DNA of 64,000 bases, taken from contig NZ_BDUB01000001.1 in NCBI RefSeq assembly GCF_002218065.1, positions 5,055,118 to 5,119,117 of the forward strand, read 5' to 3'. Shown here piece after piece: positions 1-64,000 of the stretch. The notes under the pieces are model-generated. The model saw only the letters and a list, made by a program, of their open reading frames with translations, was not told where the DNA came from and made no database searches. The translations under genes and the position numbers were made by a program. How positions within the stretch are numbered: the first letter of the stretch is position 1; the number at the start of each line of letters is the position of its first letter. The DNA is from Nodularia sp. NIES-3585 (GTDB taxonomy: Bacteria; Cyanobacteriota; Cyanobacteriia; Cyanobacteriales; Nostocaceae).

Positions 1-2
1 CA

Positions 3-809
3 TTTTGGAGTCCAGCAATGATTCCCACAAAAGGTTTCATCCATGTTGATATTGACCCAGAAGTACCAGGAGTTGCTTATCCATCTGCTGAAACATTTGC
101 TATCCAATCTGATATTAAACTTTTTCTCCAAGCTCTACTCAAGCAGTTTCCAGAAAGAATCCATCATTTCTCACAGAGCAAATTGCCTCATCCTGAACGC
201 GGAGTTACTCAACTCAAGGCAGACAGCCCAGTACGCCCCGAATTACTATTGAATGCTATCCAACGGATCATCGTTGAAGGTAGCAAGGCATTGGTGATGG
301 CAGAGTCAGGTAACTGCTTGGCTTGGGGAAATCATCTCCTGCATTTTGACACACCTGGCCGCTATCGAGTTAGCACCGGATTTGGCTCTATGGGTCATTT
401 CGTTACAGGCGTTGTTGGTGCTGGATTGGTACACCATGATAAGGCCGTGGCTTTGGTTGGTGATGGTGCCATGCTGATGAACAGTGAAGTTAGCACCGCG
501 GTAAAACATCAGATTCCTGCCGTTTGGATTGTCCTCAACGATGGCGGATATAACATGTGCAAGCAAGGAATGGCATTGCTAGGCTTCAAAGACATAGATG
601 CAGATATACCGCAAGCAAATTTCGTCCAGATTGCTCGTGGTATGGGAGCCGACGGTATTCGTGTAGAACAAGAGTCCGACATTGAAGCAGCGTTAGAAAA
701 AGCAATGGCTTCACCCGTTCCTTTTGTGATTGATGTGATCATCGATGGCAAGCAACCTGCACCTATTGGGGGTCGTGTTAAAAGTTTAATGTCACAAGGC
801 GCTAAGTAA
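3..809 (+). CDS. Thiamine-diphosphate-dependent carboligase (acetolactate synthase-like), 5'-truncated by the window edge
   Basis: The frame stays open to base 3, upstream of the first ATG at 18, so only the C-terminal part of a larger protein is present. It covers the end of the central domain (DIDPEVPG) and the whole PP-type cofactor domain. The ThDP/Mg motif is visible as GDGAMLMN followed about 26 residues later by LND. The family comprises acetolactate synthases, 2-oxoacid decarboxylases and carboligases such as ScyA of scytonemin synthesis. The catalytic Glu lies outside the window, so the substrate cannot be judged. The next gene starts 18 bp downstream on the same strand, which suggests an operon with the ketosynthase-III-like gene. 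A housekeeping acetolactate synthase is less likely, because no small subunit or ilvC follows. Confidence 0.85.
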   Translation, partial: FWSPAMIPTKGFIHVDIDPEVPGVAYPSAETFAIQSDIKLFLQALLKQFPERIHHFSQSKLPHPERGVTQLKADSPVRPELLLNAIQRIIVEGSKALVMAESGNCLAWGNHLLHFDTPGRYRVSTGFGSMGHFVTGVVGAGLVHHDKAVALVGDGAMLMNSEVSTAVKHQIPAVWIVLNDGGYNMCKQGMALLGFKDIDADIPQANFVQIARGMGADGIRVEQESDIEAALEKAMASPVPFVIDVIIDGKQPAPIGGRVKSLMSQGAK

Positions 810-827
810 TAATTAGGAGATTAAGTC

Positions 828-1961
828 ATGATTTATCAACCAGTAGGTATTCGCTCAATTGCAGTTAGCTTTCCCAGCATCATTCGCACAAATGATTATT
901 ACCGAGAAAATTCTCCTGAATTGATTACTGGGGCTGAGAAAAAAACTTTATCTAGGGTATTCTCTACCACTGACTCTTCTAACATGAATGAGTTTGACTT
1001 GGAGATGTTACCTTATATGTCCGATCCTTTTCGCGGTACTGTGGAGCGCAGGGTATTTGCTCCTGACGAGACATCGCTATCAATATCCTATAAAGCCGCC
1101 AAGGATGCTTTAGATGCAGCAAAGCTTTCTCCCCAAGACATTGACTTAATGCTCGTTGCTACAATCTTCCCTGAGCAAATCGTACCTGGTAACGCAGCTT
1201 TTCTGGCTGGTGAACTGGGATTACAAGGAGCAGCTTGGAATCTTGATTCTACTTGCTCCAATGCTATGGTTGCACTTCAGACTGCTGCTGCCTTGGTGCG
1301 TGCAGGAGAGTATCAGAATGTATTAGTGGTTATTTGCACTAACTACTCTAAGTTTACTGATGAGAATGATACTTTGTCGTTTTTATCAGGTGATGGAGCT
1401 GGAGCCTTTGTAGTTAGTTCCCTCAAAGCAAATCAGGGTGTTCTGGGAACCAAGATTATCAACACTGCCTCGACCTGCGGGACTTTTTATAACGAGTTCA
1501 CCACCGACTCCCAAGGCAACCCACGGATGTTTATCCGGGCAGCTAAAGGCACAGGGAAAGTATTGAGTGACACGTCAATACAACTTGTCCGTGAGTGTTG
1601 CTCTGGGGCGCTAGAGGCAGCTGGTGTCACCTTGGATGACATTAATCTGTTTGCCTTTAATACACCTACAGCTTGGTATTCCAAGGTTTGCGCCCGTGTT
1701 TTAGGCATAGACCATCAGCGTACCATTGACCTCCACGAACGCTACGCCAATATTGGCCCCATGCTTCCCCTGGCTAATCTGTACCACGGTGCAGAATTAG
1801 GCAGAATTCGGGAAAATGATTTGGTGTTACTTTACACGATTGGTTCTGTATCTAATGCAGGTGCAAGTGTCATGCGTTGGGGCGATGTGGCAATAGGGCC
1901 TACTCCTGCTCCCCCAGTCAGCACTCAAGGACAAGAAGAAAAAATTCCTAGTCTTTGCTAG
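828..1961 (+). CDS. 3-oxoacyl-ACP synthase III-like (KAS III / FabH superfamily) enzyme, non-canonical active site
   Basis: A 377-residue thiolase-fold protein. The nucleophile is Cys143 in STCSNAM, and the C-terminal half aligns with FabH. At the position of FabH His244 (motif HQAN) this protein has Asn278 (FNTPTAW), while the second catalytic Asn is kept as Asn308 (YANIG). Loss of the His makes ordinary decarboxylative condensation doubtful. Acyl transfer or another thioester reaction is an alternative. The ATG at 828 is supported by AGGAGA at 815-820, and the 18-bp spacing to the carboligase indicates co-transcription. The C-terminal tail after about residue 355 (proline-rich, ending in Cys) is beyond the family core. 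The family is certain; the reaction is unknown. Confidence 0.85.
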   Translation: MIYQPVGIRSIAVSFPSIIRTNDYYRENSPELITGAEKKTLSRVFSTTDSSNMNEFDLEMLPYMSDPFRGTVERRVFAPDETSLSISYKAAKDALDAAKLSPQDIDLMLVATIFPEQIVPGNAAFLAGELGLQGAAWNLDSTCSNAMVALQTAAALVRAGEYQNVLVVICTNYSKFTDENDTLSFLSGDGAGAFVVSSLKANQGVLGTKIINTASTCGTFYNEFTTDSQGNPRMFIRAAKGTGKVLSDTSIQLVRECCSGALEAAGVTLDDINLFAFNTPTAWYSKVCARVLGIDHQRTIDLHERYANIGPMLPLANLYHGAELGRIRENDLVLLYTIGSVSNAGASVMRWGDVAIGPTPAPPVSTQGQEEKIPSLC

Positions 1962-1978
1962 TACTTAGGGATTTCCCA

Positions 1979-2036
1979 GGAATAAAATCCCCAATTTGTC
2001 GGGTGGGTGAGGACGATAGTCCGTAACCCACCACTA
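1979..2036. repeat. 58-bp dispersed repeat (copy 1) with GTGGGT/ACCCAC hairpin
   Basis: Nearly identical to 49261-49318. Both copies contain a short inverted repeat (GTGGGT ... ACCCAC) around the shared core GAGGACGATAGTCCGTA. The element lies just after the KAS-III-like stop codon and before aroH. It may act as a hairpin between the two genes, but only its repetition is directly visible. Confidence 0.6.
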
Positions 2037-2103
2037 TCCCTTCAATTTATGAAAATTTATCTGGTGGAATTTGAGTATCTTAAGTTATTTAGGAGAGTAT
2101 GAC

Positions 2104-2520
2104 ATGGAGTGGAAAGTGCGGGCAATTCGTGGAGCTACGACTGTTTCGGAAAACTCTGTAGTAGCGATTCGGGATGCAGTTCATGAGCTTTTAGATGTAT
2201 TGGAAGCAAATAATCAGTTAGATCCCGAAGAGATTGTTAGTGTAACTTTTTCTGCGACTCGTGATTTAGATGTAATTTTTCCGGCGGCGATCGCTAGAGA
2301 ACGTCCTGACTGGAACAATGTACCTTTACTAGATGTACAACAAATGTATGTCGAGGGTAGTTTGCCTCGTTGCATTCGGCTGTTGCTTCATTTGAATACA
2401 AAAAAACCCCAAAGTAAAATTTACCATACCTATTTACGCCAAGCCAAAAACTTAAGACCTGATTTGAGCTTATCCGCAATGCCTCTAGTCTCAACGCCAG
2501 TACTTCAATCATTGCGGTAA
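2104..2520 (+). CDS. aroH: Chorismate mutase, AroH type
   Basis: A 138-residue monofunctional chorismate mutase converting chorismate to prephenate, the entry to tyrosine and phenylalanine. The N-terminus VRAIRGATTV, the central FSATRDLD...FPAA stretch, RCIR and HTYL...LRPDLSL match Bacillus AroH. I chose the ATG at 2104 because AGGAGAG sits at 2091-2097; an upstream TTG at 2071 has no such site. At the position of Bacillus Glu78 (QEMDV) this protein has Gln (QQMYV), while the Arg90 and Tyr108 equivalents are kept. From memory, the Gln may be common in cyanobacterial AroH, so it is not proof of inactivity. It lies 143 bp behind the ketosynthase-like gene on the same strand and may supply aromatic precursors to it. 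Confidence 0.85.
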   Translation: MEWKVRAIRGATTVSENSVVAIRDAVHELLDVLEANNQLDPEEIVSVTFSATRDLDVIFPAAIARERPDWNNVPLLDVQQMYVEGSLPRCIRLLLHLNTKKPQSKIYHTYLRQAKNLRPDLSLSAMPLVSTPVLQSLR

Positions 2521-2762
2521 CACTTGCTCACCAAACGCTAAATTCTGATCAAGTTATCGATGGGAATAATTTTCAAGTAGCTCTGGAGGATGTTGATAAA
2601 GTGGCAATTTTAACATACATCTTGTACGAATTACTTAACAGCTTGGATCTATACCCAGATTTAACGATCTGCTTTGTGCCTACCATGCCGGAACGCCTCA
2701 CAGTTAATATGTCTACCCTACGGGTTCTGCCTTGCAGTATGCGTGAGCTTTTAAAATTATAG
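2463..2762 (+). pseudogene. Orphan open frame overlapping the aroH end, probable gene remnant
   Basis: A 99-codon open stretch without an ATG start runs from just after a TGA at 2460 to the TAG at 2760-2762. It overlaps the aroH 3' end in another frame. The part beyond aroH reads like real protein (DKVAILTYILYELLNS, then FVPTMPERLTVN). I do not recognise the family. The missing start suggests the 3' remnant of a gene broken by deletion, or a coupled reading frame using a rare start. Confidence 0.3.
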
Positions 2763-2993
2763 CGTTGCTGAATCAAAGTATGAAATGCCCAAATTACCTT
2801 TCTTTTTCTTCGTACCTTTGCGCCTTTGCGCCTAACGCACTTCGTGCTAAAGCTTACAGCACGCTACGCGAACGCTAGAGCCTCCGGCACACTTCGTGAA
2901 CGCTGATGCGTGAGACAGATCCATATTCTCAATCAGCAACGGCAAAATATTTGTGCAAGAACTTTAATCTAAAATCTTGAACTATATCAGCAA
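2763..2993. other. Non-coding spacer with dispersed GC-rich repeat fragments
   Basis: The stretch contains runs such as CTTTGCGCCTTTGCGCC and GCTACGCGAACGCTAGAGC. Similar runs recur around 7330-7390, 8290-8330 and 9280-9310. These are short palindromic repeat fragments of the kind common between Nostoc genes. I see no promoter I would defend for the tyrosinase downstream. Confidence 0.4.
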
Positions 2994-4319
2994 ATGAAGA
3001 TGACTAGACTTTTACGCAAAAGTTTTACAACAGTAGCTATTAGTATAACTACTGCACTAAGTATATTTAATACTCCAGCATTCGCTCATAATGGAGAACA
3101 TCACGAACAGCCTGATCCTGTTGAGCCTACTCCAGTCGAACCGATAGATGTCAATACTAAACTTGACATTAGAAAAAATGTTCTTGACCTTAATTCAGCA
3201 GAAAAGTCAGCATTTGTCGATGCTTTATACACGTTGAAAAATACTACTCTTGAAGGTAGTACTATCAGCATTTATGATCAATTTGTCGCCCAGCACGTAG
3301 CGTCAATGGGCATGATGATGATGGATGCAGTAGGCATAGGCGCTGGTCATGATGCTGCTCACCATCATGATGCATTTCTGCCTTGGCATCGTGAATACAT
3401 ACACCGATTTGAAAAAACCTTGCAATCAGTCAATCCCAACATAACTTTGCCCTATTGGGATTGGACAGATCCTGAAGCGATTGATTTTATATTTCAGCCT
3501 GACTTTTTAGGAACAAATGGCTCAGGCGTAATACTTCCTACACCTGGAGGTGGAACCTTTGAAGGAGGCCCAATTCAGACGGGTAATTTCTCAGAAGCTA
3601 GTGGATGGGTTTTAAACCCAAATTTGCATATTGATCCAATTACAAAACAAACATCTCAAGGCACTTCACTGATTCGCTTTCTCAAACTACCGCCTATAGA
3701 TCAATATCCCATCCCTCAAGCTGCTGTAAATCAACTCTTGGCTCACGATAACTATTCCGATTTTCGCCTCGACTTAGAAGGCTTTGCTTTCGATCAGCTG
3801 GGAAATCCCGTATTCACCAACCATAACTATATTCATGGATTAGTTGGTGGAGCAGGCTTTGATTTTAGCACAAACCCCCCAACTCCAGTTCCCATAGGAA
3901 CTATGAGTGGCGTTTTGAGTTCTCCCTATGATCCAGTATTCTGGTTGCTTCATACCAATGTGGATCGTCTTTGGGCAGAATGGCAAGACAATGGGCATTC
4001 AGGTAGTGCTTTTTACCCTGCATCGGGTCAACCCTATGGACACAACCTGAATGATCGTATGTGGCCTTGGGATGGGGGACAGACAACTCCAGGGATGATC
4101 GGACCTGGAGATGTAGTATCTTTGTTACCACTATTTTCATCTGATGATCTTGTCACACCTAAAGACACTCTGAATTTTCGTAAATATGGCTACACCTATG
4201 ATACCCTCGTTTCTTCGGTTCCAGAACCAACTTGTCTATGGGGTGTATTAGCTTTAGGTATTTTGGGTACAGCTGTTCCAGGGAAACAGAAACGATTAGG
4301 GAGCAACGGGAAAATCTGA
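2994..4319 (+). CDS. Secreted tyrosinase (type-3 copper phenol oxidase) with PEP-CTERM-like C-terminus
   Basis: A 441-residue binuclear copper oxidase of the tyrosinase/polyphenol oxidase family, which hydroxylates or oxidises phenols to quinones. Candidate CuA ligands are His101, the His123-125 cluster and His132 (FLPWHREY). CuB ligands are His277 and His281 (NHNYIHG) and His320 (DPVFWLLH). A signal peptide ends near residue 31 (PAFA/HNG). The C-terminus has VPEPTCLWG, a hydrophobic stretch and basic residues, which resembles a PEP-CTERM sorting signal and implies export and surface processing. No strong ribosome site precedes the ATG at 2994; an ATG at 3000 is also possible. The gene lies downstream of the carboligase, KAS-III-like and aroH genes and may act on their phenolic product. 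The family is certain; the substrate is inferred. Confidence 0.92.
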   Translation: MKMTRLLRKSFTTVAISITTALSIFNTPAFAHNGEHHEQPDPVEPTPVEPIDVNTKLDIRKNVLDLNSAEKSAFVDALYTLKNTTLEGSTISIYDQFVAQHVASMGMMMMDAVGIGAGHDAAHHHDAFLPWHREYIHRFEKTLQSVNPNITLPYWDWTDPEAIDFIFQPDFLGTNGSGVILPTPGGGTFEGGPIQTGNFSEASGWVLNPNLHIDPITKQTSQGTSLIRFLKLPPIDQYPIPQAAVNQLLAHDNYSDFRLDLEGFAFDQLGNPVFTNHNYIHGLVGGAGFDFSTNPPTPVPIGTMSGVLSSPYDPVFWLLHTNVDRLWAEWQDNGHSGSAFYPASGQPYGHNLNDRMWPWDGGQTTPGMIGPGDVVSLLPLFSSDDLVTPKDTLNFRKYGYTYDTLVSSVPEPTCLWGVLALGILGTAVPGKQKRLGSNGKI

Positions 4320-4505
4320 GGTCTCAAATCCGGGTCGTAGATAGCCTATTTCAGGATGCGATCGCTACGCCCCCAGGCCTCGCCACTAAAATATGTGGTT
4401 TTGTTGATGATTGAGCTATGTAATTAATCATTAAAAACCAATCTCACAAAATTACTTTGGTCTCAAAGGATTATTACATACTCTGTATATAGGCTTTCTT
4501 GAATA

Positions 4506-5447
4506 ATGGCTTTAAAAAACTTTTTAACGGGTTCTCTGTGGTCAGCATTGAGCGTATTCTTCATAGTTGATGCAGTTCAAGCAGCAACTATATATGGACA
4601 AGCCAAGTCACTCGGTGATGGATATATACGTTCTTTTGTCGAAGTTTCTCAAGATGGCCAACCTTTAGAAATTGGCGTAGCTTTGAATAAAGGTGCATTG
4701 TCTTTACCTACTGGTAATTACCCTGTAATTCAAACTCAGCTAGACATACCGTCTGAGGCTGGGGCCACGCCATTCCAACAAATTCAAGTAGATTACAGTC
4801 CAGGTTCAGCACCAGGATTTCCAGAGGTCTTTGCCGTACCCCGTTTCAGACTGGATTTTTTCCTAATTGATTCTCAAGAACGTGCTTTAATCTGCCCAAA
4901 TCCCGACACAACTGGTCCAATACCGCTCTGTGTCGGTGATGAAGCATTGCAGGCACTGAAGACCCCTGTAACTGGTGCTGTCCCTGATGGCTTTTTCCCG
5001 GATGGTATTGCAGAACCAAACTATGGAGCGCGTTTTTCTGACCCTGAATTAGCTCTGCCGATATTACTAGGGGAGAAACAATTCACCGATGCCTATGGCT
5101 ATGGCTATTTTGATGGTAAACTCACATTTATCACCGCAGCTGCTACAAAAGCTTTTGTAGAATCACAAGCAACTGTTCAGACACCTTTAAAAACGCCTGT
5201 TTTTTATCCCAAGGATGGATACTATCCCACCACCTATGGCGTTTCTTATGATGCGACTACAGAAGAATACAGAATAGGACTTGGTACATTAGTATTTCGC
5301 TCCTCTAATGCTCAACCTGTACCGGAACTTTCTTCTATATGGGGTTTATTAACAATTGCTGCTTGGGGTGTAGTTTTTCACATGAGAAAGCAGCAGCAAA
5401 AAACAGTGATGAGTAACAAAATCATCGAAGATAGGATTAATTCGTAG
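4506..5447 (+). CDS. Secreted PEP-CTERM-like protein of unknown function
   Basis: A 313-residue protein with an N-terminal signal peptide (hydrophobic residues about 9-26, ending VQAA). The mature domain has no recognised enzymatic motif, and two Cys flank a short loop near residue 130. The C-terminus carries VPELSSIWG, a hydrophobic helix and then MRKQQQK. This looks like a variant PEP-CTERM signal (PEL in place of PEP), with about 14 extra residues after the basic patch. It follows the tyrosinase by 186 bp on the same strand and shares its sorting-signal design. A common surface location is likely, and a partner or cargo role is possible. Confidence 0.65.
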   Translation: MALKNFLTGSLWSALSVFFIVDAVQAATIYGQAKSLGDGYIRSFVEVSQDGQPLEIGVALNKGALSLPTGNYPVIQTQLDIPSEAGATPFQQIQVDYSPGSAPGFPEVFAVPRFRLDFFLIDSQERALICPNPDTTGPIPLCVGDEALQALKTPVTGAVPDGFFPDGIAEPNYGARFSDPELALPILLGEKQFTDAYGYGYFDGKLTFITAAATKAFVESQATVQTPLKTPVFYPKDGYYPTTYGVSYDATTEEYRIGLGTLVFRSSNAQPVPELSSIWGLLTIAAWGVVFHMRKQQQKTVMSNKIIEDRINS

Positions 5448-5457
5448 TAAGGATCAT

Positions 5458-5690
5458 TTGCCTAAAATATCAAATGTTCACTCACTTGACACTCCCCAAG
5501 ATAAATCGACGCGGATTCTTGGTTCAACGAAACCACTTAACCTAGACTCCTTGCGTCATCTAAACCAGAGGTGGGATTCTCCCCAAGCGTTAATTCGGGT
5601 ATGCCCTACCCTATTTGCATTAGTGCAAGTCCTGTTTGGTTTGAAACAAATTGTTTCAAAATGCTGATTCGTCTAGCCCCCATAAATCTT
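5458..5690 (-). pseudogene. Remnant of tnpB (IS200/IS605 or IS607 family) 3' end
   Basis: Read on the minus strand, one frame gives NRVGHTRINAWGE followed by a stop. This resembles the C-terminal tail of cyanobacterial TnpB proteins. After frame changes come pieces such as FVEPRIR and LSWGVSSE, again tail-like. Several stops and frameshifts show decay, and no tnpA or tnpB body is present. The sequence beyond the stop would correspond to the guide-RNA/right-end region of such an element. TnpB is an RNA-guided nuclease encoded by these insertion sequences. Confidence 0.55.
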
Positions 5691-5872
5691 TTACCTACTG
5701 CTAGGAGGAAACTAGAATAATGCAGTAGAACCGCATAGATTCAATTATCAAGGTATGGCTAACGCCAAGCTAGCGCTAACAGGCTTTGTCTTTCGACAGC
5801 TAGGTTTTTTAAGTGGTTGATTACCTTTCCACTACTATTAGTATAGCAGCACCTTAGGACATTAATGAATTA

Positions 5873-5899
5873 AAAGCCGTCGTTCTACGACGGGGCTTT
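5873..5899. repeat. Strong hairpin, possible insertion-sequence end
   Basis: A stem formed by AAAGCC-GTCGT and ACGAC-GGGGCTTT encloses a 3-4 nt loop. Hairpins of this form (CCGTCGT/ACGACGG) are frequent at IS200/IS605-type ends in cyanobacteria. It lies about 200 bp from the tnpB remnant and may mark the other side of the same dead element. A factor-independent terminator is the alternative. Confidence 0.4.
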
Positions 5900-6096
5900 A
5901 AACCCAATCTTTCGGTAAAGCTACCTTCGCCATTTATTTGGAGCCAATAAATTGCCCCGCACCTAAGTTTTTCAACGCGTCTTAGGCTATACAAGGGTTT
6001 TAGCCTCCAAATTAGATGATTTAGAGGCGCGCCAGCTTAAATCATCCCGATAACTAAAAAGTTATGAACTTTAACATTTCTTGAGGAGACTATTCA
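5900..6096. other. Spacer before the SDR gene
   Basis: No gene is visible. The spacer ends with TTGAGGAGA at about 6082-6090, a good ribosome binding site for the ATG at 6097. The rest may still belong to the decayed mobile element. Confidence 0.4.
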
Positions 6097-6726
6097 ATGA
6101 AGCTGATAATTTTTGGAGCTACAGGTAGTACGGGTCAGTGTCTCGTGGAACAAGCACTAAATCAGGGTTATGAGGTAACAGCGTTTGTTCGTAATCCTTC
6201 AGTAATCAAAACTCAACATCGTCATCTTTCAGTTGTCAAAGGAGATGTAATTAATCAGGAACAGGTAGAGATAGCCATGGCAGGAAAGGAAGCTGTACTA
6301 TCTGCTTTAGGTGTCAAAATTGGCACTCCACCCGGAACTATCCGTTCTGAAGGCACAAAAAATATTATTACTGCGATGAAAAAATTTAATATCAAGCGTT
6401 TCATTTGCGTGACATCAGTAGGAGTTGGTGATAGTAAACCACGTTCAGGCTTTTTGGGAAATGTGTTGTTTCCACTTTTTTTTAAAGAACGCTTCGCTGA
6501 TGTAGAAAAGCAAGAACAATTAATTCAACAAAGTGGACTTGACTGGACTATCATTCGTCCTAGTCGTCTAACTGACGGACCTAAAACTGGTTCTTACAAA
6601 TCTGGTTTGCTACTATCTGTAGGATTCAGATCAACTATTTCACGAGCAGATGTTGCTGCATTTATGCTTCGGCAATTAACCGATAACACATATTTGCACA
6701 AAGCTCCAGTAGCTACTTACGTTTGA
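6097..6726 (+). CDS. NAD(P)-binding atypical short-chain dehydrogenase (NmrA / BVR-B-like)
   Basis: A 209-residue Rossmann-fold protein. The nucleotide-binding motif GATGSTG is at residues 8-14, followed by the atypical-SDR pattern of VKGDV, a central CVTSVGVG and WTIIRPSRLTDGP. Relatives include flavin/biliverdin-IX-beta reductases and NmrA-like redox sensors. The catalytic YxxxK of classical SDRs is absent, as usual in this subgroup. AGGAGA precedes the ATG. It stands alone between repeat-rich spacers, so context does not reveal the substrate. Confidence 0.8.
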   Translation: MKLIIFGATGSTGQCLVEQALNQGYEVTAFVRNPSVIKTQHRHLSVVKGDVINQEQVEIAMAGKEAVLSALGVKIGTPPGTIRSEGTKNIITAMKKFNIKRFICVTSVGVGDSKPRSGFLGNVLFPLFFKERFADVEKQEQLIQQSGLDWTIIRPSRLTDGPKTGSYKSGLLLSVGFRSTISRADVAAFMLRQLTDNTYLHKAPVATYV

Positions 6727-6765
6727 GATCATCCCGCGATTCTAGAGCGTGTTTTAAACAGACAC

Positions 6766-6913
6766 GTAGTGGCGTGACAAGCTTAAAATAGTAGTGCATT
6801 AAACGTAGGTTGTGTTAAGCGCAGCGCAACCCAACGCTGCCAATGATGTTGGGTTTGGTTACGTCAACCCAACTACAATTTTTGGCATCATTTTAAGTTT
6901 GCCACGCCACTAC
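6766..6913. mobile_element. MITE-like element, family A copy 1
   Basis: About 148 bp bounded by inverted ends (GTAGTGGCGTGACAAGCTTA on the left, TAAGTTTGCCACGCCACTAC on the right). Internal inverted segments carry GTAGGTTG and CAACCC. A longer inverted copy is at 33240-33420 and a fragment at 30186-30232. No coding capacity; a non-autonomous element mobilised in trans is the likely explanation. Confidence 0.65.
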
Positions 6914-6937
6914 AATACTTAATTTTTTTCATAACAA

Positions 6938-7134
6938 GACTTACGCAAGAAATCTCTGAAACCCTCTTGACTTCTCCCAAGGGGAGACGCTACGCGGTAA
7001 GCGAAGCTATGCCGAAGGCTTTACGTGTCCTTTGTGTCCTTTGTGGTATGCGCTTCGCGTTAAGCGGAAGCTATGCCGTTGGCGAAGCCTCTCGAAGAGA
7101 AGGCTATACGTTTTTTCATAATTTTGCGTAAGTT
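6938..7134. mobile_element. MITE-like element, family C
   Basis: Inverted ends ACTTACGCAA on the left and TTGCGTAAGT on the right enclose about 200 bp rich in short palindromes (for example GCTTCGCGTTAAGCGGAAGC). No open frame of note. I saw no second full copy in the window, so the call rests on the inverted ends and composition. Confidence 0.45.
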
Positions 7135-7256
7135 CTACATAAATCAAACCGGATTCCTAAATATATATTCCTATTGAAAATGCTTTCGACTGCGGAAATG
7201 CTCTAAACATCATAAATTGAAAGGGGATTTGATAGCGATCGCTTGTCTCAAAGTGA

Positions 7257-7298
7257 GTTTTCAACCTACCCTTAATAACCCCTAATAGGGATTGAAAC
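7257..7298. CRISPR. Solitary CRISPR-like repeat, no array
   Basis: The segment ends CCTAATAGGGATTGAAAC, very like the 3' half of common Nostoc CRISPR repeats, and its left side TTTTCAACC mirrors a repeat end. No second copy with a 30-45-nt spacer occurs nearby, and no cas gene is in the window. It is either an orphan repeat or a coincidental match. Confidence 0.4.
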
Positions 7299-7504
7299 CA
7301 AACTTAATGTAACTCCCACACTTGCGTTCATCTTTGCGCCTAATCCACTTCGTGCTAAAGCCTGCGGCGCGTTACGTGTTAGCCGATACGATTCGCTGGT
7401 GCGTCTTGGCGTGAGAAAAAATTATTTTTTTATATTCCGAGCCAAAACAGAAGTGACACACCAGAAGGTAGACTGACTAATAGATAGCATTTGCAAGAAT
7501 AAAG
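7299..7504. other. Spacer upstream of pcyA
   Basis: It carries another fragment of the CTTTGCGCC/CACTTCGTGCTAAAGC repeat family at about 7332-7385 and an AT-rich stretch at 7415-7440. No defensible promoter or small gene was seen. Confidence 0.3.
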
Positions 7505-8242
7505 ATGTCAATTACTCCTACCACCTCGCTGCGAGAACAACAACATCCCTTAATTCGTCAACTAGCTGATACCATTGAAGCGGTTTGGCATGAACACTTA
7601 GAACTATCGCCTTACCATTTACCTTCTGAACTAGGGTATGTAGAAGGCAGACTCGAAGGAGAGAAACTAATCATAGAAAATCGCTGCTATCAAACACCCC
7701 AATTTCGTAAAATGCACTTAGAACTAGCAAAAGTGGGGAATATGTTGGACATTTTGCATTGTGTGATGTTTCCTCGTCCAGAATATGACATCCCCATGTT
7801 TGGTTGTGACTTAGTTGGAGGTAGAGGTCAAATTAGTGCGGCGATCGCAGACCTATCTCCTGTAGACTTAAATCGTACCTTACCAGAATCATATAATACC
7901 AAACTAACAGCACTCAAAGAGATCAAGTTTTCCCAACCCCGTGATTTACCAGAATGGGGTCATATATTCTCAAACTTTTGCATCTTTGTGCGTCCTGGTT
8001 CCCCAGAAGAAGAGACAATGTTTCTTTTCCGTGTCAAAGAATTTTTAGATATTCATTGTACCCAAGCGATCGCTTCGAGTCCAGTTTCACCAGAAAAATC
8101 GCTGCAAATTCTAGCTGGACAACGCAACTACTGTACCCAACAGCAACAAAACGACAAAACCCGCCGAGTACTAGAAAAAGCCTTTGGTCAAGACTGGGCA
8201 GAAAATTACATGACCACAGTATTATTTGATCTCCCAGAATAA
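7505..8242 (+). CDS. pcyA: Phycocyanobilin:ferredoxin oxidoreductase
   Basis: A 245-residue ferredoxin-dependent bilin reductase. It carries out the four-electron reduction of biliverdin IX-alpha to phycocyanobilin, the chromophore of phycobiliproteins and phytochromes. The whole protein matches the PcyA family in length. His85 (DILHCVMFP) and Asp102 (FGCDLVGG) align with His88 and Asp105 of the Synechocystis enzyme, which hold and protonate the substrate. The start at 7505 gives the usual N-terminus. It appears monocistronic, with long non-coding spacers on both sides. Confidence 0.95.
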
Positions 8243-9400
8243 AAAGTACTTTCTTCCTGATACCATTTCTTTGTGTTCTTTGTGTTCTAGCGCCCTGGGC
8301 ATACGCTGCGCCCACGCTACGCGTAAAGCCTAGGACATAAGCTGTTGCGTCTTTACTTTTCCAGCGCATTCTCTATCTATCAAGGGTTACAGGTTCCAAA
8401 AAGTGCAACTTGTAAGCACAACAGCTTACTACGTAAACGCTTTAGCGGTACGGTACGTTCCTCCTATATTTCAGCGCATCCATGGCTACGCCAGGCAAGC
8501 TATCAGACAGAATTGGTATGAGTCAAGAGTTATTCATCCTCTCCATTCCCCTCATCTCCCCCATCTGTAGGTTCTGTTACGTTTTCCCGTAACTGATAAA
8601 TGTAGAATTTATTTATTCAACGAGAGTTTAATGGAGTTAGACAATAGCAGCAAAGTCTGAGAGCAAATATTCTCAATATAAAGGACTTGAAACAAACTTA
8701 CTAATTGGTTGACCAAAAAGTTAAGGAAACTGTAATGTTAGGAATACTCTCTTTGACATATATTTGTAGTAAGTCGTTGACTAATACCATTTCTAAATGA
8801 TAACTTGCGTGGTGTAGCCATAAATGTACCTAATTAACCTGTGTAAGCAGGCTTTGTTTGCGAGTTGCCTTAGTTATTATAGGCAAATAAAATGCATCTA
8901 TCGGCGTTCTACTGATTGCTCACACCCAATTACTGACATCACATTGGTATGACTAAATTCTCACTTTTGCAGCAGAAAAGTTTTTATTGAGACTGTTGGT
9001 ATAGCCTCTAAAAACTGAGCAGAAGTAGTCTAAGTTTGAAAAAACCTTGTGGGATTTTCCTCGCAAATAACCGTTAGCGTGATTATATTTACTAAGTTTA
9101 TACCAGGCTGCAATCAGAAAACAACTTTTGTTTTTTTGTTGTTATCAGCGTGCGAATTCCTAAAAATTGTTTGAATCAATCTCACACCAATTTTAAAAAA
9201 GAGTGCAATGGATACAAACCGAGAAACTGAGATTAAGTCTAACGCCTCTTAATTGCGAATTACGTCAAGCCGAATCCTCATGGAGACGCTGCGCGAACGC
9301 TTAGAGCAGAGCGGGGCGGAGCATCGTTACGCATTGGTATAAATACCCCTAATTCACTTTTTTACTTCCATAAGCACAATTCAACAAACGGGCAACAACC
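8243..9400. other. Long leader region upstream of devB
   Basis: 1,158 bp without a convincing gene. The first 250 bp hold GC-rich repeat fragments (about 8285-8330 and 8430-8500). The NtcA-type promoter at 8567-8615 follows. The remainder, to 9400, would be an approximately 786-nt transcribed leader. A second repeat cluster (GGAGACGCTGCGCGAACGC) sits at about 9280-9300. Confidence 0.5.
8567..8615 (+). promoter_or_regulatory. NtcA-activated promoter for the devBCA genes
   Basis: GTA-N8-TAC is an exact NtcA consensus at 8567-8580. A TAGAAT box (TAN3T) follows at 8603-8608. If the site is centred at -41.5, transcription would begin near 8615 and the -10 box falls exactly in place, as in class II NtcA promoters. 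From established knowledge, devBCA of Anabaena is NtcA-dependent and has a distant start site. The promoter would give a leader of nearly 0.8 kb before devB. Confidence 0.65.
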
Positions 9401-10840
9401 ATGTCAAGGGTGACTGAGAAACCAAGCTCAAAAGAGCTGGTACTTGATCCGGAACAACCTAAGGTTTGGTGGGGTATCGCTGTAGCCCTACCAATTGTCA
9501 TCGCCGCTGGACTACTAACTACTGCTAAAGTTGAGCAACTGAAGAAAATAGGCTTATCTGTACCTGTCAAACCAGTTGCCAATAGCATTAGTTCTGTGGG
9601 GCGTTTGGAACCAAAAGGGGAAGTGTTGAGACTTTCGGCTCCCGCAGCTGGGTTGCAATCTTCTTCACGAATTCAGCAACTTTTCGTGAGTGAAGGTGAG
9701 CGAGTTAGAAAAGGTCAAGTGGTAGCGATTTTAGACAACCATGATACCCAACTAGCAGCTCTAGAAGAAGCAAAAGCCAGACTGCAAGAAGCACGAGCGA
9801 ATTTAGCTCAAGTCAGAGTCGCTTCACCTAGAGATATTGAAGCACAAACCGCAGTCATTGCTCGCTTACAAGCCCAGTTAAATGGAGAAAGGGATGCTCA
9901 ACAAGCGGCAATTGGGCGGATAGCTGCCCAGTTAAGTGGAGAAAAAGTTGCTCAACAAGCAGGTGTTGAACGTTTAGAGGCTGAACTCAGAGGACAACAA
10001 GAAAACTTAAGAGCAACTGTTGCCCGCATCCAAGCCGAACAGCGTGATGCTCAAGTTGATGCTGGACGATATGATTATTTATACGGTGAAGGTGCTATTT
10101 CCCAGCAAGAACGGGATAGCAGAAGACTCAGAGCGCAAACTGCTAATCAGCAAGTTCGAGAAACCCAAGCTAGCCTGCGAAAGGCGCAGGAGACTATACG
10201 ACAACAACTAGCCGAGGCTAGAGCTACTCAGGTACAAACTATTGCCACTTTGCAACAACAGCTAGTTGAAGCTAGAGTGACTCGTGATCAAACTATCAGG
10301 ACTTTGCAAAGTCAAATTAACGAAGAACAAGCGAGATTGAGCCGAATTCAAGACTTTCGTCCGACTGATATTCAGAGGGGACAAGCTCAAGTTAGTAATG
10401 CGATCGCTAATGTTAAAAGGGCAGAAGCCGAACTAAAATTAAGCTACGTTCAAGCGCCAATTGCTGGAGAAATTTTAGCAGTTCACACCAAATCAGGAGA
10501 ATCTATCAGTGCAAATGGCATTGCTGAGATTGGAGAAACCAATCAAATGACCGTTGTGGCTGAAGTTCCTGAAGATACTATTTCTGAAGTGCGTGTAGGT
10601 CAAACTGCGACTATCACTAGTGAAAATGGAGCCTTTACTGGGGAATTACAAGGAACTGTCACTCAAATTGGTAGAAAAATTGGCAAAAAAGATGTTTTAA
10701 CTACAGATCCAGTAGCCGATGTAGACGCTAGAGTTGTGGAAGTTAAAATCACCTTAAGTCCAGAAGATAGTCAACGAGTTTCCGGTTTCACCAATGCTAA
10801 GGTAATTGCCCAAATTAATAAACAATCAAATTCTGATTGA
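9401..10840 (+). CDS. devB: DevB-type membrane fusion protein of an ABC exporter
   Basis: A 479-residue HlyD/MFP-family periplasmic adaptor. One N-terminal membrane helix lies at about residues 23-42. It is followed by a lipoyl-like half domain (SVGRLEPKG), a long Gln/Ala/Arg-rich coiled coil (about 115-345), the second lipoyl half (VQAPIAGEIL) and a beta-barrel region. DevB links the DevAC ABC transporter to TolC, exporting glycolipids for the heterocyst envelope. devC and devA follow on the same strand. Nostocales carry several devBCA paralogues, so orthology to the founding operon is inferred from length, order and the NtcA promoter. Confidence 0.88.
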   Translation: MSRVTEKPSSKELVLDPEQPKVWWGIAVALPIVIAAGLLTTAKVEQLKKIGLSVPVKPVANSISSVGRLEPKGEVLRLSAPAAGLQSSSRIQQLFVSEGERVRKGQVVAILDNHDTQLAALEEAKARLQEARANLAQVRVASPRDIEAQTAVIARLQAQLNGERDAQQAAIGRIAAQLSGEKVAQQAGVERLEAELRGQQENLRATVARIQAEQRDAQVDAGRYDYLYGEGAISQQERDSRRLRAQTANQQVRETQASLRKAQETIRQQLAEARATQVQTIATLQQQLVEARVTRDQTIRTLQSQINEEQARLSRIQDFRPTDIQRGQAQVSNAIANVKRAEAELKLSYVQAPIAGEILAVHTKSGESISANGIAEIGETNQMTVVAEVPEDTISEVRVGQTATITSENGAFTGELQGTVTQIGRKIGKKDVLTTDPVADVDARVVEVKITLSPEDSQRVSGFTNAKVIAQINKQSNSD

Positions 10841-10955
10841 GCATTAATACCAATTGAAAAAAGAATTTGACTAAAACCAAATTTTAGATTTTGGATGAAA
10901 TGTTCCCATCCAAAATTTAAAGTTAAATCGCTTTCTTAATTACGAATTACCAATA

Positions 10956-12110
10956 ATGACTCGTAAAATACCCCTGTCCTGGCTACAACTAACAAGAGAC
11001 AAAAGTCGCCTAGCCGTGGCTTTGGCAGGAATTGCTTTTGCTGATATTCTCATGTTTATGCAAATTGGTTTCCGGGATGCACTCTATTATAGTAACGTTC
11101 GGTTACATGGTAGCTTACAAGGTGACATCGTTTTAATTAATCAACAATCTAATGCCTTGCTAGCAATGCAAACCTTTTCTCAAAGAAGGTTGTATCAAGC
11201 TTTAGAATTAGAAGCAGTAGATTCGGTACATCCGATATATTTAGATTATACAACGTGGAAAAATCCCGTAACAGGTCGTCCTCGGAGTATTCTGATTTTT
11301 GGCATGAATCCAGAAACTAATATATTTGATTTGCCGGGTGTTCAGGATAATTTGGATAAATTGAAACTCCCTGATGTGGTTTTATTTGACCGTTCCTCTA
11401 GAGAAGAATATGGACCAATTGCTGCTGAGGTGGACAGAGGGAATACTGTAACTGCCGAAGTACAAAGAAGACGAGTTAAAATAGATGGACTCTTTACTTT
11501 AGGTGCATCTTTTGGAGCAGATGGTAATTTAATCACCAGTGATGTTAATTTTTTGAGGATATTCGCCAACCGTCAACGAGGTTTAATTGATATTGGTCTA
11601 ATTAGATTAAAACCCGGACAAAATGCTAATATTGTTGCCCAACAGTTGCGGTTATATTTACCTCAAGATATGAATGTTTTAACAAAACAAGAGTTTATTG
11701 ATTTTGAGCGCAATTACTGGGCAAGCAGTACAGCTATTGGATTTATCTTCACTTTAGGAACAATCATGGGTTTCATTGTTGGTACTGTGATTGTTTATCA
11801 AATTCTTTATACAGAAGTTTCTGATCACTTATCAGAGTATGCTACTTTGAAGGCAATAGGTTACACACAAAAGTATTTATTGACTGTTATACTCCAAGAA
11901 GCATTGCTATTAGCTTGCTTAGGATATATTCCTGGATGGATTGTTGCTATGTTTATGTACTCCAGTGCTAGAGATGCTACACTGCTACCAATTTTCATGA
12001 GTTACGAACGGGCAATAACTGTGTTAATTTTAACTATAATTATGTGTTTTGTTTCGGGCGCGATCGCAGTACGTAAATTACGTTCCGCCGATCCAGCAGA
12101 TATCTTCTAG
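10956..12110 (+). CDS. devC: DevC-type ABC exporter permease
   Basis: A 384-residue MacB/FtsX-type permease. Helices lie at about 19-37, 250-280, 305-335 and 350-372, with a large extracytoplasmic loop between the first two. The C-terminal conserved segment (TLKAIGYTQKYLL, then AVRKLRSADPADIF) is typical of DevC. It forms the membrane part of the heterocyst glycolipid exporter with devA and devB. It is 115 bp behind devB and 277 bp ahead of devA, all on the same strand. Confidence 0.9.
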   Translation: MTRKIPLSWLQLTRDKSRLAVALAGIAFADILMFMQIGFRDALYYSNVRLHGSLQGDIVLINQQSNALLAMQTFSQRRLYQALELEAVDSVHPIYLDYTTWKNPVTGRPRSILIFGMNPETNIFDLPGVQDNLDKLKLPDVVLFDRSSREEYGPIAAEVDRGNTVTAEVQRRRVKIDGLFTLGASFGADGNLITSDVNFLRIFANRQRGLIDIGLIRLKPGQNANIVAQQLRLYLPQDMNVLTKQEFIDFERNYWASSTAIGFIFTLGTIMGFIVGTVIVYQILYTEVSDHLSEYATLKAIGYTQKYLLTVILQEALLLACLGYIPGWIVAMFMYSSARDATLLPIFMSYERAITVLILTIIMCFVSGAIAVRKLRSADPADIF

Positions 12111-12387
12111 ATTCTACAAGTAAATCTGGGGCTTGTACTATTAAGGCACTATTGGTAATCCCTGACAAATTAAATCCGAGTTTTAAATGTTGATGGAGAG
12201 GTGGGATTTATAATTTATGAGTGACATATATTGATTCTTGACAGGTACTACTACAGCACTGCGTAAATAGGGATACCATTTCAACAACTTCAAAGTCCCA
12301 AAATAACAGCTTTTTGACTTTGGTTCGCCCAGGGTAACGAGGTTCTATTTTGACTAGCGCCCTGCAAGACGAAACTACAAACACCTA

Positions 12388-13116
12388 ATGAACCACATAA
12401 ATATGAAACAAGAACCTGTAATTGCCATAAAAAATCTCAACCATTACTATGGCAAAGGCGCACTGAAAAAACAAATCTTATTTGATATTAATCTAGAAGT
12501 TTATCCAGGGGAAATTGTGATTATGACTGGTCCATCAGGTTCAGGTAAAACAACATTACTCAGCTTGATTGGTGGGTTGCGGTCTGTACAAGAGGGAAGT
12601 TTAAAATTTTTAGGTGTAGAAATGTTTGGCGCTAGTCAGAATAGATTAGTGCAAATTCGGCGTAATATTGGTTATATTTTTCAAGCTCACAATTTGCTGG
12701 GTTTCTTAAGTGCCACACAAAATGTGCAGATGGCCGTAGAATTAAACAACAATATGAGTGCAAATGAAGCAATTGCTAAATCACAAGCCATGCTGGGGGC
12801 AGTTGGTTTACAAGACAAAGTTACTTATTTCCCAGAAAGCCTTTCAGGTGGACAAAAACAAAGAATCGCGATCGCCCGCGCCCTAGTTAATAGCCCTCCA
12901 CTGGTACTAGCAGATGAACCAACGGCAGCTTTGGACAAACAATCAGGACGCGATGTCGTGGAAATTATGCAGGGCCTTGCTAAAGAACAAGGAACGTCTA
13001 TCTTGCTAGTGACTCACGATAACCGCATTTTGGACATAGCCGATCGCATCGTCGAAATGGAAGATGGTCTGTTAACCCGTGATTCCCAAAGTGTAGTTCG
13101 CCATGAAGAACCATAA
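12388..13116 (+). CDS. devA: DevA-type ABC exporter ATPase
   Basis: A 242-residue ABC ATPase of the MacB/LolD type. Walker A is GPSGSGKTT, the signature is LSGGQKQR and Walker B is LVLADEPTAALD; the switch His is in LVTHD. It powers DevC. The start at 12388 (MNHINMK) or at the internal Met 15 bp later are both possible. The 277-bp spacer from devC is long for this operon. It holds no gene but may contain its own promoter or a repeat. Confidence 0.92.
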   Translation: MNHINMKQEPVIAIKNLNHYYGKGALKKQILFDINLEVYPGEIVIMTGPSGSGKTTLLSLIGGLRSVQEGSLKFLGVEMFGASQNRLVQIRRNIGYIFQAHNLLGFLSATQNVQMAVELNNNMSANEAIAKSQAMLGAVGLQDKVTYFPESLSGGQKQRIAIARALVNSPPLVLADEPTAALDKQSGRDVVEIMQGLAKEQGTSILLVTHDNRILDIADRIVEMEDGLLTRDSQSVVRHEEP

Positions 13117-13158
13117 TTATTAACCAATCAAATATATTGCAGCACCCTGAAGTTAAAA

Positions 13159-13980
13159 CTATGATTTAGTAGAACCGGATCTTTTAAATCCAGAATTCTT
13201 CGGCGCTACAGCCATATTTTGTTGGCGCGTTGTCCGGAAAGTTACATTCACCCCTTCATTAGATTGTTCTAGTACCAATAGGGGCGTAGGTTTAGCCTTT
13301 TGATCCCAATGCATAGAGGCAATGCGTCCTTGAATTGTCGGTTGCCAAGTATCCTCACCTTCAAGGGGGCTAAGATAAGTTTCAATACAGTCAATAATTT
13401 GGCTAATAGTGGCAGAAGTCGCTTGTGTTGGTAACTTGACTAACCGAATTTGAATACGAAACAGCACTCGTTTCACCACTTTTGCACCAACGCCAGCCTC
13501 ATATTCCACATCAAAAATTTCATCTATTTGCCGTCCAGTAGCACTGGCAATGCCGACAATTCCTTGGTGGGCTTGATGTGGACGCAATGCTTGAGATATT
13601 TTATCCTTGACCTGGATTTTAATTTGATTCAAGATCGCAAAGTGAAACACCTCTTCTGACATCCGCATTCGCAGATAATCTAAGTTAAAATCCCGTGAAT
13701 TCACTAAGTCGGGATTAGTTTCCATTTTGCGAATAGTTTCTAGCGCTAGTTTAAACTTCTTTTCTAGTTCTCGCGCCCGGAGTTGTTCAAATTTGACTTT
13801 TTTCTCTAACTTCTCTACCTGAAGTTTGGTATAAATGCTCAAAGCAACCACCGCTAAAGCCAGTCCAGCAGAGGTCATCACTGAAAATGGTGGTACTTGG
13901 GTTTGACTTGCTAGTATTTCTTGGGGAAAGTTTGTCGTCTTAGTCACAGAAGATTGGGCAATCAAGGTCGAAGTTAGCAT
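13159..13980 (-). CDS. Conserved membrane-anchored protein of unknown function
   Basis: A 273-residue protein. The first 30 residues are polar, followed by a hydrophobic helix at about 33-51 and a charged coiled-coil segment at about 52-90 (KLEKKVKFEQLRARELEKK). A mixed alpha/beta domain follows, containing VEYEAGVGAKVVKRVLFRIQ. The C-terminal tail is basic and Gly/Ser-rich. I do not recognise a named family. It ends 43 bp from the devA stop and is convergent with it. It reads divergently from the HAD phosphatase gene that follows. Confidence 0.7.
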   Translation of the reverse strand: MLTSTLIAQSSVTKTTNFPQEILASQTQVPPFSVMTSAGLALAVVALSIYTKLQVEKLEKKVKFEQLRARELEKKFKLALETIRKMETNPDLVNSRDFNLDYLRMRMSEEVFHFAILNQIKIQVKDKISQALRPHQAHQGIVGIASATGRQIDEIFDVEYEAGVGAKVVKRVLFRIQIRLVKLPTQATSATISQIIDCIETYLSPLEGEDTWQPTIQGRIASMHWDQKAKPTPLLVLEQSNEGVNVTFRTTRQQNMAVAPKNSGFKRSGSTKS

Positions 13981-14094
13981 GGTTGGTAATTCTAAAAAAA
14001 GAACTGCTGGACTTAATTATTTTTAGGATGCCCAAATCCTGAATCCTATCTAGCTGTATGATAATTATTTTTTACAGATGATTTCAATTTATAT

Positions 14095-14913
14095 ATGTAC
14101 AGTGAGCAAAACTTTCCGGCTGGACATCCACTAACTCTCAAACAACTCTGTGAGGCTTCATTCCGGAATATTCGTCTAATTGCTACAGATATGGATGGTA
14201 CGCTGACTACAAGCGGCAAATTTTCAGCTACATTGCTGCAAGCCTTAGAAGATTTAGCAGCTGCTGGGATTAAAGTATTAATTGTCACTGGACGTTCCGC
14301 TGGGTGGATGAGTGGATTGAGTAACTTGATGCCTGTTGTTGGTGCGATCGCTGAAAACGGTGGTCTATTCTATCCATCAGGACATGATCAACCAGTAACT
14401 TTAACACCAATTCCTGACTTAGAAGCCCATCGTCAGAGTTTAAGTGTAGCTTTTGCCGAATTAAAACACAAATTTCCCCAAATTCAAGAATCAGCCGACA
14501 ATCGTTTTCGTGTCACCGATTGGACATTTAATGTCGCAGCTTTGAGTCCAAGGGAGTTACAAACACTAAGTCATCTTTGTCAACAAATGGGTTGGGGATT
14601 TACTTATAGTAATGTGCAGTGTCATATTAAGCCCCAAGGGCAAGATAAGGCTGTAGGATTATTGCAAGTGTTGCGAGAATACTTGCCGGAATTTTCACCA
14701 GCGCAAGTGCTTACCGTTGGTGATAGCCCCAATGATGAGAGTTTATTTAATCAACGTCATTTTTCTGTGTCTGTAGGTGTAGCAAATGTCCTGAAATATG
14801 CAAATCAGTTGCAACATCAACCTACTTATATGACTACAGCTGCTGAAGGCGAAGGATTTTGTGAGTTATGCAATTATATTCTGCACAGCGGGGAAATAAA
14901 GCCAAAAATTTAA
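14095..14913 (+). CDS. HAD-superfamily phosphatase (Cof/sucrose-phosphatase-like)
   Basis: A 272-residue HAD hydrolase. Motif I is DMDGTL (nucleophile Asp32, acid/base Asp34), motif II TGR near residue 64 and motif IV GDSPNDESLF near 210. The C2-type cap lies between motifs II and III. Such enzymes dephosphorylate sugar phosphates or similar metabolites; the substrate is not evident. The start at 14095 leaves about 25 residues before motif I. It is transcribed away from the preceding membrane protein gene. Confidence 0.82.
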   Translation: MYSEQNFPAGHPLTLKQLCEASFRNIRLIATDMDGTLTTSGKFSATLLQALEDLAAAGIKVLIVTGRSAGWMSGLSNLMPVVGAIAENGGLFYPSGHDQPVTLTPIPDLEAHRQSLSVAFAELKHKFPQIQESADNRFRVTDWTFNVAALSPRELQTLSHLCQQMGWGFTYSNVQCHIKPQGQDKAVGLLQVLREYLPEFSPAQVLTVGDSPNDESLFNQRHFSVSVGVANVLKYANQLQHQPTYMTTAAEGEGFCELCNYILHSGEIKPKI

Positions 14914-14916
14914 TTC

Positions 14917-15012
14917 TCATAGTCCCCATGCTTCAGGAGTGGTGAATTTTTCCGGTTTCGGTGTAGGAATCCATGTCTGCCCTTTCCTGAAGCGTTGGTT
15001 TGCGGCATTCAT
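14917..15012 (-). CDS. Possible 31-residue small protein
   Basis: A minus-strand frame from the ATG at 15012 to the TGA at 14917 encodes a hydrophilic, Pro/Thr/Lys-rich peptide beginning MNAANQRFRKGQTW and ending EAWGL. The composition is protein-like, and the frame ends 3 bp from the stop codon of the convergent HAD gene. No clear ribosome site is seen. It could be a real small protein, the tail of a lost gene, or chance. Confidence 0.28.
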   Translation of the reverse strand: MNAANQRFRKGQTWIPTPKPEKFTTPEAWGL

Positions 15013-15578
15013 GCTCTTTTACACAGAAACTTACTTAAATTTGAATAATGTTTTAAATTTTAATTAAGTTTATAATAATTAACAGTAGTCTGAAGAAAGA
15101 TGTGAATAATGTTTAGTTGCCAGAAAGGACGAATTGGGAGTAGGTTAGTAAAAGTGTTAGATTAGTCCGATTTTTGGGAACTATATATCTAAGAGTCTCA
15201 TCACTCAAGTAGGTCGTATCATATCTTGCACCTAATGATTAAAATTCTGGTTACCCGAACAAAACCTGTCCACCCAGGTTACGAAACCCTTGATTTCTGG
15301 TAGTCCGTACCTGCGGACTTTGTTTGCTTAACCAAGTTTGTGCAATGAGTAACTCCAATCTTCTCCCCAGGGGAGAGGCTAGCGCCAAGGAGATTTCCTC
15401 CAGGAGTATCTATCTGTAAGTTCTACCTGAATGGATTGAGGGGATTTCCCCTTGAAGCAACAGGCATAGGACTTCCAGTCGTTTGAGCTTGGTGCAATAT
15501 GTGAGTAATGCCTAAATAGTTAGGCAATATCTGTAATGTTGATTATTCCTAAAATCTAATCTAGATTAAAAGTTATTT
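15013..15578. other. Spacer upstream of the adenylate cyclase gene
   Basis: AT-rich at first (15030-15080), then mixed, with repeat-like pieces at about 15260-15310 and 15360-15400. No gene is visible. A promoter for the cyclase is expected here but I cannot single one out. Confidence 0.35.
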
Positions 15579-18170
15579 ATGTCAGTCCATGAAAGTAGTT
15601 TTGGGGAGAAGGCAGATTTAATTATTGGTATTAGCAACCAAGAAAATCACTATTTGCAACCAAATTCTACTCCTGTAGGTAATTTGGCTAGAAGAAAAGG
15701 AACCATTTCGAGCTTTCTTGCTCCCTTGACTCAGGACACTTTTAAACAAGTTGTTACAGACGTTGAGCAAAAATTGCAGATTGTGCATCAAACCCTATCA
15801 ATGTTAGATTCTCAAGGGTTTGAAACGATTCTCCAAGAAATGTTGCATTCGATTACCTTCAAAACAGGAGAGTTACTAGGAGCAGACAGGACAACAATAT
15901 TCTTATTAGATGAAGATAAACAAGAACTTTGGTCAACTTTAGCTGAGGGGGAAAGAGAAGGAGTAGCTTCTCTAGAGATTCGGATTCCAGCAGATAAAGG
16001 GATTGCAGGCGAAGTCGCTACGTTCAAGAAAGTTATAAATATTCCTTTCGATTTTTATCAAGATCCGCGTTCTGTATTTGCTCAAGAACAAGAAAAAAGA
16101 ACCGGCTATCGTACTTATACAATGCTAGCGTTGCCACTATTGAATGAAGATGGAAAATTAGTGGCCGTGGTGCAATTGCTCAATAAATTAAAATCGTCAA
16201 ATAATGCCAATGATCCGCTCTGTGAGCGGGTGGATACTGAAGGTTTTAGCAAGGCTGACGAACAATTATTTCAAGAATTTGCTCCTTCAATTCGATTGAT
16301 TTTAGAGTCGTCGCGTTCGTTTTATATGGCGACTCAAAAACAAAGAGCCTTAGCGGCGTTGATGAAAGCGATCAAGTCTCTGAGTCAAAGCAGTCTTGAC
16401 TTAGAAGATACCCTGAACCGGGTGATGGAAGAGGCGAAGGAACTGATGAATGCTGATCGCAGTACTCTATGGCTGATAGATCGCGATCGCCATGAATTAT
16501 GGACTAAGATTACCCAGGATGATGGTTCTACTAGGGAGTTACGAGTACCAATAGGTAAAGGTTTTGCGGGTATCGTCGCTGCATCTGGACAAAAGCTGAA
16601 TATTCCCTTTGACTTATATGAGGATGCTGACTCAGCTACCGCTAAACAAATGGATCAGCAAAATGGCTATCGTACCTGTAGTTTACTGTGTATGCCAGTA
16701 TTTAACGCTGATCAGGAATTGATTGGGGTGACTCAATTAGTCAATAAAAAGAAATCAGGGGATTTTCCGCCATACAATCCGGCTATTTGGCCCAAAGCGC
16801 CTGAATGCTTCCAAGCTAGCTTTGACCGCAACGATGAAGAGTTTATGGAAGCTTTTAATATTCAAGCGGGTGTGGCGCTGCAAAATGCTCAGTTGTTCGC
16901 CACCGTCAAGCAACAAGAACAAATGCAACGGGATATTTTGCGTAGTCTTTCCAACGGTGTGATTTCTACAGATAAAACCGGGATAATTATCACTGCTAAT
17001 GAAAGTGCCAAACACTTATTAGGATTAGAACCCGAAGACCGTTTAGAAGGCCAATTAATTACTGAAGCGATCGCAATTAAAGAAGGTGACTTTATTAAGT
17101 GGTATCAAGATGCTTTACAAACCAATGATTTAAATGTTTCACAGCAATATTACCCTGATCAGACACTCGTGAGTGGTGGAGTAGAACTGCACAGTATTAA
17201 TTTGTCCATCAACACCATTGCTGATGCTACTGATCAAGAGCAAGTGCGGGGGGCGCTGGTGGTGATGGAAGATATCAGTGATGAAAAGCGCCTCAAGAGT
17301 ACTATGTACCGCTATATGACTCAGGAATTAGCCGAAGAATTGCTGAAATTGGATGATGCTAAACTAGGAGGCGATCGCAAAGAAGTTTCAATTTTATTTT
17401 CCGATATTCGCGGTTACACCACTTTGACAGAAAATTTGGAAGCTGAAGAAGTGGTGAATATGCTCAACGACTATTTTGAATCAATGGTAGAAGCGGTATT
17501 TAAGCATAAAGGCACTCTGGATAAATATATCGGAGATGCCATCATGGCTGTATTTGGTTCCCCTCTACCTTTGGAAAACCACGCCTGGATGGCTGTGCAA
17601 ACATCCGTAGAAATGCGCCATCGCTTGCTGGAATTTAATCAACGTCGCCATGCTGCTGGTAAGCCCAGAATTAAAATTGGCATTGGTATCAATTCGGATA
17701 CTGTGATTAGTGGCAATATCGGCTCTAGTAAACGGATGGAATTTACTGCAATTGGTGATGGCGTTAATCTTGGTTCCCGATTAGAAAGCATTACTAAACA
17801 GTACGGTTGTGACATTATTCTCAGTGATAATACCTTCAAACCTTGCCAAGACTCTATTTGGGCGAGAGAATTAGACTACATTCGCGTTAAAGGCAGAAAT
17901 GAGCCAGTAGCTATATACGAATTGGTAGGTTTGCGTTCCGATCCCGTTAGTAGCGAACAATTACAACTAATTGAGTACTATCATAAAGGACGTGAGTATT
18001 ACCTCAATCGCCAATTTACCTATGCCAGAGCCGAGTTTGCCAAAGTTTTGGGAGTTGACAACCAAGATAAAGCCGCTATGTTGCATCTCTTACGTTGTCA
18101 GCACTGGTTGCAATCACCACCAACAGACTTTGAATGGGATCAGGGCGTTTGGACTTTTCAAGAGAAATAA
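15579..18170 (+). CDS. cyaB1: Class III adenylate cyclase, GAF-GAF-PAS-catalytic (CyaB1 type)
   Basis: An 863-residue soluble cyclase making cAMP from ATP. Two GAF domains (about 70-230 and 255-450) are followed by a PAS domain (about 455-570) and the cyclase domain (about 595-770), with a helical C-terminal tail. Metal ligands are seen in FSDIRGYT and YIGDAIM. The purine-specifying residues are Lys649 and Thr723. They match the Lys/Thr pair of Anabaena CyaB1, as I recall it, and indicate ATP rather than GTP. The transition-state Asn and Arg are in GVNLGSRLE. In CyaB1 the GAF tandem binds cAMP and activates the enzyme. Length and domain order agree closely with that protein. Confidence 0.92.
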   Translation: MSVHESSFGEKADLIIGISNQENHYLQPNSTPVGNLARRKGTISSFLAPLTQDTFKQVVTDVEQKLQIVHQTLSMLDSQGFETILQEMLHSITFKTGELLGADRTTIFLLDEDKQELWSTLAEGEREGVASLEIRIPADKGIAGEVATFKKVINIPFDFYQDPRSVFAQEQEKRTGYRTYTMLALPLLNEDGKLVAVVQLLNKLKSSNNANDPLCERVDTEGFSKADEQLFQEFAPSIRLILESSRSFYMATQKQRALAALMKAIKSLSQSSLDLEDTLNRVMEEAKELMNADRSTLWLIDRDRHELWTKITQDDGSTRELRVPIGKGFAGIVAASGQKLNIPFDLYEDADSATAKQMDQQNGYRTCSLLCMPVFNADQELIGVTQLVNKKKSGDFPPYNPAIWPKAPECFQASFDRNDEEFMEAFNIQAGVALQNAQLFATVKQQEQMQRDILRSLSNGVISTDKTGIIITANESAKHLLGLEPEDRLEGQLITEAIAIKEGDFIKWYQDALQTNDLNVSQQYYPDQTLVSGGVELHSINLSINTIADATDQEQVRGALVVMEDISDEKRLKSTMYRYMTQELAEELLKLDDAKLGGDRKEVSILFSDIRGYTTLTENLEAEEVVNMLNDYFESMVEAVFKHKGTLDKYIGDAIMAVFGSPLPLENHAWMAVQTSVEMRHRLLEFNQRRHAAGKPRIKIGIGINSDTVISGNIGSSKRMEFTAIGDGVNLGSRLESITKQYGCDIILSDNTFKPCQDSIWARELDYIRVKGRNEPVAIYELVGLRSDPVSSEQLQLIEYYHKGREYYLNRQFTYARAEFAKVLGVDNQDKAAMLHLLRCQHWLQSPPTDFEWDQGVWTFQEK

Positions 18171-18495
18171 CCACAAAAAAATAGCCCTCACAGAATTTAT
18201 CACTCCTGCGGACACACCTAAACAAACCTGAAATTTTGCGTTCTTTTGTTGGTGTACTTGGCACGCCAGCCTTTCCTACAAGTCAGATAACCAGCGCAGC
18301 TCACTGGCTCGTCTTGGCGGTGTGCGCTATGCGAACTGTTATTTTCAAATTTCTATAAATATTCACTATAACTCCTTCACTCTTTAATTGATTCCATCTT
18401 TAGTTGAATAGTAAATTCCACGTATTAGTTTACGATATGGAGCAAAAGTTGAATGCTTATCTTTTTTACTTGAAATAGAAGAGTGAATATTTACA
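18171..18495. other. Spacer between cyaB1 and the outer-membrane protein gene
   Basis: 325 bp without a gene. The middle part (18255-18335) is a GC-rich repeat fragment and the rest is AT-rich. No terminator with a clear U tract was found after cyaB1. Confidence 0.3.
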
Positions 18496-21276
18496 TTGAA
18501 CCCATCCAATATTAGTCAGTATTATATCAATCTAACATTAACTCTATTCTTGTCATTTAGTATTCTATTTCCAGTAAAATCCCAGGAAAAAATCTCACAA
18601 AATGTAGATTCCAACGAATTGCCCATATCTTCTAAAAATATTACAAGTAAAAAATTAGTCCCACAAATATCAGAAGATATATTTATTACACAAACACCAA
18701 CTCCAGATACAATTCAGATTTTTCCTAATTTTAACGAAATAGAGATTCCAGGAATACTCAATGCTCCAGAAATTCTCGAATCTGAGCCTAGAGACACCAA
18801 CGAAGAAAATACCGACCAACTATTACCAAGACAAACTCAAGAAACAATTATTTTAAATGCCATTACTAATAGTTCTAATAGATATCCTTGGATTGTTAAT
18901 CCCACAGACAATATAAAATTCTCATCTTCATTTAATCCCAATAATCATCAGAACTATACTGATTTCTCCATCAAATTTGCTGCTGAAGAACCGATAATTA
19001 ATAAATTTAACTTTGCTCATTTTCCTGAACAAGAACAACTCTACTGGGTATTACCTGATAATCGGGTTGTCATTGAAACTCAGGGATGGCAGAGTAGAAT
19101 ATCTTATCAGGGTCAATCAACGGAGATTGAAAGAAGACAAACAGTCAAGTTAACTCAAAGACTCTGGGGAAAGCAAGCAGTTTGGGCGATTCCTCAAACT
19201 TTTCAGGAACTCACAGGAGAAATTGATGTTCAAAAATTCTATATTCAATCTATTGCCGCAGAGGCTATTAATCCTGAAGGAAATGCTGCATCTGCAATTA
19301 TTATCAACAGTAATTTTTCTCAGGATAATTCCAATGAGAATTCGCTGACTCTACCTATTAATAATATTTTAAATTTATCTAATGCCTCCACTAACAGTTC
19401 CAGGGGTGGAGGAGCTTTATTTGAATATTTAGATATAGAAAATTCTCCCTTAATTTTACAAGCATTTCCTACTAATAATTTACAACCATTATTAGAAGAT
19501 GGTCTGTTTGTAGGGGCAAAACTTTCTCAAGACACTTTAGAAAGATTAGGTATTTCTTGGGGTAATCCTTTAAATGGGGAAAATTCTGATTTTCAACCGG
19601 CAATTACATCTTTACCAGGAATCAAAATTGGTCAGTTAGGCAAATTCGATAATTGGGATTTGTTGAATATATTGGTAAATCCCTTTATTAGTGAAAAGGA
19701 ACGCAAGTTATATTACCTGAATTCCTTATATTGGGTTTCTTTGGGTCAAAGAGAACCTCAACTTATTCGTAGCTCAGAGCAAACAGAAAGTTATAACTGG
19801 CATAAATTTGACTTTAGCCGTCCTCATAATCAGACTTTACTACAATACGATGCCGCAGAAAGCAAGGTAACTTATACTAATATTTTTAGCAATCCTGGTA
19901 TTTCTTTATCTTTATCCAGCAATCAAACAAGAATAGATAAATTACAAACTGCTAATTCTACTATAGGAATGTTAATGGGAGGATTTTTTAAATTAATTAA
20001 TCCTCAGATGTTATCACAAAGTTTAACGGAAGCAAAAGCCCGATTAGAGCGACAAGAGAATTTTGCACCGCTCAACTCGAAAGCAACGCCAGAAGAGAGA
20101 AGACAGATTAACGAACGACTTAACAGAACACTTTTATTGGGGAATCGTAGCAGTGCTTTAGAACAAATTTCTGGAACATTTACTTTTCCGAGTTTGATTA
20201 CACCTAATAGTTCTAATCTTTTTCAAATTCGTACTGGTAATCACAAACGGGGAATTCAGTTTATTAACGGAAATAGTATTTGGAATGCAGGTAATACATA
20301 CATTTCTCAAGTCCAACTTTCTAATAATCGTTTTGGCCCTTTATCATTTACGGGTGTACCCATTCCTGTAGACAAAACATCTGTTATTCCTAGTAATCGC
20401 TCATCGGCTGTACAGGTAAATTTGATTAGTCCTGATGGCCCACAATTTGTTCAAAACTTTAATTCAGTAGATATGATTGCCGTACCCATGAATGTGCGTT
20501 CGGTTGATATTGCCTTTGACCGTCTTGAACTGTCTCAATTAGGTCAAATTAATACCCAATTGCAAACTTTTAGTGGCTATTTATATTTACCTACTGTAGA
20601 AGCATTATGGGCAGGTTCTTTTGGTAAGTGGAATTACAGTATTAATTCCGGCATTTGGTTTAACTTAAATTCAGATTCGGCATTTCATATTGCCAACAAT
20701 AATTTAGGTGTACCAGAGCCAAATATGGGTGTCTATGCTCATGGTTTATTAAATTTTATCAATACCCATGTGGAAGTTGATGCAGAGGGGCGAACTTTGG
20801 CAATTACTAACCATATTCCAGCTTTACGTTTTTCTTGGAATAGTGCAGCTAATTCTCCAAATCCTGCTTATTTGAATTTGAGCTATTATTTTTCTCGTCA
20901 AGATAGGAATTTAAATTATTCACTCAATTCAGGAATTTTATTTATTGATAATCAACGTAATTTGCCAGAGTTAGGATTCTTTCAGGGGAAATTTGCCCTA
21001 AAAACAGGCTTAGAGTTTAGCACTTTTGTAGAAATAAGTGATAATTTTTTCTACTCACTTGAAAGCCTTAAACACCTTAATTCTTATTGGTCTTTTGGGG
21101 CTTATCTACAAAATTTTAGAACTACTGACCAAGGAATTAGGAATCGAGTATATGATTTATTTTACGGGGTCATCATGAAAAATAATCTTGCCGATAATGG
21201 AGGCTTTTGGGAATCTCGTCTAGGGATTAGTGGTAATGGTTTGGAAGTTCGTTTTGAAGGAGGTTGGCAATTTTAA
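18496..21276 (+). CDS. Predicted outer-membrane beta-barrel or surface protein
   Basis: 926 residues. The start is a TTG at 18496, because an in-frame TGA lies four codons upstream and the next in-frame Met is near residue 490. A hydrophobic signal peptide covers about residues 10-28, ending VKSQ. The protein is Asn/Ser-rich and beta-strand-like throughout. It ends in RFEGGWQF, and the terminal Phe with alternating hydrophobic residues is the usual outer-membrane barrel signature. Low-complexity linkers rich in Asn are present near 270-300. I do not recognise a named family. Export of a substrate or a structural surface role are both possible. Confidence 0.65.
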   Translation: MNPSNISQYYINLTLTLFLSFSILFPVKSQEKISQNVDSNELPISSKNITSKKLVPQISEDIFITQTPTPDTIQIFPNFNEIEIPGILNAPEILESEPRDTNEENTDQLLPRQTQETIILNAITNSSNRYPWIVNPTDNIKFSSSFNPNNHQNYTDFSIKFAAEEPIINKFNFAHFPEQEQLYWVLPDNRVVIETQGWQSRISYQGQSTEIERRQTVKLTQRLWGKQAVWAIPQTFQELTGEIDVQKFYIQSIAAEAINPEGNAASAIIINSNFSQDNSNENSLTLPINNILNLSNASTNSSRGGGALFEYLDIENSPLILQAFPTNNLQPLLEDGLFVGAKLSQDTLERLGISWGNPLNGENSDFQPAITSLPGIKIGQLGKFDNWDLLNILVNPFISEKERKLYYLNSLYWVSLGQREPQLIRSSEQTESYNWHKFDFSRPHNQTLLQYDAAESKVTYTNIFSNPGISLSLSSNQTRIDKLQTANSTIGMLMGGFFKLINPQMLSQSLTEAKARLERQENFAPLNSKATPEERRQINERLNRTLLLGNRSSALEQISGTFTFPSLITPNSSNLFQIRTGNHKRGIQFINGNSIWNAGNTYISQVQLSNNRFGPLSFTGVPIPVDKTSVIPSNRSSAVQVNLISPDGPQFVQNFNSVDMIAVPMNVRSVDIAFDRLELSQLGQINTQLQTFSGYLYLPTVEALWAGSFGKWNYSINSGIWFNLNSDSAFHIANNNLGVPEPNMGVYAHGLLNFINTHVEVDAEGRTLAITNHIPALRFSWNSAANSPNPAYLNLSYYFSRQDRNLNYSLNSGILFIDNQRNLPELGFFQGKFALKTGLEFSTFVEISDNFFYSLESLKHLNSYWSFGAYLQNFRTTDQGIRNRVYDLFYGVIMKNNLADNGGFWESRLGISGNGLEVRFEGGWQF

Positions 21277-21383
21277 GATATAGTAATCCGGTTTGATTTC
21301 TGTAGCTTAAGACATCAATTACTCATAAAACTCCGACATCAAAAGACTTTCAAGCCTGTTCCCTGCTGTCTAAAATAAGAAAT

Positions 21384-21410
21384 TAAAAAGGACACAATAA
21401 TTTAGTGTCC
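21384..21410 (-). terminator. Rho-independent-type terminator for the small secreted protein gene
   Basis: GGACAC and GTGTCC pair across a 9-nt loop, followed on the minus strand by TTTTT. It lies 85 bp after the stop of the minus-strand gene and between two convergent genes. Confidence 0.55.
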
Positions 21411-21494
21411 CGTCCCGATTAAATAATTTAATGACCTACTGAGGATGTTTATACTTAACTGGATGAGCTGTGAATAAATCTTGGCAGTATATAA

Positions 21495-21962
21495 CTAATC
21501 TAAACCATCTGAACCAACAGAAGCTCTCAAAATTGCGGTGTATTCATCTAGTGTGAGTGTACCGGATCTTAGTAAATCAATGACCGCACTTTGGATAGTA
21601 CTCGCTCTTCCAGGGAGTACTACTGTTGGGCCAGTCAAGAGTGTTATTGTTGGGGTGGTGGTTCTAGTAATGGGATCATGAAGTATAGTGCCTGTAACTG
21701 TATACACACCGCCACCTTCAATACCAAACAAATATGTCCCTTCAGGAGCAATTTTCTCGGCAGCAACAGTGGTGACATAACCACTAGGAGTAACAAATGT
21801 GATTGAACCTGTTAAACCACCTTGTTCTGCTGTCAGGGTAATCAAGTCTTCAAGTATTTGTGCTGATGCTGGGGCAGATGCAAAGGTTATGCAGCCAATC
21901 AAACCTGCCAAGGATAGACCAGCTTTCCAAAAAACTGAAACAGACCTGGAACGTAAGTTCAT
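21495..21962 (-). CDS. Small secreted protein of unknown function
   Basis: 155 residues with a clear signal peptide (SLAGLIGCITFASAPASAQ, cleavage near residue 35). The mature part is Thr/Gly-rich, with alternating hydrophobic residues suggesting a beta structure. It ends in a short helical segment (LTLDEYTAILRAS). No family is recognised. It is convergent with the barrel protein gene and has its own terminator. Confidence 0.6.
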   Translation of the reverse strand: MNLRSRSVSVFWKAGLSLAGLIGCITFASAPASAQILEDLITLTAEQGGLTGSITFVTPSGYVTTVAAEKIAPEGTYLFGIEGGGVYTVTGTILHDPITRTTTPTITLLTGPTVVLPGRASTIQSAVIDLLRSGTLTLDEYTAILRASVGSDGLD

Positions 21963-22408
21963 ATTAGGAAACCCTTTGTGATAAGAACTTGACCTTTGTT
22001 AGTTAGGGAGTTGTCTAGTGCAACTGGAAAGCGTCTGCTTGGTAATTTACTCAAATGATAGCTCTGAATCCACAACAGATATCGGTGAATAGATTGCAAC
22101 TTTGGTAGAGGCAATAGGAAGTAGTATCAATAATTGTCAGTATTGGTGGCAATATACTGCCAAAAATGGTTTACCTTTCCAAAAAAATCATCCCGGTTGA
22201 TTAATTACCGATGTTGGCATAGGTGTGGAATGTGGGGTTAAATATTCTCAAAAAAAGTTAATATTACTTATAGAAACATCAAAAAAGTTACAACAATTAT
22301 TACTTTTTGAAGTTATAAATCTATTTGTAAAATATCATTTATATCTGTTGTGAAAACTACTCTTTCAGTTAGACTCTAAAAATAGAACGCAAGCAATTAT
22401 TCTTTTTT
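21963..22408. other. Intergenic region, no gene seen
   Basis: 446 bp, AT-rich in the last 150 bp. It must contain divergent promoters for the secreted protein (minus) and the membrane protein (plus). No motif stands out. Confidence 0.3.
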
Positions 22409-22900
22409 ATGAATGCTATTTCGACAGTTGAATTCAAGCGGCCAAATTGGCAAACAGCGATCGTTTTCGCCTTGGGCTTTTGGTTGAGTGCTAGCCTAGT
22501 TTTAGATTGGGTAATTATGCCTAGCCTTTACCTTTCTGGCATGATGAGTCAAACAAGCTTTACTACAGCAGGCTATGCGATTTTCTGGAATTTTAATCGC
22601 ATGGAATTATTATCTGCGGCTGTAGTATTGACTGGTGTACTGGCTTTGAGCAAAACCAAATCTCGCTGGAATCCGAGCCTTATTGTTTTTGCAGTTGTGC
22701 TGCTTGCTATTACACTGCTGGATACCTATTTTTTCACTCCGCAAATGTGCGCTGTAGGAACTCATCTCAACTTATTTACCACAGCATCTGCAATTCCAAC
22801 ACAGATGAATTTATTACACAGTGGTTATTTTGTATTAGAAGCAGTCAAATTGTTGGCAGGTGGAACACTTTTAAACTGGTGCTGGCGAGAACAAGTTTAG
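22409..22900 (+). CDS. Four-helix membrane protein (DUF4149/TMEM205-like)
   Basis: 163 residues with predicted helices at about 17-40, 60-80, 88-110 and 135-157. The pattern LDWVIMP in helix 1, an Asn-Arg pair before helix 2 and FFTPQM after helix 3 recalls the DUF4149/TMEM205 group, whose role is not established. The short N-terminus is cytoplasmic-looking. It is convergent with the manganese exporter halves and separated from them by a bidirectional hairpin. Confidence 0.6.
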   Translation: MNAISTVEFKRPNWQTAIVFALGFWLSASLVLDWVIMPSLYLSGMMSQTSFTTAGYAIFWNFNRMELLSAAVVLTGVLALSKTKSRWNPSLIVFAVVLLAITLLDTYFFTPQMCAVGTHLNLFTTASAIPTQMNLLHSGYFVLEAVKLLAGGTLLNWCWREQV

Positions 22901-22930
22901 CTAGAATATGCCTAATCTTCAATTGCATCC

Positions 22931-22976
22931 AAAAACACAAAGAGGCTAAGTATATCTCAGCTTTTTTGTGTTTTTT
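22931..22976. terminator. Bidirectional terminator hairpin
   Basis: AAAAACACAAA and TTTTTTGTGTTTTT flank a paired GAGGCTAAG / CTCAGC region. The A-rich left arm and T-rich right arm allow termination on both strands. It lies exactly between the convergent genes ending at 22900 and 22981. Confidence 0.6.
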
Positions 22977-22980
22977 CAGA

Positions 22981-23274
22981 TTATTCAGCATCGGGTGATG
23001 CTTCACCGTTAAATAACAGCAAACGTGCAGCCAGGATAGCAAATCCTACAGCCGCGATCGCTTTTAATAAGCGCGTAGGTAAGAATTCTGCTACAGCACC
23101 CCCGGCTAATGCTCCCAAAAAGCTGGTTAGCAATAGTGCGCCAGCCGTGCCAAAAAATACTGCCCGCCGAGACTGAGAACGTCCTGAAAGTGCGATCGCG
23201 GCTAATTGGCTTTTGTCGCCTAATTCTGAGAGAAAAACTGTAATAAAGCTGAGTCCTAAAAGATGCCAATCCAT
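22981..23274 (-). CDS. UPF0016/GDT1 half-transporter, hemi manganese exchanger subunit
   Basis: 97 residues, one half of the usual six- or seven-helix UPF0016 cation exporter. The signature ELGDKS lies near residues 17-22 in the first helix, and two more helices follow. Full-length relatives (Mnx of Synechocystis) export Mn from the cytoplasm or into the thylakoid. In Anabaena two separate half proteins (Hmx1/Hmx2) work together. The other half is encoded 36 bp upstream on the same strand. Which half corresponds to Hmx1 or Hmx2 cannot be told here. Confidence 0.85.
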   Translation of the reverse strand: MDWHLLGLSFITVFLSELGDKSQLAAIALSGRSQSRRAVFFGTAGALLLTSFLGALAGGAVAEFLPTRLLKAIAAVGFAILAARLLLFNGEASPDAE

Positions 23275-23281
23275 ATGTTTG

Positions 23282-23309
23282 GGGGAGTGGGGAGTGGGGA
23301 GTGGGGAGT
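23282..23309. repeat. Heptanucleotide tandem repeat (GGGGAGT, four copies)
   Basis: Four perfect GGGGAGT units fill most of the 36-bp gap between the two UPF0016 half genes. Such short tandem repeats are widespread in heterocystous cyanobacteria. In this position it separates the two cistrons. Confidence 0.85.
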
Positions 23310-23310
23310 G

Positions 23311-23742
23311 TCAAGAAGTAAATATTACGTCCCAAAACAACATCAGGGAAATTAGCAATAACATCATCCCTGCTGATGTATTTACAGTTTTCGGACTGAG
23401 ACGATTGGCCATCCAACCACCTAAAAGCACGCCTAACAAGCTAGTGGTGATCAGCGCCGCCCCAGATCCGATAAACACTACCCACGGTGCATGAGATTCT
23501 GCACTCATTAATAAGGTGGATAGTTGAGTTTTATCTCCAATTTCTGCGAGAAATATGGTAATGAAAGTAGTACCGAAAATTGCCGCTACTGATTCCTGCT
23601 TTTTTTGACTATCGGTAACTACAGGCTGAAGTGGCTCAATGATTGCAGCCGTTAAGTTAGATTCGTTGCAGTCTTTTATTTCTGGTTGGTTTTCAGTCTC
23701 AGATGTGACCGAAGAAATTACAGGTACAGAGTCAAATTTCAC
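23311..23742 (-). CDS. UPF0016/GDT1 half-transporter, hemi manganese exchanger subunit with N-terminal extension
   Basis: 143 residues. The first 50 are polar and lack membrane segments. They are followed by the half-transporter with EIGDKT (about residues 67-72) and three helices. With the smaller half downstream it should form a heteromeric Mn2+ (or Ca2+/Mn2+) exporter. The start at 23742 gives the extension; an internal start would remove it, but no better start with a ribosome site was seen. It is the first gene of the pair. Confidence 0.85.
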   Translation of the reverse strand: MKFDSVPVISSVTSETENQPEIKDCNESNLTAAIIEPLQPVVTDSQKKQESVAAIFGTTFITIFLAEIGDKTQLSTLLMSAESHAPWVVFIGSGAALITTSLLGVLLGGWMANRLSPKTVNTSAGMMLLLISLMLFWDVIFTS

Positions 23743-23838
23743 AGGCAGTAGTTCTAATTACTAGGTTTCTTTCATATTGTTCTCATTTTCTCAGATTGTT
23801 GTCATAAATTGCAACCCTATTGCCCACAATGCCATAAA

Positions 23839-24189
23839 TTAAAAACCAATGGCTTTGTTAAAGCGGAGTATTTCCAAACTGCGATCGCCATAAACTCCCT
23901 CTATTTGCTCACGACAGCAGTCAATAGCAAAATCATCGAGTTCTTCTGGCTCAACTCCATACATATCTTGAAATGTCTCTGGTTCTACACGGCAGAAACG
24001 TGGGCGATTTGGGTAGATACTGCATTCTCGGCTGCTATGATCGAAATTAATGCACCATCCATCTTCGCCAACCATACTCAGGTATTGTGCCAATTCGGCT
24101 GGTGAGAGATACTCTTCTAAATCTGGACGTTCTGCGGGGTCAAGATTACAACAAGCCCCACATTGTTTAACACATTGCCAGTTTGCCAT
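23839..24189 (-). CDS. YkgJ-family cysteine-cluster protein
   Basis: 116 residues. Cysteines occur as CVKQCGACC near the start, then single Cys residues in WCINFD, ECSIYPNRPRFCR and DCC. This is the pattern of the putative zinc/iron-chelating YkgJ (CxxCxxCC) domain. The function in cyanobacteria is not settled; metal binding is the safe statement. It reads divergently from psb30, whose start lies 126 bp away. Confidence 0.8.
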   Translation of the reverse strand: MANWQCVKQCGACCNLDPAERPDLEEYLSPAELAQYLSMVGEDGWCINFDHSSRECSIYPNRPRFCRVEPETFQDMYGVEPEELDDFAIDCCREQIEGVYGDRSLEILRFNKAIGF

Positions 24190-24314
24190 TTTATTGCTTT
24201 TCCTATAATTTTGTTAAGTAAATTAAATCTAACAGCCCACAGCCAGATATGATTGATGGCGAGTTTTGCAACTGAGTTACTGTATTTTCAGAAATATAAG
24301 AGGACAAGGGAAAA

Positions 24315-24437
24315 ATGTTTGACACTTTAAGCAATCTTAATTGGGAAGTTATATTCCAGCTAGTTTCCGTGGGACTAATCATCATTGCTGGCCCAGTAGT
24401 AATATTTGTACTGGCGTTTCGCAACGGCAATATGTAA
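24315..24437 (+). CDS. psb30: Photosystem II reaction-centre protein Psb30 (Ycf12)
   Basis: 40 residues beginning MFDTLSNLNWEVIFQL and ending FVLAFRNGNM, with a single membrane helix between. The sequence matches Psb30/Ycf12, a small PSII core subunit near cytochrome b559 that stabilises the complex. The divergent promoter region is shared with the YkgJ-like gene. The window also encodes psbT and psbB far downstream. Confidence 0.93.
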   Translation: MFDTLSNLNWEVIFQLVSVGLIIIAGPVVIFVLAFRNGNM

Positions 24438-24473
24438 ACGGGTAGAGTGCTGAGTGCTGAGTAGATTGAAAAC

Positions 24474-26615
24474 TTAAAACTCAGGACTCAGTGCCGATAA
24501 TGCCTGAAGGGCAGCTTGGATAATGTTGTCATACTTTGGTTGAGATATATCAATCTCTTGGGAGTCTTGACGATTTTTCCCTAGTAGACCAATTGTCTGT
24601 CCTGGTTGCATGACTAAAACTTTGCCTTCAGGATTTTTAATTCTTAATTCTGGTAAAACATCATTTTGATAAATACCACAAGTATAATTTCGCTGCTTGT
24701 ACTCAAAGTTAGCTTTTAATGGACTACCAGACGACTGATTAAATACATGAGTTGGTGGTAGCTGTTGAGAGTTGCTGGTTTGATGACTCAAATGCTGATG
24801 GGGAAGTCTGACACCGAGTAATTCCAACTCAATGGTAGTGTTGCCATTAAAGTGATTCTCTCGCAACTTGTAAGCAATATCCACTAGGGGTGGTAGGGGG
24901 AAGTAGTCGCGCCAACGCCAAGCGATCGCTTTAATTTTATACTGCTGGTCAAGAATAGTCTGGCTCAGTGTCAATTTAATGTGACCTTTACCCACAATTT
25001 TTTGCTCAATCACGTGGACATTAGATGTCCAAAATAATGGATCAGGATTCTCCATACCGCAGGGGTGAAGAGCATTTATTTGTTGGTATAGCTGCTGATT
25101 GAGTTGATTGAGATCAGCTTGAGCATCAATTTTGAGTAGTGGTTTCAGGTGTTGTAGTTCTAGACACTGATTCGCAAACTCACATAACCGCGATCGCAAT
25201 ATCTCCAAATTAGCGGCTGGGAAAGAAAAACCGCCGGCGGCTTTGTGTCCGCCAAACTTATCTAGCAAATCGTGACAATATTGTAACGCATCAAATACGT
25301 TAAACTCAGGAATCCCACGGGCTGATCCACGAATGTGTCCTGCATCTTCATAAGTGCCAATAAACACAGGTACACCGTAGCGTTCCACCAAACGAGAGGC
25401 GACAATTCCAATTACACCGTGATGCCAATTAGGTTGAACAACCACTAATACGCGGTCTTTTGGGAGAGAAGAAACAAACTCCTCTTCTACATAGGCGATC
25501 GCTTCTTGTTCAATTTCCTCGCACATTTGCTGACGGCTAGTGTTCGTTAATTCACACTGCATCGCCCGTTCTAGAGCGATCGCCATATCATCAGTAGTTA
25601 ATAATTCAATCACCGTCTGAGGATCACCAATGCGACCAATAGCATTAATGCGTGGCCCCAAGCGAAAGCCGATATCTTCAGGCTTTAAAGTTTTCGCAGA
25701 TGAGGGAGAGGGACTCTTTCCCCCTGCTCCCTGCTCCCTGCTCCCCTGCATCTTTTCCCCTTCCCTCGTTTGCAAGCCAGCCACTTCAATTAACGCCTTG
25801 ATTCCTGGTAAATCGGATTTAGGTAAATGCTTTAAACCGCGTTTTACCCAGCGACGGTTTACCCCAGTTAAAGGAGCTAAGTCTGCAATCGTTCCTAGTG
25901 TAAATAAGGCTAACATCGGCTGAACTAAGCCTTTAATCTCTCCTAACTGTTGTGCTAGAGATACCGCTAAAATATAGGCGACACCCACACCCGCAACACT
26001 GCGATAAGGTGAAGATGCGGCGATTAGTTTAGGGTTGAGGATGGCGTTAGCTGGGGGTAGTTTTAGGGGGATATCGTGGTGGTCTGTGACAATTACATTC
26101 AGACCCAGTTCTCTGGCTCTAGCGATTGGTTCATAAGCCGAAATCCCATTATCTACAGTCAGAATCAGTTCTACACCTTCACTGTGAAATTCTTCTACAA
26201 TCCGGTTATTAATCCCATAACCATCGTGCATTCGGCTGGGGATAGCATAATTGACTTGCGCGCCTAAACTGCGGAGACTACGCAATAATAAAGCAGTGCT
26301 AGTCATGCCATCAGCATCATAATCACCACAGATAGCAATTTTAGCTTTCGTTGCGATCGCTTGTTGCAATAACTCCACACTCGCCGCCAAATCAGGAAAT
26401 TCTTCTAAGGGTGAAGGTAAGACTAAAGACTCTGGATTTAAAAATGCTTCTGCTGCTTCTAGTGTTGTAATGCCACGATTAATCAATAACTGGCTAATAA
26501 TGGGGGAAACATTGGTAACATTCGCCAGATTTTGGGCAAATTCTGGTTGCTGCGGATAAATTTCCCAGCGCTGATTAGGTGTAGTCGGTTTTGGGAAAGC
26601 TTGATTGAGCATCAA
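24474..26615 (-). CDS. recJ: Single-stranded-DNA-specific exonuclease RecJ
   Basis: A 713-residue DHH-family 5'-3' exonuclease for recombination and mismatch repair. Motif I is CGDYDADG (Asp98, 100, 102), the DHH signature is VTDHHD (178-181), and DHHA1 and OB-like regions follow. Residues about 284-309 (EGEKMQ ... SSAKTL) form a low-complexity insert absent from typical RecJ. It is encoded by a GC-rich tandem repeat of the CTGCTCC type at 25710-25765. The reading frame is kept, so the enzyme is probably functional. It ends 37 bp from psb30 and is convergent with it. Confidence 0.93.
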   Translation of the reverse strand: MMLNQAFPKPTTPNQRWEIYPQQPEFAQNLANVTNVSPIISQLLINRGITTLEAAEAFLNPESLVLPSPLEEFPDLAASVELLQQAIATKAKIAICGDYDADGMTSTALLLRSLRSLGAQVNYAIPSRMHDGYGINNRIVEEFHSEGVELILTVDNGISAYEPIARARELGLNVIVTDHHDIPLKLPPANAILNPKLIAASSPYRSVAGVGVAYILAVSLAQQLGEIKGLVQPMLALFTLGTIADLAPLTGVNRRWVKRGLKHLPKSDLPGIKALIEVAGLQTREGEKMQGSREQGAGGKSPSPSSAKTLKPEDIGFRLGPRINAIGRIGDPQTVIELLTTDDMAIALERAMQCELTNTSRQQMCEEIEQEAIAYVEEEFVSSLPKDRVLVVVQPNWHHGVIGIVASRLVERYGVPVFIGTYEDAGHIRGSARGIPEFNVFDALQYCHDLLDKFGGHKAAGGFSFPAANLEILRSRLCEFANQCLELQHLKPLLKIDAQADLNQLNQQLYQQINALHPCGMENPDPLFWTSNVHVIEQKIVGKGHIKLTLSQTILDQQYKIKAIAWRWRDYFPLPPLVDIAYKLRENHFNGNTTIELELLGVRLPHQHLSHQTSNSQQLPPTHVFNQSSGSPLKANFEYKQRNYTCGIYQNDVLPELRIKNPEGKVLVMQPGQTIGLLGKNRQDSQEIDISQPKYDNIIQAALQALSALSPEF

Positions 26616-26693
26616 TTGTCAGTTGTGAGTCTTGCTCCAAAAAGTGATTACTTAACTCATAACTCATAACATTTTTTGCCCCCAGTTAAAACA

Positions 26694-28139
26694 CTACCTC
26701 TTCTCCTGATTCCAAGGAGAAATTTCCAAATGAACTGTTGCATTATTCCCCAAAACTTGTTTCCCTCGTTGAGGTAAGAGAATATCAGCTACAAAACCAT
26801 CTACATTAGAATTGGGATTTATGGGAATATGCGGTTCTTCATTGTCATAATTCCAAGTGTACTTAGCTGTGTATAAACTATCTAAGACTGTGACATCAAC
26901 GATGAGATGGTCAGACCAAAGGGGTAGTTGATCGATATGGCTCCCAAACCACCCATCTCTTTTGACAAAGGAATGCAACGCTAATCCAATCGCATATCTA
27001 CAAGTAGAATCACCAGTAGCGGAGTAGCTGGGAACCATGAAAGCTGTAAATAGTGGGATGGGTTTTTCCCTAGTTAACTCTAGTGTAATGGGACAATAAT
27101 GATCAATACTTTGTTGATGTATAGCAATAGGAAGACCACGCAAGGCACATCGGACTTCCATCTGATAAAAAGCATCTTCGCGATCGCCTAACTCCACATA
27201 ATTAAGCGATAGCTTCACCTTGATATCACCAAACAAAAAGCGTTGCAAGTTTTGATAACCCTCTTCCGAGTTGACCATTCCATAACGCCCACCATGAGTT
27301 CGATAGATATAGGCGCGATGCGATTCTTTGACATAGGCTTTATCAATCTGAACTAGACCATCACTTTGAGGGCCTACAGTCCTTTGTGCAACACCAAAAG
27401 CTACTTCATAATCATGGGCATTTGTACCAATAATACAAAAAACCCGGTCGGCTGGAAAAGCGTTATTAAGGCTTTGGGCATCAAAATTGTCAGGTAATAA
27501 AACTTGTTGCTGTGTTTGAGGTGTAAAATATTCATACATCCGCCGGGGGCCAAAGTCATCACTGTTATTGAGCCTGAGTGTGTCTCTAATTTTTTCGATT
27601 ACCCCACCACCAACTTGAAAATGAATGCCACCATGAGGTGTGCCATAGGTAAATAACTTGTCAATGTGATCAATAGCTTTCTCGTTGTTTTCGGGATAAA
27701 TCTTCTGGATGAGACTGCGACAAACAAGACCCCCCATAGAGTGGGCAATTAAGTAAACTTGATCAGCACCTGTTTTAGATTTAACAGTCTTGATCAAGTC
27801 TCTTAAACGCTCTGCTACTTGCTCAATTGTCAATCTGATAGCTGTCTGGGAACCCCAACTTGGGGTAGTTTCATCATAAAATCGGTAGATCCAAATAGAT
27901 TTCGGGTTTTTGCTCAACTGCTGATCGTTGTGATGCTCAAAAACAGGGCGATAACCGTGATCTGTGATCAGCCGTAAGAGTGGACTCTCGAAAAAAAACT
28001 GCTCTGGGTTTCCTTTCACACCTACCCGAATATGTGCCGAGCCACTATTGAATCCATAAAATGGATCTTGAACTGTTTGCTCAACATCTTTATCTGAGCC
28101 AGCATATCCACGCACATAGATGATGGGTAAATATTTCAT
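26694..28139 (-). CDS. Alpha/beta-hydrolase, lipase/PGAP1-like
   Basis: 481 residues. The N-terminal half is an alpha/beta-hydrolase: YVRGYAG oxyanion region, nucleophile Ser134 in AHSMGG, and THGG near residue 290 as a candidate catalytic His. The second half (about 310-481) is beta-rich and unlike classical lipases. The ester substrate is unknown. The N-terminus has no signal peptide. It lies between recJ and the SbcD-like nuclease gene on the same strand, but spacers of 78 and 176 bp argue against tight coupling. Confidence 0.72.
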   Translation of the reverse strand: MKYLPIIYVRGYAGSDKDVEQTVQDPFYGFNSGSAHIRVGVKGNPEQFFFESPLLRLITDHGYRPVFEHHNDQQLSKNPKSIWIYRFYDETTPSWGSQTAIRLTIEQVAERLRDLIKTVKSKTGADQVYLIAHSMGGLVCRSLIQKIYPENNEKAIDHIDKLFTYGTPHGGIHFQVGGGVIEKIRDTLRLNNSDDFGPRRMYEYFTPQTQQQVLLPDNFDAQSLNNAFPADRVFCIIGTNAHDYEVAFGVAQRTVGPQSDGLVQIDKAYVKESHRAYIYRTHGGRYGMVNSEEGYQNLQRFLFGDIKVKLSLNYVELGDREDAFYQMEVRCALRGLPIAIHQQSIDHYCPITLELTREKPIPLFTAFMVPSYSATGDSTCRYAIGLALHSFVKRDGWFGSHIDQLPLWSDHLIVDVTVLDSLYTAKYTWNYDNEEPHIPINPNSNVDGFVADILLPQRGKQVLGNNATVHLEISPWNQEKR

Positions 28140-28315
28140 TATTTGTTCTTTTAAAGTTAAATTTAGCTTTCAGGCGCAGTTGCAATTAAAAGCTACCAGA
28201 AGATATCTTTTTTGCAATCGATTTGTAAACAATTGTATTATTTGGGTTAAAGTCGGCAAATTTAGCATTTGTGACCATAAACCGAATTTCAAATCCCACA
28301 TTTAGACTCAAAACA

Positions 28316-29569
28316 CTAATCAACCGTCGCTCCTTCCAACCAAATCTCTACATCATCTGCGAGTAACTTTTCTGCTGCTTCCAACATAGATGCAGCGATA
28401 TCTTTTAAATCTTCGCGATTATTCAAGTAGGTTTTTAGCGCTGACCTAGGGTCAATACTGCTACTGGCGGTCAATTCGGGAATTCTGGGTCGAGCCAACT
28501 GGCTGACTAATTCTGCTTGAATCGTATAGTTGTGAGCCGGAGTTAAGGCTGTATGGATGGAAGCGCTATCAATCATATCCATCTGTTCCGAGCGGAGTTT
28601 ATAAATTAACCGCACTACAGTATCTTCAATATTATGTTTAGCGATCGCTTTCATTAAAGCAGCTTGTGGATCATCGGCTTTAGATATATCCACCTCTATG
28701 GTGCGGAAAGTCCGAACCGGTAAAGGACAAAACTCCCAATCAGCGCTTCCTCGCTCCAGTTCTATCATCACATAGCCTTTATCTTCTTTTTCTTCGCTAA
28801 AATCCACCCGCTCAATACTTCCGGGATAAATCACCGGCGGGTTATTGGACTTATTCAAATTTTGGTGACGGTGGACGTGTCCTAATGCCACATAATCAAA
28901 ACAAGGTCGCGTCAGCAAAGATAGAGGTAAAGTAAAACCCTTACCCACGGCTAAAAAACGCTCGGCTCCTAAAGTTGCATTGTCAGCCATTAAGTGAGCC
29001 AACAGCACAGTTGGCACATCAGGGTCAAGACGGCGAATTTCTCCTTCTAAAACCACTTGTAGACGTTCTGTTAACAGTTCATTCACCTCAGCCAAAGACG
29101 ACTTTTCAGTTTCCTGACGAGTCATCAAAGTCGAACGAGTCAGCCAAGGTAGAGTAATTACTTGCACTTTGCCATGACGAGTTTGAATACTGTGAGTGGT
29201 TACAGTATCACCCACAACAAAACCCCTCACTCCCAAAGTGCGGTAAATATTTAAACTCGCTCCTCCTACACCTTGAGAATGTTGGTCGTGGTTCCCGACT
29301 AATAGCACTGTGGGAATATCTGCATCCACAAGCCGGCGAAACTGACTGGCAAAGGCTTCTTGCACATATGGAGCTGGTGTGGCATCGGGGAAGGCATCAC
29401 CACCAAATATGACTATATCTACCGTATCTTCTAGCGCTCGGTCAATACATCGGGATAATGTCTTGACAAAATCCTCTAATCGTGTATTTAGTCCTGTAGC
29501 CGGATTCATGCGTCCGTGGGAGAAACCGCTTCCCATGTGGATGTCGGAGAGATGGAGGATTTTAATCAT
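28316..29569 (-). CDS. DNA-repair exonuclease SbcD/Mre11-like metallophosphatase
   Basis: A 417-residue calcineurin-type phosphoesterase. Metal motifs are DIHMG (residues 9-13), GGDAFPD, GNHDQH and GHVHRH. This is the set of the SbcD/Mre11 nuclease family that trims DNA ends with an SbcC/Rad50 ATPase. No sbcC is adjacent. The C-terminal 100 residues (polar, Ala-rich) differ from E. coli SbcD and may be a cyanobacterial cap. Confidence 0.85.
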   Translation of the reverse strand: MIKILHLSDIHMGSGFSHGRMNPATGLNTRLEDFVKTLSRCIDRALEDTVDIVIFGGDAFPDATPAPYVQEAFASQFRRLVDADIPTVLLVGNHDQHSQGVGGASLNIYRTLGVRGFVVGDTVTTHSIQTRHGKVQVITLPWLTRSTLMTRQETEKSSLAEVNELLTERLQVVLEGEIRRLDPDVPTVLLAHLMADNATLGAERFLAVGKGFTLPLSLLTRPCFDYVALGHVHRHQNLNKSNNPPVIYPGSIERVDFSEEKEDKGYVMIELERGSADWEFCPLPVRTFRTIEVDISKADDPQAALMKAIAKHNIEDTVVRLIYKLRSEQMDMIDSASIHTALTPAHNYTIQAELVSQLARPRIPELTASSSIDPRSALKTYLNNREDLKDIAASMLEAAEKLLADDVEIWLEGATVD

Positions 29570-29934
29570 CTTTCTCAGGTGTCAGTTGACCTTTGTTTAA
29601 CATACTAATAGACATCGACCGAATTCAAATATTTGTATTGCAGAGTCTCTACATTCTTTGTCGCCATTATGACTATTAATCAGGGACTAGCTAGCTAAAC
29701 ATTCTGTAAACTCCCGTAATAATGCCCTGTAAATAAGGTCTAATTAAATACTTGTCAACCGTAGTGAGACAAAGGCTAGTGTTGGCTTTTCCCACTCAGA
29801 TAAATTTTGAACCAAATACTACAATTATTGCTAAGAAACTTTACAAAATTTTAATTTTTATAGTGCTTTTATATATATTTATGCGCTTAATGATAAGTTA
29901 AGAAAATCATAAGAAATAAAGGATTTTACAAAAA
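29570..29934. other. AT-rich spacer upstream of the small membrane peptide
   Basis: No gene was seen. The last 150 bp are very AT-rich. ATAAAGGA at about 29915-29922 may serve as the ribosome site for the ATG at 29935. Confidence 0.35.
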
Positions 29935-30039
29935 ATGAATAATTCCAACCTACCTAATCAATTTGGCCAATCCATGATTATGGGTGCTTTCATCCTTTTG
30001 ACCAGTGTTGCCGTCATCGCCATCATGAACGTGTTCTAA
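29935..30039 (+). CDS. 34-residue single-helix membrane peptide
   Basis: ATG at 29935 to TAA at 30037-30039. The first 12 residues are polar (MNNSNLPNQFGQ); residues 13-34 form one continuous hydrophobic helix ending MNVF. It looks like the small thylakoid-complex subunits of cyanobacteria, but does not match PetN, PetL, PsbX, PsaM or PsbT as I know them. AAAGGA lies upstream and a hairpin follows at 30080-30101, so a short monocistronic transcript is plausible. A real gene is likely; the partner is unknown. Confidence 0.6.
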   Translation: MNNSNLPNQFGQSMIMGAFILLTSVAVIAIMNVF

Positions 30040-30079
30040 GCTTAAAAACTGTAAATTTTAGTAAACATAGTCGATTAAG

Positions 30080-30106
30080 CCCTGCTCAATACTGAGTAGG
30101 GTATTT
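30080..30106 (+). terminator. Hairpin after the 34-residue peptide gene
   Basis: CCCTGCTCA pairs with TGAGTAGGG (one G-T) across a 4-nt loop and is followed by TATTT. It is 40 bp after the stop codon. Confidence 0.5.
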
Positions 30107-30185
30107 ACATTTTTTAACAGAAATTACAAAATAATATTATTAAGCGATCGCTAATGTAAACATCCTCTAAAACATGACAAAAAAA

Positions 30186-30232
30186 TGTAGGTTGGGTTGA
30201 CGTAACCAAACCCAACATTCTTGCCAGCGTTG
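30186..30232. repeat. Fragment of MITE family A
   Basis: TGTAGGTTGGGTTGACGTAA and the following CCAAACCCAACAT repeat the central part of the 6766-6913 element in inverted orientation. The outer ends are missing. Confidence 0.5.
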
Positions 30233-30316
30233 AGTCATACCTCAGGCACACTGCGCGAAGGCGGTTCGTTAAGAAAAATGACCCTTACAAAAAAATACGC
30301 GTGATGTGGAACCCTT

Positions 30317-30344
30317 GTAGAGATGTTCCATGGAACGTCCCTGG
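30317..30344. repeat. Dispersed palindrome (copy 1)
   Basis: GTAGAGATGTTCCATGGAAC and the following GTCCCTGG form an imperfect palindrome centred on CCATGG. A better copy is at 34250-34279. Confidence 0.55.
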
Positions 30345-30363
30345 ATTTTAAGCGAGCAGTATT

Positions 30364-30559
30364 TATAGCGGTATGCACTTAAATGAAGTACATCATAGCC
30401 CCCTCCTCGCTTGCGCTACGGTGTACACACATCCTGAGCCAAAAAGAGTTTTCAGCCCTAAAAACCGAATTTAACTCTAAATCCAGTTCCCCTCCTCGCT
30501 TGCGCGGGGAGGGGCTAGGGGTGGGGTTCTTGTATCTCACTTAACTGATAACCGCTATA
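30364..30559. mobile_element. MITE-like element, family D
   Basis: Inverted ends TATAGCGGTATGCACTTAA and TTAACTGATAACCGCTATA (16 of 19 match as inverted repeats) enclose 196 bp. The interior has two CCCTCCTCGCTTGCG stretches. No coding capacity. Confidence 0.5.
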
Positions 30560-30585
30560 AATTAGTATTAATAATCAAAAAACAC

Positions 30586-30610
30586 AGAAAAAGCACCCTA
30601 CTGGGGTGCT
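30586..30610 (-). terminator. Terminator for the lipoxygenase gene
   Basis: On the minus strand AGCACCC and GGGTGCT pair and are followed by TTTTT. The hairpin starts 13 bp after the lipoxygenase stop. Confidence 0.7.
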
Positions 30611-30622
30611 ACTCTGTATCTA

Positions 30623-32755
30623 TTAGATATTGATGCTTTGAGGAATCTTGGTAGGCAGCAAAAACTCGTAAGGTATTATCCTATCATGCGTACTATTACT
30701 ATTTCTCTGGTGAATCTGTTCCTCAATGTCTTTGAGGTTTGCCTGGAATTTATTCAAAGCAGTTGTGACATTTGGATCTGTAAAAGCTGATGCGGAATAA
30801 TTGCCTAAATTTGTGTAGTGGATAGAACCAAGTAAATAAAGTAAATTTATCTGATTTAGTGCTTGCATTAGGGGCGGTAGTCCATTGATGAAATTCTCTG
30901 GCTGCTGAGGATCTATAGGTGCAGGTAAATAACGGGCTAAAGGAAATGCTGGTGTATACATCATCAGTTCCTTTTGCGGGAAATTAACAGCAGCATGTTG
31001 AGCGCTAGCCGTAAAAATAATCGTCGAGACAGCTTTCACCAGATAATCTAGCGTTTTAATACGCCCTTGTCCATCGTCACCAAAATTCTGTAAGCGGCCT
31101 CCTTCAAGAGAAATCAATGTAGATGCCCAAGCCTGTAAATCCTGGTCATTAAGAACTGATGAATCACTGATATAGTAGAGACGCAAATATTCTTTAACCC
31201 AACTTTCAATCGCCTCCCAAATCAGTAACCCGTCATCTCTATAGGGGTAAGTAGGTAGTTTGCTAGTATCGTCAACACCCCGACTTTTTAAAGTATCAGG
31301 AAAAGCAATATCATTAAAGTTAAACAGGTAGCTTTGCGTTCCATTAGCACCTAAAGTTTGGTCACTGCTAAGACTGCTAGCTAACAGTTCTTCTACACCG
31401 CCTCCAGGGGCGATTAACATGGAATGAGCGCCATAATTAATTAATAAAGTACCCTCAAGATGAGGTTTCAGCAGTTTTTTGAGCTTGTGGTTCTCAGGTA
31501 ATTGATTAGTTGCCACAACAAAAGCCTCAACCACTAAGTGAGTACGGCCTAAGTGACTGACTAACTCGTGATAGTTGCTATCTGCCATTTCTACAATATT
31601 CTTGGCAGTCATCCATGTATCTGCGTCGGTATCAGTAACTAAAGGTGTAAATAAAACCCAGTTATTACTAATTGAAGGCTGCTGATAACTAATTGCTACT
31701 GGGAATAAAGAGCGAACTGTATAGCTACTTGGTGGCACTGCAAACAGCGCTAAAGGAGCAGAAATATACTTTTGTTCTTGTAGGTAAATGCCATTTACCA
31801 AAGTACCTAACAGAGTATAGTCTGCTAAATAAATTCGACCTTCAGCTAGTGCGTTATTGAGAGTATCTGCAACTCCATATAATTTAGAAATATCCGAATA
31901 TTTCTCTTCAGTAATTGGTAAACGCAAATCTAATTGTGATATCTGCCGTAGCACAACTGGGTTGGCTCCAGCCACCTGCATATAAGCAAAATATTTATCT
32001 TCTTGAAAGTGATAAGAAATATCCGGCTTGCCTATAGCTTGAAATTGTTGGTTGTAATCTTTCAGGCTAGGAGAATTAGAAGCAGACTTTAAATCGGTGG
32101 ATTGATACTTAGCTAGTTCTGCCAACTTAGCCGTAAATTTAATTATTCCCTTAAGAACTTCAATTTGAGGTTCTTCACTTATTTCTTTTAAATTTGCGTT
32201 AACTTTATCTGGATTTTCAGCTAAAAATTGATCAAGCTGTTTTTCAATTTCTTGAAATTCTTCATCGATTTTAGGGTGAGTAATACTTTCATTTAGTTGT
32301 TGACTTTTAGCAATCTCAAGTTGCTCATCAACTTTCTGAGTTTGGTCAATTTCTTCTAAAATTGATTTCAGCTTTAGAATAATAACTCCTAATTCTTCTT
32401 GAACTTCTGGCTTGTTTATTTGGTCACCAATCGCATTTAAAGAAACGGCTATTATTGATTTAAGTAAACCTGGTTGAGAGATTAAAGATGTGTTTAACTG
32501 AATAACAAGTAATCGGATTACTACTGCAATTACCCATTTGAGGCTAGGAAGTTCTGCTTTGGGAAGAAGAGGTATAATAACAGTTGTATTATTAGTGGGA
32601 ATTTTTAATTGAGGTACATTTGTTATAGCTAAAGGATTTAGATAATCGTGGTTGTATTCATACTTAAAATCTTGAAATGCAGCTTGATATAATTTCACAA
32701 CTGCATATAACTGTTTCAGCAAATCGATTTGATTGGAGATCATAATTTTTCTCAT
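30623..32755 (-). CDS. Lipoxygenase (non-heme iron fatty-acid dioxygenase)
   Basis: 710 residues. It adds O2 to polyunsaturated fatty acids to give hydroperoxides. All five iron ligands of the plant/bacterial family can be placed: His396 and His401 in HELVSHLGRTH, His587 and Asn591 in AQHAAVN, and the C-terminal Ile710. The N-terminal 230 residues are helical and charged (EELGVIILKLKSILEEIDQ and similar), with no obvious PLAT beta-barrel. No signal peptide was seen. Start at 32755, or the Met 12 bp later. It is monocistronic, ending at a terminator. Regiospecificity cannot be read from the sequence. Confidence 0.9.
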   Translation of the reverse strand: MRKIMISNQIDLLKQLYAVVKLYQAAFQDFKYEYNHDYLNPLAITNVPQLKIPTNNTTVIIPLLPKAELPSLKWVIAVVIRLLVIQLNTSLISQPGLLKSIIAVSLNAIGDQINKPEVQEELGVIILKLKSILEEIDQTQKVDEQLEIAKSQQLNESITHPKIDEEFQEIEKQLDQFLAENPDKVNANLKEISEEPQIEVLKGIIKFTAKLAELAKYQSTDLKSASNSPSLKDYNQQFQAIGKPDISYHFQEDKYFAYMQVAGANPVVLRQISQLDLRLPITEEKYSDISKLYGVADTLNNALAEGRIYLADYTLLGTLVNGIYLQEQKYISAPLALFAVPPSSYTVRSLFPVAISYQQPSISNNWVLFTPLVTDTDADTWMTAKNIVEMADSNYHELVSHLGRTHLVVEAFVVATNQLPENHKLKKLLKPHLEGTLLINYGAHSMLIAPGGGVEELLASSLSSDQTLGANGTQSYLFNFNDIAFPDTLKSRGVDDTSKLPTYPYRDDGLLIWEAIESWVKEYLRLYYISDSSVLNDQDLQAWASTLISLEGGRLQNFGDDGQGRIKTLDYLVKAVSTIIFTASAQHAAVNFPQKELMMYTPAFPLARYLPAPIDPQQPENFINGLPPLMQALNQINLLYLLGSIHYTNLGNYSASAFTDPNVTTALNKFQANLKDIEEQIHQRNSNSTHDRIIPYEFLLPTKIPQSINI

Positions 32756-32824
32756 TTAAGATAGATAAAGAATATTCAGGTTGAAAAGTTTATGGCTAAC
32801 GCCACGCTACGCTATGGGCGACTT

Positions 32825-32941
32825 CTAGTCGCTAGGTCTGTAATAAATTAGACTTTTCAAACAAACTCTTAGATATTCCTTGATGTCTTCAGACAGAAGA
32901 CCAGAAAATTCATTAACATCAGGCATCGGATAAAAAGACAT
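32825..32941 (-). CDS. Possible 38-residue small protein
   Basis: ATG at 32941 to TAG at 32825-32827 encodes MSFYPMPDVNEFSGLLSEDI and continues to a Tyr-rich end (LIYYRPSD). GAGGA lies about 10 nt upstream. The composition is protein-like. It stands upstream of, and on the same strand as, the lipoxygenase gene. Part of its 3' end overlaps a repeat-like sequence, so it may be a truncated gene. Confidence 0.33.
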   Translation of the reverse strand: MSFYPMPDVNEFSGLLSEDIKEYLRVCLKSLIYYRPSD

Positions 32942-33239
32942 GATTGGAAATCCTCGTGTTATGTAACAACATGAATAGAGGAAGTTACTCCGTTTGAACT
33001 TCTGATAATGCGTTCTTTGACCTTGTTTAAGCGAAGGTTATTACTTCTGACAACAAAATATATTTACTCAGCTTGTTTGATTTTCAGCCAAGCCTGCCGT
33101 TCTATTGCTGCTTTGCCACAAAATCTTTTTTATAGGTATTGTGTACTGATGTTTTAAGGCTTATAACAACCTTCAATCAAGAATTAAATATACTGTTATT
33201 TGCTACTAGGCACAAATTTTCTTAGTAAAACTACACAAC

Positions 33240-33420
33240 TAGTGGCGTAGCCAGCTTAAAATGATGCAAAAAATTGTAGGTTGGGGAGCCAGTGCGATCT
33301 TGGGGGTTTCCCCCATGAGCAACTGGCGTTTGACGAAAGGAAACCCAACATCATTGGTAGCTTTGGGTTGCGCTGCGCTTAACCCAACCTACGTCTAATG
33401 CACTGTTTAAAGCTTGTCAA
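33240..33420. mobile_element. MITE-like element, family A copy 2 (inverted, with internal insertion)
   Basis: Homologous to 6766-6913 read in reverse. It shares TAGTGGCGTAGCCAGCTTAA, GGTTGCGCTGCGCTTAACCC and the GCTTGTCAA end. About 50 bp extra (AGTGCGATCTTGGGGGTTTC and on) occupy one arm. The far end has lost the GCCACTA terminus. Confidence 0.6.
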
Positions 33421-33496
33421 TGGGGACTGTGGGAGATAATATCATGCCAACGGGCAAGTCCTTGTTCTAGGAGGTTAATTGAGTTCATGCTTATTT

Positions 33497-33706
33497 TCAC
33501 TCGTCTAATAAACTCATTAATGCGTGAAGTTCAGGGTCATTTGATTCTGCTAATTGATGCTGTAACTCTAATATTTGATTCTTTAATACTTCAGATGTAT
33601 GAATCATATTAGATGCTTGGGCAATTCTTAATTGACTTTCTTTTACTCTAATTTTTCTTAATAGTTCATCTACCGCATCAATTGAGTCATAATTTTGAGA
33701 AATCAT
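33497..33706 (-). CDS. Small hydrophilic protein, 69 residues
   Basis: A longer frame exists upstream, but GGAGG lies 5 nt before the ATG at 33706, which therefore is the likely start (MISQNYDSIDAVDELL). The protein is helical and charged, with a coiled-coil-like run (VLKNQILELQHQLAES). I do not recognise a family. Nearby repeats isolate it from neighbours. Confidence 0.6.
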   Translation of the reverse strand: MISQNYDSIDAVDELLRKIRVKESQLRIAQASNMIHTSEVLKNQILELQHQLAESNDPELHALMSLLDE

Positions 33707-33786
33707 CAGAACCTCCGTACCGAAGAAACTCCTGGCTTGAAACATTGGGTAAGACGTGGTTTTTCTGACAGCCTTACACTTATTCA

Positions 33787-34026
33787 AATATAAAGATGAC
33801 GTGGCGAAATATATATATTATTTCGCTTAGTTTAAATTTCAATTAAAAATTATACACTTTATTCAGATCAAATTTAATAGGAAGCCATACAGTTTGGTTA
33901 CGCTAAAAAAATAACTACAAGGTTCATATTGTCAAATTAAATTTACAAAATTTATTCTACAAACCTGCCTTGAGACTGATTAAAATCAGCGTTGCACTAA
34001 GCAAGTAGGCACCGAATAAATGAAAC
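33787..34026. other. AT-rich spacer
   Basis: 240 bp with very low GC content and no gene; repeats follow on its right side up to the mnmG leader (34280-34535), which also lacks a gene. Confidence 0.3.
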
Positions 34027-34173
34027 TATAGGACTCATATTTGATTTATGAAACACACTTAGGGTGTATGATCGAGGAGAGTACGGCACCAAGACCCACA
34101 AAGACGGTGCGTTAGGCTAAAGCCATAACACACCCTACATATATTTTCTCAATAATCAAATCGGATTCCTATA
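34027..34173. mobile_element. MITE-like element, family B copy 1
   Basis: 147 bp, inverted relative to copies at 50659-50990 and 56603-56753. Ends are TATAGGACTCATATTTGATT and TCAAATCGGATTCCTATA. The interior contains ACGGCACCAAGACCCA and GGCTAAAGCCATAACACACC. No coding capacity. Confidence 0.7.
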
Positions 34174-34249
34174 TGTGTTTTACAATGTAAAATCATTCTA
34201 ATTCATTAGACATCTGGTGAAAATAAAATATGCGTTATCACAGAACCGT

Positions 34250-34279
34250 TGTAGAGACGTTCCATGGAACGTTTCTACA
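34250..34279. repeat. Dispersed palindrome (copy 2)
   Basis: TGTAGAGACGTTCCATGGAA followed by CGTTTCTACA is a nearly perfect 30-bp palindrome centred on CCATGG, matching 30317-30344. Confidence 0.65.
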
Positions 34280-34535
34280 TTCTTTGTCACCAGATGTCAG
34301 GGCTATAGCCCTGATTTGTAAAGCCAGGGGTTCAGGGCTTTACACTACAAACCTTTAATTATCTACGCCGTTTTACTTACATCTCTCAATTTGAAAAAAT
34401 CAAATTTTGCCTTGATCGCGTAAATTGAGTTTGCCTTGCTAAAATCTGGTGATTTTTATCACTATATCTGCCATTAATTAAAGTTCTAAATCAGTTAAAA
34501 TAGTCAATAACTCTAAACTTGCTCGTCCTGTAAGT

Positions 34536-36458
34536 ATGACCATGCACAATTCCGTTGAATTTCAAGACGCTTTTGATGTCATTGTCGTCGGTGCAGGTCA
34601 CTCCGGTTGTGAAGCTGCCCTTGCTGCTGCCCGCCTCGGTTGTCGAACTCTGCTACTGACACTCAACTTAGATAAAATCGCTTGGCAACCCTGTAACCCC
34701 GCAGTGGGTGGCCCGGCTAAATCCCAGTTGACTCATGAGGTGGATGCACTCGGCGGGGAAATTGGCAAAGTGGCAGACCGCACTTACTTACAAAAACGCA
34801 TCCTCAACTCTTCACGAGGGCCTGCGGTGTGGGCATTACGCGCCCAAAGTGATAAGCGCGAATATGCCGCTCTCATGAAAACTATTGTGGAAAATCAGGA
34901 AAACTTGAGCATTCGCGAAGCCATGGCTACAGACTTGGTACTGGGTGCTAATGATCAAGTGATTGGTGTTGAGACTTACTTTGGTGTGGCTTTTGGGTGT
35001 CAAGCGGTAATTTTAACAACCGGCACCTTTTTGGGCGGCAAAATTTGGGTGGGTAACAAATCTATGCCAGCGGGAAGGGCTGGGGAATTTGCGGCTGAGG
35101 GTTTAACACAAACTTTAAATCGCTTGGGCTTTGAAACTGGAAGACTCAAAACCGGGACTCCCGCACGAGTAGATAAGCGGTCAGTTGACTACAGCAAAAT
35201 GACTATCCAGCCAGGGGATGAAGAAGTGCGCTGGTTTAGCTTTGACCCGGATGTGTGGATAGAAAAAGAACAAATTCCTTGCTATATCACCCGCACTACT
35301 GCCGAAACCCATCGGCTAATTCGAGAAAATTTACATTTATCTCCTGTTTATGGTGGTTGGGTGGAAGCGAAAGGACCTCGCTATTGTCCCAGCATTGAAG
35401 ATAAAATTGTTCGCTTTGCGGATAAAGAAAGCCACCAAATATTTATTGAACCAGAAGGAAGAGATATTCCGGAATTATATATCCAAGGTTTTTCTACAGG
35501 GTTGCCAGAAACTTTGCAATTGCAAATGTTACGCAGTCTCCCCGGTTTAGAAAATTGTACGATGCTGCGTCCAGCTTATGCTGTGGAGTATGACTATTTA
35601 CCAGCCACTCAGTGTTATCCCACACTGATGACTAAGAAAATTTCTGGTTTATTCTGTGCTGGACAAATTAACGGTACAACAGGCTATGAAGAAGCCGCAG
35701 CTCAAGGAATTGTGGCGGGAATTAATGCGGCGCGGTTGGTTCGTGGTCAAGAGATGATTGTTTTTCCCCGTGAACACAGTTATATCGGCACGCTGGTTGA
35801 TGATTTGTGTACCAAAGATTTGCGGGAACCTTACCGAATGCTTACCAGCAGGTCTGAATATCGGTTACTCCTGCGTTCTGATAATGCTGACCAACGGCTA
35901 ACACCTTTGGGACGGGAAATCGGCTTGATTGATGACCGCCGATGGAATTTGTTTACCAGCAAACAAGCAGAGATTACTCAGGAAAAACAACGGCTATATG
36001 CCACCAGAATCAAAGAACATGATGAAATTGGTCAGGCGATCGCTTCTGTATCCCAACAAACAATTAAAGGTTCAATTACTCTAGCTGAATTACTCCGCCG
36101 TCCGGGATTTCATTACGTTGACCTCGATAGCTACGGACTGGGAAACCCCAACCTCAAACAAGCGGAAAAAGAAGGCGCAGAAATTGACATCAAGTATTCT
36201 GGCTATCTCGCTAGACAACAAAATCAGATTGAACAGATTGCCCGTCAGGCACACCGTCAGCTACCTGCGGACTTGGATTACACCACAATTGATACCCTTT
36301 CTAAGGAAGCACGGGAAAAACTCAGTCAGGTAAAACCGCTGACTATCGGTCAAGCAGCACGCACTGGCGGGGTGAATCCGGCAGATATTAACGCTTTGTT
36401 AATATTTTTAGAATTGCGTAAAACCAAGAGCCAGTCAGAGTTTCCGGCATTAGCTTAA
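34536..36458 (+). CDS. mnmG: tRNA uridine-5-carboxymethylaminomethyl modification enzyme MnmG (GidA)
   Basis: A 640-residue FAD-dependent enzyme. With MnmE it modifies the wobble uridine of several tRNAs. The FAD-binding [11 protein letters not shown] lies at residues 18-28. Signature segments are [11 protein letters not shown] and [16 protein letters not shown], and the C-terminal helical domain ends in the GVNPADI region. Length and motifs are normal. Start at 34536, with a second in-frame ATG 6 bp later. No mnmE is nearby. Confidence 0.96.
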
Positions 36459-36971
36459 TTTAAACTTGATCAAGGTTGGGTATAGTAGAAGTGAAGGAAG
36501 TAGTATGATAGATGACATGAATTAAGTAATGGCATCATCAGCGGTTTCCGGATGAAAGTTTAACGTAACAAGAAAGTTAGCACCCTCAACTCTAAGTAGG
36601 GTATTGCTTCCGCAGAAGTTATGTTGCTTTGGTACTCAAATAATCTACAGGGGTTAGGAACTAACCTCTTAGACGTGGATGATTCTAGCTCTACTTCCAA
36701 CACCAGTAAACGCAAGAATATTGGAAGTTTGAAGTAACTAGGTCGTGGGAAACGTCAGAAATCTCAGGCTACGCCAGGGGATGTAGAAACTCCTGGCTCG
36801 AACTTTCGCGTCAGCGTCTGGTAGAGAAGTTAGCCAGGGGTAGTTCATTACTACCAAGCAATCAATTCGTCTAATTTTGACGAGTGCTTGGAGGCTTGGT
36901 GCAAAAATCTTGATTTCCAGGCCATAGGGGCGGCGTTGCCCCGTCCTGGCAGCCACAACCCAAAATGCCTT
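36459..36971. other. 513-bp region without a recognised gene
   Basis: All frames are broken by stops except short stretches. Inverted pieces such as GCCAGGGG and CTCCTGGC recur at 36772-36845, which suggests RNA structure or an old insertion. I could not match it to tmRNA, RNase P, SRP or 6S RNA. The last 80 bp lead into the next gene, for which an upstream in-frame GTG-type start is less likely than the ATG at 36972. Confidence 0.35.
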
Positions 36972-38291
36972 ATGTTACAAGCAGCTAGAACCCATCTCAT
37001 TATTCCAGAACCATCAGAAGACTTGATCACCAACGAGCCTTGGTCGATAGAATTCTATGCTGATGGCTTGATGGATGAACTCTTTGCCGATATTGACGAA
37101 ATTTTGGATGTTAGTGGGAGTCTGCCTGACCATACTTTAAGGCATGGCAGTAATACACCACGTTCCATAGAACAAACTTCCGAAGGCGATTGGTTAGACA
37201 ATTCGGGTGAATCTGCCACACCAGTGGCTTCAGAATATGAGCATCTGCAAACAATTAATCTGCCACACCCAATTGTTTTATCAAATAGTCTCACCCGGAC
37301 TGAAAAAAAAATTCCTCAAGGGAGGAAGGAGCAAGTTGGTACAGTTGTAGTTAACCAACCTGGGGCAATTACTCAGCACCAGGAAACTCGGCTGACTCTC
37401 AAAAAACTGCTGATTGCTGGCATGACTATTGGCGTGGCGATCGCAGGTACACTATATGTCGTGCAGTATGGATTGGTGAATCTTCTCACTTCCAAATTGA
37501 CTCAACCAGATATCTATCCACCACAGACGCAGTTATCTACCAAAGTAGATGTGCAGGCAGAATTGGTTGAGTATATGCTGGCAGCGCTGGCGATTATAGA
37601 GCAGCAGGGAGCAAGCAATAATAATCGCACATCTGTTTATCCTGGAATCGCCAATCGGGCAGTTTCTAACTCACCAGCTACAGATGGTGATTTAACACCA
37701 CCTCTAGCTGCTAACAACACACAACCTGTGGCTAACCGTTCTACAAATCTTGTCGAGCGCATTTACATTCCTGTTTATCAAGCGCCGTCACCAATGCGCT
37801 ATGCGCCACCACCTACTCCCGGCGCGATCGCAAATCAAGCACAGGGAGCAAATAATTTCCAGACATCTCAACCTGATGCCGGGAAAACCGCTTTGAATCC
37901 TGTGCAACCACCAGCCAAAACGGGGAATGCCATCCGCCCAGAACTCAAACCTGTACCCGTGCAAAAAGCACCAATTACCGTGCGGCAGCCATCTATGCCT
38001 CTGCCTGGATTACCTGCGCCAGTCAAGACAACATCAGCGCCCACAAATGCCCAACAACAAGCATATTTAGAAACCTCACCTGTAACATCTGCGGCTCATA
38101 CCTTAGCCGGATTGCTAGAGTTAGGTGAAAAATCTGCTGCTTTATTTGAATTTGAAGGCGTAACTCGTCGGATACATATAGGAGAAAGCATCGGAGCCAG
38201 TGGTTGGGCTTTAGTAGGTGTTGCCAACGGTGAAGCTATAGTTCGTCGGAATGGGGAAGTGCGGTCAATCTTTGCGGGGCAGAAGTTGTAA
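36972..38291 (+). CDS. Single-pass membrane protein with C-terminal PilP/GspC-like domain
   Basis: 439 residues from the ATG at 36972. The cytoplasmic N-terminus (about 1-140) is acidic. One helix lies at about 145-165 (LLIAGMTIGVAIAGTLYVV). A long Pro/Ala/Gln-rich linker leads to a small domain at the C-terminus (SAALFEFEGVTRRIHIGES ... GEAIVRRNG). That domain resembles the periplasmic HR domain of GspC or PilP in type II secretion and type IV pili. No pilus genes are adjacent. The function is inferred only from this shape. Confidence 0.7.
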   Translation: MLQAARTHLIIPEPSEDLITNEPWSIEFYADGLMDELFADIDEILDVSGSLPDHTLRHGSNTPRSIEQTSEGDWLDNSGESATPVASEYEHLQTINLPHPIVLSNSLTRTEKKIPQGRKEQVGTVVVNQPGAITQHQETRLTLKKLLIAGMTIGVAIAGTLYVVQYGLVNLLTSKLTQPDIYPPQTQLSTKVDVQAELVEYMLAALAIIEQQGASNNNRTSVYPGIANRAVSNSPATDGDLTPPLAANNTQPVANRSTNLVERIYIPVYQAPSPMRYAPPPTPGAIANQAQGANNFQTSQPDAGKTALNPVQPPAKTGNAIRPELKPVPVQKAPITVRQPSMPLPGLPAPVKTTSAPTNAQQQAYLETSPVTSAAHTLAGLLELGEKSAALFEFEGVTRRIHIGESIGASGWALVGVANGEAIVRRNGEVRSIFAGQKL

Positions 38292-38606
38292 AACTTGTCA
38301 TGCTTTTGTACTAGCTTGATTTATAGCAAGGTGCTGATTTTAAAACCCATAAAATTGCCCTATTAACCTGCTTAAGCGGGTTAATTATTTTTATCTCTAT
38401 AATATTTATGATTGTAGCATTAATTTTGGCTTTTTAGTCAAAAATACATAAACTTTTTTCAAGACTCAGCTGCTCATGGGTATTTAAATAGTCTTTTGAG
38501 TCTAAGAACAATCTGAATAGGGATATCTTCTGATAACAATTTTTGAAGTTGTGCATTTTCAAGGTTAAGTGAAACCAGTCCGTACACGGTTGAGTTTTTC
38601 TGTTTT
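38292..38606. other. Convergent intergenic region
   Basis: It holds the terminator at 38363-38390 and AT-rich sequence. No gene was seen. Confidence 0.35.
38363..38390 (+). terminator. Terminator after the PilP/GspC-like gene
   Basis: TTAACCTGCTTAAGCGGGTT is a near-perfect palindrome followed by AATTATTTTTA, 72 bp after the stop codon. Confidence 0.55.
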
Positions 38607-39467
38607 CTAGAAACAGGTGCGGATCAGAGTTGCTTTTCTTAAATCTGTACTTTTAAGTGTGGCTGCTGTAAAATTAGCATCTGTTAAATCAGCACCACGA
38701 AAGCTTGTACCACGAAAAGCAGCAAACGCAACAGCACTTTTTTGAATCAAAGAGTACTTTTCATCGCCTTTCTTAGCTCGCCAAGCCATGTAAGCGCTAA
38801 ATAAAGTTCCGGCGATGGCGATGGCTCCCGCGATGGCGATCGCAATGGCTCCGGTTCCGGTGAAGGCGAAGGAGAAGGCGATAGCTCCCGTGATGGCAAA
38901 GGCAAAGGCTCCCGCGATCGCGATGTCTCCTGCGATGGCGATGGCTAAGGCGATGGCAAAAGCGATGACAAAAGCGATGACAAAAGCGATGGCAAAGCCG
39001 ATGCCAAAAGCGATGGCTAAGGCGATGGCTAAGGCGATGGCGATATTTCTGGTTCCGGCGATGGTAAAAGCAATGGCGATGGCTCCCGATATGGCGATGG
39101 CTAAGGCGATCGCGGAGTTTAATCTTTGCACAACCATAACTATGAAAACCATAACGACTACTATTAAGGCAGTCCAACCTGCAACCTGACTTTCTATGGT
39201 TGAATTGTCAAATATCAAAGATATCAAGTATCCAGTGTAGGCGGAGAAAAATCCGGAAATTCCACAGAAAAACCACGAAACACTGACTAGAAAAATTGCC
39301 CAACGTTTTTGCAGTCCGCATTGAGCATGGCTAAAGTTGGCATTCTGAAGATTAGCCCCAGTAAAGTTTGCCCCTCTAATATCTGCATAGCTAAAGTTTG
39401 CACCCTCAAGGTTTTGACCTTTAAAGCAACGTCCACGGAGATTTTGACTAGAGAAATCCTGGTACAT
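38607..39467 (-). CDS. Pentapeptide-repeat membrane protein with Ala-Ile repeat core
   Basis: 286 residues. Pentapeptide repeats (A[N/D]LxX type, for example GANFTGANLQNANF) occupy residues about 10-48 and again 245-280. Two helices lie at about 56-80 and 97-115. Between about 118 and 225 is a repetitive hydrophobic block of AIAIA, AFAIA and similar units, broken by Gly and Thr. That block is encoded by tandem GCGATGGC-like units. Pentapeptide proteins form right-handed beta helices of mostly unknown role. How such an Ala/Ile block folds in the membrane is unclear. Confidence 0.75.
   Translation of the reverse strand: MYQDFSSQNLRGRCFKGQNLEGANFSYADIRGANFTGANLQNANFSHAQCGLQKRWAIFLVSVSWFFCGISGFFSAYTGYLISLIFDNSTIESQVAGWTALIVVVMVFIVMVVQRLNSAIALAIAISGAIAIAFTIAGTRNIAIALAIALAIAFGIGFAIAFVIAFVIAFAIALAIAIAGDIAIAGAFAFAITGAIAFSFAFTGTGAIAIAIAGAIAIAGTLFSAYMAWRAKKGDEKYSLIQKSAVAFAAFRGTSFRGADLTDANFTAATLKSTDLRKATLIRTCF
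38812..39115. repeat. Tandem degenerate GCGATGGC repeat inside the pentapeptide-repeat gene
   Basis: About 300 bp of GCGATGGC/GCGATGACAAAA/GCGATGGCTAAG units with six-base periodicity, close in sequence to the HIP1 octamer GCGATCGC. Because the period is a multiple of three, several frames stay open on both strands. Confidence 0.85.
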
Positions 39468-39625
39468 AGATTAATAATTCGTAATTCGTATTTGAAGGAG
39501 CGCCCACCGAGATTTTACAGACGATAGTTTTTTTGATACATCTTTAGTATGTATTTTTTCGCAAACTTTAGCATAAATATGAGGATGATGCCATAATTCA
39601 GCAATACGGAGATAAAAAAGTTTCT

Positions 39626-41137
39626 ATGCTTGATACACTGGATTTAACACTTTCCTTAAAGAAAGCCACCTATAAATCAGAAATTGACAGGCTGATGCAT
39701 CAACTGCGGGAACTGCAAAATGCCTGTAGAGATAAAAAATTGCCTGTAGTCGTGGTTTTGGAAGGATGGGCTGCTTCTGGTAAAGGCGCGCTGGTGAAGC
39801 AAATGGTTTCTTATATGGACCCGCGGGGATTTAAAGTTTATCCTATCTGGCCACCGAGCGAAGAAGAACGCAAATACCCTTTCCTGTGGAGATTCTGGGA
39901 AAAACTACCCGCCCAAGGTCATATCAGCATTTTCTATCACAGTTGGTATACTCATGTTTTAGAAGAACGCTTATTTGAGCGAGTCGGAACAGACCAAGTT
40001 CCCACTGTGATGAAATTAATGGGGCAAATTAATTCCTTTGAACGCCAAATAGTGGATGATGGAGCTGCGATCGCTAAATTTTGGTTACATCTGAGTCGTA
40101 AAGAATTGAAAAGTCGCTTAAAAGACTACGCCAAAGATGAATTAACTGCTTGGCGGGTGCGAGAAGAAGACTGGAAGCAAGCCAAACACTATGACCGCTA
40201 TGCAACCTTTGCGGAAGAAATGCTCGTGCAAACTAGTACCGGCGTTGCGCCTTGGACTTTAGTTGAGGCTGACTCAGAACGGTGGGCGCAGGTAAAGGTG
40301 CTAACCCACCTGGCTACTACTTTAACTGCTGCTTTAGATAGACTGAAAATTCAGCTTCCAACTCCCGCTTTACCTGCACAAACGGAATTAGAAACCACAG
40401 AGTCAGACTTACTAGCGCAAACTGATTTGAGCTTAAGCCTGTCAGAAAACGACTACGAAGAGCAATTAGCCAAGGAACAGGTAAAATTACGCAAGTTGCA
40501 ATTAAGCATTCATAAACATCAAATTCCTGTCCTGGTGATGTTTGAGGGCTGGGATGCAGCAGGTAAAGGTGGAGCGATTAAAAGGCTGACCGATATTCTT
40601 GATCCTCGGAGTTACTTTGTTCATCCTTTTGCTGCGCCCACACATGAAGAAAAAGTTCATCATTACCTCTGGCGATTTTGGCGACAATTACCCACATCTG
40701 GGATAATTGGGATTTTTGACCGTTCGTGGTATGGAAGGGTGTTAGTGGAGCGTGTCGAAGGCTTTGCTTCCGAAATCGAGTGGCGCAGAGCCTACCGCGA
40801 AATTAATGAATTTGAGGCTCAGTTAACCAGTGCAGGCTATGTTTTAGTCAAGTTTTGGCTACACATTAGCCCAGAGGAACAACTACAGCGTTTTACAGAC
40901 CGTCAAAATGATCCTTTTAAGCAGTATAAGCTGACGGATGAAGACTGGCGCAATCGGGAAAAGTGGAATCATTACGATGTCGCTGTAAATCAGGCAATTC
41001 AGCGCACCACCACCCCCACGGCTCCCTGGACAATAGTTGCTGCTAATGACAAATATTATGCCAGAGTTAAGGTAATTGAAACTGTTGTGGAAGCCATTGA
41101 GACAGAATTAAAACGCCGTCAGCACAGCAAGCACTAA
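39626..41137 (+). CDS. Two-domain polyphosphate kinase 2 (polyphosphate:AMP phosphotransferase type)
   Basis: 503 residues with two PPK2 domains in tandem. These enzymes transfer phosphate from polyphosphate to AMP or ADP. The C-terminal domain has the full set: Walker A GWDAAGKGG (309-317), LWRFWRQLP and FDRSWYGRV. The N-terminal domain keeps GWAASGKG (47-54) but has FYHSWYTHV where FDRSWYGRV is expected, so its activity is probably lost. Class II two-domain PPK2 proteins phosphorylate AMP. The next gene starts 10 bp downstream. Confidence 0.9.
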   Translation: MLDTLDLTLSLKKATYKSEIDRLMHQLRELQNACRDKKLPVVVVLEGWAASGKGALVKQMVSYMDPRGFKVYPIWPPSEEERKYPFLWRFWEKLPAQGHISIFYHSWYTHVLEERLFERVGTDQVPTVMKLMGQINSFERQIVDDGAAIAKFWLHLSRKELKSRLKDYAKDELTAWRVREEDWKQAKHYDRYATFAEEMLVQTSTGVAPWTLVEADSERWAQVKVLTHLATTLTAALDRLKIQLPTPALPAQTELETTESDLLAQTDLSLSLSENDYEEQLAKEQVKLRKLQLSIHKHQIPVLVMFEGWDAAGKGGAIKRLTDILDPRSYFVHPFAAPTHEEKVHHYLWRFWRQLPTSGIIGIFDRSWYGRVLVERVEGFASEIEWRRAYREINEFEAQLTSAGYVLVKFWLHISPEEQLQRFTDRQNDPFKQYKLTDEDWRNREKWNHYDVAVNQAIQRTTTPTAPWTIVAANDKYYARVKVIETVVEAIETELKRRQHSKH

Positions 41138-41147
41138 AATCTAGCAT

Positions 41148-42089
41148 ATGAACACTTCGATTCGTCTACTACAAGCTAATGAGTTAGCCACAGCTGATCA
41201 TATATTTCGCTTGGCTTTTGGTACTTTTGTCGGACTACCTGAACCCACTGAGTTTTACGGGGATGCAACTTTTTTTGATCATCGTTGGAAAACTAATCCC
41301 AATGCTGCTTTCGCTGCTGAGGTTGATGGTAAATTAGTTGGGTCTAATTTAGTGATTAATTGGGGCAGCTTTGGCTATTTTGGACCTTTAAGCATTCATC
41401 CTGACTTTTGGAACCAAGGCTTAGGTCAACGTCTGATTGAACCTGCGATCGCTTGCTTTACTGATTGGAATACTCAACTATCAGGATTATTTACTTTTGC
41501 TCAAAGTCCTAAGCATCACGCATTATACCAGAAATTTGGGTATCGGTTGCGTTTTCTGATTGCGATTTTGGCAAAGTCAGTACAATCATCTCAGCCATTG
41601 CCCCCAGGAACAAGATTCTCCCAAATGACTGAAGATGAACGTAGCCAAAGTATCAAAGCCAGTTGTCAACTCACTGATTCCATTTATCAGGGGTTAGATG
41701 TATCACCAGAAATTCAGATAGTTCAAGACCAAGAACTAGGAGATACCATCTTTTTATGGGATGATTCAGGCTTGGTAGGATTTGCAGTCTGTCATGCTGG
41801 GGCAGGTACGGAAGCAGGTAGTAATACTTGCTTTGTCAAATTTGGTGCAGTCCGATCTGGAATTAATGCCGAACAATGTTTTGAGCAATTATTGGATATG
41901 TGTGAAGCATTGACTGTAACTCTGGGGATGTTTCGCTTGGTTGCAGGAATTAATACTAGCCGAGAGTCAGCTTACTTAAAAATGTTGGCTCATGGTTTTT
42001 GTAGTGAAATCATCGGAGTGGCAATGCATAAACCCAATGACCCTGGATATAATCGCCCAGATGTTTTTGCTATTGATGATTGGCGCTAA
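41148..42089 (+). CDS. GNAT-family N-acetyltransferase
   Basis: 313 residues. An N-terminal GNAT domain carries the acetyl-CoA-binding region (LSIHPDFWNQGLGQRL, about residues 83-98). A second, weaker acyltransferase-like half follows. The substrate is unknown. It starts 10 bp after the PPK2 gene and is presumably co-transcribed, but no functional link between the two is evident. Confidence 0.8.
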   Translation: MNTSIRLLQANELATADHIFRLAFGTFVGLPEPTEFYGDATFFDHRWKTNPNAAFAAEVDGKLVGSNLVINWGSFGYFGPLSIHPDFWNQGLGQRLIEPAIACFTDWNTQLSGLFTFAQSPKHHALYQKFGYRLRFLIAILAKSVQSSQPLPPGTRFSQMTEDERSQSIKASCQLTDSIYQGLDVSPEIQIVQDQELGDTIFLWDDSGLVGFAVCHAGAGTEAGSNTCFVKFGAVRSGINAEQCFEQLLDMCEALTVTLGMFRLVAGINTSRESAYLKMLAHGFCSEIIGVAMHKPNDPGYNRPDVFAIDDWR

Positions 42090-42496
42090 GATTTCTGGGC
42101 GGAAGTTATATTAAGTCCGGTTAATTAACGCAGATTTTTTGGCGTTGCTGAGTTAAAGTATGAATCTATATCACGCACCAGGCGCAGAGTCGCAGAGAGT
42201 TAGAGCTAAACAGATGTGATTTTGTTATTTGATATTTAAATTCAGCAATGCCCCATTTTTTTTATAGCTATCACAATGGAAATAGAATGACTCTATCTCT
42301 GCTCATAATTTCTCAACCTGTGTATTTTCCCATCGGGTTATCTATAATAGAGATATATTTAGTTTAGATAAAATATTGCTTCAATAAAATTTACTTTAGA
42401 AAATACATCTGTTTGACGTTAGGAATATATTCCTTAATTGCTCTCCTTATGAATTGAGTTGCCTTTTCTAAAGTGCCTATATAAAGGATACTCCTA
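42090..42496. other. Spacer upstream of the Crp-family gene
   Basis: 407 bp. The first 120 bp hold a repeat-like AGGCGCAGAGTCGCAGAG stretch. The rest is AT-rich, ending with AAGGATACTCCTA before the ATG. No gene was seen. Confidence 0.35.
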
Positions 42497-43231
42497 ATGT
42501 CAACACATAATCATGCCCTGGAGTCGAAAAAAAATCGTCTGCTTGCTGCTCTGCCTGATGCTGAATATGAGCGACTTCTTCCACATTTAAAGCCGGTTGA
42601 ACTAACATTTGAGAAAGTTCTGATAGAGCCAGAAGAAACGATTACAGATGTTTATTTCCCTCATAAGGCTGTAGTTTCTTTAATAACAACTATGGAAAAT
42701 GGGTCTTCAATAGAAGTCGGTATAGTCAGCAATGAGGGTATGGTGGGTATCCCGATTATTTTGGGAGGTAAGCAATCGACGACCAAAGCGATTGTGCAAG
42801 TTCCCGATGGTGGTTTACAGATGAAAGCAGATGTATTGAAAAGTGAATTTGACCGGGGGGAAGTATTGCAAAGCATCCTATTGCGCTACTTCCAAACTCT
42901 ATATACTCAAGTTTCACAAGGCGCGGCGTGCAATCGCCTCCATAGTCTAGAGCAGCGACTCGCCCGATGGCTACTGACTGTTTCTGACCGCATGGAATCA
43001 GATGATTTTCAACTCACTCAAGAATTCATTGCCCAGATGCTTGGTGTACGCCGTTCTGGTGTGACCGTGGCAGCTAAAACTCTTAGCCAAGAGGGAATTA
43101 TTCACTATAGCCGTGGTAATATTAGCATCCAGAATCGCAAGGCTTTAGAAGCTACTTCTTGTGAATGTTATCAAGTCATGAAAGACGAGTTTGATCGACT
43201 TTTGGGTAAAGGATCTGATCGCCGCGATTAA
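42497..43231 (+). CDS. Crp/Fnr-family transcriptional regulator
   Basis: 244 residues. A cyclic-nucleotide-binding-type beta-roll (about 20-135) is followed by a dimer helix and a winged helix-turn-helix (LTQEFIAQMLGVRRSGVTVA, about 175-195). The phosphate-binding cassette for cAMP (RxA) is not evident, so the effector may not be cAMP. A receiver-domain gene follows 131 bp downstream on the same strand. Related regulators occur in cyanobacteria with unassigned targets. Confidence 0.85.
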   Translation: MSTHNHALESKKNRLLAALPDAEYERLLPHLKPVELTFEKVLIEPEETITDVYFPHKAVVSLITTMENGSSIEVGIVSNEGMVGIPIILGGKQSTTKAIVQVPDGGLQMKADVLKSEFDRGEVLQSILLRYFQTLYTQVSQGAACNRLHSLEQRLARWLLTVSDRMESDDFQLTQEFIAQMLGVRRSGVTVAAKTLSQEGIIHYSRGNISIQNRKALEATSCECYQVMKDEFDRLLGKGSDRRD

Positions 43232-43362
43232 TAAATATTTTGCGGTTGTTATGTGCGAAACCGGACAGACAGCTAAAGTTAAGTTTGTGTAACCTATAAA
43301 TTGTTGTGCAATTGAATGCTGTTGCTACTCAGGGTGTTACTACTACACGAGGGTAATATTTA

Positions 43363-43830
43363 ATGTATACTCAATCCATTTCAGTTAGAGGTCTACGCTT
43401 GCTGGTTGTTGATGATGATGCTGACACAAGACAAATTTTAAATATCCTATTTGAATTGGAAGGAGCTAAGGTAATAGCTGTAGCTTCGGCAAGTGAGGCT
43501 GTAAAAGTAATATCTCAATTTAAACCTGACATTTTAATTAGTGACATATATCTACCGGATGAAGATGGCTACTGTTTGCTGCCAAAACTTAGAGATTTGA
43601 TGGCAGCGCCAGGAAAACAGATGCCGGCTATTGCTTTAACAGGATCTGCTAGGGAAGAAGACCGCATTTATGCATTTGCTTCAGGTTTTCAGACGCATCT
43701 ATGCAAACCGATCAATTTAGATGAATTAGTCTATGAGGTTGCTAGTCTGACTGGATGCAAGCAAGAAAATTGTTTGACAGGTGAACTGACAAGTCAGTGC
43801 TGGCGCGATCGCTGTTTAGCGAAATCGTAA
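43363..43830 (+). CDS. Single-domain response regulator
   Basis: 155 residues. A CheY-like receiver domain has the acidic pocket (VVDDDADTR), phospho-acceptor Asp61 (ISDIYLP), the conserved Thr/Ser (ALTGSA) and Lys (CKPIN). A 25-residue tail with four Cys (GCKQENC ... CWRDRC) is unusual and could bind metal or sense redox. There is no output domain, so it probably acts by protein contacts. Confidence 0.85.
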   Translation: MYTQSISVRGLRLLVVDDDADTRQILNILFELEGAKVIAVASASEAVKVISQFKPDILISDIYLPDEDGYCLLPKLRDLMAAPGKQMPAIALTGSAREEDRIYAFASGFQTHLCKPINLDELVYEVASLTGCKQENCLTGELTSQCWRDRCLAKS

Positions 43831-44651
43831 TTTTTCTATTTGATATTTGTGGGGTAGGTTTCCTCGCTCACCTGAAATTTCAACAGACTTGTTAACCCAA
43901 AGGCAAGCACTATGATACCCATCCCACAAGCCAATTTGGCATTTTTCTGGATTAGTCTGTCCTTGAGTCAGTATATTCTGTGTTGTATTTTTATCGTAGT
44001 TAGATACACTCTGATCATAATTTAAATATTTGTGAGTTATGGTAAACAAAGTTACATTTTTAATGTATTGCAGTAGATTAGAAAATTTAATTACTTTAAA
44101 TAAATTATGTTGGTATTATGAATTACCAATATGATTCTAAAGAAATTCATGGTAGTGTAAATATTACAAGTAGGTTTCCTAGTCTGCTAGGTAAGAATTT
44201 ATCTGTGTCTATCCTCTTCTATGGTCGGTCAATTGTTTCTATGGCTCCGCCACGCAAGCTATCATTACCTACTAATGCGGAAATCCCTATATAGATTTCC
44301 ATTAAACCGATTATTTACTCTTTGAAGCTTCAAAAGGATTAGTATTTTTTGAGACAAAACTTATCTGTAACTATGTTGACTGGAGCTACTTGTATGCGGT
44401 GAGAGAAGTAGCAAAAAAGAAAATATTGTCATATATTTCAGTTTTATCCTTTGCAGAGTTGCAAATTAAAGCTTTCAGGTTCATAGCTAATAAAAAGATT
44501 CAACTTAGCGGGTCTAAAATATAGCGAACAGTATTGACAATCTCAGAATAATCGAATAACAAGGTGGCAGAAGATAAAAAAAGCATTAGCTCACCCCTGC
44601 CACCAAACTCAGTAAAGCTCTTAACAAAAAATCACGTAATTAAGATAAATC
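43831..44651. other. 821-bp intergenic region
   Basis: Mostly AT-rich. Apart from a doubtful 58-codon frame at 44118-44294, I see no gene. A GC-rich repeat fragment lies at about 44235-44260. Confidence 0.35.
44118..44294 (+). CDS. Doubtful 58-residue frame
   Basis: ATG at 44118 to TAG at 44292-44294. The first 38 residues (HGSVNITSRF, LLGKNLSVSILFYGR) look protein-like, whereas the last 20 overlap a repeat fragment. No ribosome site. Possibly a remnant. Confidence 0.2.
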   Translation: MNYQYDSKEIHGSVNITSRFPSLLGKNLSVSILFYGRSIVSMAPPRKLSLPTNAEIPI

Positions 44652-44888
44652 ATGCCACAAAATACTGACCACAAACCTGCCCATTCAGTAACTCAAGCGA
44701 TCGCCTACAAAGCACGTCTAAATTCTTGGGCGATCGCGCGTTTACTTCCTGATGCACAACGGGAAATTGTGGCTCATTTCCGGACTCGTTCTGATGCAGA
44801 TGGTTATATGCAACATTTAATGCAAACAACTCCTGATGCTTCGTTCATTGTGGTTTTTGATTGCCAACGCGAAGAAGCTGTAATTTAA
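44652..44888 (+). CDS. Small conserved-looking protein, 78 residues
   Basis: It encodes a compact mixed helix/strand protein (AIARLLPDAQREIVAHF then FIVVFDCQ). There is no signal peptide and no recognised domain. The start at 44652 is the only ATG in frame at this end. It is convergent with the next gene across a strong hairpin. Confidence 0.6.
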   Translation: MPQNTDHKPAHSVTQAIAYKARLNSWAIARLLPDAQREIVAHFRTRSDADGYMQHLMQTTPDASFIVVFDCQREEAVI

Positions 44889-44897
44889 GGTTCTAAC

Positions 44898-44937
44898 AAA
44901 GGCGATGATGCCTGCGGCAACCGTAGCCATCGCCTTT
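44898..44937. terminator. Strong bidirectional hairpin
   Basis: AAAGGCGATG and CATCGCCTTT form a perfect 10-bp stem between the stop codons of convergent genes. It has no long U tract, so termination is inferred from position. Confidence 0.5.
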
Positions 44938-44959
44938 GAAATAGCACGATTTCTAGAAA

Positions 44960-45160
44960 CTAACGCGATTCGGTTCCCTGATTGGGACTCCCTGCAACAG
45001 TATCTTCTCCTGGTGCTTCAGGTTTAGCACTGGTTCTAGCCTCAGTTTCAGCAGCATTGCCAGTCTTGCGGATTCCTGGTTCAACAGGAGTTTGATAGCC
45101 ACCGGAAGCGCTGGGAGTAGATTCTTGTTGATCAGATTTTTGTTTTTTATCTTCGGGCAT
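44960..45160 (-). CDS. Small disordered hydrophilic protein, 66 residues
   Basis: I choose the ATG at 45160 (MPEDKKQKSDQQES) because AGGA lies about 8 nt upstream; an ATG at 45181 is possible. The protein is rich in Ser, Glu, Gly, Pro and Thr, lacks hydrophobic segments and is probably unstructured. No family is known to me. Confidence 0.5.
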   Translation of the reverse strand: MPEDKKQKSDQQESTPSASGGYQTPVEPGIRKTGNAAETEARTSAKPEAPGEDTVAGSPNQGTESR

Positions 45161-45473
45161 AATTGCAGTCCTATGATTCAATATTGAGACTATTTTAATA
45201 AACTCAGAAGTATAAATTTATCTATCAAGAATCTGATAATAGCTGATTGATACCTCTATCAAAAGGAATGTTTATTACTACCCAAAAAGCTTTCAAAGTA
45301 AATTAAATAGACATCTGGTGGAAAAGAATGTCTAATGAGGAGCGATGCCTGCGGCGGGCGTAGCCATCACGGCTTAGGCAATGTCATGGCAGAAATTTGG
45401 CAAGCAATTCACCGATTCTGTCAGTTCCCCTAAAGTCTAAAATAACTAATACCTTAGTCATGTCTTCCATGTC
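45161..45473. other. Spacer before hisC
   Basis: 313 bp. A GC-rich repeat fragment (GATGCCTGCGGCGGGCGTAG) lies at 45345-45365. No gene was seen. Confidence 0.3.
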
Positions 45474-45511
45474 CTTGACTAATGACCAATGACTAATAAC
45501 CAATGACTCAA
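45474..45511. repeat. Heptanucleotide-type repeat at the hisC start
   Basis: Units of CCAATGACTAATAA type (TGACTAATGACCAATGACTA and on) run directly into the first codons of hisC. Confidence 0.6.
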
Positions 45512-46663
45512 ATTATGCTTCCGTTTATCCGGTCAGACTTAGCCCAATTTACCGCTTATAAACCTCACCCCAGCAGTGATACAGCCGCAGCCATTCCCGT
45601 GCAGTTGGATCGCCTGGATACGAACGAAAGCCCCTATGATTTGCCACCAGAATTAAAAGAAAAGTTGGCTTGGACATATGAGCAAGTAATTGAAACAAAT
45701 CGTTATCCTGACGGTGGACATGAGACACTTAAGGAAGCGATCGCTCAATATGTCAATGAGTCAGCATCACTGACTTCATCTGTGTTTACTGGTGCTAATA
45801 TTTCTATAGGCAATGGTTCAGATGAACTAATTCGCTCTTTATTAATCGCCACCTGTCTGGGAGGAGAAGGCTCAATTTTAGTCGCCAATCCGACTTTCTC
45901 CATGTATGGCATTTTGGCCAAAACTTTGGGAATTCCTGTGGTGACGGTGGACAGAAATCCAGATAATTTTGAAATAGACTTAGAGTCTGCCCAATCTGCT
46001 ATAGAACAAACTCAAAATCCGCCGATTCGGGTGGTTTTTGTAGTGCATCCCAATTCTCCAACAGGTAATTGTTTAACTGCGGCGGAATTGTCATGGTTAA
46101 GAAGTTTGGGTGAGGAAATTTTGGTAGTAATTGATGAAGCTTACTTTGAATTTAGCCAGACTACCCTAGTTAGTGAATTAGTACAGCGTCCTAACTGGGT
46201 GATTCTACGTACTTTTTCTAAAGCCTTCCGGCTAGCAGCGCTTAGAGTGGGATATTGTGTTGCTCATCCACAGGCGATCGCTATCTTAGAAAAAGTCCGC
46301 TTACCTTATAATCTTCCTAGCTTCTCCATTGCTGCGGCCTTAGCTGCTATGCAAAACAGTCAACTTGTACTCAAAACAATTTCCCCAACATTGGATGAAA
46401 GAGACAAACTTATAGAAGTTTTATCCCAACATCCAGCCTTACAAGTCACAAAAAGTGCTGCTAACTTTATTTTCCTGCGTCTGCAAGCAAATCACCCTGA
46501 ACCACAAAATGCTACTTTAAAAACTCTTCACCAAAAACTCAAAACTTCTGGGACCCTTGTACGCGAAATTAGCGGAGGATTGCGAATTACTATCGGCACA
46601 TCAGACGAAAACACCCGCACCATCAATAGAATACAAGCTGCATTGGCAACGCTGAAAGTTTAA
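45503..46663 (+). CDS. hisC: Histidinol-phosphate aminotransferase
   Basis: A 386-residue PLP-dependent fold-type I aminotransferase, step seven of histidine synthesis. The PLP-binding Lys240 is in [10 protein letters not shown]. Other signatures are DTNESPY near residue 39, [10 protein letters not shown] and DEAYFEF. The ATG at 45503 lies inside a heptanucleotide repeat, so the ATG at 45515 (MLPFIRSDL) may be the true start. It is the only his gene in the window. Confidence 0.92.
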
Positions 46664-47239
46664 TTAATTGCCCAAACGGCGTACTATACCTACCGTTTGC
46701 GGCAACACCCCAACTAAAAGGGCAAAAACAATATCAGGCATTTGAGCCACCACTGGTAGTGGAAAATATTGTTCAAATTGGTCTAAAATTTTCTGGACTC
46801 GCTGCTGGGGAATGGGGTTTTCTGTAATTTGCTTGACTAACCGAATCCACTGTCTCCTAATTAAATAAGCCTTCTGACGCTCCTCATAAGATTCGGGAAT
46901 TAACAAAGATAAATTGCCTATAGGCATTACCCTTTCACAATCACTATCATAATTCCCGCCCACGGCTGCACCCGGCCCCGCAAATTCGGCATGATAACGT
47001 TTAAAGAGTATTAAGCCATTGCGCTTGCGACTATTAACAACAAAAACCTTGCCACTTTGCACAAGCGTGAGGATATCCGAGCTGTATAACTGCTCAGTTC
47101 CATCTGTCATGACAAGATGGTTCCGAAGAATAGTGTCAGGGTAGTAAATTGATACCATAGCAGCTTGATAGCGTTGGTAGCTTTCGCTATCCATGTTTTC
47201 TGGAACTTGCAGATAATTTGGTAGTTTTATGCACTTCAA
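46664..47239 (-). CDS. Protein of unknown function, 191 residues
   Basis: A mixed alpha/beta protein, rather basic in the middle (RRQWIRLVKQ), with a hydrophobic C-terminal stretch (IVFALLVGVLPQTVGIV) that could be a membrane anchor. Its stop codon abuts the hisC stop with no bases between. No family is recognised. Confidence 0.6.
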   Translation of the reverse strand: MKCIKLPNYLQVPENMDSESYQRYQAAMVSIYYPDTILRNHLVMTDGTEQLYSSDILTLVQSGKVFVVNSRKRNGLILFKRYHAEFAGPGAAVGGNYDSDCERVMPIGNLSLLIPESYEERQKAYLIRRQWIRLVKQITENPIPQQRVQKILDQFEQYFPLPVVAQMPDIVFALLVGVLPQTVGIVRRLGN

Positions 47240-48093
47240 GTGGGAACTTAGATGAGATTAAATTAAATTTGTGATGTTTTTTTAGAACTTCTTGATAAAA
47301 AAGCTGATTGGTTCTTGTGACTAAGATAGCAAAAAACAGAATTAAATTAGGAATTAATTAATCATATTCTATGAGATTTATTGAAATTTGTCGTCAACAA
47401 TTAGCTATATTTTGTTAAAGTTTTTATAAAGATGAATTGCTAAATACAAAGTTAGTATGAGTTTTGGGAATTTTATTCAGCGTATTTTTACAGTTGTACG
47501 ATCACCATTTCTCTTTTAAATTTTAAACCACTTGTTATTTAGCTCCGCCATCACATCTAAATAACATATTATGCATACAATAGTTTTCATGTAGATTAAA
47601 TACAGATTTAGCTGTGGTTGATTATTTTTGGGAGAAGCAACGCAAACGTTTAGCTACACAAACCTGTATACGCTGTAAAAATTAGAATATACATATTTGG
47701 GTTATTCTTTATTCAGATAAAAACACAAAAGTAAATTTTTTCTCAGATTTATGCACTTTATTTCAATAAGAAACTAGTGCGTAAATATTTTTACTTAGGC
47801 AAAAATACTGAAAGTTGTTAGTCCTTGATTTAGCTTTGATAGATTTACTTAGATGCCACTACAAAGCAGCATGAATAAACAGAGCATTTGCTTGGGATCA
47901 TTGAATAGCTGATCGATAGGCTTTTTGAGTTTTGACTTCACGGCATTACTAGTTTCGCTAATCAGTATTATTAGCTAGCTTTGAAGATCACCATATCACT
48001 AATTCAGTATTAAATCAAAACTAATATACCGAATTTTGCACTAATGCGAACCGCATATTAAAAAGCACACATTTTTTATAAACTTTAGAAAAC
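47240..48093. other. 854-bp AT-rich intergenic region
   Basis: I see no frame longer than 25 codons with protein-like content and no repeat family member. It separates two minus-strand genes and must carry the promoter of the upstream-reading 191-residue protein gene. Confidence 0.35.
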
Positions 48094-48708
48094 TTAATCA
48101 GCTTTAACACTCAGGTGTTTATGCAATAAAATTTGCCGGGAGTGTCTGAGGAAAAATGTATTCCAGTTAGATTCTAATTTATACGCCTGATATCCCAGTT
48201 TGAAATAAAGTTGCCGTGCCTGATCGTTATTTTCCAAGACGTGGAGGTATAAGTCTTGAAATCCCCACTCACGAGAGAATTTTTCACAGCTGATCAGTAG
48301 CTCTGAAGCGACACCATGTCGGCGATATTTAGGGTGAACAGCTACATTAGACAGATAAGGAAAACTCTTACCCGCCTGTATCCAAGAATCATTGAAACGC
48401 ACACCCAATTCCACAGTTCCTACTAAGTTATGAGTTGAAGCAGCAGTAGTGTCAATCGCCACCAAACAAATATGATGGGGTGCAGGTGATGACAAGCGAT
48501 GTTTGAGGTCTTCGTAAATACCCAAACGTAGTAAGGGAAAAGCCCATCCCCAGAAACCATCATGTCCGTGAAAGCTTTCAGCAATAATATGGGCAATACC
48601 AGTCAAATCATCAGGTGTAGCCGTACGAATTTGGAATCGACAGGAAGCCTGTTCGGCGGGTGATATGACTGGCTCTTGGTGGTAAGGATTAAAAAACCAG
48701 GATGTCAA
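48094..48708 (-). CDS. GNAT-family N-acetyltransferase (RimI-like)
   Basis: 204 residues. The GNAT core has the acetyl-CoA site in NVAVHPKYRRHGVASELL (about 124-141) and the C-terminal strand region YLHVLENNDQARQLYFKLGY. The N-terminal 25 residues are an extension. The substrate is unknown. Confidence 0.85.
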   Translation of the reverse strand: MTSWFFNPYHQEPVISPAEQASCRFQIRTATPDDLTGIAHIIAESFHGHDGFWGWAFPLLRLGIYEDLKHRLSSPAPHHICLVAIDTTAASTHNLVGTVELGVRFNDSWIQAGKSFPYLSNVAVHPKYRRHGVASELLISCEKFSREWGFQDLYLHVLENNDQARQLYFKLGYQAYKLESNWNTFFLRHSRQILLHKHLSVKAD

Positions 48709-49053
48709 AGCTAGTTTAGTATTGATTTAATTAATGGAAAATTTCTCAAATATCCTAAAACATTGTAGAAGCTGTACGAAAATTCAAAATTAACCTAGAT
48801 AACTGAGTTGGCACTGAAATTCTAACTTAATACTGGTTATTTAACTAATTGACTTCACCCAAAATAACCTGTGGAGGCAGCTTTTTCTATATGGTCGCGA
48901 CTTCTGAGCGCCAGAAGAAAATTCCGATATCCTTAAACAAACTACTGAATATAACTATACCCCACCACCAACCGTCAAAATAGGGCATGGCAATTAAGCT
49001 GATATGATCTAGCGATCGCTACATAACACTACCAACATTGACACCTAAAAAAT
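48709..49053. other. Spacer
   Basis: 345 bp without a gene; one GCGATCGC octamer is at about 49012-49019. No promoter was assigned. Confidence 0.3.
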
Positions 49054-49087
49054 AAAAAGCCATACAACATTATATTGCATGGCTTTT
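49054..49087 (-). terminator. Terminator downstream of arsS
   Basis: AAAAGCCAT and ATGGCTTTTT pair across a 15-nt loop and are followed on the minus strand by ATTTTTT. It faces the minus-strand arsS transcript. Confidence 0.6.
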
Positions 49088-49260
49088 GGTGTAGTGTGAG
49101 GAGCTTAACTAAGTACCATCATAAAGTAATGCCAAAGTGGCAGAACACTCGTAACAATTTTGGTAACGAAATTTTTTTTTATGCAATTACGCTAGTATAC
49201 CTAGTAGTTACGGTAGCCGTCTCATGCATCTGCCCACAGGTAAGGATAAGGCACTTCTAA

Positions 49261-49318
49261 GGAATAAAATCCCCAATTCCTAGGGTGGGTGAGGACGATA
49301 GTCCGTAACCCACCACTA
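49261..49318. repeat. 58-bp dispersed repeat (copy 2)
   Basis: Differs from 1979-2036 at only a few bases (CCTAGGGTGGG against GTCGGGTGGG). It lies 100 bp after arsS. The same GTGGGT/ACCCAC hairpin is present. Confidence 0.65.
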
Positions 49319-49417
49319 GCGCTTAAATTGATGGTGGATTACGCGATCGCTTTCACCGACTACAATTTTTGGGTAATTAATTTTTTAGTGTTCCCTAATT
49401 GGGTAAAGAATGACAAT

Positions 49418-50425
49418 TTATAGTAAAGCGCCACCACAGCTAGAACCACATCCAGCCGTACAACCGTAGCAATAGCTAGCTGTTTGGATCTCATTAATTA
49501 AGTTTAAACTGCCAAATTCTAGTAATTTAGCAACTGTTAGTGATTCACCATTGCGAGTTTTCGCAGGTAGATTCATCATTTGGTTAAAATCACAATCATA
49601 CACATTACCTAAGTAGTCAACTGACAGTTCATTAAGACACATTAAATGTTCAACTGTACTGTGATTAAAATTCGACTCTAAAAACTGCAAGTAACTATTA
49701 TGCAGCTTTTTTCGTTCTAAATACATTTTAGTTCTGCCCACCGCTAGGTTAGTGATGGTGAATAGGTTGTTAAACACAATCCCAAAATGTTCTTGCAAAA
49801 ATATTTTGTAATCTCGCTCTAGCTTAGTTTGTTCAGGTGCTAAGGAAAACTTTTCGCTTGTGGGCAAAGGCGGATTATATACCAAGTCTAAACTTAAATC
49901 TGATTTCTTCCCATATCCGAGTTGATTAAGCCATTGCAAAGCTTTAATTGAAGCATCAAAAACACCAGTACCACGCATTTTATCCACATTATCTGCTATG
50001 TAGCAAGGCAGAGAAGCCACAACCTGCACTTGGTGTTTAGCAAAATATTCTGGTAAATCACCAAATCCATCTTCAAAATAAATGGTTAAATTCGACCGGA
50101 CAATCACCTGTTTACCTGTGCATCTGGCTGCTTCTACTAATTGCTTAAATCCATAATTCATTTCTGGTGCGCCACCAGTTAAATCCACTACCTGAATTTC
50201 GGGAAATTGGTGAATTAACCTAATTAACTGTTGGCAAATTGTCGGAGAAAGTTCTTCTGTGCGTTTTGGACTCGCTTCAACATGACAGTGTGTACAGGCA
50301 AGATTACACCGCTTACCCAAATTAATTTGTAAAACAGAAATGGTTTGTTTTGTCAAAGATGAACTAAGTTTATCTTTGAATAAGGTGATTCCTAGATTTA
50401 ATGTAGTTGTTTTTCTAGTTGGCAT
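49418..50425 (-). CDS. arsS: Arsenosugar biosynthesis radical SAM protein ArsS
   Basis: 335 residues. The radical-SAM [4Fe-4S] motif is CNLACTHC (about 38-45), followed by DLTGGAPE. The C-terminal Cys-rich end (CYGCTAGCGSSCGG) is typical of the ArsS/DUF3641 family and binds auxiliary clusters. ArsS transfers an adenosyl-derived group to dimethylarsinous acid to begin arsenosugar synthesis. The methylating partner arsM is two genes upstream on the same strand. Confidence 0.92.
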   Translation of the reverse strand: MPTRKTTTLNLGITLFKDKLSSSLTKQTISVLQINLGKRCNLACTHCHVEASPKRTEELSPTICQQLIRLIHQFPEIQVVDLTGGAPEMNYGFKQLVEAARCTGKQVIVRSNLTIYFEDGFGDLPEYFAKHQVQVVASLPCYIADNVDKMRGTGVFDASIKALQWLNQLGYGKKSDLSLDLVYNPPLPTSEKFSLAPEQTKLERDYKIFLQEHFGIVFNNLFTITNLAVGRTKMYLERKKLHNSYLQFLESNFNHSTVEHLMCLNELSVDYLGNVYDCDFNQMMNLPAKTRNGESLTVAKLLEFGSLNLINEIQTASYCYGCTAGCGSSCGGALL

Positions 50426-50658
50426 TATTTACTATTCCTTCAAGGGGTGTATGTCCTGGGATATTGAAGTATGCGTTAAGTAGGTAAGCACGATTAAAGC
50501 CAGCTATTTTAACTTATGTAAAGCGCCATAAATGCTTTTAAAATAAGCTTTTAAGCGATTTACATTTCTTAGTCTAGTTGTGTTTTTTAGCGCCCACTTA
50601 CTTACCCCAAATCCTCTGAGATAATTGATCAATTATCCCTAGTACAGCATGGCGTAAA

Positions 50659-50990
50659 TATAGGAATCCGATTTGATTATTGAAAAAAGCTAAGTATATT
50701 TGGGAGCAATGCGATTTTGTGAGGTGCGGAAAATTGGTAATATAAGTTACCTGAAGTTTGAGCGATCACTACCTAGAAAAGGTAAAAATAGGGAACTTCG
50801 ACCAGGGTTTATTAGGAATCAGCCCTGGTAATTGAGATATAAAATCCGATCTCACATTTTCGCGTTACTCCCAGTATATTTAGGGTGTGTTATGACTTTA
50901 GCCTAACGCACCGTCTTCTGGGTCTTGGTGCCGTACTCTCCTCGCTCACACACCCTACGTGTGTTTCATAAATCAAATATGAGTCCCATA
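50659..50990. mobile_element. MITE-like element, family B copy 2, interrupted by another element
   Basis: Ends TATAGGAATCCGATTTGATT and AATCAAATATGAGTCCCATA match family B. After removal of 50701-50873 and one copy of GTATATT it is about 152 bp, the size of copies 1 and 3. It lies between pit and arsS. Confidence 0.75.
50701..50873. mobile_element. Nested MITE-like element with 7-bp target duplication
   Basis: A 173-bp insert with inverted ends TGGGAGCAATGCGATTTTGT and ACATTTTCGCGTTACTCCCA. It is flanked on both sides by GTATATT (50694-50700 and 50874-50880). The uninterrupted sequence at 56603-56753 shows the empty site. No coding capacity. Confidence 0.8.
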
Positions 50991-51003
50991 GCACGCTTTA
51001 CTA

Positions 51004-51960
51004 TCATTGTAATAATCTATAAATGATGCCACTAATAATTGTGGCAATAGGTAAAGTGAAAATCCACGAAAATAAAATTTGATAAAAAATCTTCGTCTTG
51101 GCTTGGTTTCCAATCAGTCCCACACCGAAAATAGAACTCACGGAAACTTGAGTCATGGAAACAGGAAGACCAAAATAGTTAGCCGCAATCATCAAAATAC
51201 CAGTTGCTATATTTGCAGATAATCCCTGATTATGGTTCATAACGGCAATTTTGTGACTCATGGTTTCTGCGATTTTTTGGGAGTTGAGTAAACCACCTAA
51301 TCCCATTGCCATTGCTATTGTCAGCATTCCTCCCTGAACTGAAAAATAATCAATAATTAAAACCAGTGAAACAATCTTAGGAGTATAATTAAACCCTCTA
51401 CTAAAACTGATCAGACCTGAGCTTATTAAGTGGCAAGTATAAACTATTCTTTGGTTAGCTTGCAAGTTTAATTTGGAATTGATATAGTGAAGTAATTTAT
51501 GCGTTGCTACTGCCAAAAAAATAGCAACAATCGGACTGAGAAATAGGGGTAAAAGAAATAATCTCCCTAAAACTGCAAATTTAACTTGTAGTCCAATAGC
51601 TACTAATCCAGCCCCAAGTAGCGCACCTGTGATACTGTGAGTTGTAGAAATTGGAAATCCTGTTAGGGCAGCAACTAGGACGGTTAAGCCGGTGGTGATG
51701 GCTACTGCTAAATGAATTTCTGGTACGTTAGCGATCGCATCTGGAAATATCTCTTGAGCAGTAAATTTTTTTACCAAGTCACCTGCCCAAAAAACCGCAG
51801 CTATTGCACCAGCAAAAGTTGTAAAACTGCCCCACAAAATTGCTGTTTGGTAACTGGTTGTTCGGCTACCAAACAGTGTCGCTACACCTTTAAAGTTGTC
51901 ATTGGCTCCATTGGAATAAGCTAAAAAAAGCGTAGCCAGAAATAAACTGATTATTAACAT
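51004..51960 (-). CDS. Pit-family inorganic phosphate (arsenate-capable) transporter
   Basis: 318 residues with many membrane helices. PiT signatures are YSNGANDNFKGVATL at the N-terminus and GFPISTTHS near residue 105, with an inverted second half (FGLPVSMTQVSVSS). These carriers move phosphate with H+ or Na+ and often also carry arsenate. Its stop-to-start spacing from arsM is 18 bp, so it is in the arsenic operon. Inference: it moves arsenate, phosphate or a product of the pathway. Confidence 0.9.
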   Translation of the reverse strand: MLIISLFLATLFLAYSNGANDNFKGVATLFGSRTTSYQTAILWGSFTTFAGAIAAVFWAGDLVKKFTAQEIFPDAIANVPEIHLAVAITTGLTVLVAALTGFPISTTHSITGALLGAGLVAIGLQVKFAVLGRLFLLPLFLSPIVAIFLAVATHKLLHYINSKLNLQANQRIVYTCHLISSGLISFSRGFNYTPKIVSLVLIIDYFSVQGGMLTIAMAMGLGGLLNSQKIAETMSHKIAVMNHNQGLSANIATGILMIAANYFGLPVSMTQVSVSSIFGVGLIGNQAKTKIFYQILFSWIFTLPIATIISGIIYRLLQ

Positions 51961-51978
51961 TTTTGGGGGCGTTAAAAG

Positions 51979-52947
51979 TTAACAGCAACCACCACCACTA
52001 TAGTGCCAGGTTGAATGGGTAATCATCATTTCGGCTGGCTGTAAAGCGGCAAGTTTAGCGGCAGTTTTATCACAGACGGCTGCGGGAATACCACGCTGAA
52101 GTAGATGTCCGGCTTCATCATCAAAGCAAGATTCGACACCAGCATAAATTGCCATCTTGCCTGTGAAGATACAAGCGCCATCTTCGGGAATATCAACTTT
52201 GAAAGCCACAGAATCGAGGCTTTCTAACAGGATATTTTTTTCCAAGTTGTAAGTATGGGAATCTAGCAGACGGTAAGGACGACGGGCGCGAATTTCAATT
52301 TGACCAAAACCAGCATTAATGATACTTTGAGTATACTCTTCATAAGTGAGTGCGCCTGATAAACACATGGCACGTAGTCGCTCATCTTGTTGTAAATGTG
52401 CGGGAATTGGACAAGTGGCAATAGGATCGCTCATCTGCAAGCGTCCACCTGGTTTTAATACTCGATATGCTGCTTTTAAAGCCCGATTTAAGTCTTCTGG
52501 TTCAAAAATATTAAACAGGCAATTCTGCGCCACGATATCAACGCTAGCATCAGCTACTGGGAGATTAAAAGCATCCCCTTCCCGAATTTCCACAAAGCTG
52601 GTGTCGAACCAGGGATTTTCTCTAGCAGCCATTTCTAGATTACGTGTGGCGGCTTCTCGCATAGCTGCAACTGGTTCAATGGCAATTACAGCCCCAGGAT
52701 AACGTGAAAAATAAGCAAATTGCAGTGCTTCTAACCCACCCCCAACACCGAGATACATGACAGTGGGTTGGTTTGAAAGTTCAGTATGGTGAACAGTGGT
52801 ACCACAACCATAGTTCATTTCCTGCATGGGCAGAGGAATTTTCAGTCCTGGTAGTTGTAGGGGTGTGCTTTGGACACAACAAAGTCCCACTTGTGGTTCT
52901 TGTGCAACTTGACTATAAAACTGCGCCGCTGTTTCTAAATAGGTCAT
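51979..52947 (-). CDS. arsM: Arsenite/arsenosugar methyltransferase ArsM
   Basis: 322 residues. The SAM-binding region is YLGVGGGLEALQ (about 66-77). Conserved Cys residues appear in LCCVQ, YGCGTT and QNCLFN, and the protein ends GGGCC. A Rossmann methyltransferase core is followed by a C-terminal domain containing ACIFTGKMAIYAG. This matches the arsenosugar-associated ArsM group, which methylates As(III). It is the first gene of arsM-pit, with arsS further on. Confidence 0.9.
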   Translation of the reverse strand: MTYLETAAQFYSQVAQEPQVGLCCVQSTPLQLPGLKIPLPMQEMNYGCGTTVHHTELSNQPTVMYLGVGGGLEALQFAYFSRYPGAVIAIEPVAAMREAATRNLEMAARENPWFDTSFVEIREGDAFNLPVADASVDIVAQNCLFNIFEPEDLNRALKAAYRVLKPGGRLQMSDPIATCPIPAHLQQDERLRAMCLSGALTYEEYTQSIINAGFGQIEIRARRPYRLLDSHTYNLEKNILLESLDSVAFKVDIPEDGACIFTGKMAIYAGVESCFDDEAGHLLQRGIPAAVCDKTAAKLAALQPAEMMITHSTWHYSGGGCC

Positions 52948-53221
52948 TATGGTCTGAGTCTAGTATGTTGTCGTGTAGATTCCACTTTTTGCATCCTAAT
53001 ACAACTAACCATTATTTAAATGAGTTTTCGCTGAGATCAGGACAATTTCCCAAATATCGAAAAACTACAGATTTATCGGGGTTTATCTGTGGTTGGCTAT
53101 TTCTTTGTGACTATCCAATTGCAAAAGGCGTAAACTTAAATAGTTTGGCAGAAAAAAATACCCAGACGTGATTATGCGAATCTCAAAGCCCTGTCAAAAG
53201 TGTAGCGGATTTAGAAATTTT

Positions 53222-53896
53222 TCACTCACGCAAGACGTAGCCGACACCACGCACAGTTTGAAGGAGACGCTTTTCGTTATGGGTTTCGAGTTTCAGGCGC
53301 AAGTAGCGGATATAAACTTCAATAATGTTGGAATCACCCATGAAATCATAACCCCAAACCTGTTCTAAGATGCGATCGCGTGTAATTACCTGTCGTGGAT
53401 GGGTAAGTAAATATTCCAATAAATCAAATTCTTTGGCTGTTAAATCAATTAACCGTTTTCCCCGGAATACTTCTCGTGTGCGACGATTTAAACTCAGGTC
53501 TTCAAATTGTAAAATATCTGCTGCGTCTGCTTCCTGATTTCTTCGCAAGTGGGCGCGGACTCTGGCTAGTAGTTCCTCAACGCTAAAGGGTTTCACTACG
53601 TAGTCATCAGCACCAGCATCTAAACCTGCAACGCGATCGCTCACTTCATCTTTAGCAGTTAATAAAATTACCGGCACTTGATCACCTGTACTTCGCAGAC
53701 GGCGGCAAATCTCCAAGCCTGATAAACCAGGCAGCATCCAATCTAAAATTACTAAATCTACATCTAACTCTCTTGCTGCGGTGAGTGCAGTTAGTCCATC
53801 GTAGGCCACACTAACTTGATAGCCTTCATAACTTAGTTCCAATTCGATAAATCGCGCCAGTTTTACTTCATCTTCAACTAGCAAGATGTGGGTCAT
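53222..53896 (-). CDS. OmpR-family response regulator
   Basis: 224 residues. An N-terminal receiver has Asp52 (VILDWMLPG) and Lys in VVKPFS. The C-terminal winged helix ends [12 protein letters not shown]. The cognate histidine kinase is not adjacent. It reads away from the methyltransferase region and shares no obvious operon. Confidence 0.93.
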
Positions 53897-54067
53897 AGAT
53901 GATGGTAATTAAGCAACAATACAGACTGGTAACTCTTTAGAGACGTGTTGATAGTAATCAATAGCCAGACATCTCAGCTGAGTTGACTTAGCTTAGTATA
54001 GATTTAAGTAAGTAACAACCGTAAGCCTGTAATTACCACTAGCTGCTGAGGCAACTACCATCCAACC

Positions 54068-54355
54068 TTAGCAATAAGCTGTGACATCTTCACCGCATTC
54101 ATCAGCAAGATAACAAAGCGCTTTGAACCGCAGACTTACTAATTGCTCGTACAGGGGATTTAATTTACACATTGCCGGAATGTGAAACAGCTGATAGCCA
54201 AACAGTTTAACGTCTCTTTCAAAGGGACATTGAGCAGGTATAGCTTTACACAAAAAATGCGCTAGTTTAGCACTATGGATCTCTCTACTTTCTAACCATT
54301 GACGAACTGAGTGTAGTAGGGGATTGTGTAACTGGGTATGAGTCAAGCTGGCCAT
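54068..54355 (-). CDS. Mo-dependent nitrogenase C-terminal-like protein
   Basis: 95 residues. The segment IPAMCKLNPLYEQLVSLRF and the ending ADECGEDVTAYC match the small family annotated as Mo-dependent nitrogenase C-terminus (PF06967), found mainly in cyanobacteria. The name comes from a NifH-fused version; a direct role in nitrogen fixation is not established. Five or six Cys could bind metal. It is a single gene here. Confidence 0.75.
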   Translation of the reverse strand: MASLTHTQLHNPLLHSVRQWLESREIHSAKLAHFLCKAIPAQCPFERDVKLFGYQLFHIPAMCKLNPLYEQLVSLRFKALCYLADECGEDVTAYC

Positions 54356-54609
54356 GATGTTTCACCTTCAAAACTTATTAGCTAGGACGCTCTATAAAAT
54401 ACCTACATTTAAGTTATGTGAATTTATGTAGCGATTCTTTGTTCCTGGATTTTCTATATTTCACTACAAATGCTACTCTCTGCATTCCAGACTGGGGCTA
54501 AACGCTAGGCTAGATATAGCGTTTCTCGATTGTGTCCATTGCAATAACTTTCCGTAAAGGATGAAATTTGCGCTTTAAGTTGTACCCAGATCACAACGGA
54601 TATTGATTT

Positions 54610-55224
54610 ATGACCTTTAATTTTTTCTGTAACAAAAAGCTGTTGTTTGACCAATGGGCATTTAGCTACGACTGGCTTTTTCCGTCAGTAATTTACCAAG
54701 CTATCCATAAGCGGTTGCTAGAGTATGTGGATTTAGCAGAACGAGCCAATATACTTGACATGGGATGTGGTACTGGACGACTACTTGATCGCTTGGCTAC
54801 TAAGTTTCCTGATCTACGTGGCACTGGATTAGATTTATCATCTAATATGTTGCGGATAGCCAGACAGAGCGATCGCCACCATCCACGTTTAATTTATATT
54901 GAAGGTCAAGCAGAATCTTTACCCTTTGGTGAAGGTCAATTTGATGCTGTATTTAGTACTATTAGCTTCTTACACTATTTGGAACCTCAACAGGTGCTAA
55001 ATGAAGTAGCACGGGTGCTTTCTCCTGGTGGGCGCTTCTACTTAGTTGACATCACCACAAAAAAAGATACAGCACCGCAAGTGTTACCGATTTCTCCTCG
55101 TGGTATTAGATTATATAGCCCTAAACAACGTGAACTTTTCGGCTCATCGGCTGGATTATTGTGTTTGAGTCACGACTATTTACTAGGGCCAGTTTTGCTA
55201 ACAATTTTTGTGAAACCATCCTAG
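54610..55224 (+). CDS. Class I SAM-dependent methyltransferase
   Basis: 204 residues. Motif I is LDMGCGTGRLLDRL (about 49-62), followed by GLDLSSNMLRIA and the later LSPGGRFYLVDI. This is an UbiE/MenG-like fold; the substrate cannot be told. An AT-rich upstream region and a following hairpin suggest a single-gene transcript. Confidence 0.85.
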   Translation: MTFNFFCNKKLLFDQWAFSYDWLFPSVIYQAIHKRLLEYVDLAERANILDMGCGTGRLLDRLATKFPDLRGTGLDLSSNMLRIARQSDRHHPRLIYIEGQAESLPFGEGQFDAVFSTISFLHYLEPQQVLNEVARVLSPGGRFYLVDITTKKDTAPQVLPISPRGIRLYSPKQRELFGSSAGLLCLSHDYLLGPVLLTIFVKPS

Positions 55225-55263
55225 AGTTCATGGCACATATTAGTGAATTTTAATAAAAAAGAT

Positions 55264-55290
55264 AGGGACTTATAATCTGGATAAGTCCCT
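55264..55290. terminator. Terminator between convergent genes
   Basis: AGGGACTTAT pairs perfectly with ATAAGTCCCT across a 7-nt loop. On the minus strand it is followed by ATCTTTTTTATT, so it best serves the PEP-CTERM gene. Confidence 0.65.
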
Positions 55291-55382
55291 TGTACATTTA
55301 TGCTAGTTCTAGCGCTCCATACTTTGGGTACTAAAGCTAGAATAGTAATCAATTAAATTTTTCATCCGGCTAGCTTTACTAC

Positions 55383-55997
55383 TTAAACAGAAGCTGGCTT
55401 TTTCTTTAGGTATCCAGTCAGTGAACCAATTGCTAATAAGCCTAATATTACTCCAGGTTCAGGAATAACAGTTGCTGTCAACTGACCGCCAATATCCAAT
55501 CTACAATTAGGAAATGTGCTGCATACTTCTGGTGAAAGGTCATCTTTCAAGAATATTGTAGTCGTTGGCAATCCTTGAGTAGCATCTTGGAAAGTGTAGA
55601 AGAATAACCCTACTACATCTGTATTGAAATTACTTCCTAAGTCAAAACCAGTAGGTGTATCAAAACTGCCGCTTTGCAGAACAGTCTTTGTAACTGTGTC
55701 AAAATTAAAATTGAAACTGCTGCTGGGATTGGGAAAATTGTAACTGAAGTTTTGCAATAAATTTCCCTCTGGATTGAAGAAGGAAATGTCAAAACTATCC
55801 AACTGGTCACCAGTAACAACGCTTCCCAGAAAACTATCATCAAAGCTGAAGCGCCCTAATGCAGAATAACCTTGGTCTCCTATCCAGTCAAGCTGAAATG
55901 AAGCCGCATCAGCACTAGAAATATTAACTAAAGTCGCCATTGAGGTGACAGTAGCAACAGCTACAGTAGCTGTGATTTTGTTGTAAATGCTTTTCAT
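55383..55997 (-). CDS. PEP-CTERM sorting-domain protein
   Basis: 204 residues with a signal peptide (cleavage near residue 32, SADAA). The mature region is beta-rich (Phe/Asn/Ser-rich) with a single Cys pair (CSTFPNC). The C-terminus shows the PEP-CTERM signal: IPEPGVILGLLAIGSLTGYLKKK. The cargo role is unknown; exopolysaccharide-linked surface display is expected for this class. Confidence 0.8.
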   Translation of the reverse strand: MKSIYNKITATVAVATVTSMATLVNISSADAASFQLDWIGDQGYSALGRFSFDDSFLGSVVTGDQLDSFDISFFNPEGNLLQNFSYNFPNPSSSFNFNFDTVTKTVLQSGSFDTPTGFDLGSNFNTDVVGLFFYTFQDATQGLPTTTIFLKDDLSPEVCSTFPNCRLDIGGQLTATVIPEPGVILGLLAIGSLTGYLKKKPASV

Positions 55998-56602
55998 TTT
56001 TTTGATAACAGCAGTAGTTTGGGTATTGTTTGTGATTGCTGACAGAATTTATATCAATGTTGATAAGAACAGTGATTATTTCTGCCAAAGATGGATTCTG
56101 GAAAATAAATTATTTTCCCAATTAGACGCGTAAAAACATAACAAAGCTGATATTAACAGGATTGCTATCTACAACCAGATGCTTTAGCCTCTGGACGTTA
56201 CGATTAAAAAGGGTGTTTTTGAATTTCATTAATTTCCCAAACACCTTTGGGGAGATTTTATCATTAGATTCAATATATTTCCGAGATTTAATATTTAATT
56301 TTTCAAAGACTTTTAATTAAAATTTCTGATTTTTTGAAAGCGCCGATTATTTTTATTTCATTAAACAAAGCTTTAATTTCTCTTAACCAAAATTTAGTTC
56401 GTTAGTATCAGACATTTTTATATATTTAATTAGTGGTAGAAGATATGAGCGCCCTTTGGACGCGATTACAAGCCTACAATAAATGAAAGAAACACATTGA
56501 GATTAAAAACCTCAAATCCTTAGCCTACAAGCGTTAAGAACTGTGCTTTTTAGGAGTTGGACGCTACTTTAAATAAAAAATTTCCACCTATTATTGAGAA
56601 TA

Positions 56603-56753
56603 TATAGGAATCCTATTTGATGATTGAAAAATCTAAGTATATGTAGGGTGTGTTATGGCTTTAGCCTAACGCACCGTCTTCTGGGTCTTGGTGCCATACT
56701 CTCCTCGATCACACACCCTACCTGTGTTTCATCAATCAAATATCAGTCCTATA
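56603..56753. mobile_element. MITE-like element, family B copy 3 (uninterrupted)
   Basis: 151 bp with ends TATAGGAATCCTATTTGATG and TCAAATATCAGTCCTATA. It represents the undisrupted form of copy 2, including the intact site TAAGTATATGTAGGG. Confidence 0.75.
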
Positions 56754-57065
56754 GATTCCATCAGGTTCAGATCAGCATAATTGTCAGTTAGGCTTCGCGC
56801 TTCCTTATATGCCATCTGCGTAAATGTTGAATTTTGATTGTTTATATTTAAAATTCATGACAAATGGTGACTGATACATTAATTATTTTTATACCAAAAG
56901 ATAATAAATTTCAATAAAATAGAAAGAGAAGTAAAGATATAATTTTGTGTATTTTATTGTTATTTGTAGAAAAATTAATTTATAGGCTGAATATAGCAAT
57001 ATTTTTCCCATAAACTCGCTTCTTAATTAGAATTAAATTTCAATAAATAATCATTTATCAAGTAG

Positions 57066-57095
57066 CTAAACATTAAATTAACCATTACCTCAACT
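57066..57095 (+). promoter_or_regulatory. Candidate Pho box upstream of phoX
   Basis: Three 8-bp units spaced by 3 bp: CTAAACAT, ATTAACCA and CCTCAACT. Against the cyanobacterial consensus CTTAACCT they match 6, 6 and 5 of 8. The context (a PhoX phosphatase 54 bp downstream) supports PhoB control; the sequence alone is weak. Confidence 0.3.
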
Positions 57096-57148
57096 TAATC
57101 AAAGCCACCTAATGTTTACTTGTCATTTTATGCGAGCCAAATATTCTC

Positions 57149-58447
57149 ATGGGATATTCAAGACGTAAATTTTTTGGATTAGCCGGTACTACTGCTGCTG
57201 GCACTTTGATGGCTTCTCCCTTGCAAGCTCTTCTTGCTAAAAAAGCTTTTGGTCAAACAACGATAGGATATGGTTCGCTTGTACCAGATCCAAATAATAT
57301 ATTAGAGTTACCAGCAGGATTTCAGTATCGAATTTTATCTCGCACAAACGATATGATGGCTGATGGTAATCCAGTACCTGGCGGTCAAGATGGTATGGGA
57401 GCTTTCCAAGGGCCTAGAGGCACAACTATTCTGGTTTGCAACCACGAACTGAGCAACAATTCTGGTACAGAAGTAAGAGTGTCAAATCGCTACGATGCCG
57501 TTAGTAGAGGTGGTACTACGACCTTAGTTGTGGGGTCAAATCGTCAGTTAATCAAACAGTTCGCCTCTATCGGTGGCACTATTCGTAACTGTGCAGGTGG
57601 TATAACTCCCTGGGGTTCATGGATTACCTGTGAAGAAAATACCAGCACACCTGGTAACGGAATGACGCAATTTCACGGTTATAACTTTGAGGTTCCAGCT
57701 AGCGCTACCTCTCCTGTGGAACCAGTGCCTCTAATTGATATGGGACGGTTTAATCACGAAGCTGTGGCCGTAGATCCTGAAACTGGATATGTTTATGAAA
57801 CTGAAGATAGAGGAGATAGCCTCTTCTACCGTTTTATCCCCAATGTACCTGGAAAGTTAGCAGAAGGCGGCGAACTCCAAGCTATGGTGATAGTCGGCAA
57901 ACCTTCTGTAAACACTAATAATCGCGGTTCAAATGCTGGTCAGTTCGTAGTGGGAGAGAGCTATTCTGTAGAGTGGGTCAAGATTCCTAATCCTAATCCA
58001 ACTTCAGATGATGTTAGAACACAAGGTTACAGCTTAGGCGCAGCCCAATTTTCCCGTGGGGAAGGTATTTGGTATGGCGACGGTGACATTTATTTCTGCG
58101 CTACAAATGGCGGATTGATCGGCCGTGGTCAAGTCTGGCGCTACACTCCTGGGGCAGAAACAATTGAACTGTTTGTCGAATCTCAATCGGCAGATGAACT
58201 TAAGGCTCCAGATAATATAGTTGTGACACCTTTCGGTGACCTGATCCTCTGTGAAGATGCTTCTGGTACCAATTTCTTAAGAGGTGTAACTCCCGAAGGA
58301 AAACTCTACGATTTTGCACGTAACGCTTTAAATGGCAGTGAGTTTGCTGGAGCTTGTTTCTCACCTGATGGTCTGACTATGTTCGTCAACATCCAAAGCC
58401 CTGGTATTAGTTTGGCAATCTGGGGTCCTTGGAACAGTAGAAGATAA
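57149..58447 (+). CDS. PhoX-type alkaline phosphatase (Tat-exported)
   Basis: 432 residues. A Tat signal (SRRKFFGLAG, then ASPLQAL) occupies the first 35. The PhoX/DUF839 domain follows, with CNHELSNN, CEENTSTPG, RFNHEA and ETEDRGDS, candidate Ca/Fe-binding segments. PhoX enzymes hydrolyse phosphomonoesters in the periplasm under phosphate limitation. The protein is shorter than some PhoX but has the central motifs. Confidence 0.85.
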   Translation: MGYSRRKFFGLAGTTAAGTLMASPLQALLAKKAFGQTTIGYGSLVPDPNNILELPAGFQYRILSRTNDMMADGNPVPGGQDGMGAFQGPRGTTILVCNHELSNNSGTEVRVSNRYDAVSRGGTTTLVVGSNRQLIKQFASIGGTIRNCAGGITPWGSWITCEENTSTPGNGMTQFHGYNFEVPASATSPVEPVPLIDMGRFNHEAVAVDPETGYVYETEDRGDSLFYRFIPNVPGKLAEGGELQAMVIVGKPSVNTNNRGSNAGQFVVGESYSVEWVKIPNPNPTSDDVRTQGYSLGAAQFSRGEGIWYGDGDIYFCATNGGLIGRGQVWRYTPGAETIELFVESQSADELKAPDNIVVTPFGDLILCEDASGTNFLRGVTPEGKLYDFARNALNGSEFAGACFSPDGLTMFVNIQSPGISLAIWGPWNSRR

Positions 58448-58533
58448 TATATTCTCCCAATACTGAATCAGGGTGATTTTTAGGGAAAAAGCGATCGCTT
58501 GACCTCAAAGTAGCGAATGGCGATCGCTTTCAA

Positions 58534-59118
58534 TTAACATCGGCTCAGTGGTGGTAACATTTCTAAAACCATAATCTGCAAATCGGGAAACTCCAAGGGT
58601 GAAATAGTGGCATCTTCTGCCAAAATCACTACACTTTTATATCCTTCCTGAGTTGGTTCCCGAAAAACGTGCAATTGACGGCTAATCACATCTAACACCC
58701 AATAATCTGTAATTCCTGCCTGGGAGTAAGCTTTGGCTTTAGTCTCGCAGTCTAGTTTCAAACTGCTATTTGCTACCTCAATAATCAGATAAACTTCAGG
58801 TGGTGTCGGGTGGTGATCTGCGTAGTCTAAAGGGTCTACTTTAACAACAGCAATATCCGGTTCTGGTTCAGATCGTTCATTTAACTGGATTGGGTCTTGG
58901 ATAGATACCCACGCCCGATTTCCTAACCGATTTTGCAGTAACTTATCTGTTCTCCCCACTGCTGACCGATGGGCTGTTCCTTTGGCAATCATCCAGATAA
59001 TTTTTCCTTCTAGAAGTTCCACTCGTTCGTCTGCACCAAAAATTCCCGCCTCAGCCATCCGATGGTATTCTTCAACGGTCCACAGGCGAAGCGGTAAAGT
59101 CGTTTCTGTATTTTGCAT
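58534..59118 (-). CDS. Uma2-family restriction-endonuclease-like protein (DUF820)
   Basis: 194 residues. A PD-(D/E)xK-type fold is indicated by EPEPDIAVV (about 90-98) and YLIIEVANSS (about 118-127), followed by Lys in CETKAKAY. These proteins are very abundant in cyanobacteria and their role is unsettled. It stands alone, with no methylase or toxin partner. Confidence 0.85.
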   Translation of the reverse strand: MQNTETTLPLRLWTVEEYHRMAEAGIFGADERVELLEGKIIWMIAKGTAHRSAVGRTDKLLQNRLGNRAWVSIQDPIQLNERSEPEPDIAVVKVDPLDYADHHPTPPEVYLIIEVANSSLKLDCETKAKAYSQAGITDYWVLDVISRQLHVFREPTQEGYKSVVILAEDATISPLEFPDLQIMVLEMLPPLSRC

Positions 59119-59230
59119 AGCTTGTCTAGCAAATGTGAATCGTGGGTATTCATATCATAGCATTTTAGCTTGACATATTAAGATAAGTATGGTATTGAGT
59201 ACCCGACTATGCACCCCAAACAACCAATAA

Positions 59231-59266
59231 CCAATGACTAATGACTAATGACTAATGACTAATGAC
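59231..59266. repeat. Heptanucleotide tandem repeat (TGACTAA type)
   Basis: Four full TGACTAA units plus a partial one. The repeat runs into the 3' end of the HAD gene and supplies its last codons and stop. Confidence 0.8.
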
Positions 59267-59983
59267 AATTTCATTTAGTTGATTAATCACCACATCCGCG
59301 CCTTGGACATGATCTGACTTACCCACCCAAGTAATACCAATACAACCTGCGGCTTTAGCATTACGAGCCATTTGCATATCACCAACAGCATCTCCTACCA
59401 TCAATGTATTGCCGGGTTCTACCCCCAAAGCTTCACAAGCCTGTAAAAATAACACTGGATCTGGTTTACTGGGGCCGTCATCAACTCCTTTTTGTAGCTG
59501 GATGTAATCAGTTAACTCGTGTCGTGCTACAAAATCACTGACTTCGGATGTAGTTGCGGCGGAAATAATACCGAGTTTAATTCCTGCTGCTGACAAAGAC
59601 TTTAACAGATCCAAGCTACCTGCAAATAGTGGTGCAGGAGTTGTACCCAGATATTTTTCTGCTTCATCTAAGGATTGACGAGCTATTTTTAAAGATTCAA
59701 ACCATCCTTTCCCAGTTTCAGCAATATATGCAGCTGCGGCAATTTCCGTTTCCCGGCGACTGGCTACGGCGATTAAACCTGCTGGATCTAAAGTATTGCT
59801 ATTGATGCCAAAGGCCATTAATAAAGGTTCGCCAATTCCCGGAACTTGTGCGTCTATCATCCGCGCACTTTTTTGTCCAAGCGATCGCAAATACGCTTCA
59901 GAATCTTCTAATGTGCCGTTTTTGTCAAAAAAAATTGCCTGGATATTGGAAAAGCTGATGTTTCTACATTTAATAGTTACCAA
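59252..59983 (-). CDS. HAD-superfamily hydrolase (phosphoglycolate phosphatase-like)
   Basis: 243 residues. Motif I is FFDKNGTL (the second Asp is replaced by Asn), motif II SAATTS near residue 142, and motif III/IV region PSKPDP and VGDAVGDM. A C1-type helical cap lies after motif I. There is no ATG near the start; a TTG at 59983 is preceded by an in-frame TGA, so a TTG (or ATT) start is required. The last residues (VISH) come from the tandem repeat. The N in place of D is seen in some HAD subfamilies and does not by itself mean inactivity. Confidence 0.75.
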   Translation of the reverse strand: MVTIKCRNISFSNIQAIFFDKNGTLEDSEAYLRSLGQKSARMIDAQVPGIGEPLLMAFGINSNTLDPAGLIAVASRRETEIAAAAYIAETGKGWFESLKIARQSLDEAEKYLGTTPAPLFAGSLDLLKSLSAAGIKLGIISAATTSEVSDFVARHELTDYIQLQKGVDDGPSKPDPVLFLQACEALGVEPGNTLMVGDAVGDMQMARNAKAAGCIGITWVGKSDHVQGADVVINQLNEIVISH

Positions 59984-60021
59984 AATATTTCACCCCATTT
60001 AATTCCAAATAATCTTTAGCA

Positions 60022-60048
60022 CAAAAAAAGAGGGGTGTTCCCTCTTTA
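60022..60048 (-). terminator. Rho-independent terminator of rps1
   Basis: AAGAGGG and CCCTCTT pair and are followed on the minus strand by TTTTTTT. It lies 127 bp after the rps1 stop. Confidence 0.85.
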
Positions 60049-60174
60049 ATTAGTAGTTTAATAATCTTAGTTATAAACCAGTTAAACTCCAGGCTTATTA
60101 GCCTTAATTGTCTCTCTGACCAAATGTAGCGAAGTGTTACCCTACCCATAACATAGTTTAGGTAGAGACTGTGT

Positions 60175-61428
60175 TCAACCTTCCTGTTCAACAGTCGCTG
60201 GAATCTCTTTTTCAGCCTCGGTTGCTGCTGGAGCTTCTTCTTCAACCGCAGTCACAGCCGATACCTCTTCGGTTGCTGCTGGAGCTTCTTCTTCAACCGC
60301 AGTCACAGCCGATACCTCTTCGGTTGCTGCTGGAGCTTCTTCTTCAACCGCAGTCACAGCCGATACCTCTTCGGTTGCTGCTGGAGCTTCTTCTTCAGCC
60401 GCAGTCACAGCCGATACTTCTTCTTGAGTTTCAGTTGTTACTAAAGTTTCTTCATCAGTTGTAGCTTCTACCGCTTCTTCAGCACCCACAACTTCCTCAG
60501 CTTCCGCAGGCGCAGCAGTAATACCTTGCTGTTTAGCTAGCATCTGTTCGCGATACTTAGCTGCCATTTCTTCCGCTTTATCATAAACCAAATCACGGTT
60601 TTTAATCATATCACCGGGTTCGGGTTCCAATTGCTTGGTAGACAAGGAAATCCGACCCCTTTCTGCGTCCAAATCAATGATCATGACTTTAACTTCGTCA
60701 TTGACATTGAACACGCTGTGAGGTGTATCAATATGCTCGTGAGAAATTTCAGAAATGTGTAGCAGTCCGCTAACACCACCAATATCAATAAATGCACCGT
60801 ATGGTTTGATACCACGAACCGTACCGATTACCACTTCTCCCACTTCTAAGCGGTTCATCTTACGCTCAACCAGCGCTCGACGGTGGGATAGAACTAGGCG
60901 GTTGCGTTCTTCGTCTACTTCTAGGAATTTCAATGGTAGTTCTTCGCCTACCAATTCTTCCTTCGGTTTGCGGGTACTGATGTGAGAACCTGGGATGAAG
61001 CCGCGTAATCCTTCAATGCGTACTAATGCACCACCACGGTTAGTAGCAAACACACCGGAACGAACAGTAGCATCTTCTGCTTGTAACTGTCGCACACGTT
61101 CCCAAGCCCGCATATATTCAATGCGACGAATGGAAAGAGTTAGCTGACCATCTTCGTTTTCATCGGTGAGGATGAAAAATTCTCTGGTTTCGTTTGATTG
61201 TAAAACTTCTTCCGGGGCATCGACCCGGTTAATAGACATTTCTTGTATGGGTATGTAGGCTGCTGTTTTAGCGCCTATGTCAATCAGAGCGCCGCGCGGC
61301 TCTATACTGAATACTGTACCTGGGACAATATCCCCAGGGCTGAAGTGATAATCATACTTGTCAAGTAGAGCAGCGAAATCTTCGTGAGTGAATCCAATTT
61401 CTGTAGCGGTTAAGTTCTGATTGACCAT
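60175..61428 (-). CDS. rps1: 30S ribosomal protein S1 with repetitive C-terminal extension
   Basis: 417 residues. Three S1 (OB-fold) RNA-binding domains lie at about 30-100, 115-185 and 198-270 (VPGTVFSIEPRGALIDIG, ATVRSGVFATNRGGALV and VVIGTVRGIKPYGAFIDIGG regions). S1 helps mRNA bind the 30S subunit. After about residue 300 comes an acidic Ala/Glu/Val tail containing four 17-residue repeats of EEVSAVTAVEEEAPAAT. The core is normal for cyanobacteria; the tail is longer than usual and probably disordered. Confidence 0.93.
   Translation of the reverse strand: MVNQNLTATEIGFTHEDFAALLDKYDYHFSPGDIVPGTVFSIEPRGALIDIGAKTAAYIPIQEMSINRVDAPEEVLQSNETREFFILTDENEDGQLTLSIRRIEYMRAWERVRQLQAEDATVRSGVFATNRGGALVRIEGLRGFIPGSHISTRKPKEELVGEELPLKFLEVDEERNRLVLSHRRALVERKMNRLEVGEVVIGTVRGIKPYGAFIDIGGVSGLLHISEISHEHIDTPHSVFNVNDEVKVMIIDLDAERGRISLSTKQLEPEPGDMIKNRDLVYDKAEEMAAKYREQMLAKQQGITAAPAEAEEVVGAEEAVEATTDEETLVTTETQEEVSAVTAAEEEAPAATEEVSAVTAVEEEAPAATEEVSAVTAVEEEAPAATEEVSAVTAVEEEAPAATEAEKEIPATVEQEG
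60219..60422. repeat. 51-bp tandem repeat, four copies, in the rps1 3' end
   Basis: Units start at 60219, 60270, 60321 and 60372 with CGGTTGCTGCTGGAGC. They are nearly identical, the last being slightly diverged. The 51-bp length keeps the reading frame. Confidence 0.95.
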
Positions 61429-61736
61429 GCTAATTTGTTCCTGGTTCTAGTCTCCGTAAGGGTTGTGGCATAGGCGTGATGTATATGCTAAGGCACTAGG
61501 CGGGAGGTACACCTACATCTTTTTTTTATCCTAGCGCAGAAAAGCTAGTATTAACACATATTAACTTCTAGATAGAATATTCTATCACATATTCTAGAAA
61601 TTTTTTATTTATTCATTCGTTAATTTTGGGAATTTCATCCTTCAAAGGTATTGACAAAAGTAGATATCCGCCGCTACCACCATTGGTAACAGCGGATAAC
61701 AGGTTTAGATGCTCTTAAATCTCTGGTAAGAGCAGT
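61429..61736. other. rps1 leader and psbT 3' region
   Basis: 308 bp. It contains AT-rich boxes (for example ATAGAATATTCTATC at about 61571-61585, a palindrome) and the likely promoter of rps1. It also holds the end of the psbB-psbT transcript. No gene was seen. Confidence 0.4.
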
Positions 61737-61844
61737 CTATTTTTCTTCTTTCTTTTCGATGCGGGGTGGTTCGCGGAATGCGATCGCAAAGAAAAGAACT
61801 CCTATGGCCAGAGCCAAAATCAAGATGTATGCAACGCTTTCCAT
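61737..61844 (-). CDS. psbT: Photosystem II protein PsbT
   Basis: 35 residues starting [20 protein letters not shown] and ending with RIEKKEEK. One membrane helix; PsbT sits at the PSII dimer interface and supports QA repair. CAGGAG lies about 9 nt upstream of the ATG. It follows psbB by 118 bp on the same strand, the usual cyanobacterial and plastid order. Confidence 0.96.
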
Positions 61845-61962
61845 ATTAAAAGCTCCTGCCTAACCAGCCTATAAAGATAGTTTATCAGTCTATGAGATGA
61901 GGTTTTGAGGATGGGGTGTGAGAGAAATTATTTCCCAGTCCCCACTCCCCAATTCCCTAAAA

Positions 61963-63495
61963 TTAAAGAGCTTCCTTCCGGCGGGTAGATTTGTCACCCA
62001 CTTTCTGGAATAGACCCCATTCAACTTGTTCTTCAAGGTCAGCATCAACACCAGCAAAAACGTCTCGGTAGATTGTCCGAGAACCATGCCAGAGATGACC
62101 AAAGAAGAATAGCAACGCAAATACAGCGTGTCCAAAGGTAAACCAACCTCTGGGGCTAGTGCGGAATACACCGTCAGAATTCAAGGTTTCGCGGTCAAAA
62201 TCAAAGATTTCGCCACCTTGAGCCTTACGGGCATACTTCTTCACATCAGCTGGATCTGTAAAGGTTTGACCATTCAGGTCACCACCATAGAAGCTGACGG
62301 TTACACCAGTTTGTTCAAAGCTGTACTTAGATTCTGCCCGACGGAAAGGAATATCAGCTCGGATAATTCCATCCGCATCGGTCAAGATAACTGGGAAGGT
62401 TTCAAAGAAGTTGGGGAGACGACGCACGGTCAATTCTCTGCCTTTAGCATCTGTGAATACTGCGTGACCTTGCCAAGATTGGGCGATACCATCACCCTTG
62501 ACCATAGGCCCAGTCCGGAACAGACCGCCTTTAGCGGGGCTATTACCGACGTAATCATAGAAAGCCAGTTTTTCGGGAATTTCTGCCCAAGCTTCTGCAC
62601 GGGTTGCACCGTCAGCGATGCTACTTTGGACACGACGCTCAATTTCCTGAGTGAAGTAGCCTTGATCCCACTGATAACGAGTAGGGCCAAAGAGTTCAAT
62701 TGGAGTTGTCGCGTTACCGTACCACATCGTACCAGCAACAATGAAGGCTGCGAAGAATACCGCAGCAATACTGCTAGAAAGTACGGTTTCAATGTTCCCC
62801 ATCCGCAGAGCTTTGTATAGCCGTTCGGGAGGTCTAACTGTGAGGTGGAATAAACCAGCAATAATGCCAACAACGCCTGCGGCGATATGGTGAGCAACAA
62901 CGCCACCAGGATTGAATGGGTCGAACCCAGCCGGTCCCCATTCTGGTGCTACTGCTTGGATGCTACCAGTGACTCCGTAGGCATCAGTGACCCACATACC
63001 TGGGCCAAATAGTCCGGTGAGGTGAAAAGCACCAAAGCCAAAACAAAGTAAACCAGATAAGAACAGGTGAATGCCAAACATTTTTGGCAAGTCTAAAGCA
63101 GGTTCACCAGTACGAGGATCTCTAAAGAGTTCCAAATCCCAGTAAACCCAGTGCCATACAGCAGCTAGGAATAATAAACCAGAAAGAACAATGTGAGCGG
63201 CGGCTACACCTTCAAACGACCAGAAACCAGGGTCGCTAGCGGCGCTACCAGTTACGACGCTCCAGCCACCCCAAGATTCGGTAACACCTAAACGGGACAT
63301 GAAAGGCAGGACGAACATTCCTTGCCGCCACATCGGGTTAAGAACCGGATCACTGGGGTCATAAATAGCTAGTTCGTACAGTGCCATTGAACCAGCCCAG
63401 CCTGCTACTAAGGCTGTGTGCATCAAGTGTACAGAAATCAACCGACCTGGATCATTCAGAACGACTGTGTGTACTCGGTACCAGGGTAGTCCCAT
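61963..63495 (-). CDS. psbB: Photosystem II CP47 chlorophyll apoprotein
   Basis: 510 residues, the standard length. Six membrane helices and the large lumenal loop bind chlorophyll and carotene as the inner antenna of PSII. The N-terminus [18 protein letters not shown] and the C-terminal FGHLWHGSR region are highly conserved. GGAGGA lies about 10 nt upstream of the ATG at 63495. psbT follows in the same transcript direction. Confidence 0.98.
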
Positions 63496-64000
63496 CGACT
63501 ACGCTCCTCCTCGATGAATTATGTTTACAAAGCAATTTTTTTTACTGAGATTCTGAGGGACGGAACAGTGGCTTAGGTGGGTTTAATCCTCCTATGGCGC
63601 TGCTTTACCGCCATTCAGTGAACTCTCTGAATTTTTTTATTGCCAGGATCTTGAATTTAACCACAAATTAGTCTTGATAAATCAGACAGTGTGGCTAGTT
63701 TGGCAATATTCTTGAGACGCTGGGTAGGTTGACTTTACCGAATAGCGATCGCCTGTATAACTGCCGAGAGATTTTCTCAATGAAAATTCCTCCCTGGTTC
63801 TTTGGGAACATGGCAAACGCCTGTAAGACGTTTGGACATTAGGGAATACTACCCGTTAGTCAGCAACTTTTAAGCGTCTACGCAATTGCCAAGCAAAAAT
63901 GAGAATGTTTTAAAAAGTGTAACTATTCGTGGACTTGTTTGCAAGCGTGTAAATAGATGCGATCGCATAGAATTTCTGTATCTTATATATACAAATCGCC
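63496..64000. other. psbB upstream region
   Basis: 505 bp without a gene. It contains the ribosome site GAGGAGGAG (63505-63516 on the minus strand) and two GCGATCGC octamers. The psbB promoter should lie here, but no single -10 box is convincing. The region reaches the window edge. Confidence 0.45.

What the first reader, a model, noticed from the sequence alone, without database searches (positions are those of the whole stretch)
3..5447. Possible uncharacterised aromatic secondary-metabolite locus
Four same-strand genes encode a ThDP carboligase, a KAS-III-like enzyme, a chorismate mutase and an exported tyrosinase; a secreted PEP-CTERM-like protein follows. The logic resembles scytonemin synthesis (ThDP coupling of aromatic 2-oxoacids, dedicated aromatic precursor gene, tyrosinase), but no scyB/scyC-type gene is visible and the KAS-III-like enzyme is an addition. 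The upstream part is cut off by the window.
Basis: partly seen in the sequence, partly recalled or inferred. Interest (0 to 1): 0.7.

Follow-up and report, generated by a model that had tools for sequence, protein, structure and literature searches.

The report
Known maculalactone (furanolide) gene cluster
The window begins inside a gene cluster for maculalactone-type butenolides that has already been cloned and expressed from this same cyanobacterial strain, so the locus is not new; what its exported tyrosinase does is still open.

Summary
The genes are real and correctly placed, but the locus is not uncharacterised. The assembly holding the window matches Nodularia sp. NIES-3585 in total size, scaffold count and largest scaffold. 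Just upstream of the cut lie a DAHP synthase, an aromatic ammonia-lyase and an acyl-CoA ligase. Together with the ThDP carboligase, KAS-III-like enzyme, chorismate mutase and tyrosinase they match the maculalactone (mac) furanolide cluster cloned from NIES-3585 and expressed in E. coli (PMC13288894). Scytonemin is only distant kin: MacE passes the 'ScyA-related' model and fails the ScyA model.

Refinements from this work: (1) MacF and its relatives lack the KAS-III catalytic His (0 of 30 distinct homologues). (2) MacK and the next gene read as exported, with PEP-CTERM-like tails just under cut-off, which fits poorly with the published 'tyrosine hydroxylation' role. (3) orf4 is the genome's only bilin reductase and keeps its neighbours in three Nodularia genomes where mac was not found, so it is probably not a mac gene. 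(4) MacF's sister group is the KAS-III-like protein of salicylate-type NRPS/PKS clusters.

The parts
3..809 (+). macE, ThDP carboligase (C-terminal part; the gene begins 1003 bases before the window)
   Evidence: NF035927 ScyA-related 1003.9 bits, cut-off 1000; homologous to BbmA and CsmA of the PDB
828..1961 (+). macF, KAS-III-like furanolide synthase; Cys143 and Asn308 kept, KAS-III His replaced by Asn278
   Evidence: AlphaFold2 model of KAS-III fold
2071..2520 (+). macM, AroH-type chorismate mutase (likelier start ATG 2104); a second copy lies elsewhere in the genome
   Evidence: paralogue G000:C1:3379422-3379714, aligned
2994..4319 (+). macK, tyrosinase with signal peptide (by eye) and sub-threshold PEP-CTERM-like tail; the only tyrosinase matched in the genome
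4506..5447 (+). Secreted TTHB210-like protein with PEP-CTERM-like tail; probably orf2 of the published cluster (inference)
   Evidence: relatives beside macF in 3 of 23 ThDP-paired loci
6097..6726 (+). NAD(P)H-binding protein, taken to be orf3 (NADH-flavin reductase) of the published cluster; found near macF in 0 of 53 named loci
7505..8242 (+). Ferredoxin-dependent bilin reductase (orf4 of the published cluster); sole copy in the genome and part of a block kept in three Nodularia genomes, so probably not a mac gene

Best explanation
The locus is the maculalactone (mac) furanolide cluster of Nodularia sp. NIES-3585. MacA and MacM raise aromatic precursor supply. MacB deaminates Phe (or Tyr) to cinnamate (or coumarate) and MacC makes the CoA ester. 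MacE condenses two 2-oxoacids into an acyloin-type acid. MacF O-acylates it with the aryl-acryloyl group, closes the ring by a Morita-Baylis-Hillman-type step, and a 1,4-hydride shift gives the gamma-benzylidene butenolide. Shown in print: products in E. coli from macBCEF, and the enzyme chemistry for the homologous CybE and CybF. Shown here: match of the assembly to the strain, gene content, synteny, MacF fold prediction and active-site residues. Inferred: MacF works through Cys143 without a catalytic His; MacK acts outside the cytoplasm.
For: Assembly totals equal those printed for NIES-3585: 4 scaffolds, 5,773,538 bp, largest 5,482,519 bp. Gene inventory and the 15.5 kb span from DUF7005 to the bilin reductase match the published cluster. 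B, C, E and F lie together in 11 of 23 ThDP-paired loci of named genomes (several of the other 12 are cut by contig ends). Published expression of mac and macBCEF gave maculalactone B, maculalactone N and deoxyenhygrolide A.
Against: The deposited cluster sequence (BK070015) was not compared base by base. The paper found no maculalactones in extracts of NIES-3585 itself and no difference between full mac and macBCEF in E. coli, so the native product and the roles of macA, macM and macK are unproven. The paper's figure and supplement with the gene order were not seen.
Confidence: 0.96

Rival explanations
1. A scytonemin or scytonemin-variant cluster: ThDP coupling of aromatic 2-oxoacids, then tyrosinase-driven oxidative coupling to a sheath pigment.
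For: MacE is ScyA kin (946.6 bits to the ScyA model), and an exported tyrosinase follows.
Against: MacE is below the ScyA cut-off of 1020 and above the ScyA-related cut-off. No open reading frame that I annotated between DUF7005 and the bilin reductase resembles a ScyB or ScyC protein. The genome has no closer ScyA-like gene. PMC7150779 reports that of the clusters it analysed, which include scy, only mys was found in NIES-3585 (passage). The published products are butenolides.
Confidence: 0.02
2. MacK and the TTHB210-like protein are not functional parts of the furanolide pathway but neighbours carried along.
For: Among 23 ThDP-paired loci only L046 has the tyrosinase directly behind the core on the same strand; in L048 it is on the other strand about 5 kb past macF. 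Repeated elements lie between macF, macM, macK and the next genes. Full mac and macBCEF gave no observed difference in E. coli.
Against: Cylindrospermum FACHB-282 keeps F, M, K, a Coq4-like gene and two TTHB210-like genes in that order on one strand, and TTHB210-like genes also lie near macF in L052 and L054.
Confidence: 0.35
3. MacK hydroxylates tyrosine inside the cell as a precursor step, as predicted in PMC13288894.
For: Stated as a prediction in the paper; it is a tyrosinase by Pfam and solved-structure matches.
Against: The protein begins with what I read as a cleavable signal peptide and ends with a sorting-like tail, as does the Cylindrospermum copy; the terms 'signal peptide', 'secreted' and 'PEP-CTERM' have 0 occurrences in the paper's main text.
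Confidence: 0.1

Closest known systems
mac (maculalactone) cluster of Nodularia sp. NIES-3585 (PMC13288894; accession BK070015)
   Same: Same strain, same enzyme inventory, same span of about 15.5 kb
   Different: Nothing found to differ, but not compared base by base; I would take orf4 out of the functional cluster
cyanobacterin (cyb) cluster of Tolypothrix sp. PCC 9009 and nostoclide (ncl) clusters
   Same: Core lyase, CoA ligase, ThDP enzyme and furanolide synthase, as described in the papers
   Different: cyb has a flavin-dependent halogenase (passage); none of the proteins annotated here from DUF7005 to the bilin reductase is one
Scytonemin ScyA
   Same: ThDP carboligase kinship; 946.6 bits to the ScyA model
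   Different: Below the ScyA cut-off; other partner genes and product
FatG-type KAS-III-like protein of salicylate metallophore clusters (fatuamide, PMC11877528)
   Same: Same KAS subfamily with Cys and Asn kept and His lost; an aryl thioester is a plausible substrate (inference)
   Different: C-terminal ACP domain (shown for L067), no ThDP enzyme beside it, salicylate synthase-like and NRPS/PKS genes instead

Membership tests
Furanolide (cyb/ncl/mac) cluster | Ammonia-lyase, CoA ligase, CybE-type ThDP enzyme and CybF-type synthase together | tested here: met
   collinear in relatives
Furanolide (cyb/ncl/mac) cluster | Makes a gamma-butyrolactone (furanolide) core | not testable with these tools
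   Published for this strain's genes in E. coli
The published mac cluster itself | Same strain and same DNA as BK070015 | tested here: inconclusive
   Strain matched by assembly totals; BK070015 not available to compare
Scytonemin cluster | ScyA over the NCBIfam equivalog cut-off | tested here: not met
   946.6 bits against 1020
Scytonemin cluster | scyB and scyC in the cluster | tested here: not met
   None among the proteins annotated from DUF7005 to the bilin reductase; the rest of the genome was not searched for them by me
Acetolactate synthase | Over an acetolactate synthase model cut-off | tested here: not met
   198 bits against 538.35
KAS III (FabH) | Cys-His-Asn triad | tested here: not met
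   Cys143 and Asn308 kept, His replaced by Asn278
KAS III (FabH) | Thiolase-type KAS-III fold | tested here: met
   AlphaFold2 model pLDDT 87.7, best Foldseek matches FabH and PqsBC
PEP-CTERM proteins (MacK and the TTHB210-like protein) | Over the PEP-CTERM cut-off | tested here: not met
   14.3 and 15.4 bits against 16
PEP-CTERM proteins (MacK and the TTHB210-like protein) | Exosortase in the same genome | tested here: met
   2 matches over the cut-off

The most novel reading that the evidence does not exclude
The mac cluster feeds a cell-surface step: phenolic furanolides (maculalactone N was the main product in E. coli) leave the cytoplasm and are oxidised by the exported tyrosinase MacK, with the TTHB210-like protein as partner or scaffold. 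The end product in the native strain would be a bound catechol or quinone polymer or cross-link, which would explain why no maculalactones were found in extracts of NIES-3585.
Probability: 0.2. Interest if true: 0.45.

Novelty: already known. Interest (0 to 1): 0.2.

Why it matters
The locus is published, so this is mainly a check and a refinement. The comparison suggests trimming the published cluster (the bilin reductase looks like core genome; orf3 is not conserved beside macF), questions the predicted role of the tyrosinase, and links furanolide synthases to a KAS-III-like protein without an assigned step in a cyanobacterial salicylate metallophore cluster, through a shared loss of the KAS-III histidine.

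Tried and rejected
Scytonemin variant: rejected on the ScyA cut-off, gene content and published products.

Plain acetolactate synthase: rejected.

16S comparison with related genomes: my query was cut at a wrong offset, so the result was not used; the strain was identified from assembly totals instead.

Rfam: 0 matches at gathering score over the window and 0 with E up to 1 at 5400-6100.

Is the His loss already in print? 'triad' has 0 occurrences in the main texts of PMC12395478, PMC8777810 and PMC13288894. The original CybF paper did not appear in my listings, so I cannot tell. 'tyrosinase' with 'cyanobacteri' and 'PEP-CTERM' gave 0 papers.

Limits of the counts. The 53 named loci were found with patterns that include FNTPTAWY, so their unanimity at residue 278 (54 of 54 with MacF) is partly circular. 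One search does not depend on that pattern, but it covers only the best-scoring matches plus one weaker one, not all listed matches; its 49 rows hold 30 distinct genes, since 19 of the 20 longer regions repeat genes of the first 29 loci. One search drew 388 genomes from a larger order. Unnamed and named sets overlap in some genomes. One search cut frames at 430 residues and one search used the first 380. In one search only 40 of 171 candidates were scored, so repeat counts are lower bounds.

I rewrote the fields and corrected the upstream length of macE (1003, not 1002), the E-value range, and the wording on which papers were searched for 'triad'. Odds in this version were set afresh for the rivals; the novel case is unchanged at 0.2.

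Full report
Observation. Pfam and NCBIfam confirm the four enzymes. The last protein has only a TTHB210-like match just under its cut-off.

Where it is. The window is bases 5055118-5119117 of contig C1 of a 5,773,538-base, 4-contig genome; C1 is 5,482,519 bases. Table 2 of PMC7150779 (passage seen) gives these totals for Nodularia sp. NIES-3585: 4 scaffolds, 5,773,538 bp, largest 5,482,519 bp. I take the window to be from that strain.

What the window cut off. Upstream on the same strand lie a DUF7005 protein (L009:12823-13989), a DAHP synthase (14316-15410), an aromatic amino-acid lyase (15587-17410), an acyl-CoA ligase (17438-19051) and the first 1003 bases of the carboligase gene. Before them is a CRISPR array of 22 repeats with cas-like genes (judged by eye, not scanned).

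What it is. [quoted passage not shown] Here DUF7005 to the end of the bilin reductase (window 8242) spans 15,538 bases. That orf1 is DUF7005 and orf2 the TTHB210-like gene is my inference; I did not see the figure or supplement. In E. coli, mac and macBCEF made maculalactone B, the new maculalactone N and deoxyenhygrolide A, with no difference seen between the constructs. No maculalactones were found in the strain itself.

Mechanism. As given in PMC13288894 and PMC12395478 (passages), the lyase and ligase make the aryl-acryloyl-CoA, CybE makes the acyloin acid from two 2-oxoacids, and CybF does O-acylation, a Morita-Baylis-Hillman-type closure and a 1,4-hydride shift. MacE scores 1003.9 bits to the ScyA-related model (cut-off 1000), 946.6 to ScyA (cut-off 1020) and 198 to acetolactate synthase (cut-off 538.35). 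Its best solved-structure matches are BbmA, with CsmA fourth; the passage names CsmA and BpmA as CybE homologues, and I take BbmA and BpmA to be the same protein.

Synteny. MacF as query gave 53 loci in named genomes. In 23 of 53 a MacE relative lies beside the MacF relative, at 31-33% identity in three of them (L088, L090, L098). Of these 23, 11 hold B, C, E and F in the stretch held and 8 also hold the DAHP synthase; several of the rest are cut by contig ends. A chorismate mutase follows in 4 of 23. The tyrosinase follows directly on the same strand in 1 of 23 (L046, Cylindrospermum sp. FACHB-282, MacF 85% identical) and lies on the other strand in one more (L048). TTHB210-like genes are near in 3 of 23. 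DUF7005, orf3 and the bilin reductase were matched in 0 of 53 (at most 10 kb of flank a side). In the sample of 388 genomes of the order, 74 have a MacF relative at E up to 1e-40. Of the two other congeners in that sample, one has no match and the other only a 46% match in a 515-residue frame.

Boundary. The bilin reductase is the only one matched in the genome. In three Nodularia genomes (G295, G278, and G388, which holds L075) it lies in one collinear block with the downstream genes up to window 13200, at 86-92% identity over the main pieces and 73-83% over one spacer; no listed match covers orf3 (the list is cut at weak matches). MacF orthologues were not found in G295 or G278, and the MacF relative in G388 is of the salicylate type (L075). 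So orf4 looks like core genome, and the cluster probably ends before it. The macA stretch finds only 72-75% paralogues in those genomes.

MacF active site. In the two FabH alignments printed, the FabH histidine of the HQAN motif (motif recalled) aligns with Asn278, while Cys143 and Asn308 keep their places. In 30 distinct homologues (49 rows) residue 278 is Asn in 27, Tyr in 2, Thr in 1 and His in 0; Cys143 and Asn308 are kept in all 30. In the named set residue 278 is Asn in 54 of 54 with MacF (partly circular, see Tried and rejected). An AlphaFold2 model (pLDDT 87.7, pTM 0.89) matches FabH, PqsBC and PqsD structures best; I could not measure distances in it. I read the site as kept for acyl transfer through cysteine and not for decarboxylative condensation (inference).

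Sister family. In the other 30 of 53 loci no MacE relative was matched. 25 of 30 have a salicylate synthase-like gene and 28 of 30 an NRPS gene in the stretch held. In 29 of 30 the MacF-like frame runs to the 430-residue limit; two myxobacterial ThDP-paired ones (L088, L090) do so too. A C-terminal ACP domain was shown for L067 only, whose neighbours are a salicylate synthase (329.0 bits, cut-off 325.15), a benzoate-CoA ligase family protein (514.5, cut-off 375.25) and two phosphopantetheinyl transferases. This is the layout of the fatuamide cluster, whose FatG is tabled as KAS III with no step assigned in the passages I saw. In a quick tree the 30 form one side of a branch (SH-aLRT 100) and, with midpoint rooting, lie inside the cyanobacterial furanolide synthases.

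Tyrosinase. MacK is the only tyrosinase matched in the genome. In the PDB search the top rows are multi-domain hemocyanins, followed by single-domain bacterial-type tyrosinases covering residues 55-360. It starts with what I read as a signal peptide and ends in VPEP, a hydrophobic stretch and a basic tail; NCBIfam PEP-CTERM gives 14.3 bits against 16. The L046 copy has a similar tail (15.8 against 16), while the L048 and L106 homologues lack it. Two exosortases are in the genome. An exported enzyme fits poorly with hydroxylation of cytosolic tyrosine and suggests action on an exported product; this is untested.

Repeats. An element of about 85 bp lies between macF and macM, another of up to about 190 bp between macM and macK, and one of about 435 bp behind the TTHB210-like gene. 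In Cylindrospermum the gaps are 27 bp (F to M) and 169 bp (M to K), against 109 bp and 473 bp here, so repeats have probably widened the operon here.

Verdict. A known cluster of this very strain, with refinements on its limits, its synthase active site and its tyrosinase.

Noticed in passing
L067:5677-16844 and 29 other loci (for example L075, Nodularia sp. LCM1.Bin15): MacF-like proteins without a ThDP partner, in salicylate synthase/NRPS/PKS clusters like fatuamide's; His-less KAS site, ACP domain shown for L067. Possibly an acyl shuttle that loads salicylate on its own ACP.
   Followed up: partly
window 1965-2051: About 85-bp repeat between macF and macM, matched at 30 further places in the genome (lower bound; 40 of 171 candidates scored).
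   Followed up: partly
window 2751-2941: Repeat between macM and macK with imperfect inverted ends, matched at 8 further places, one on contig C4.
   Followed up: partly
window 5486-5919: About 435-bp repeat without an ORF of 80 aa or more, 5 further near-full-length copies in the genome at 85-96% and at least 12 in the congener G278. Its end recalls IS200/IS605-type ends (recalled, not tested).
   Followed up: partly
L009:11124-12732 (upstream of the window): CRISPR array of 22 repeats of about 37 bp, beside cas-like genes, just upstream of the mac cluster.
   Followed up: no
window 9401-13116: HlyD-like membrane-fusion protein, ABC permease and a third ORF (DevBCA-like by eye), kept together with the bilin reductase in three Nodularia genomes.
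   Followed up: partly
L046:13151-13864: A Coq4-family protein (PF05019, 71.2 bits) lies between the tyrosinase and the TTHB210-like genes in the Cylindrospermum cluster; possible tailoring enzyme.
   Followed up: no
L052:14597-15697 and L054:11389-12459: Related cupin-domain proteins (48% identical) with a signal-peptide-like start lie near macF in these two Nostoc clusters, close to TTHB210-like genes.
   Followed up: no
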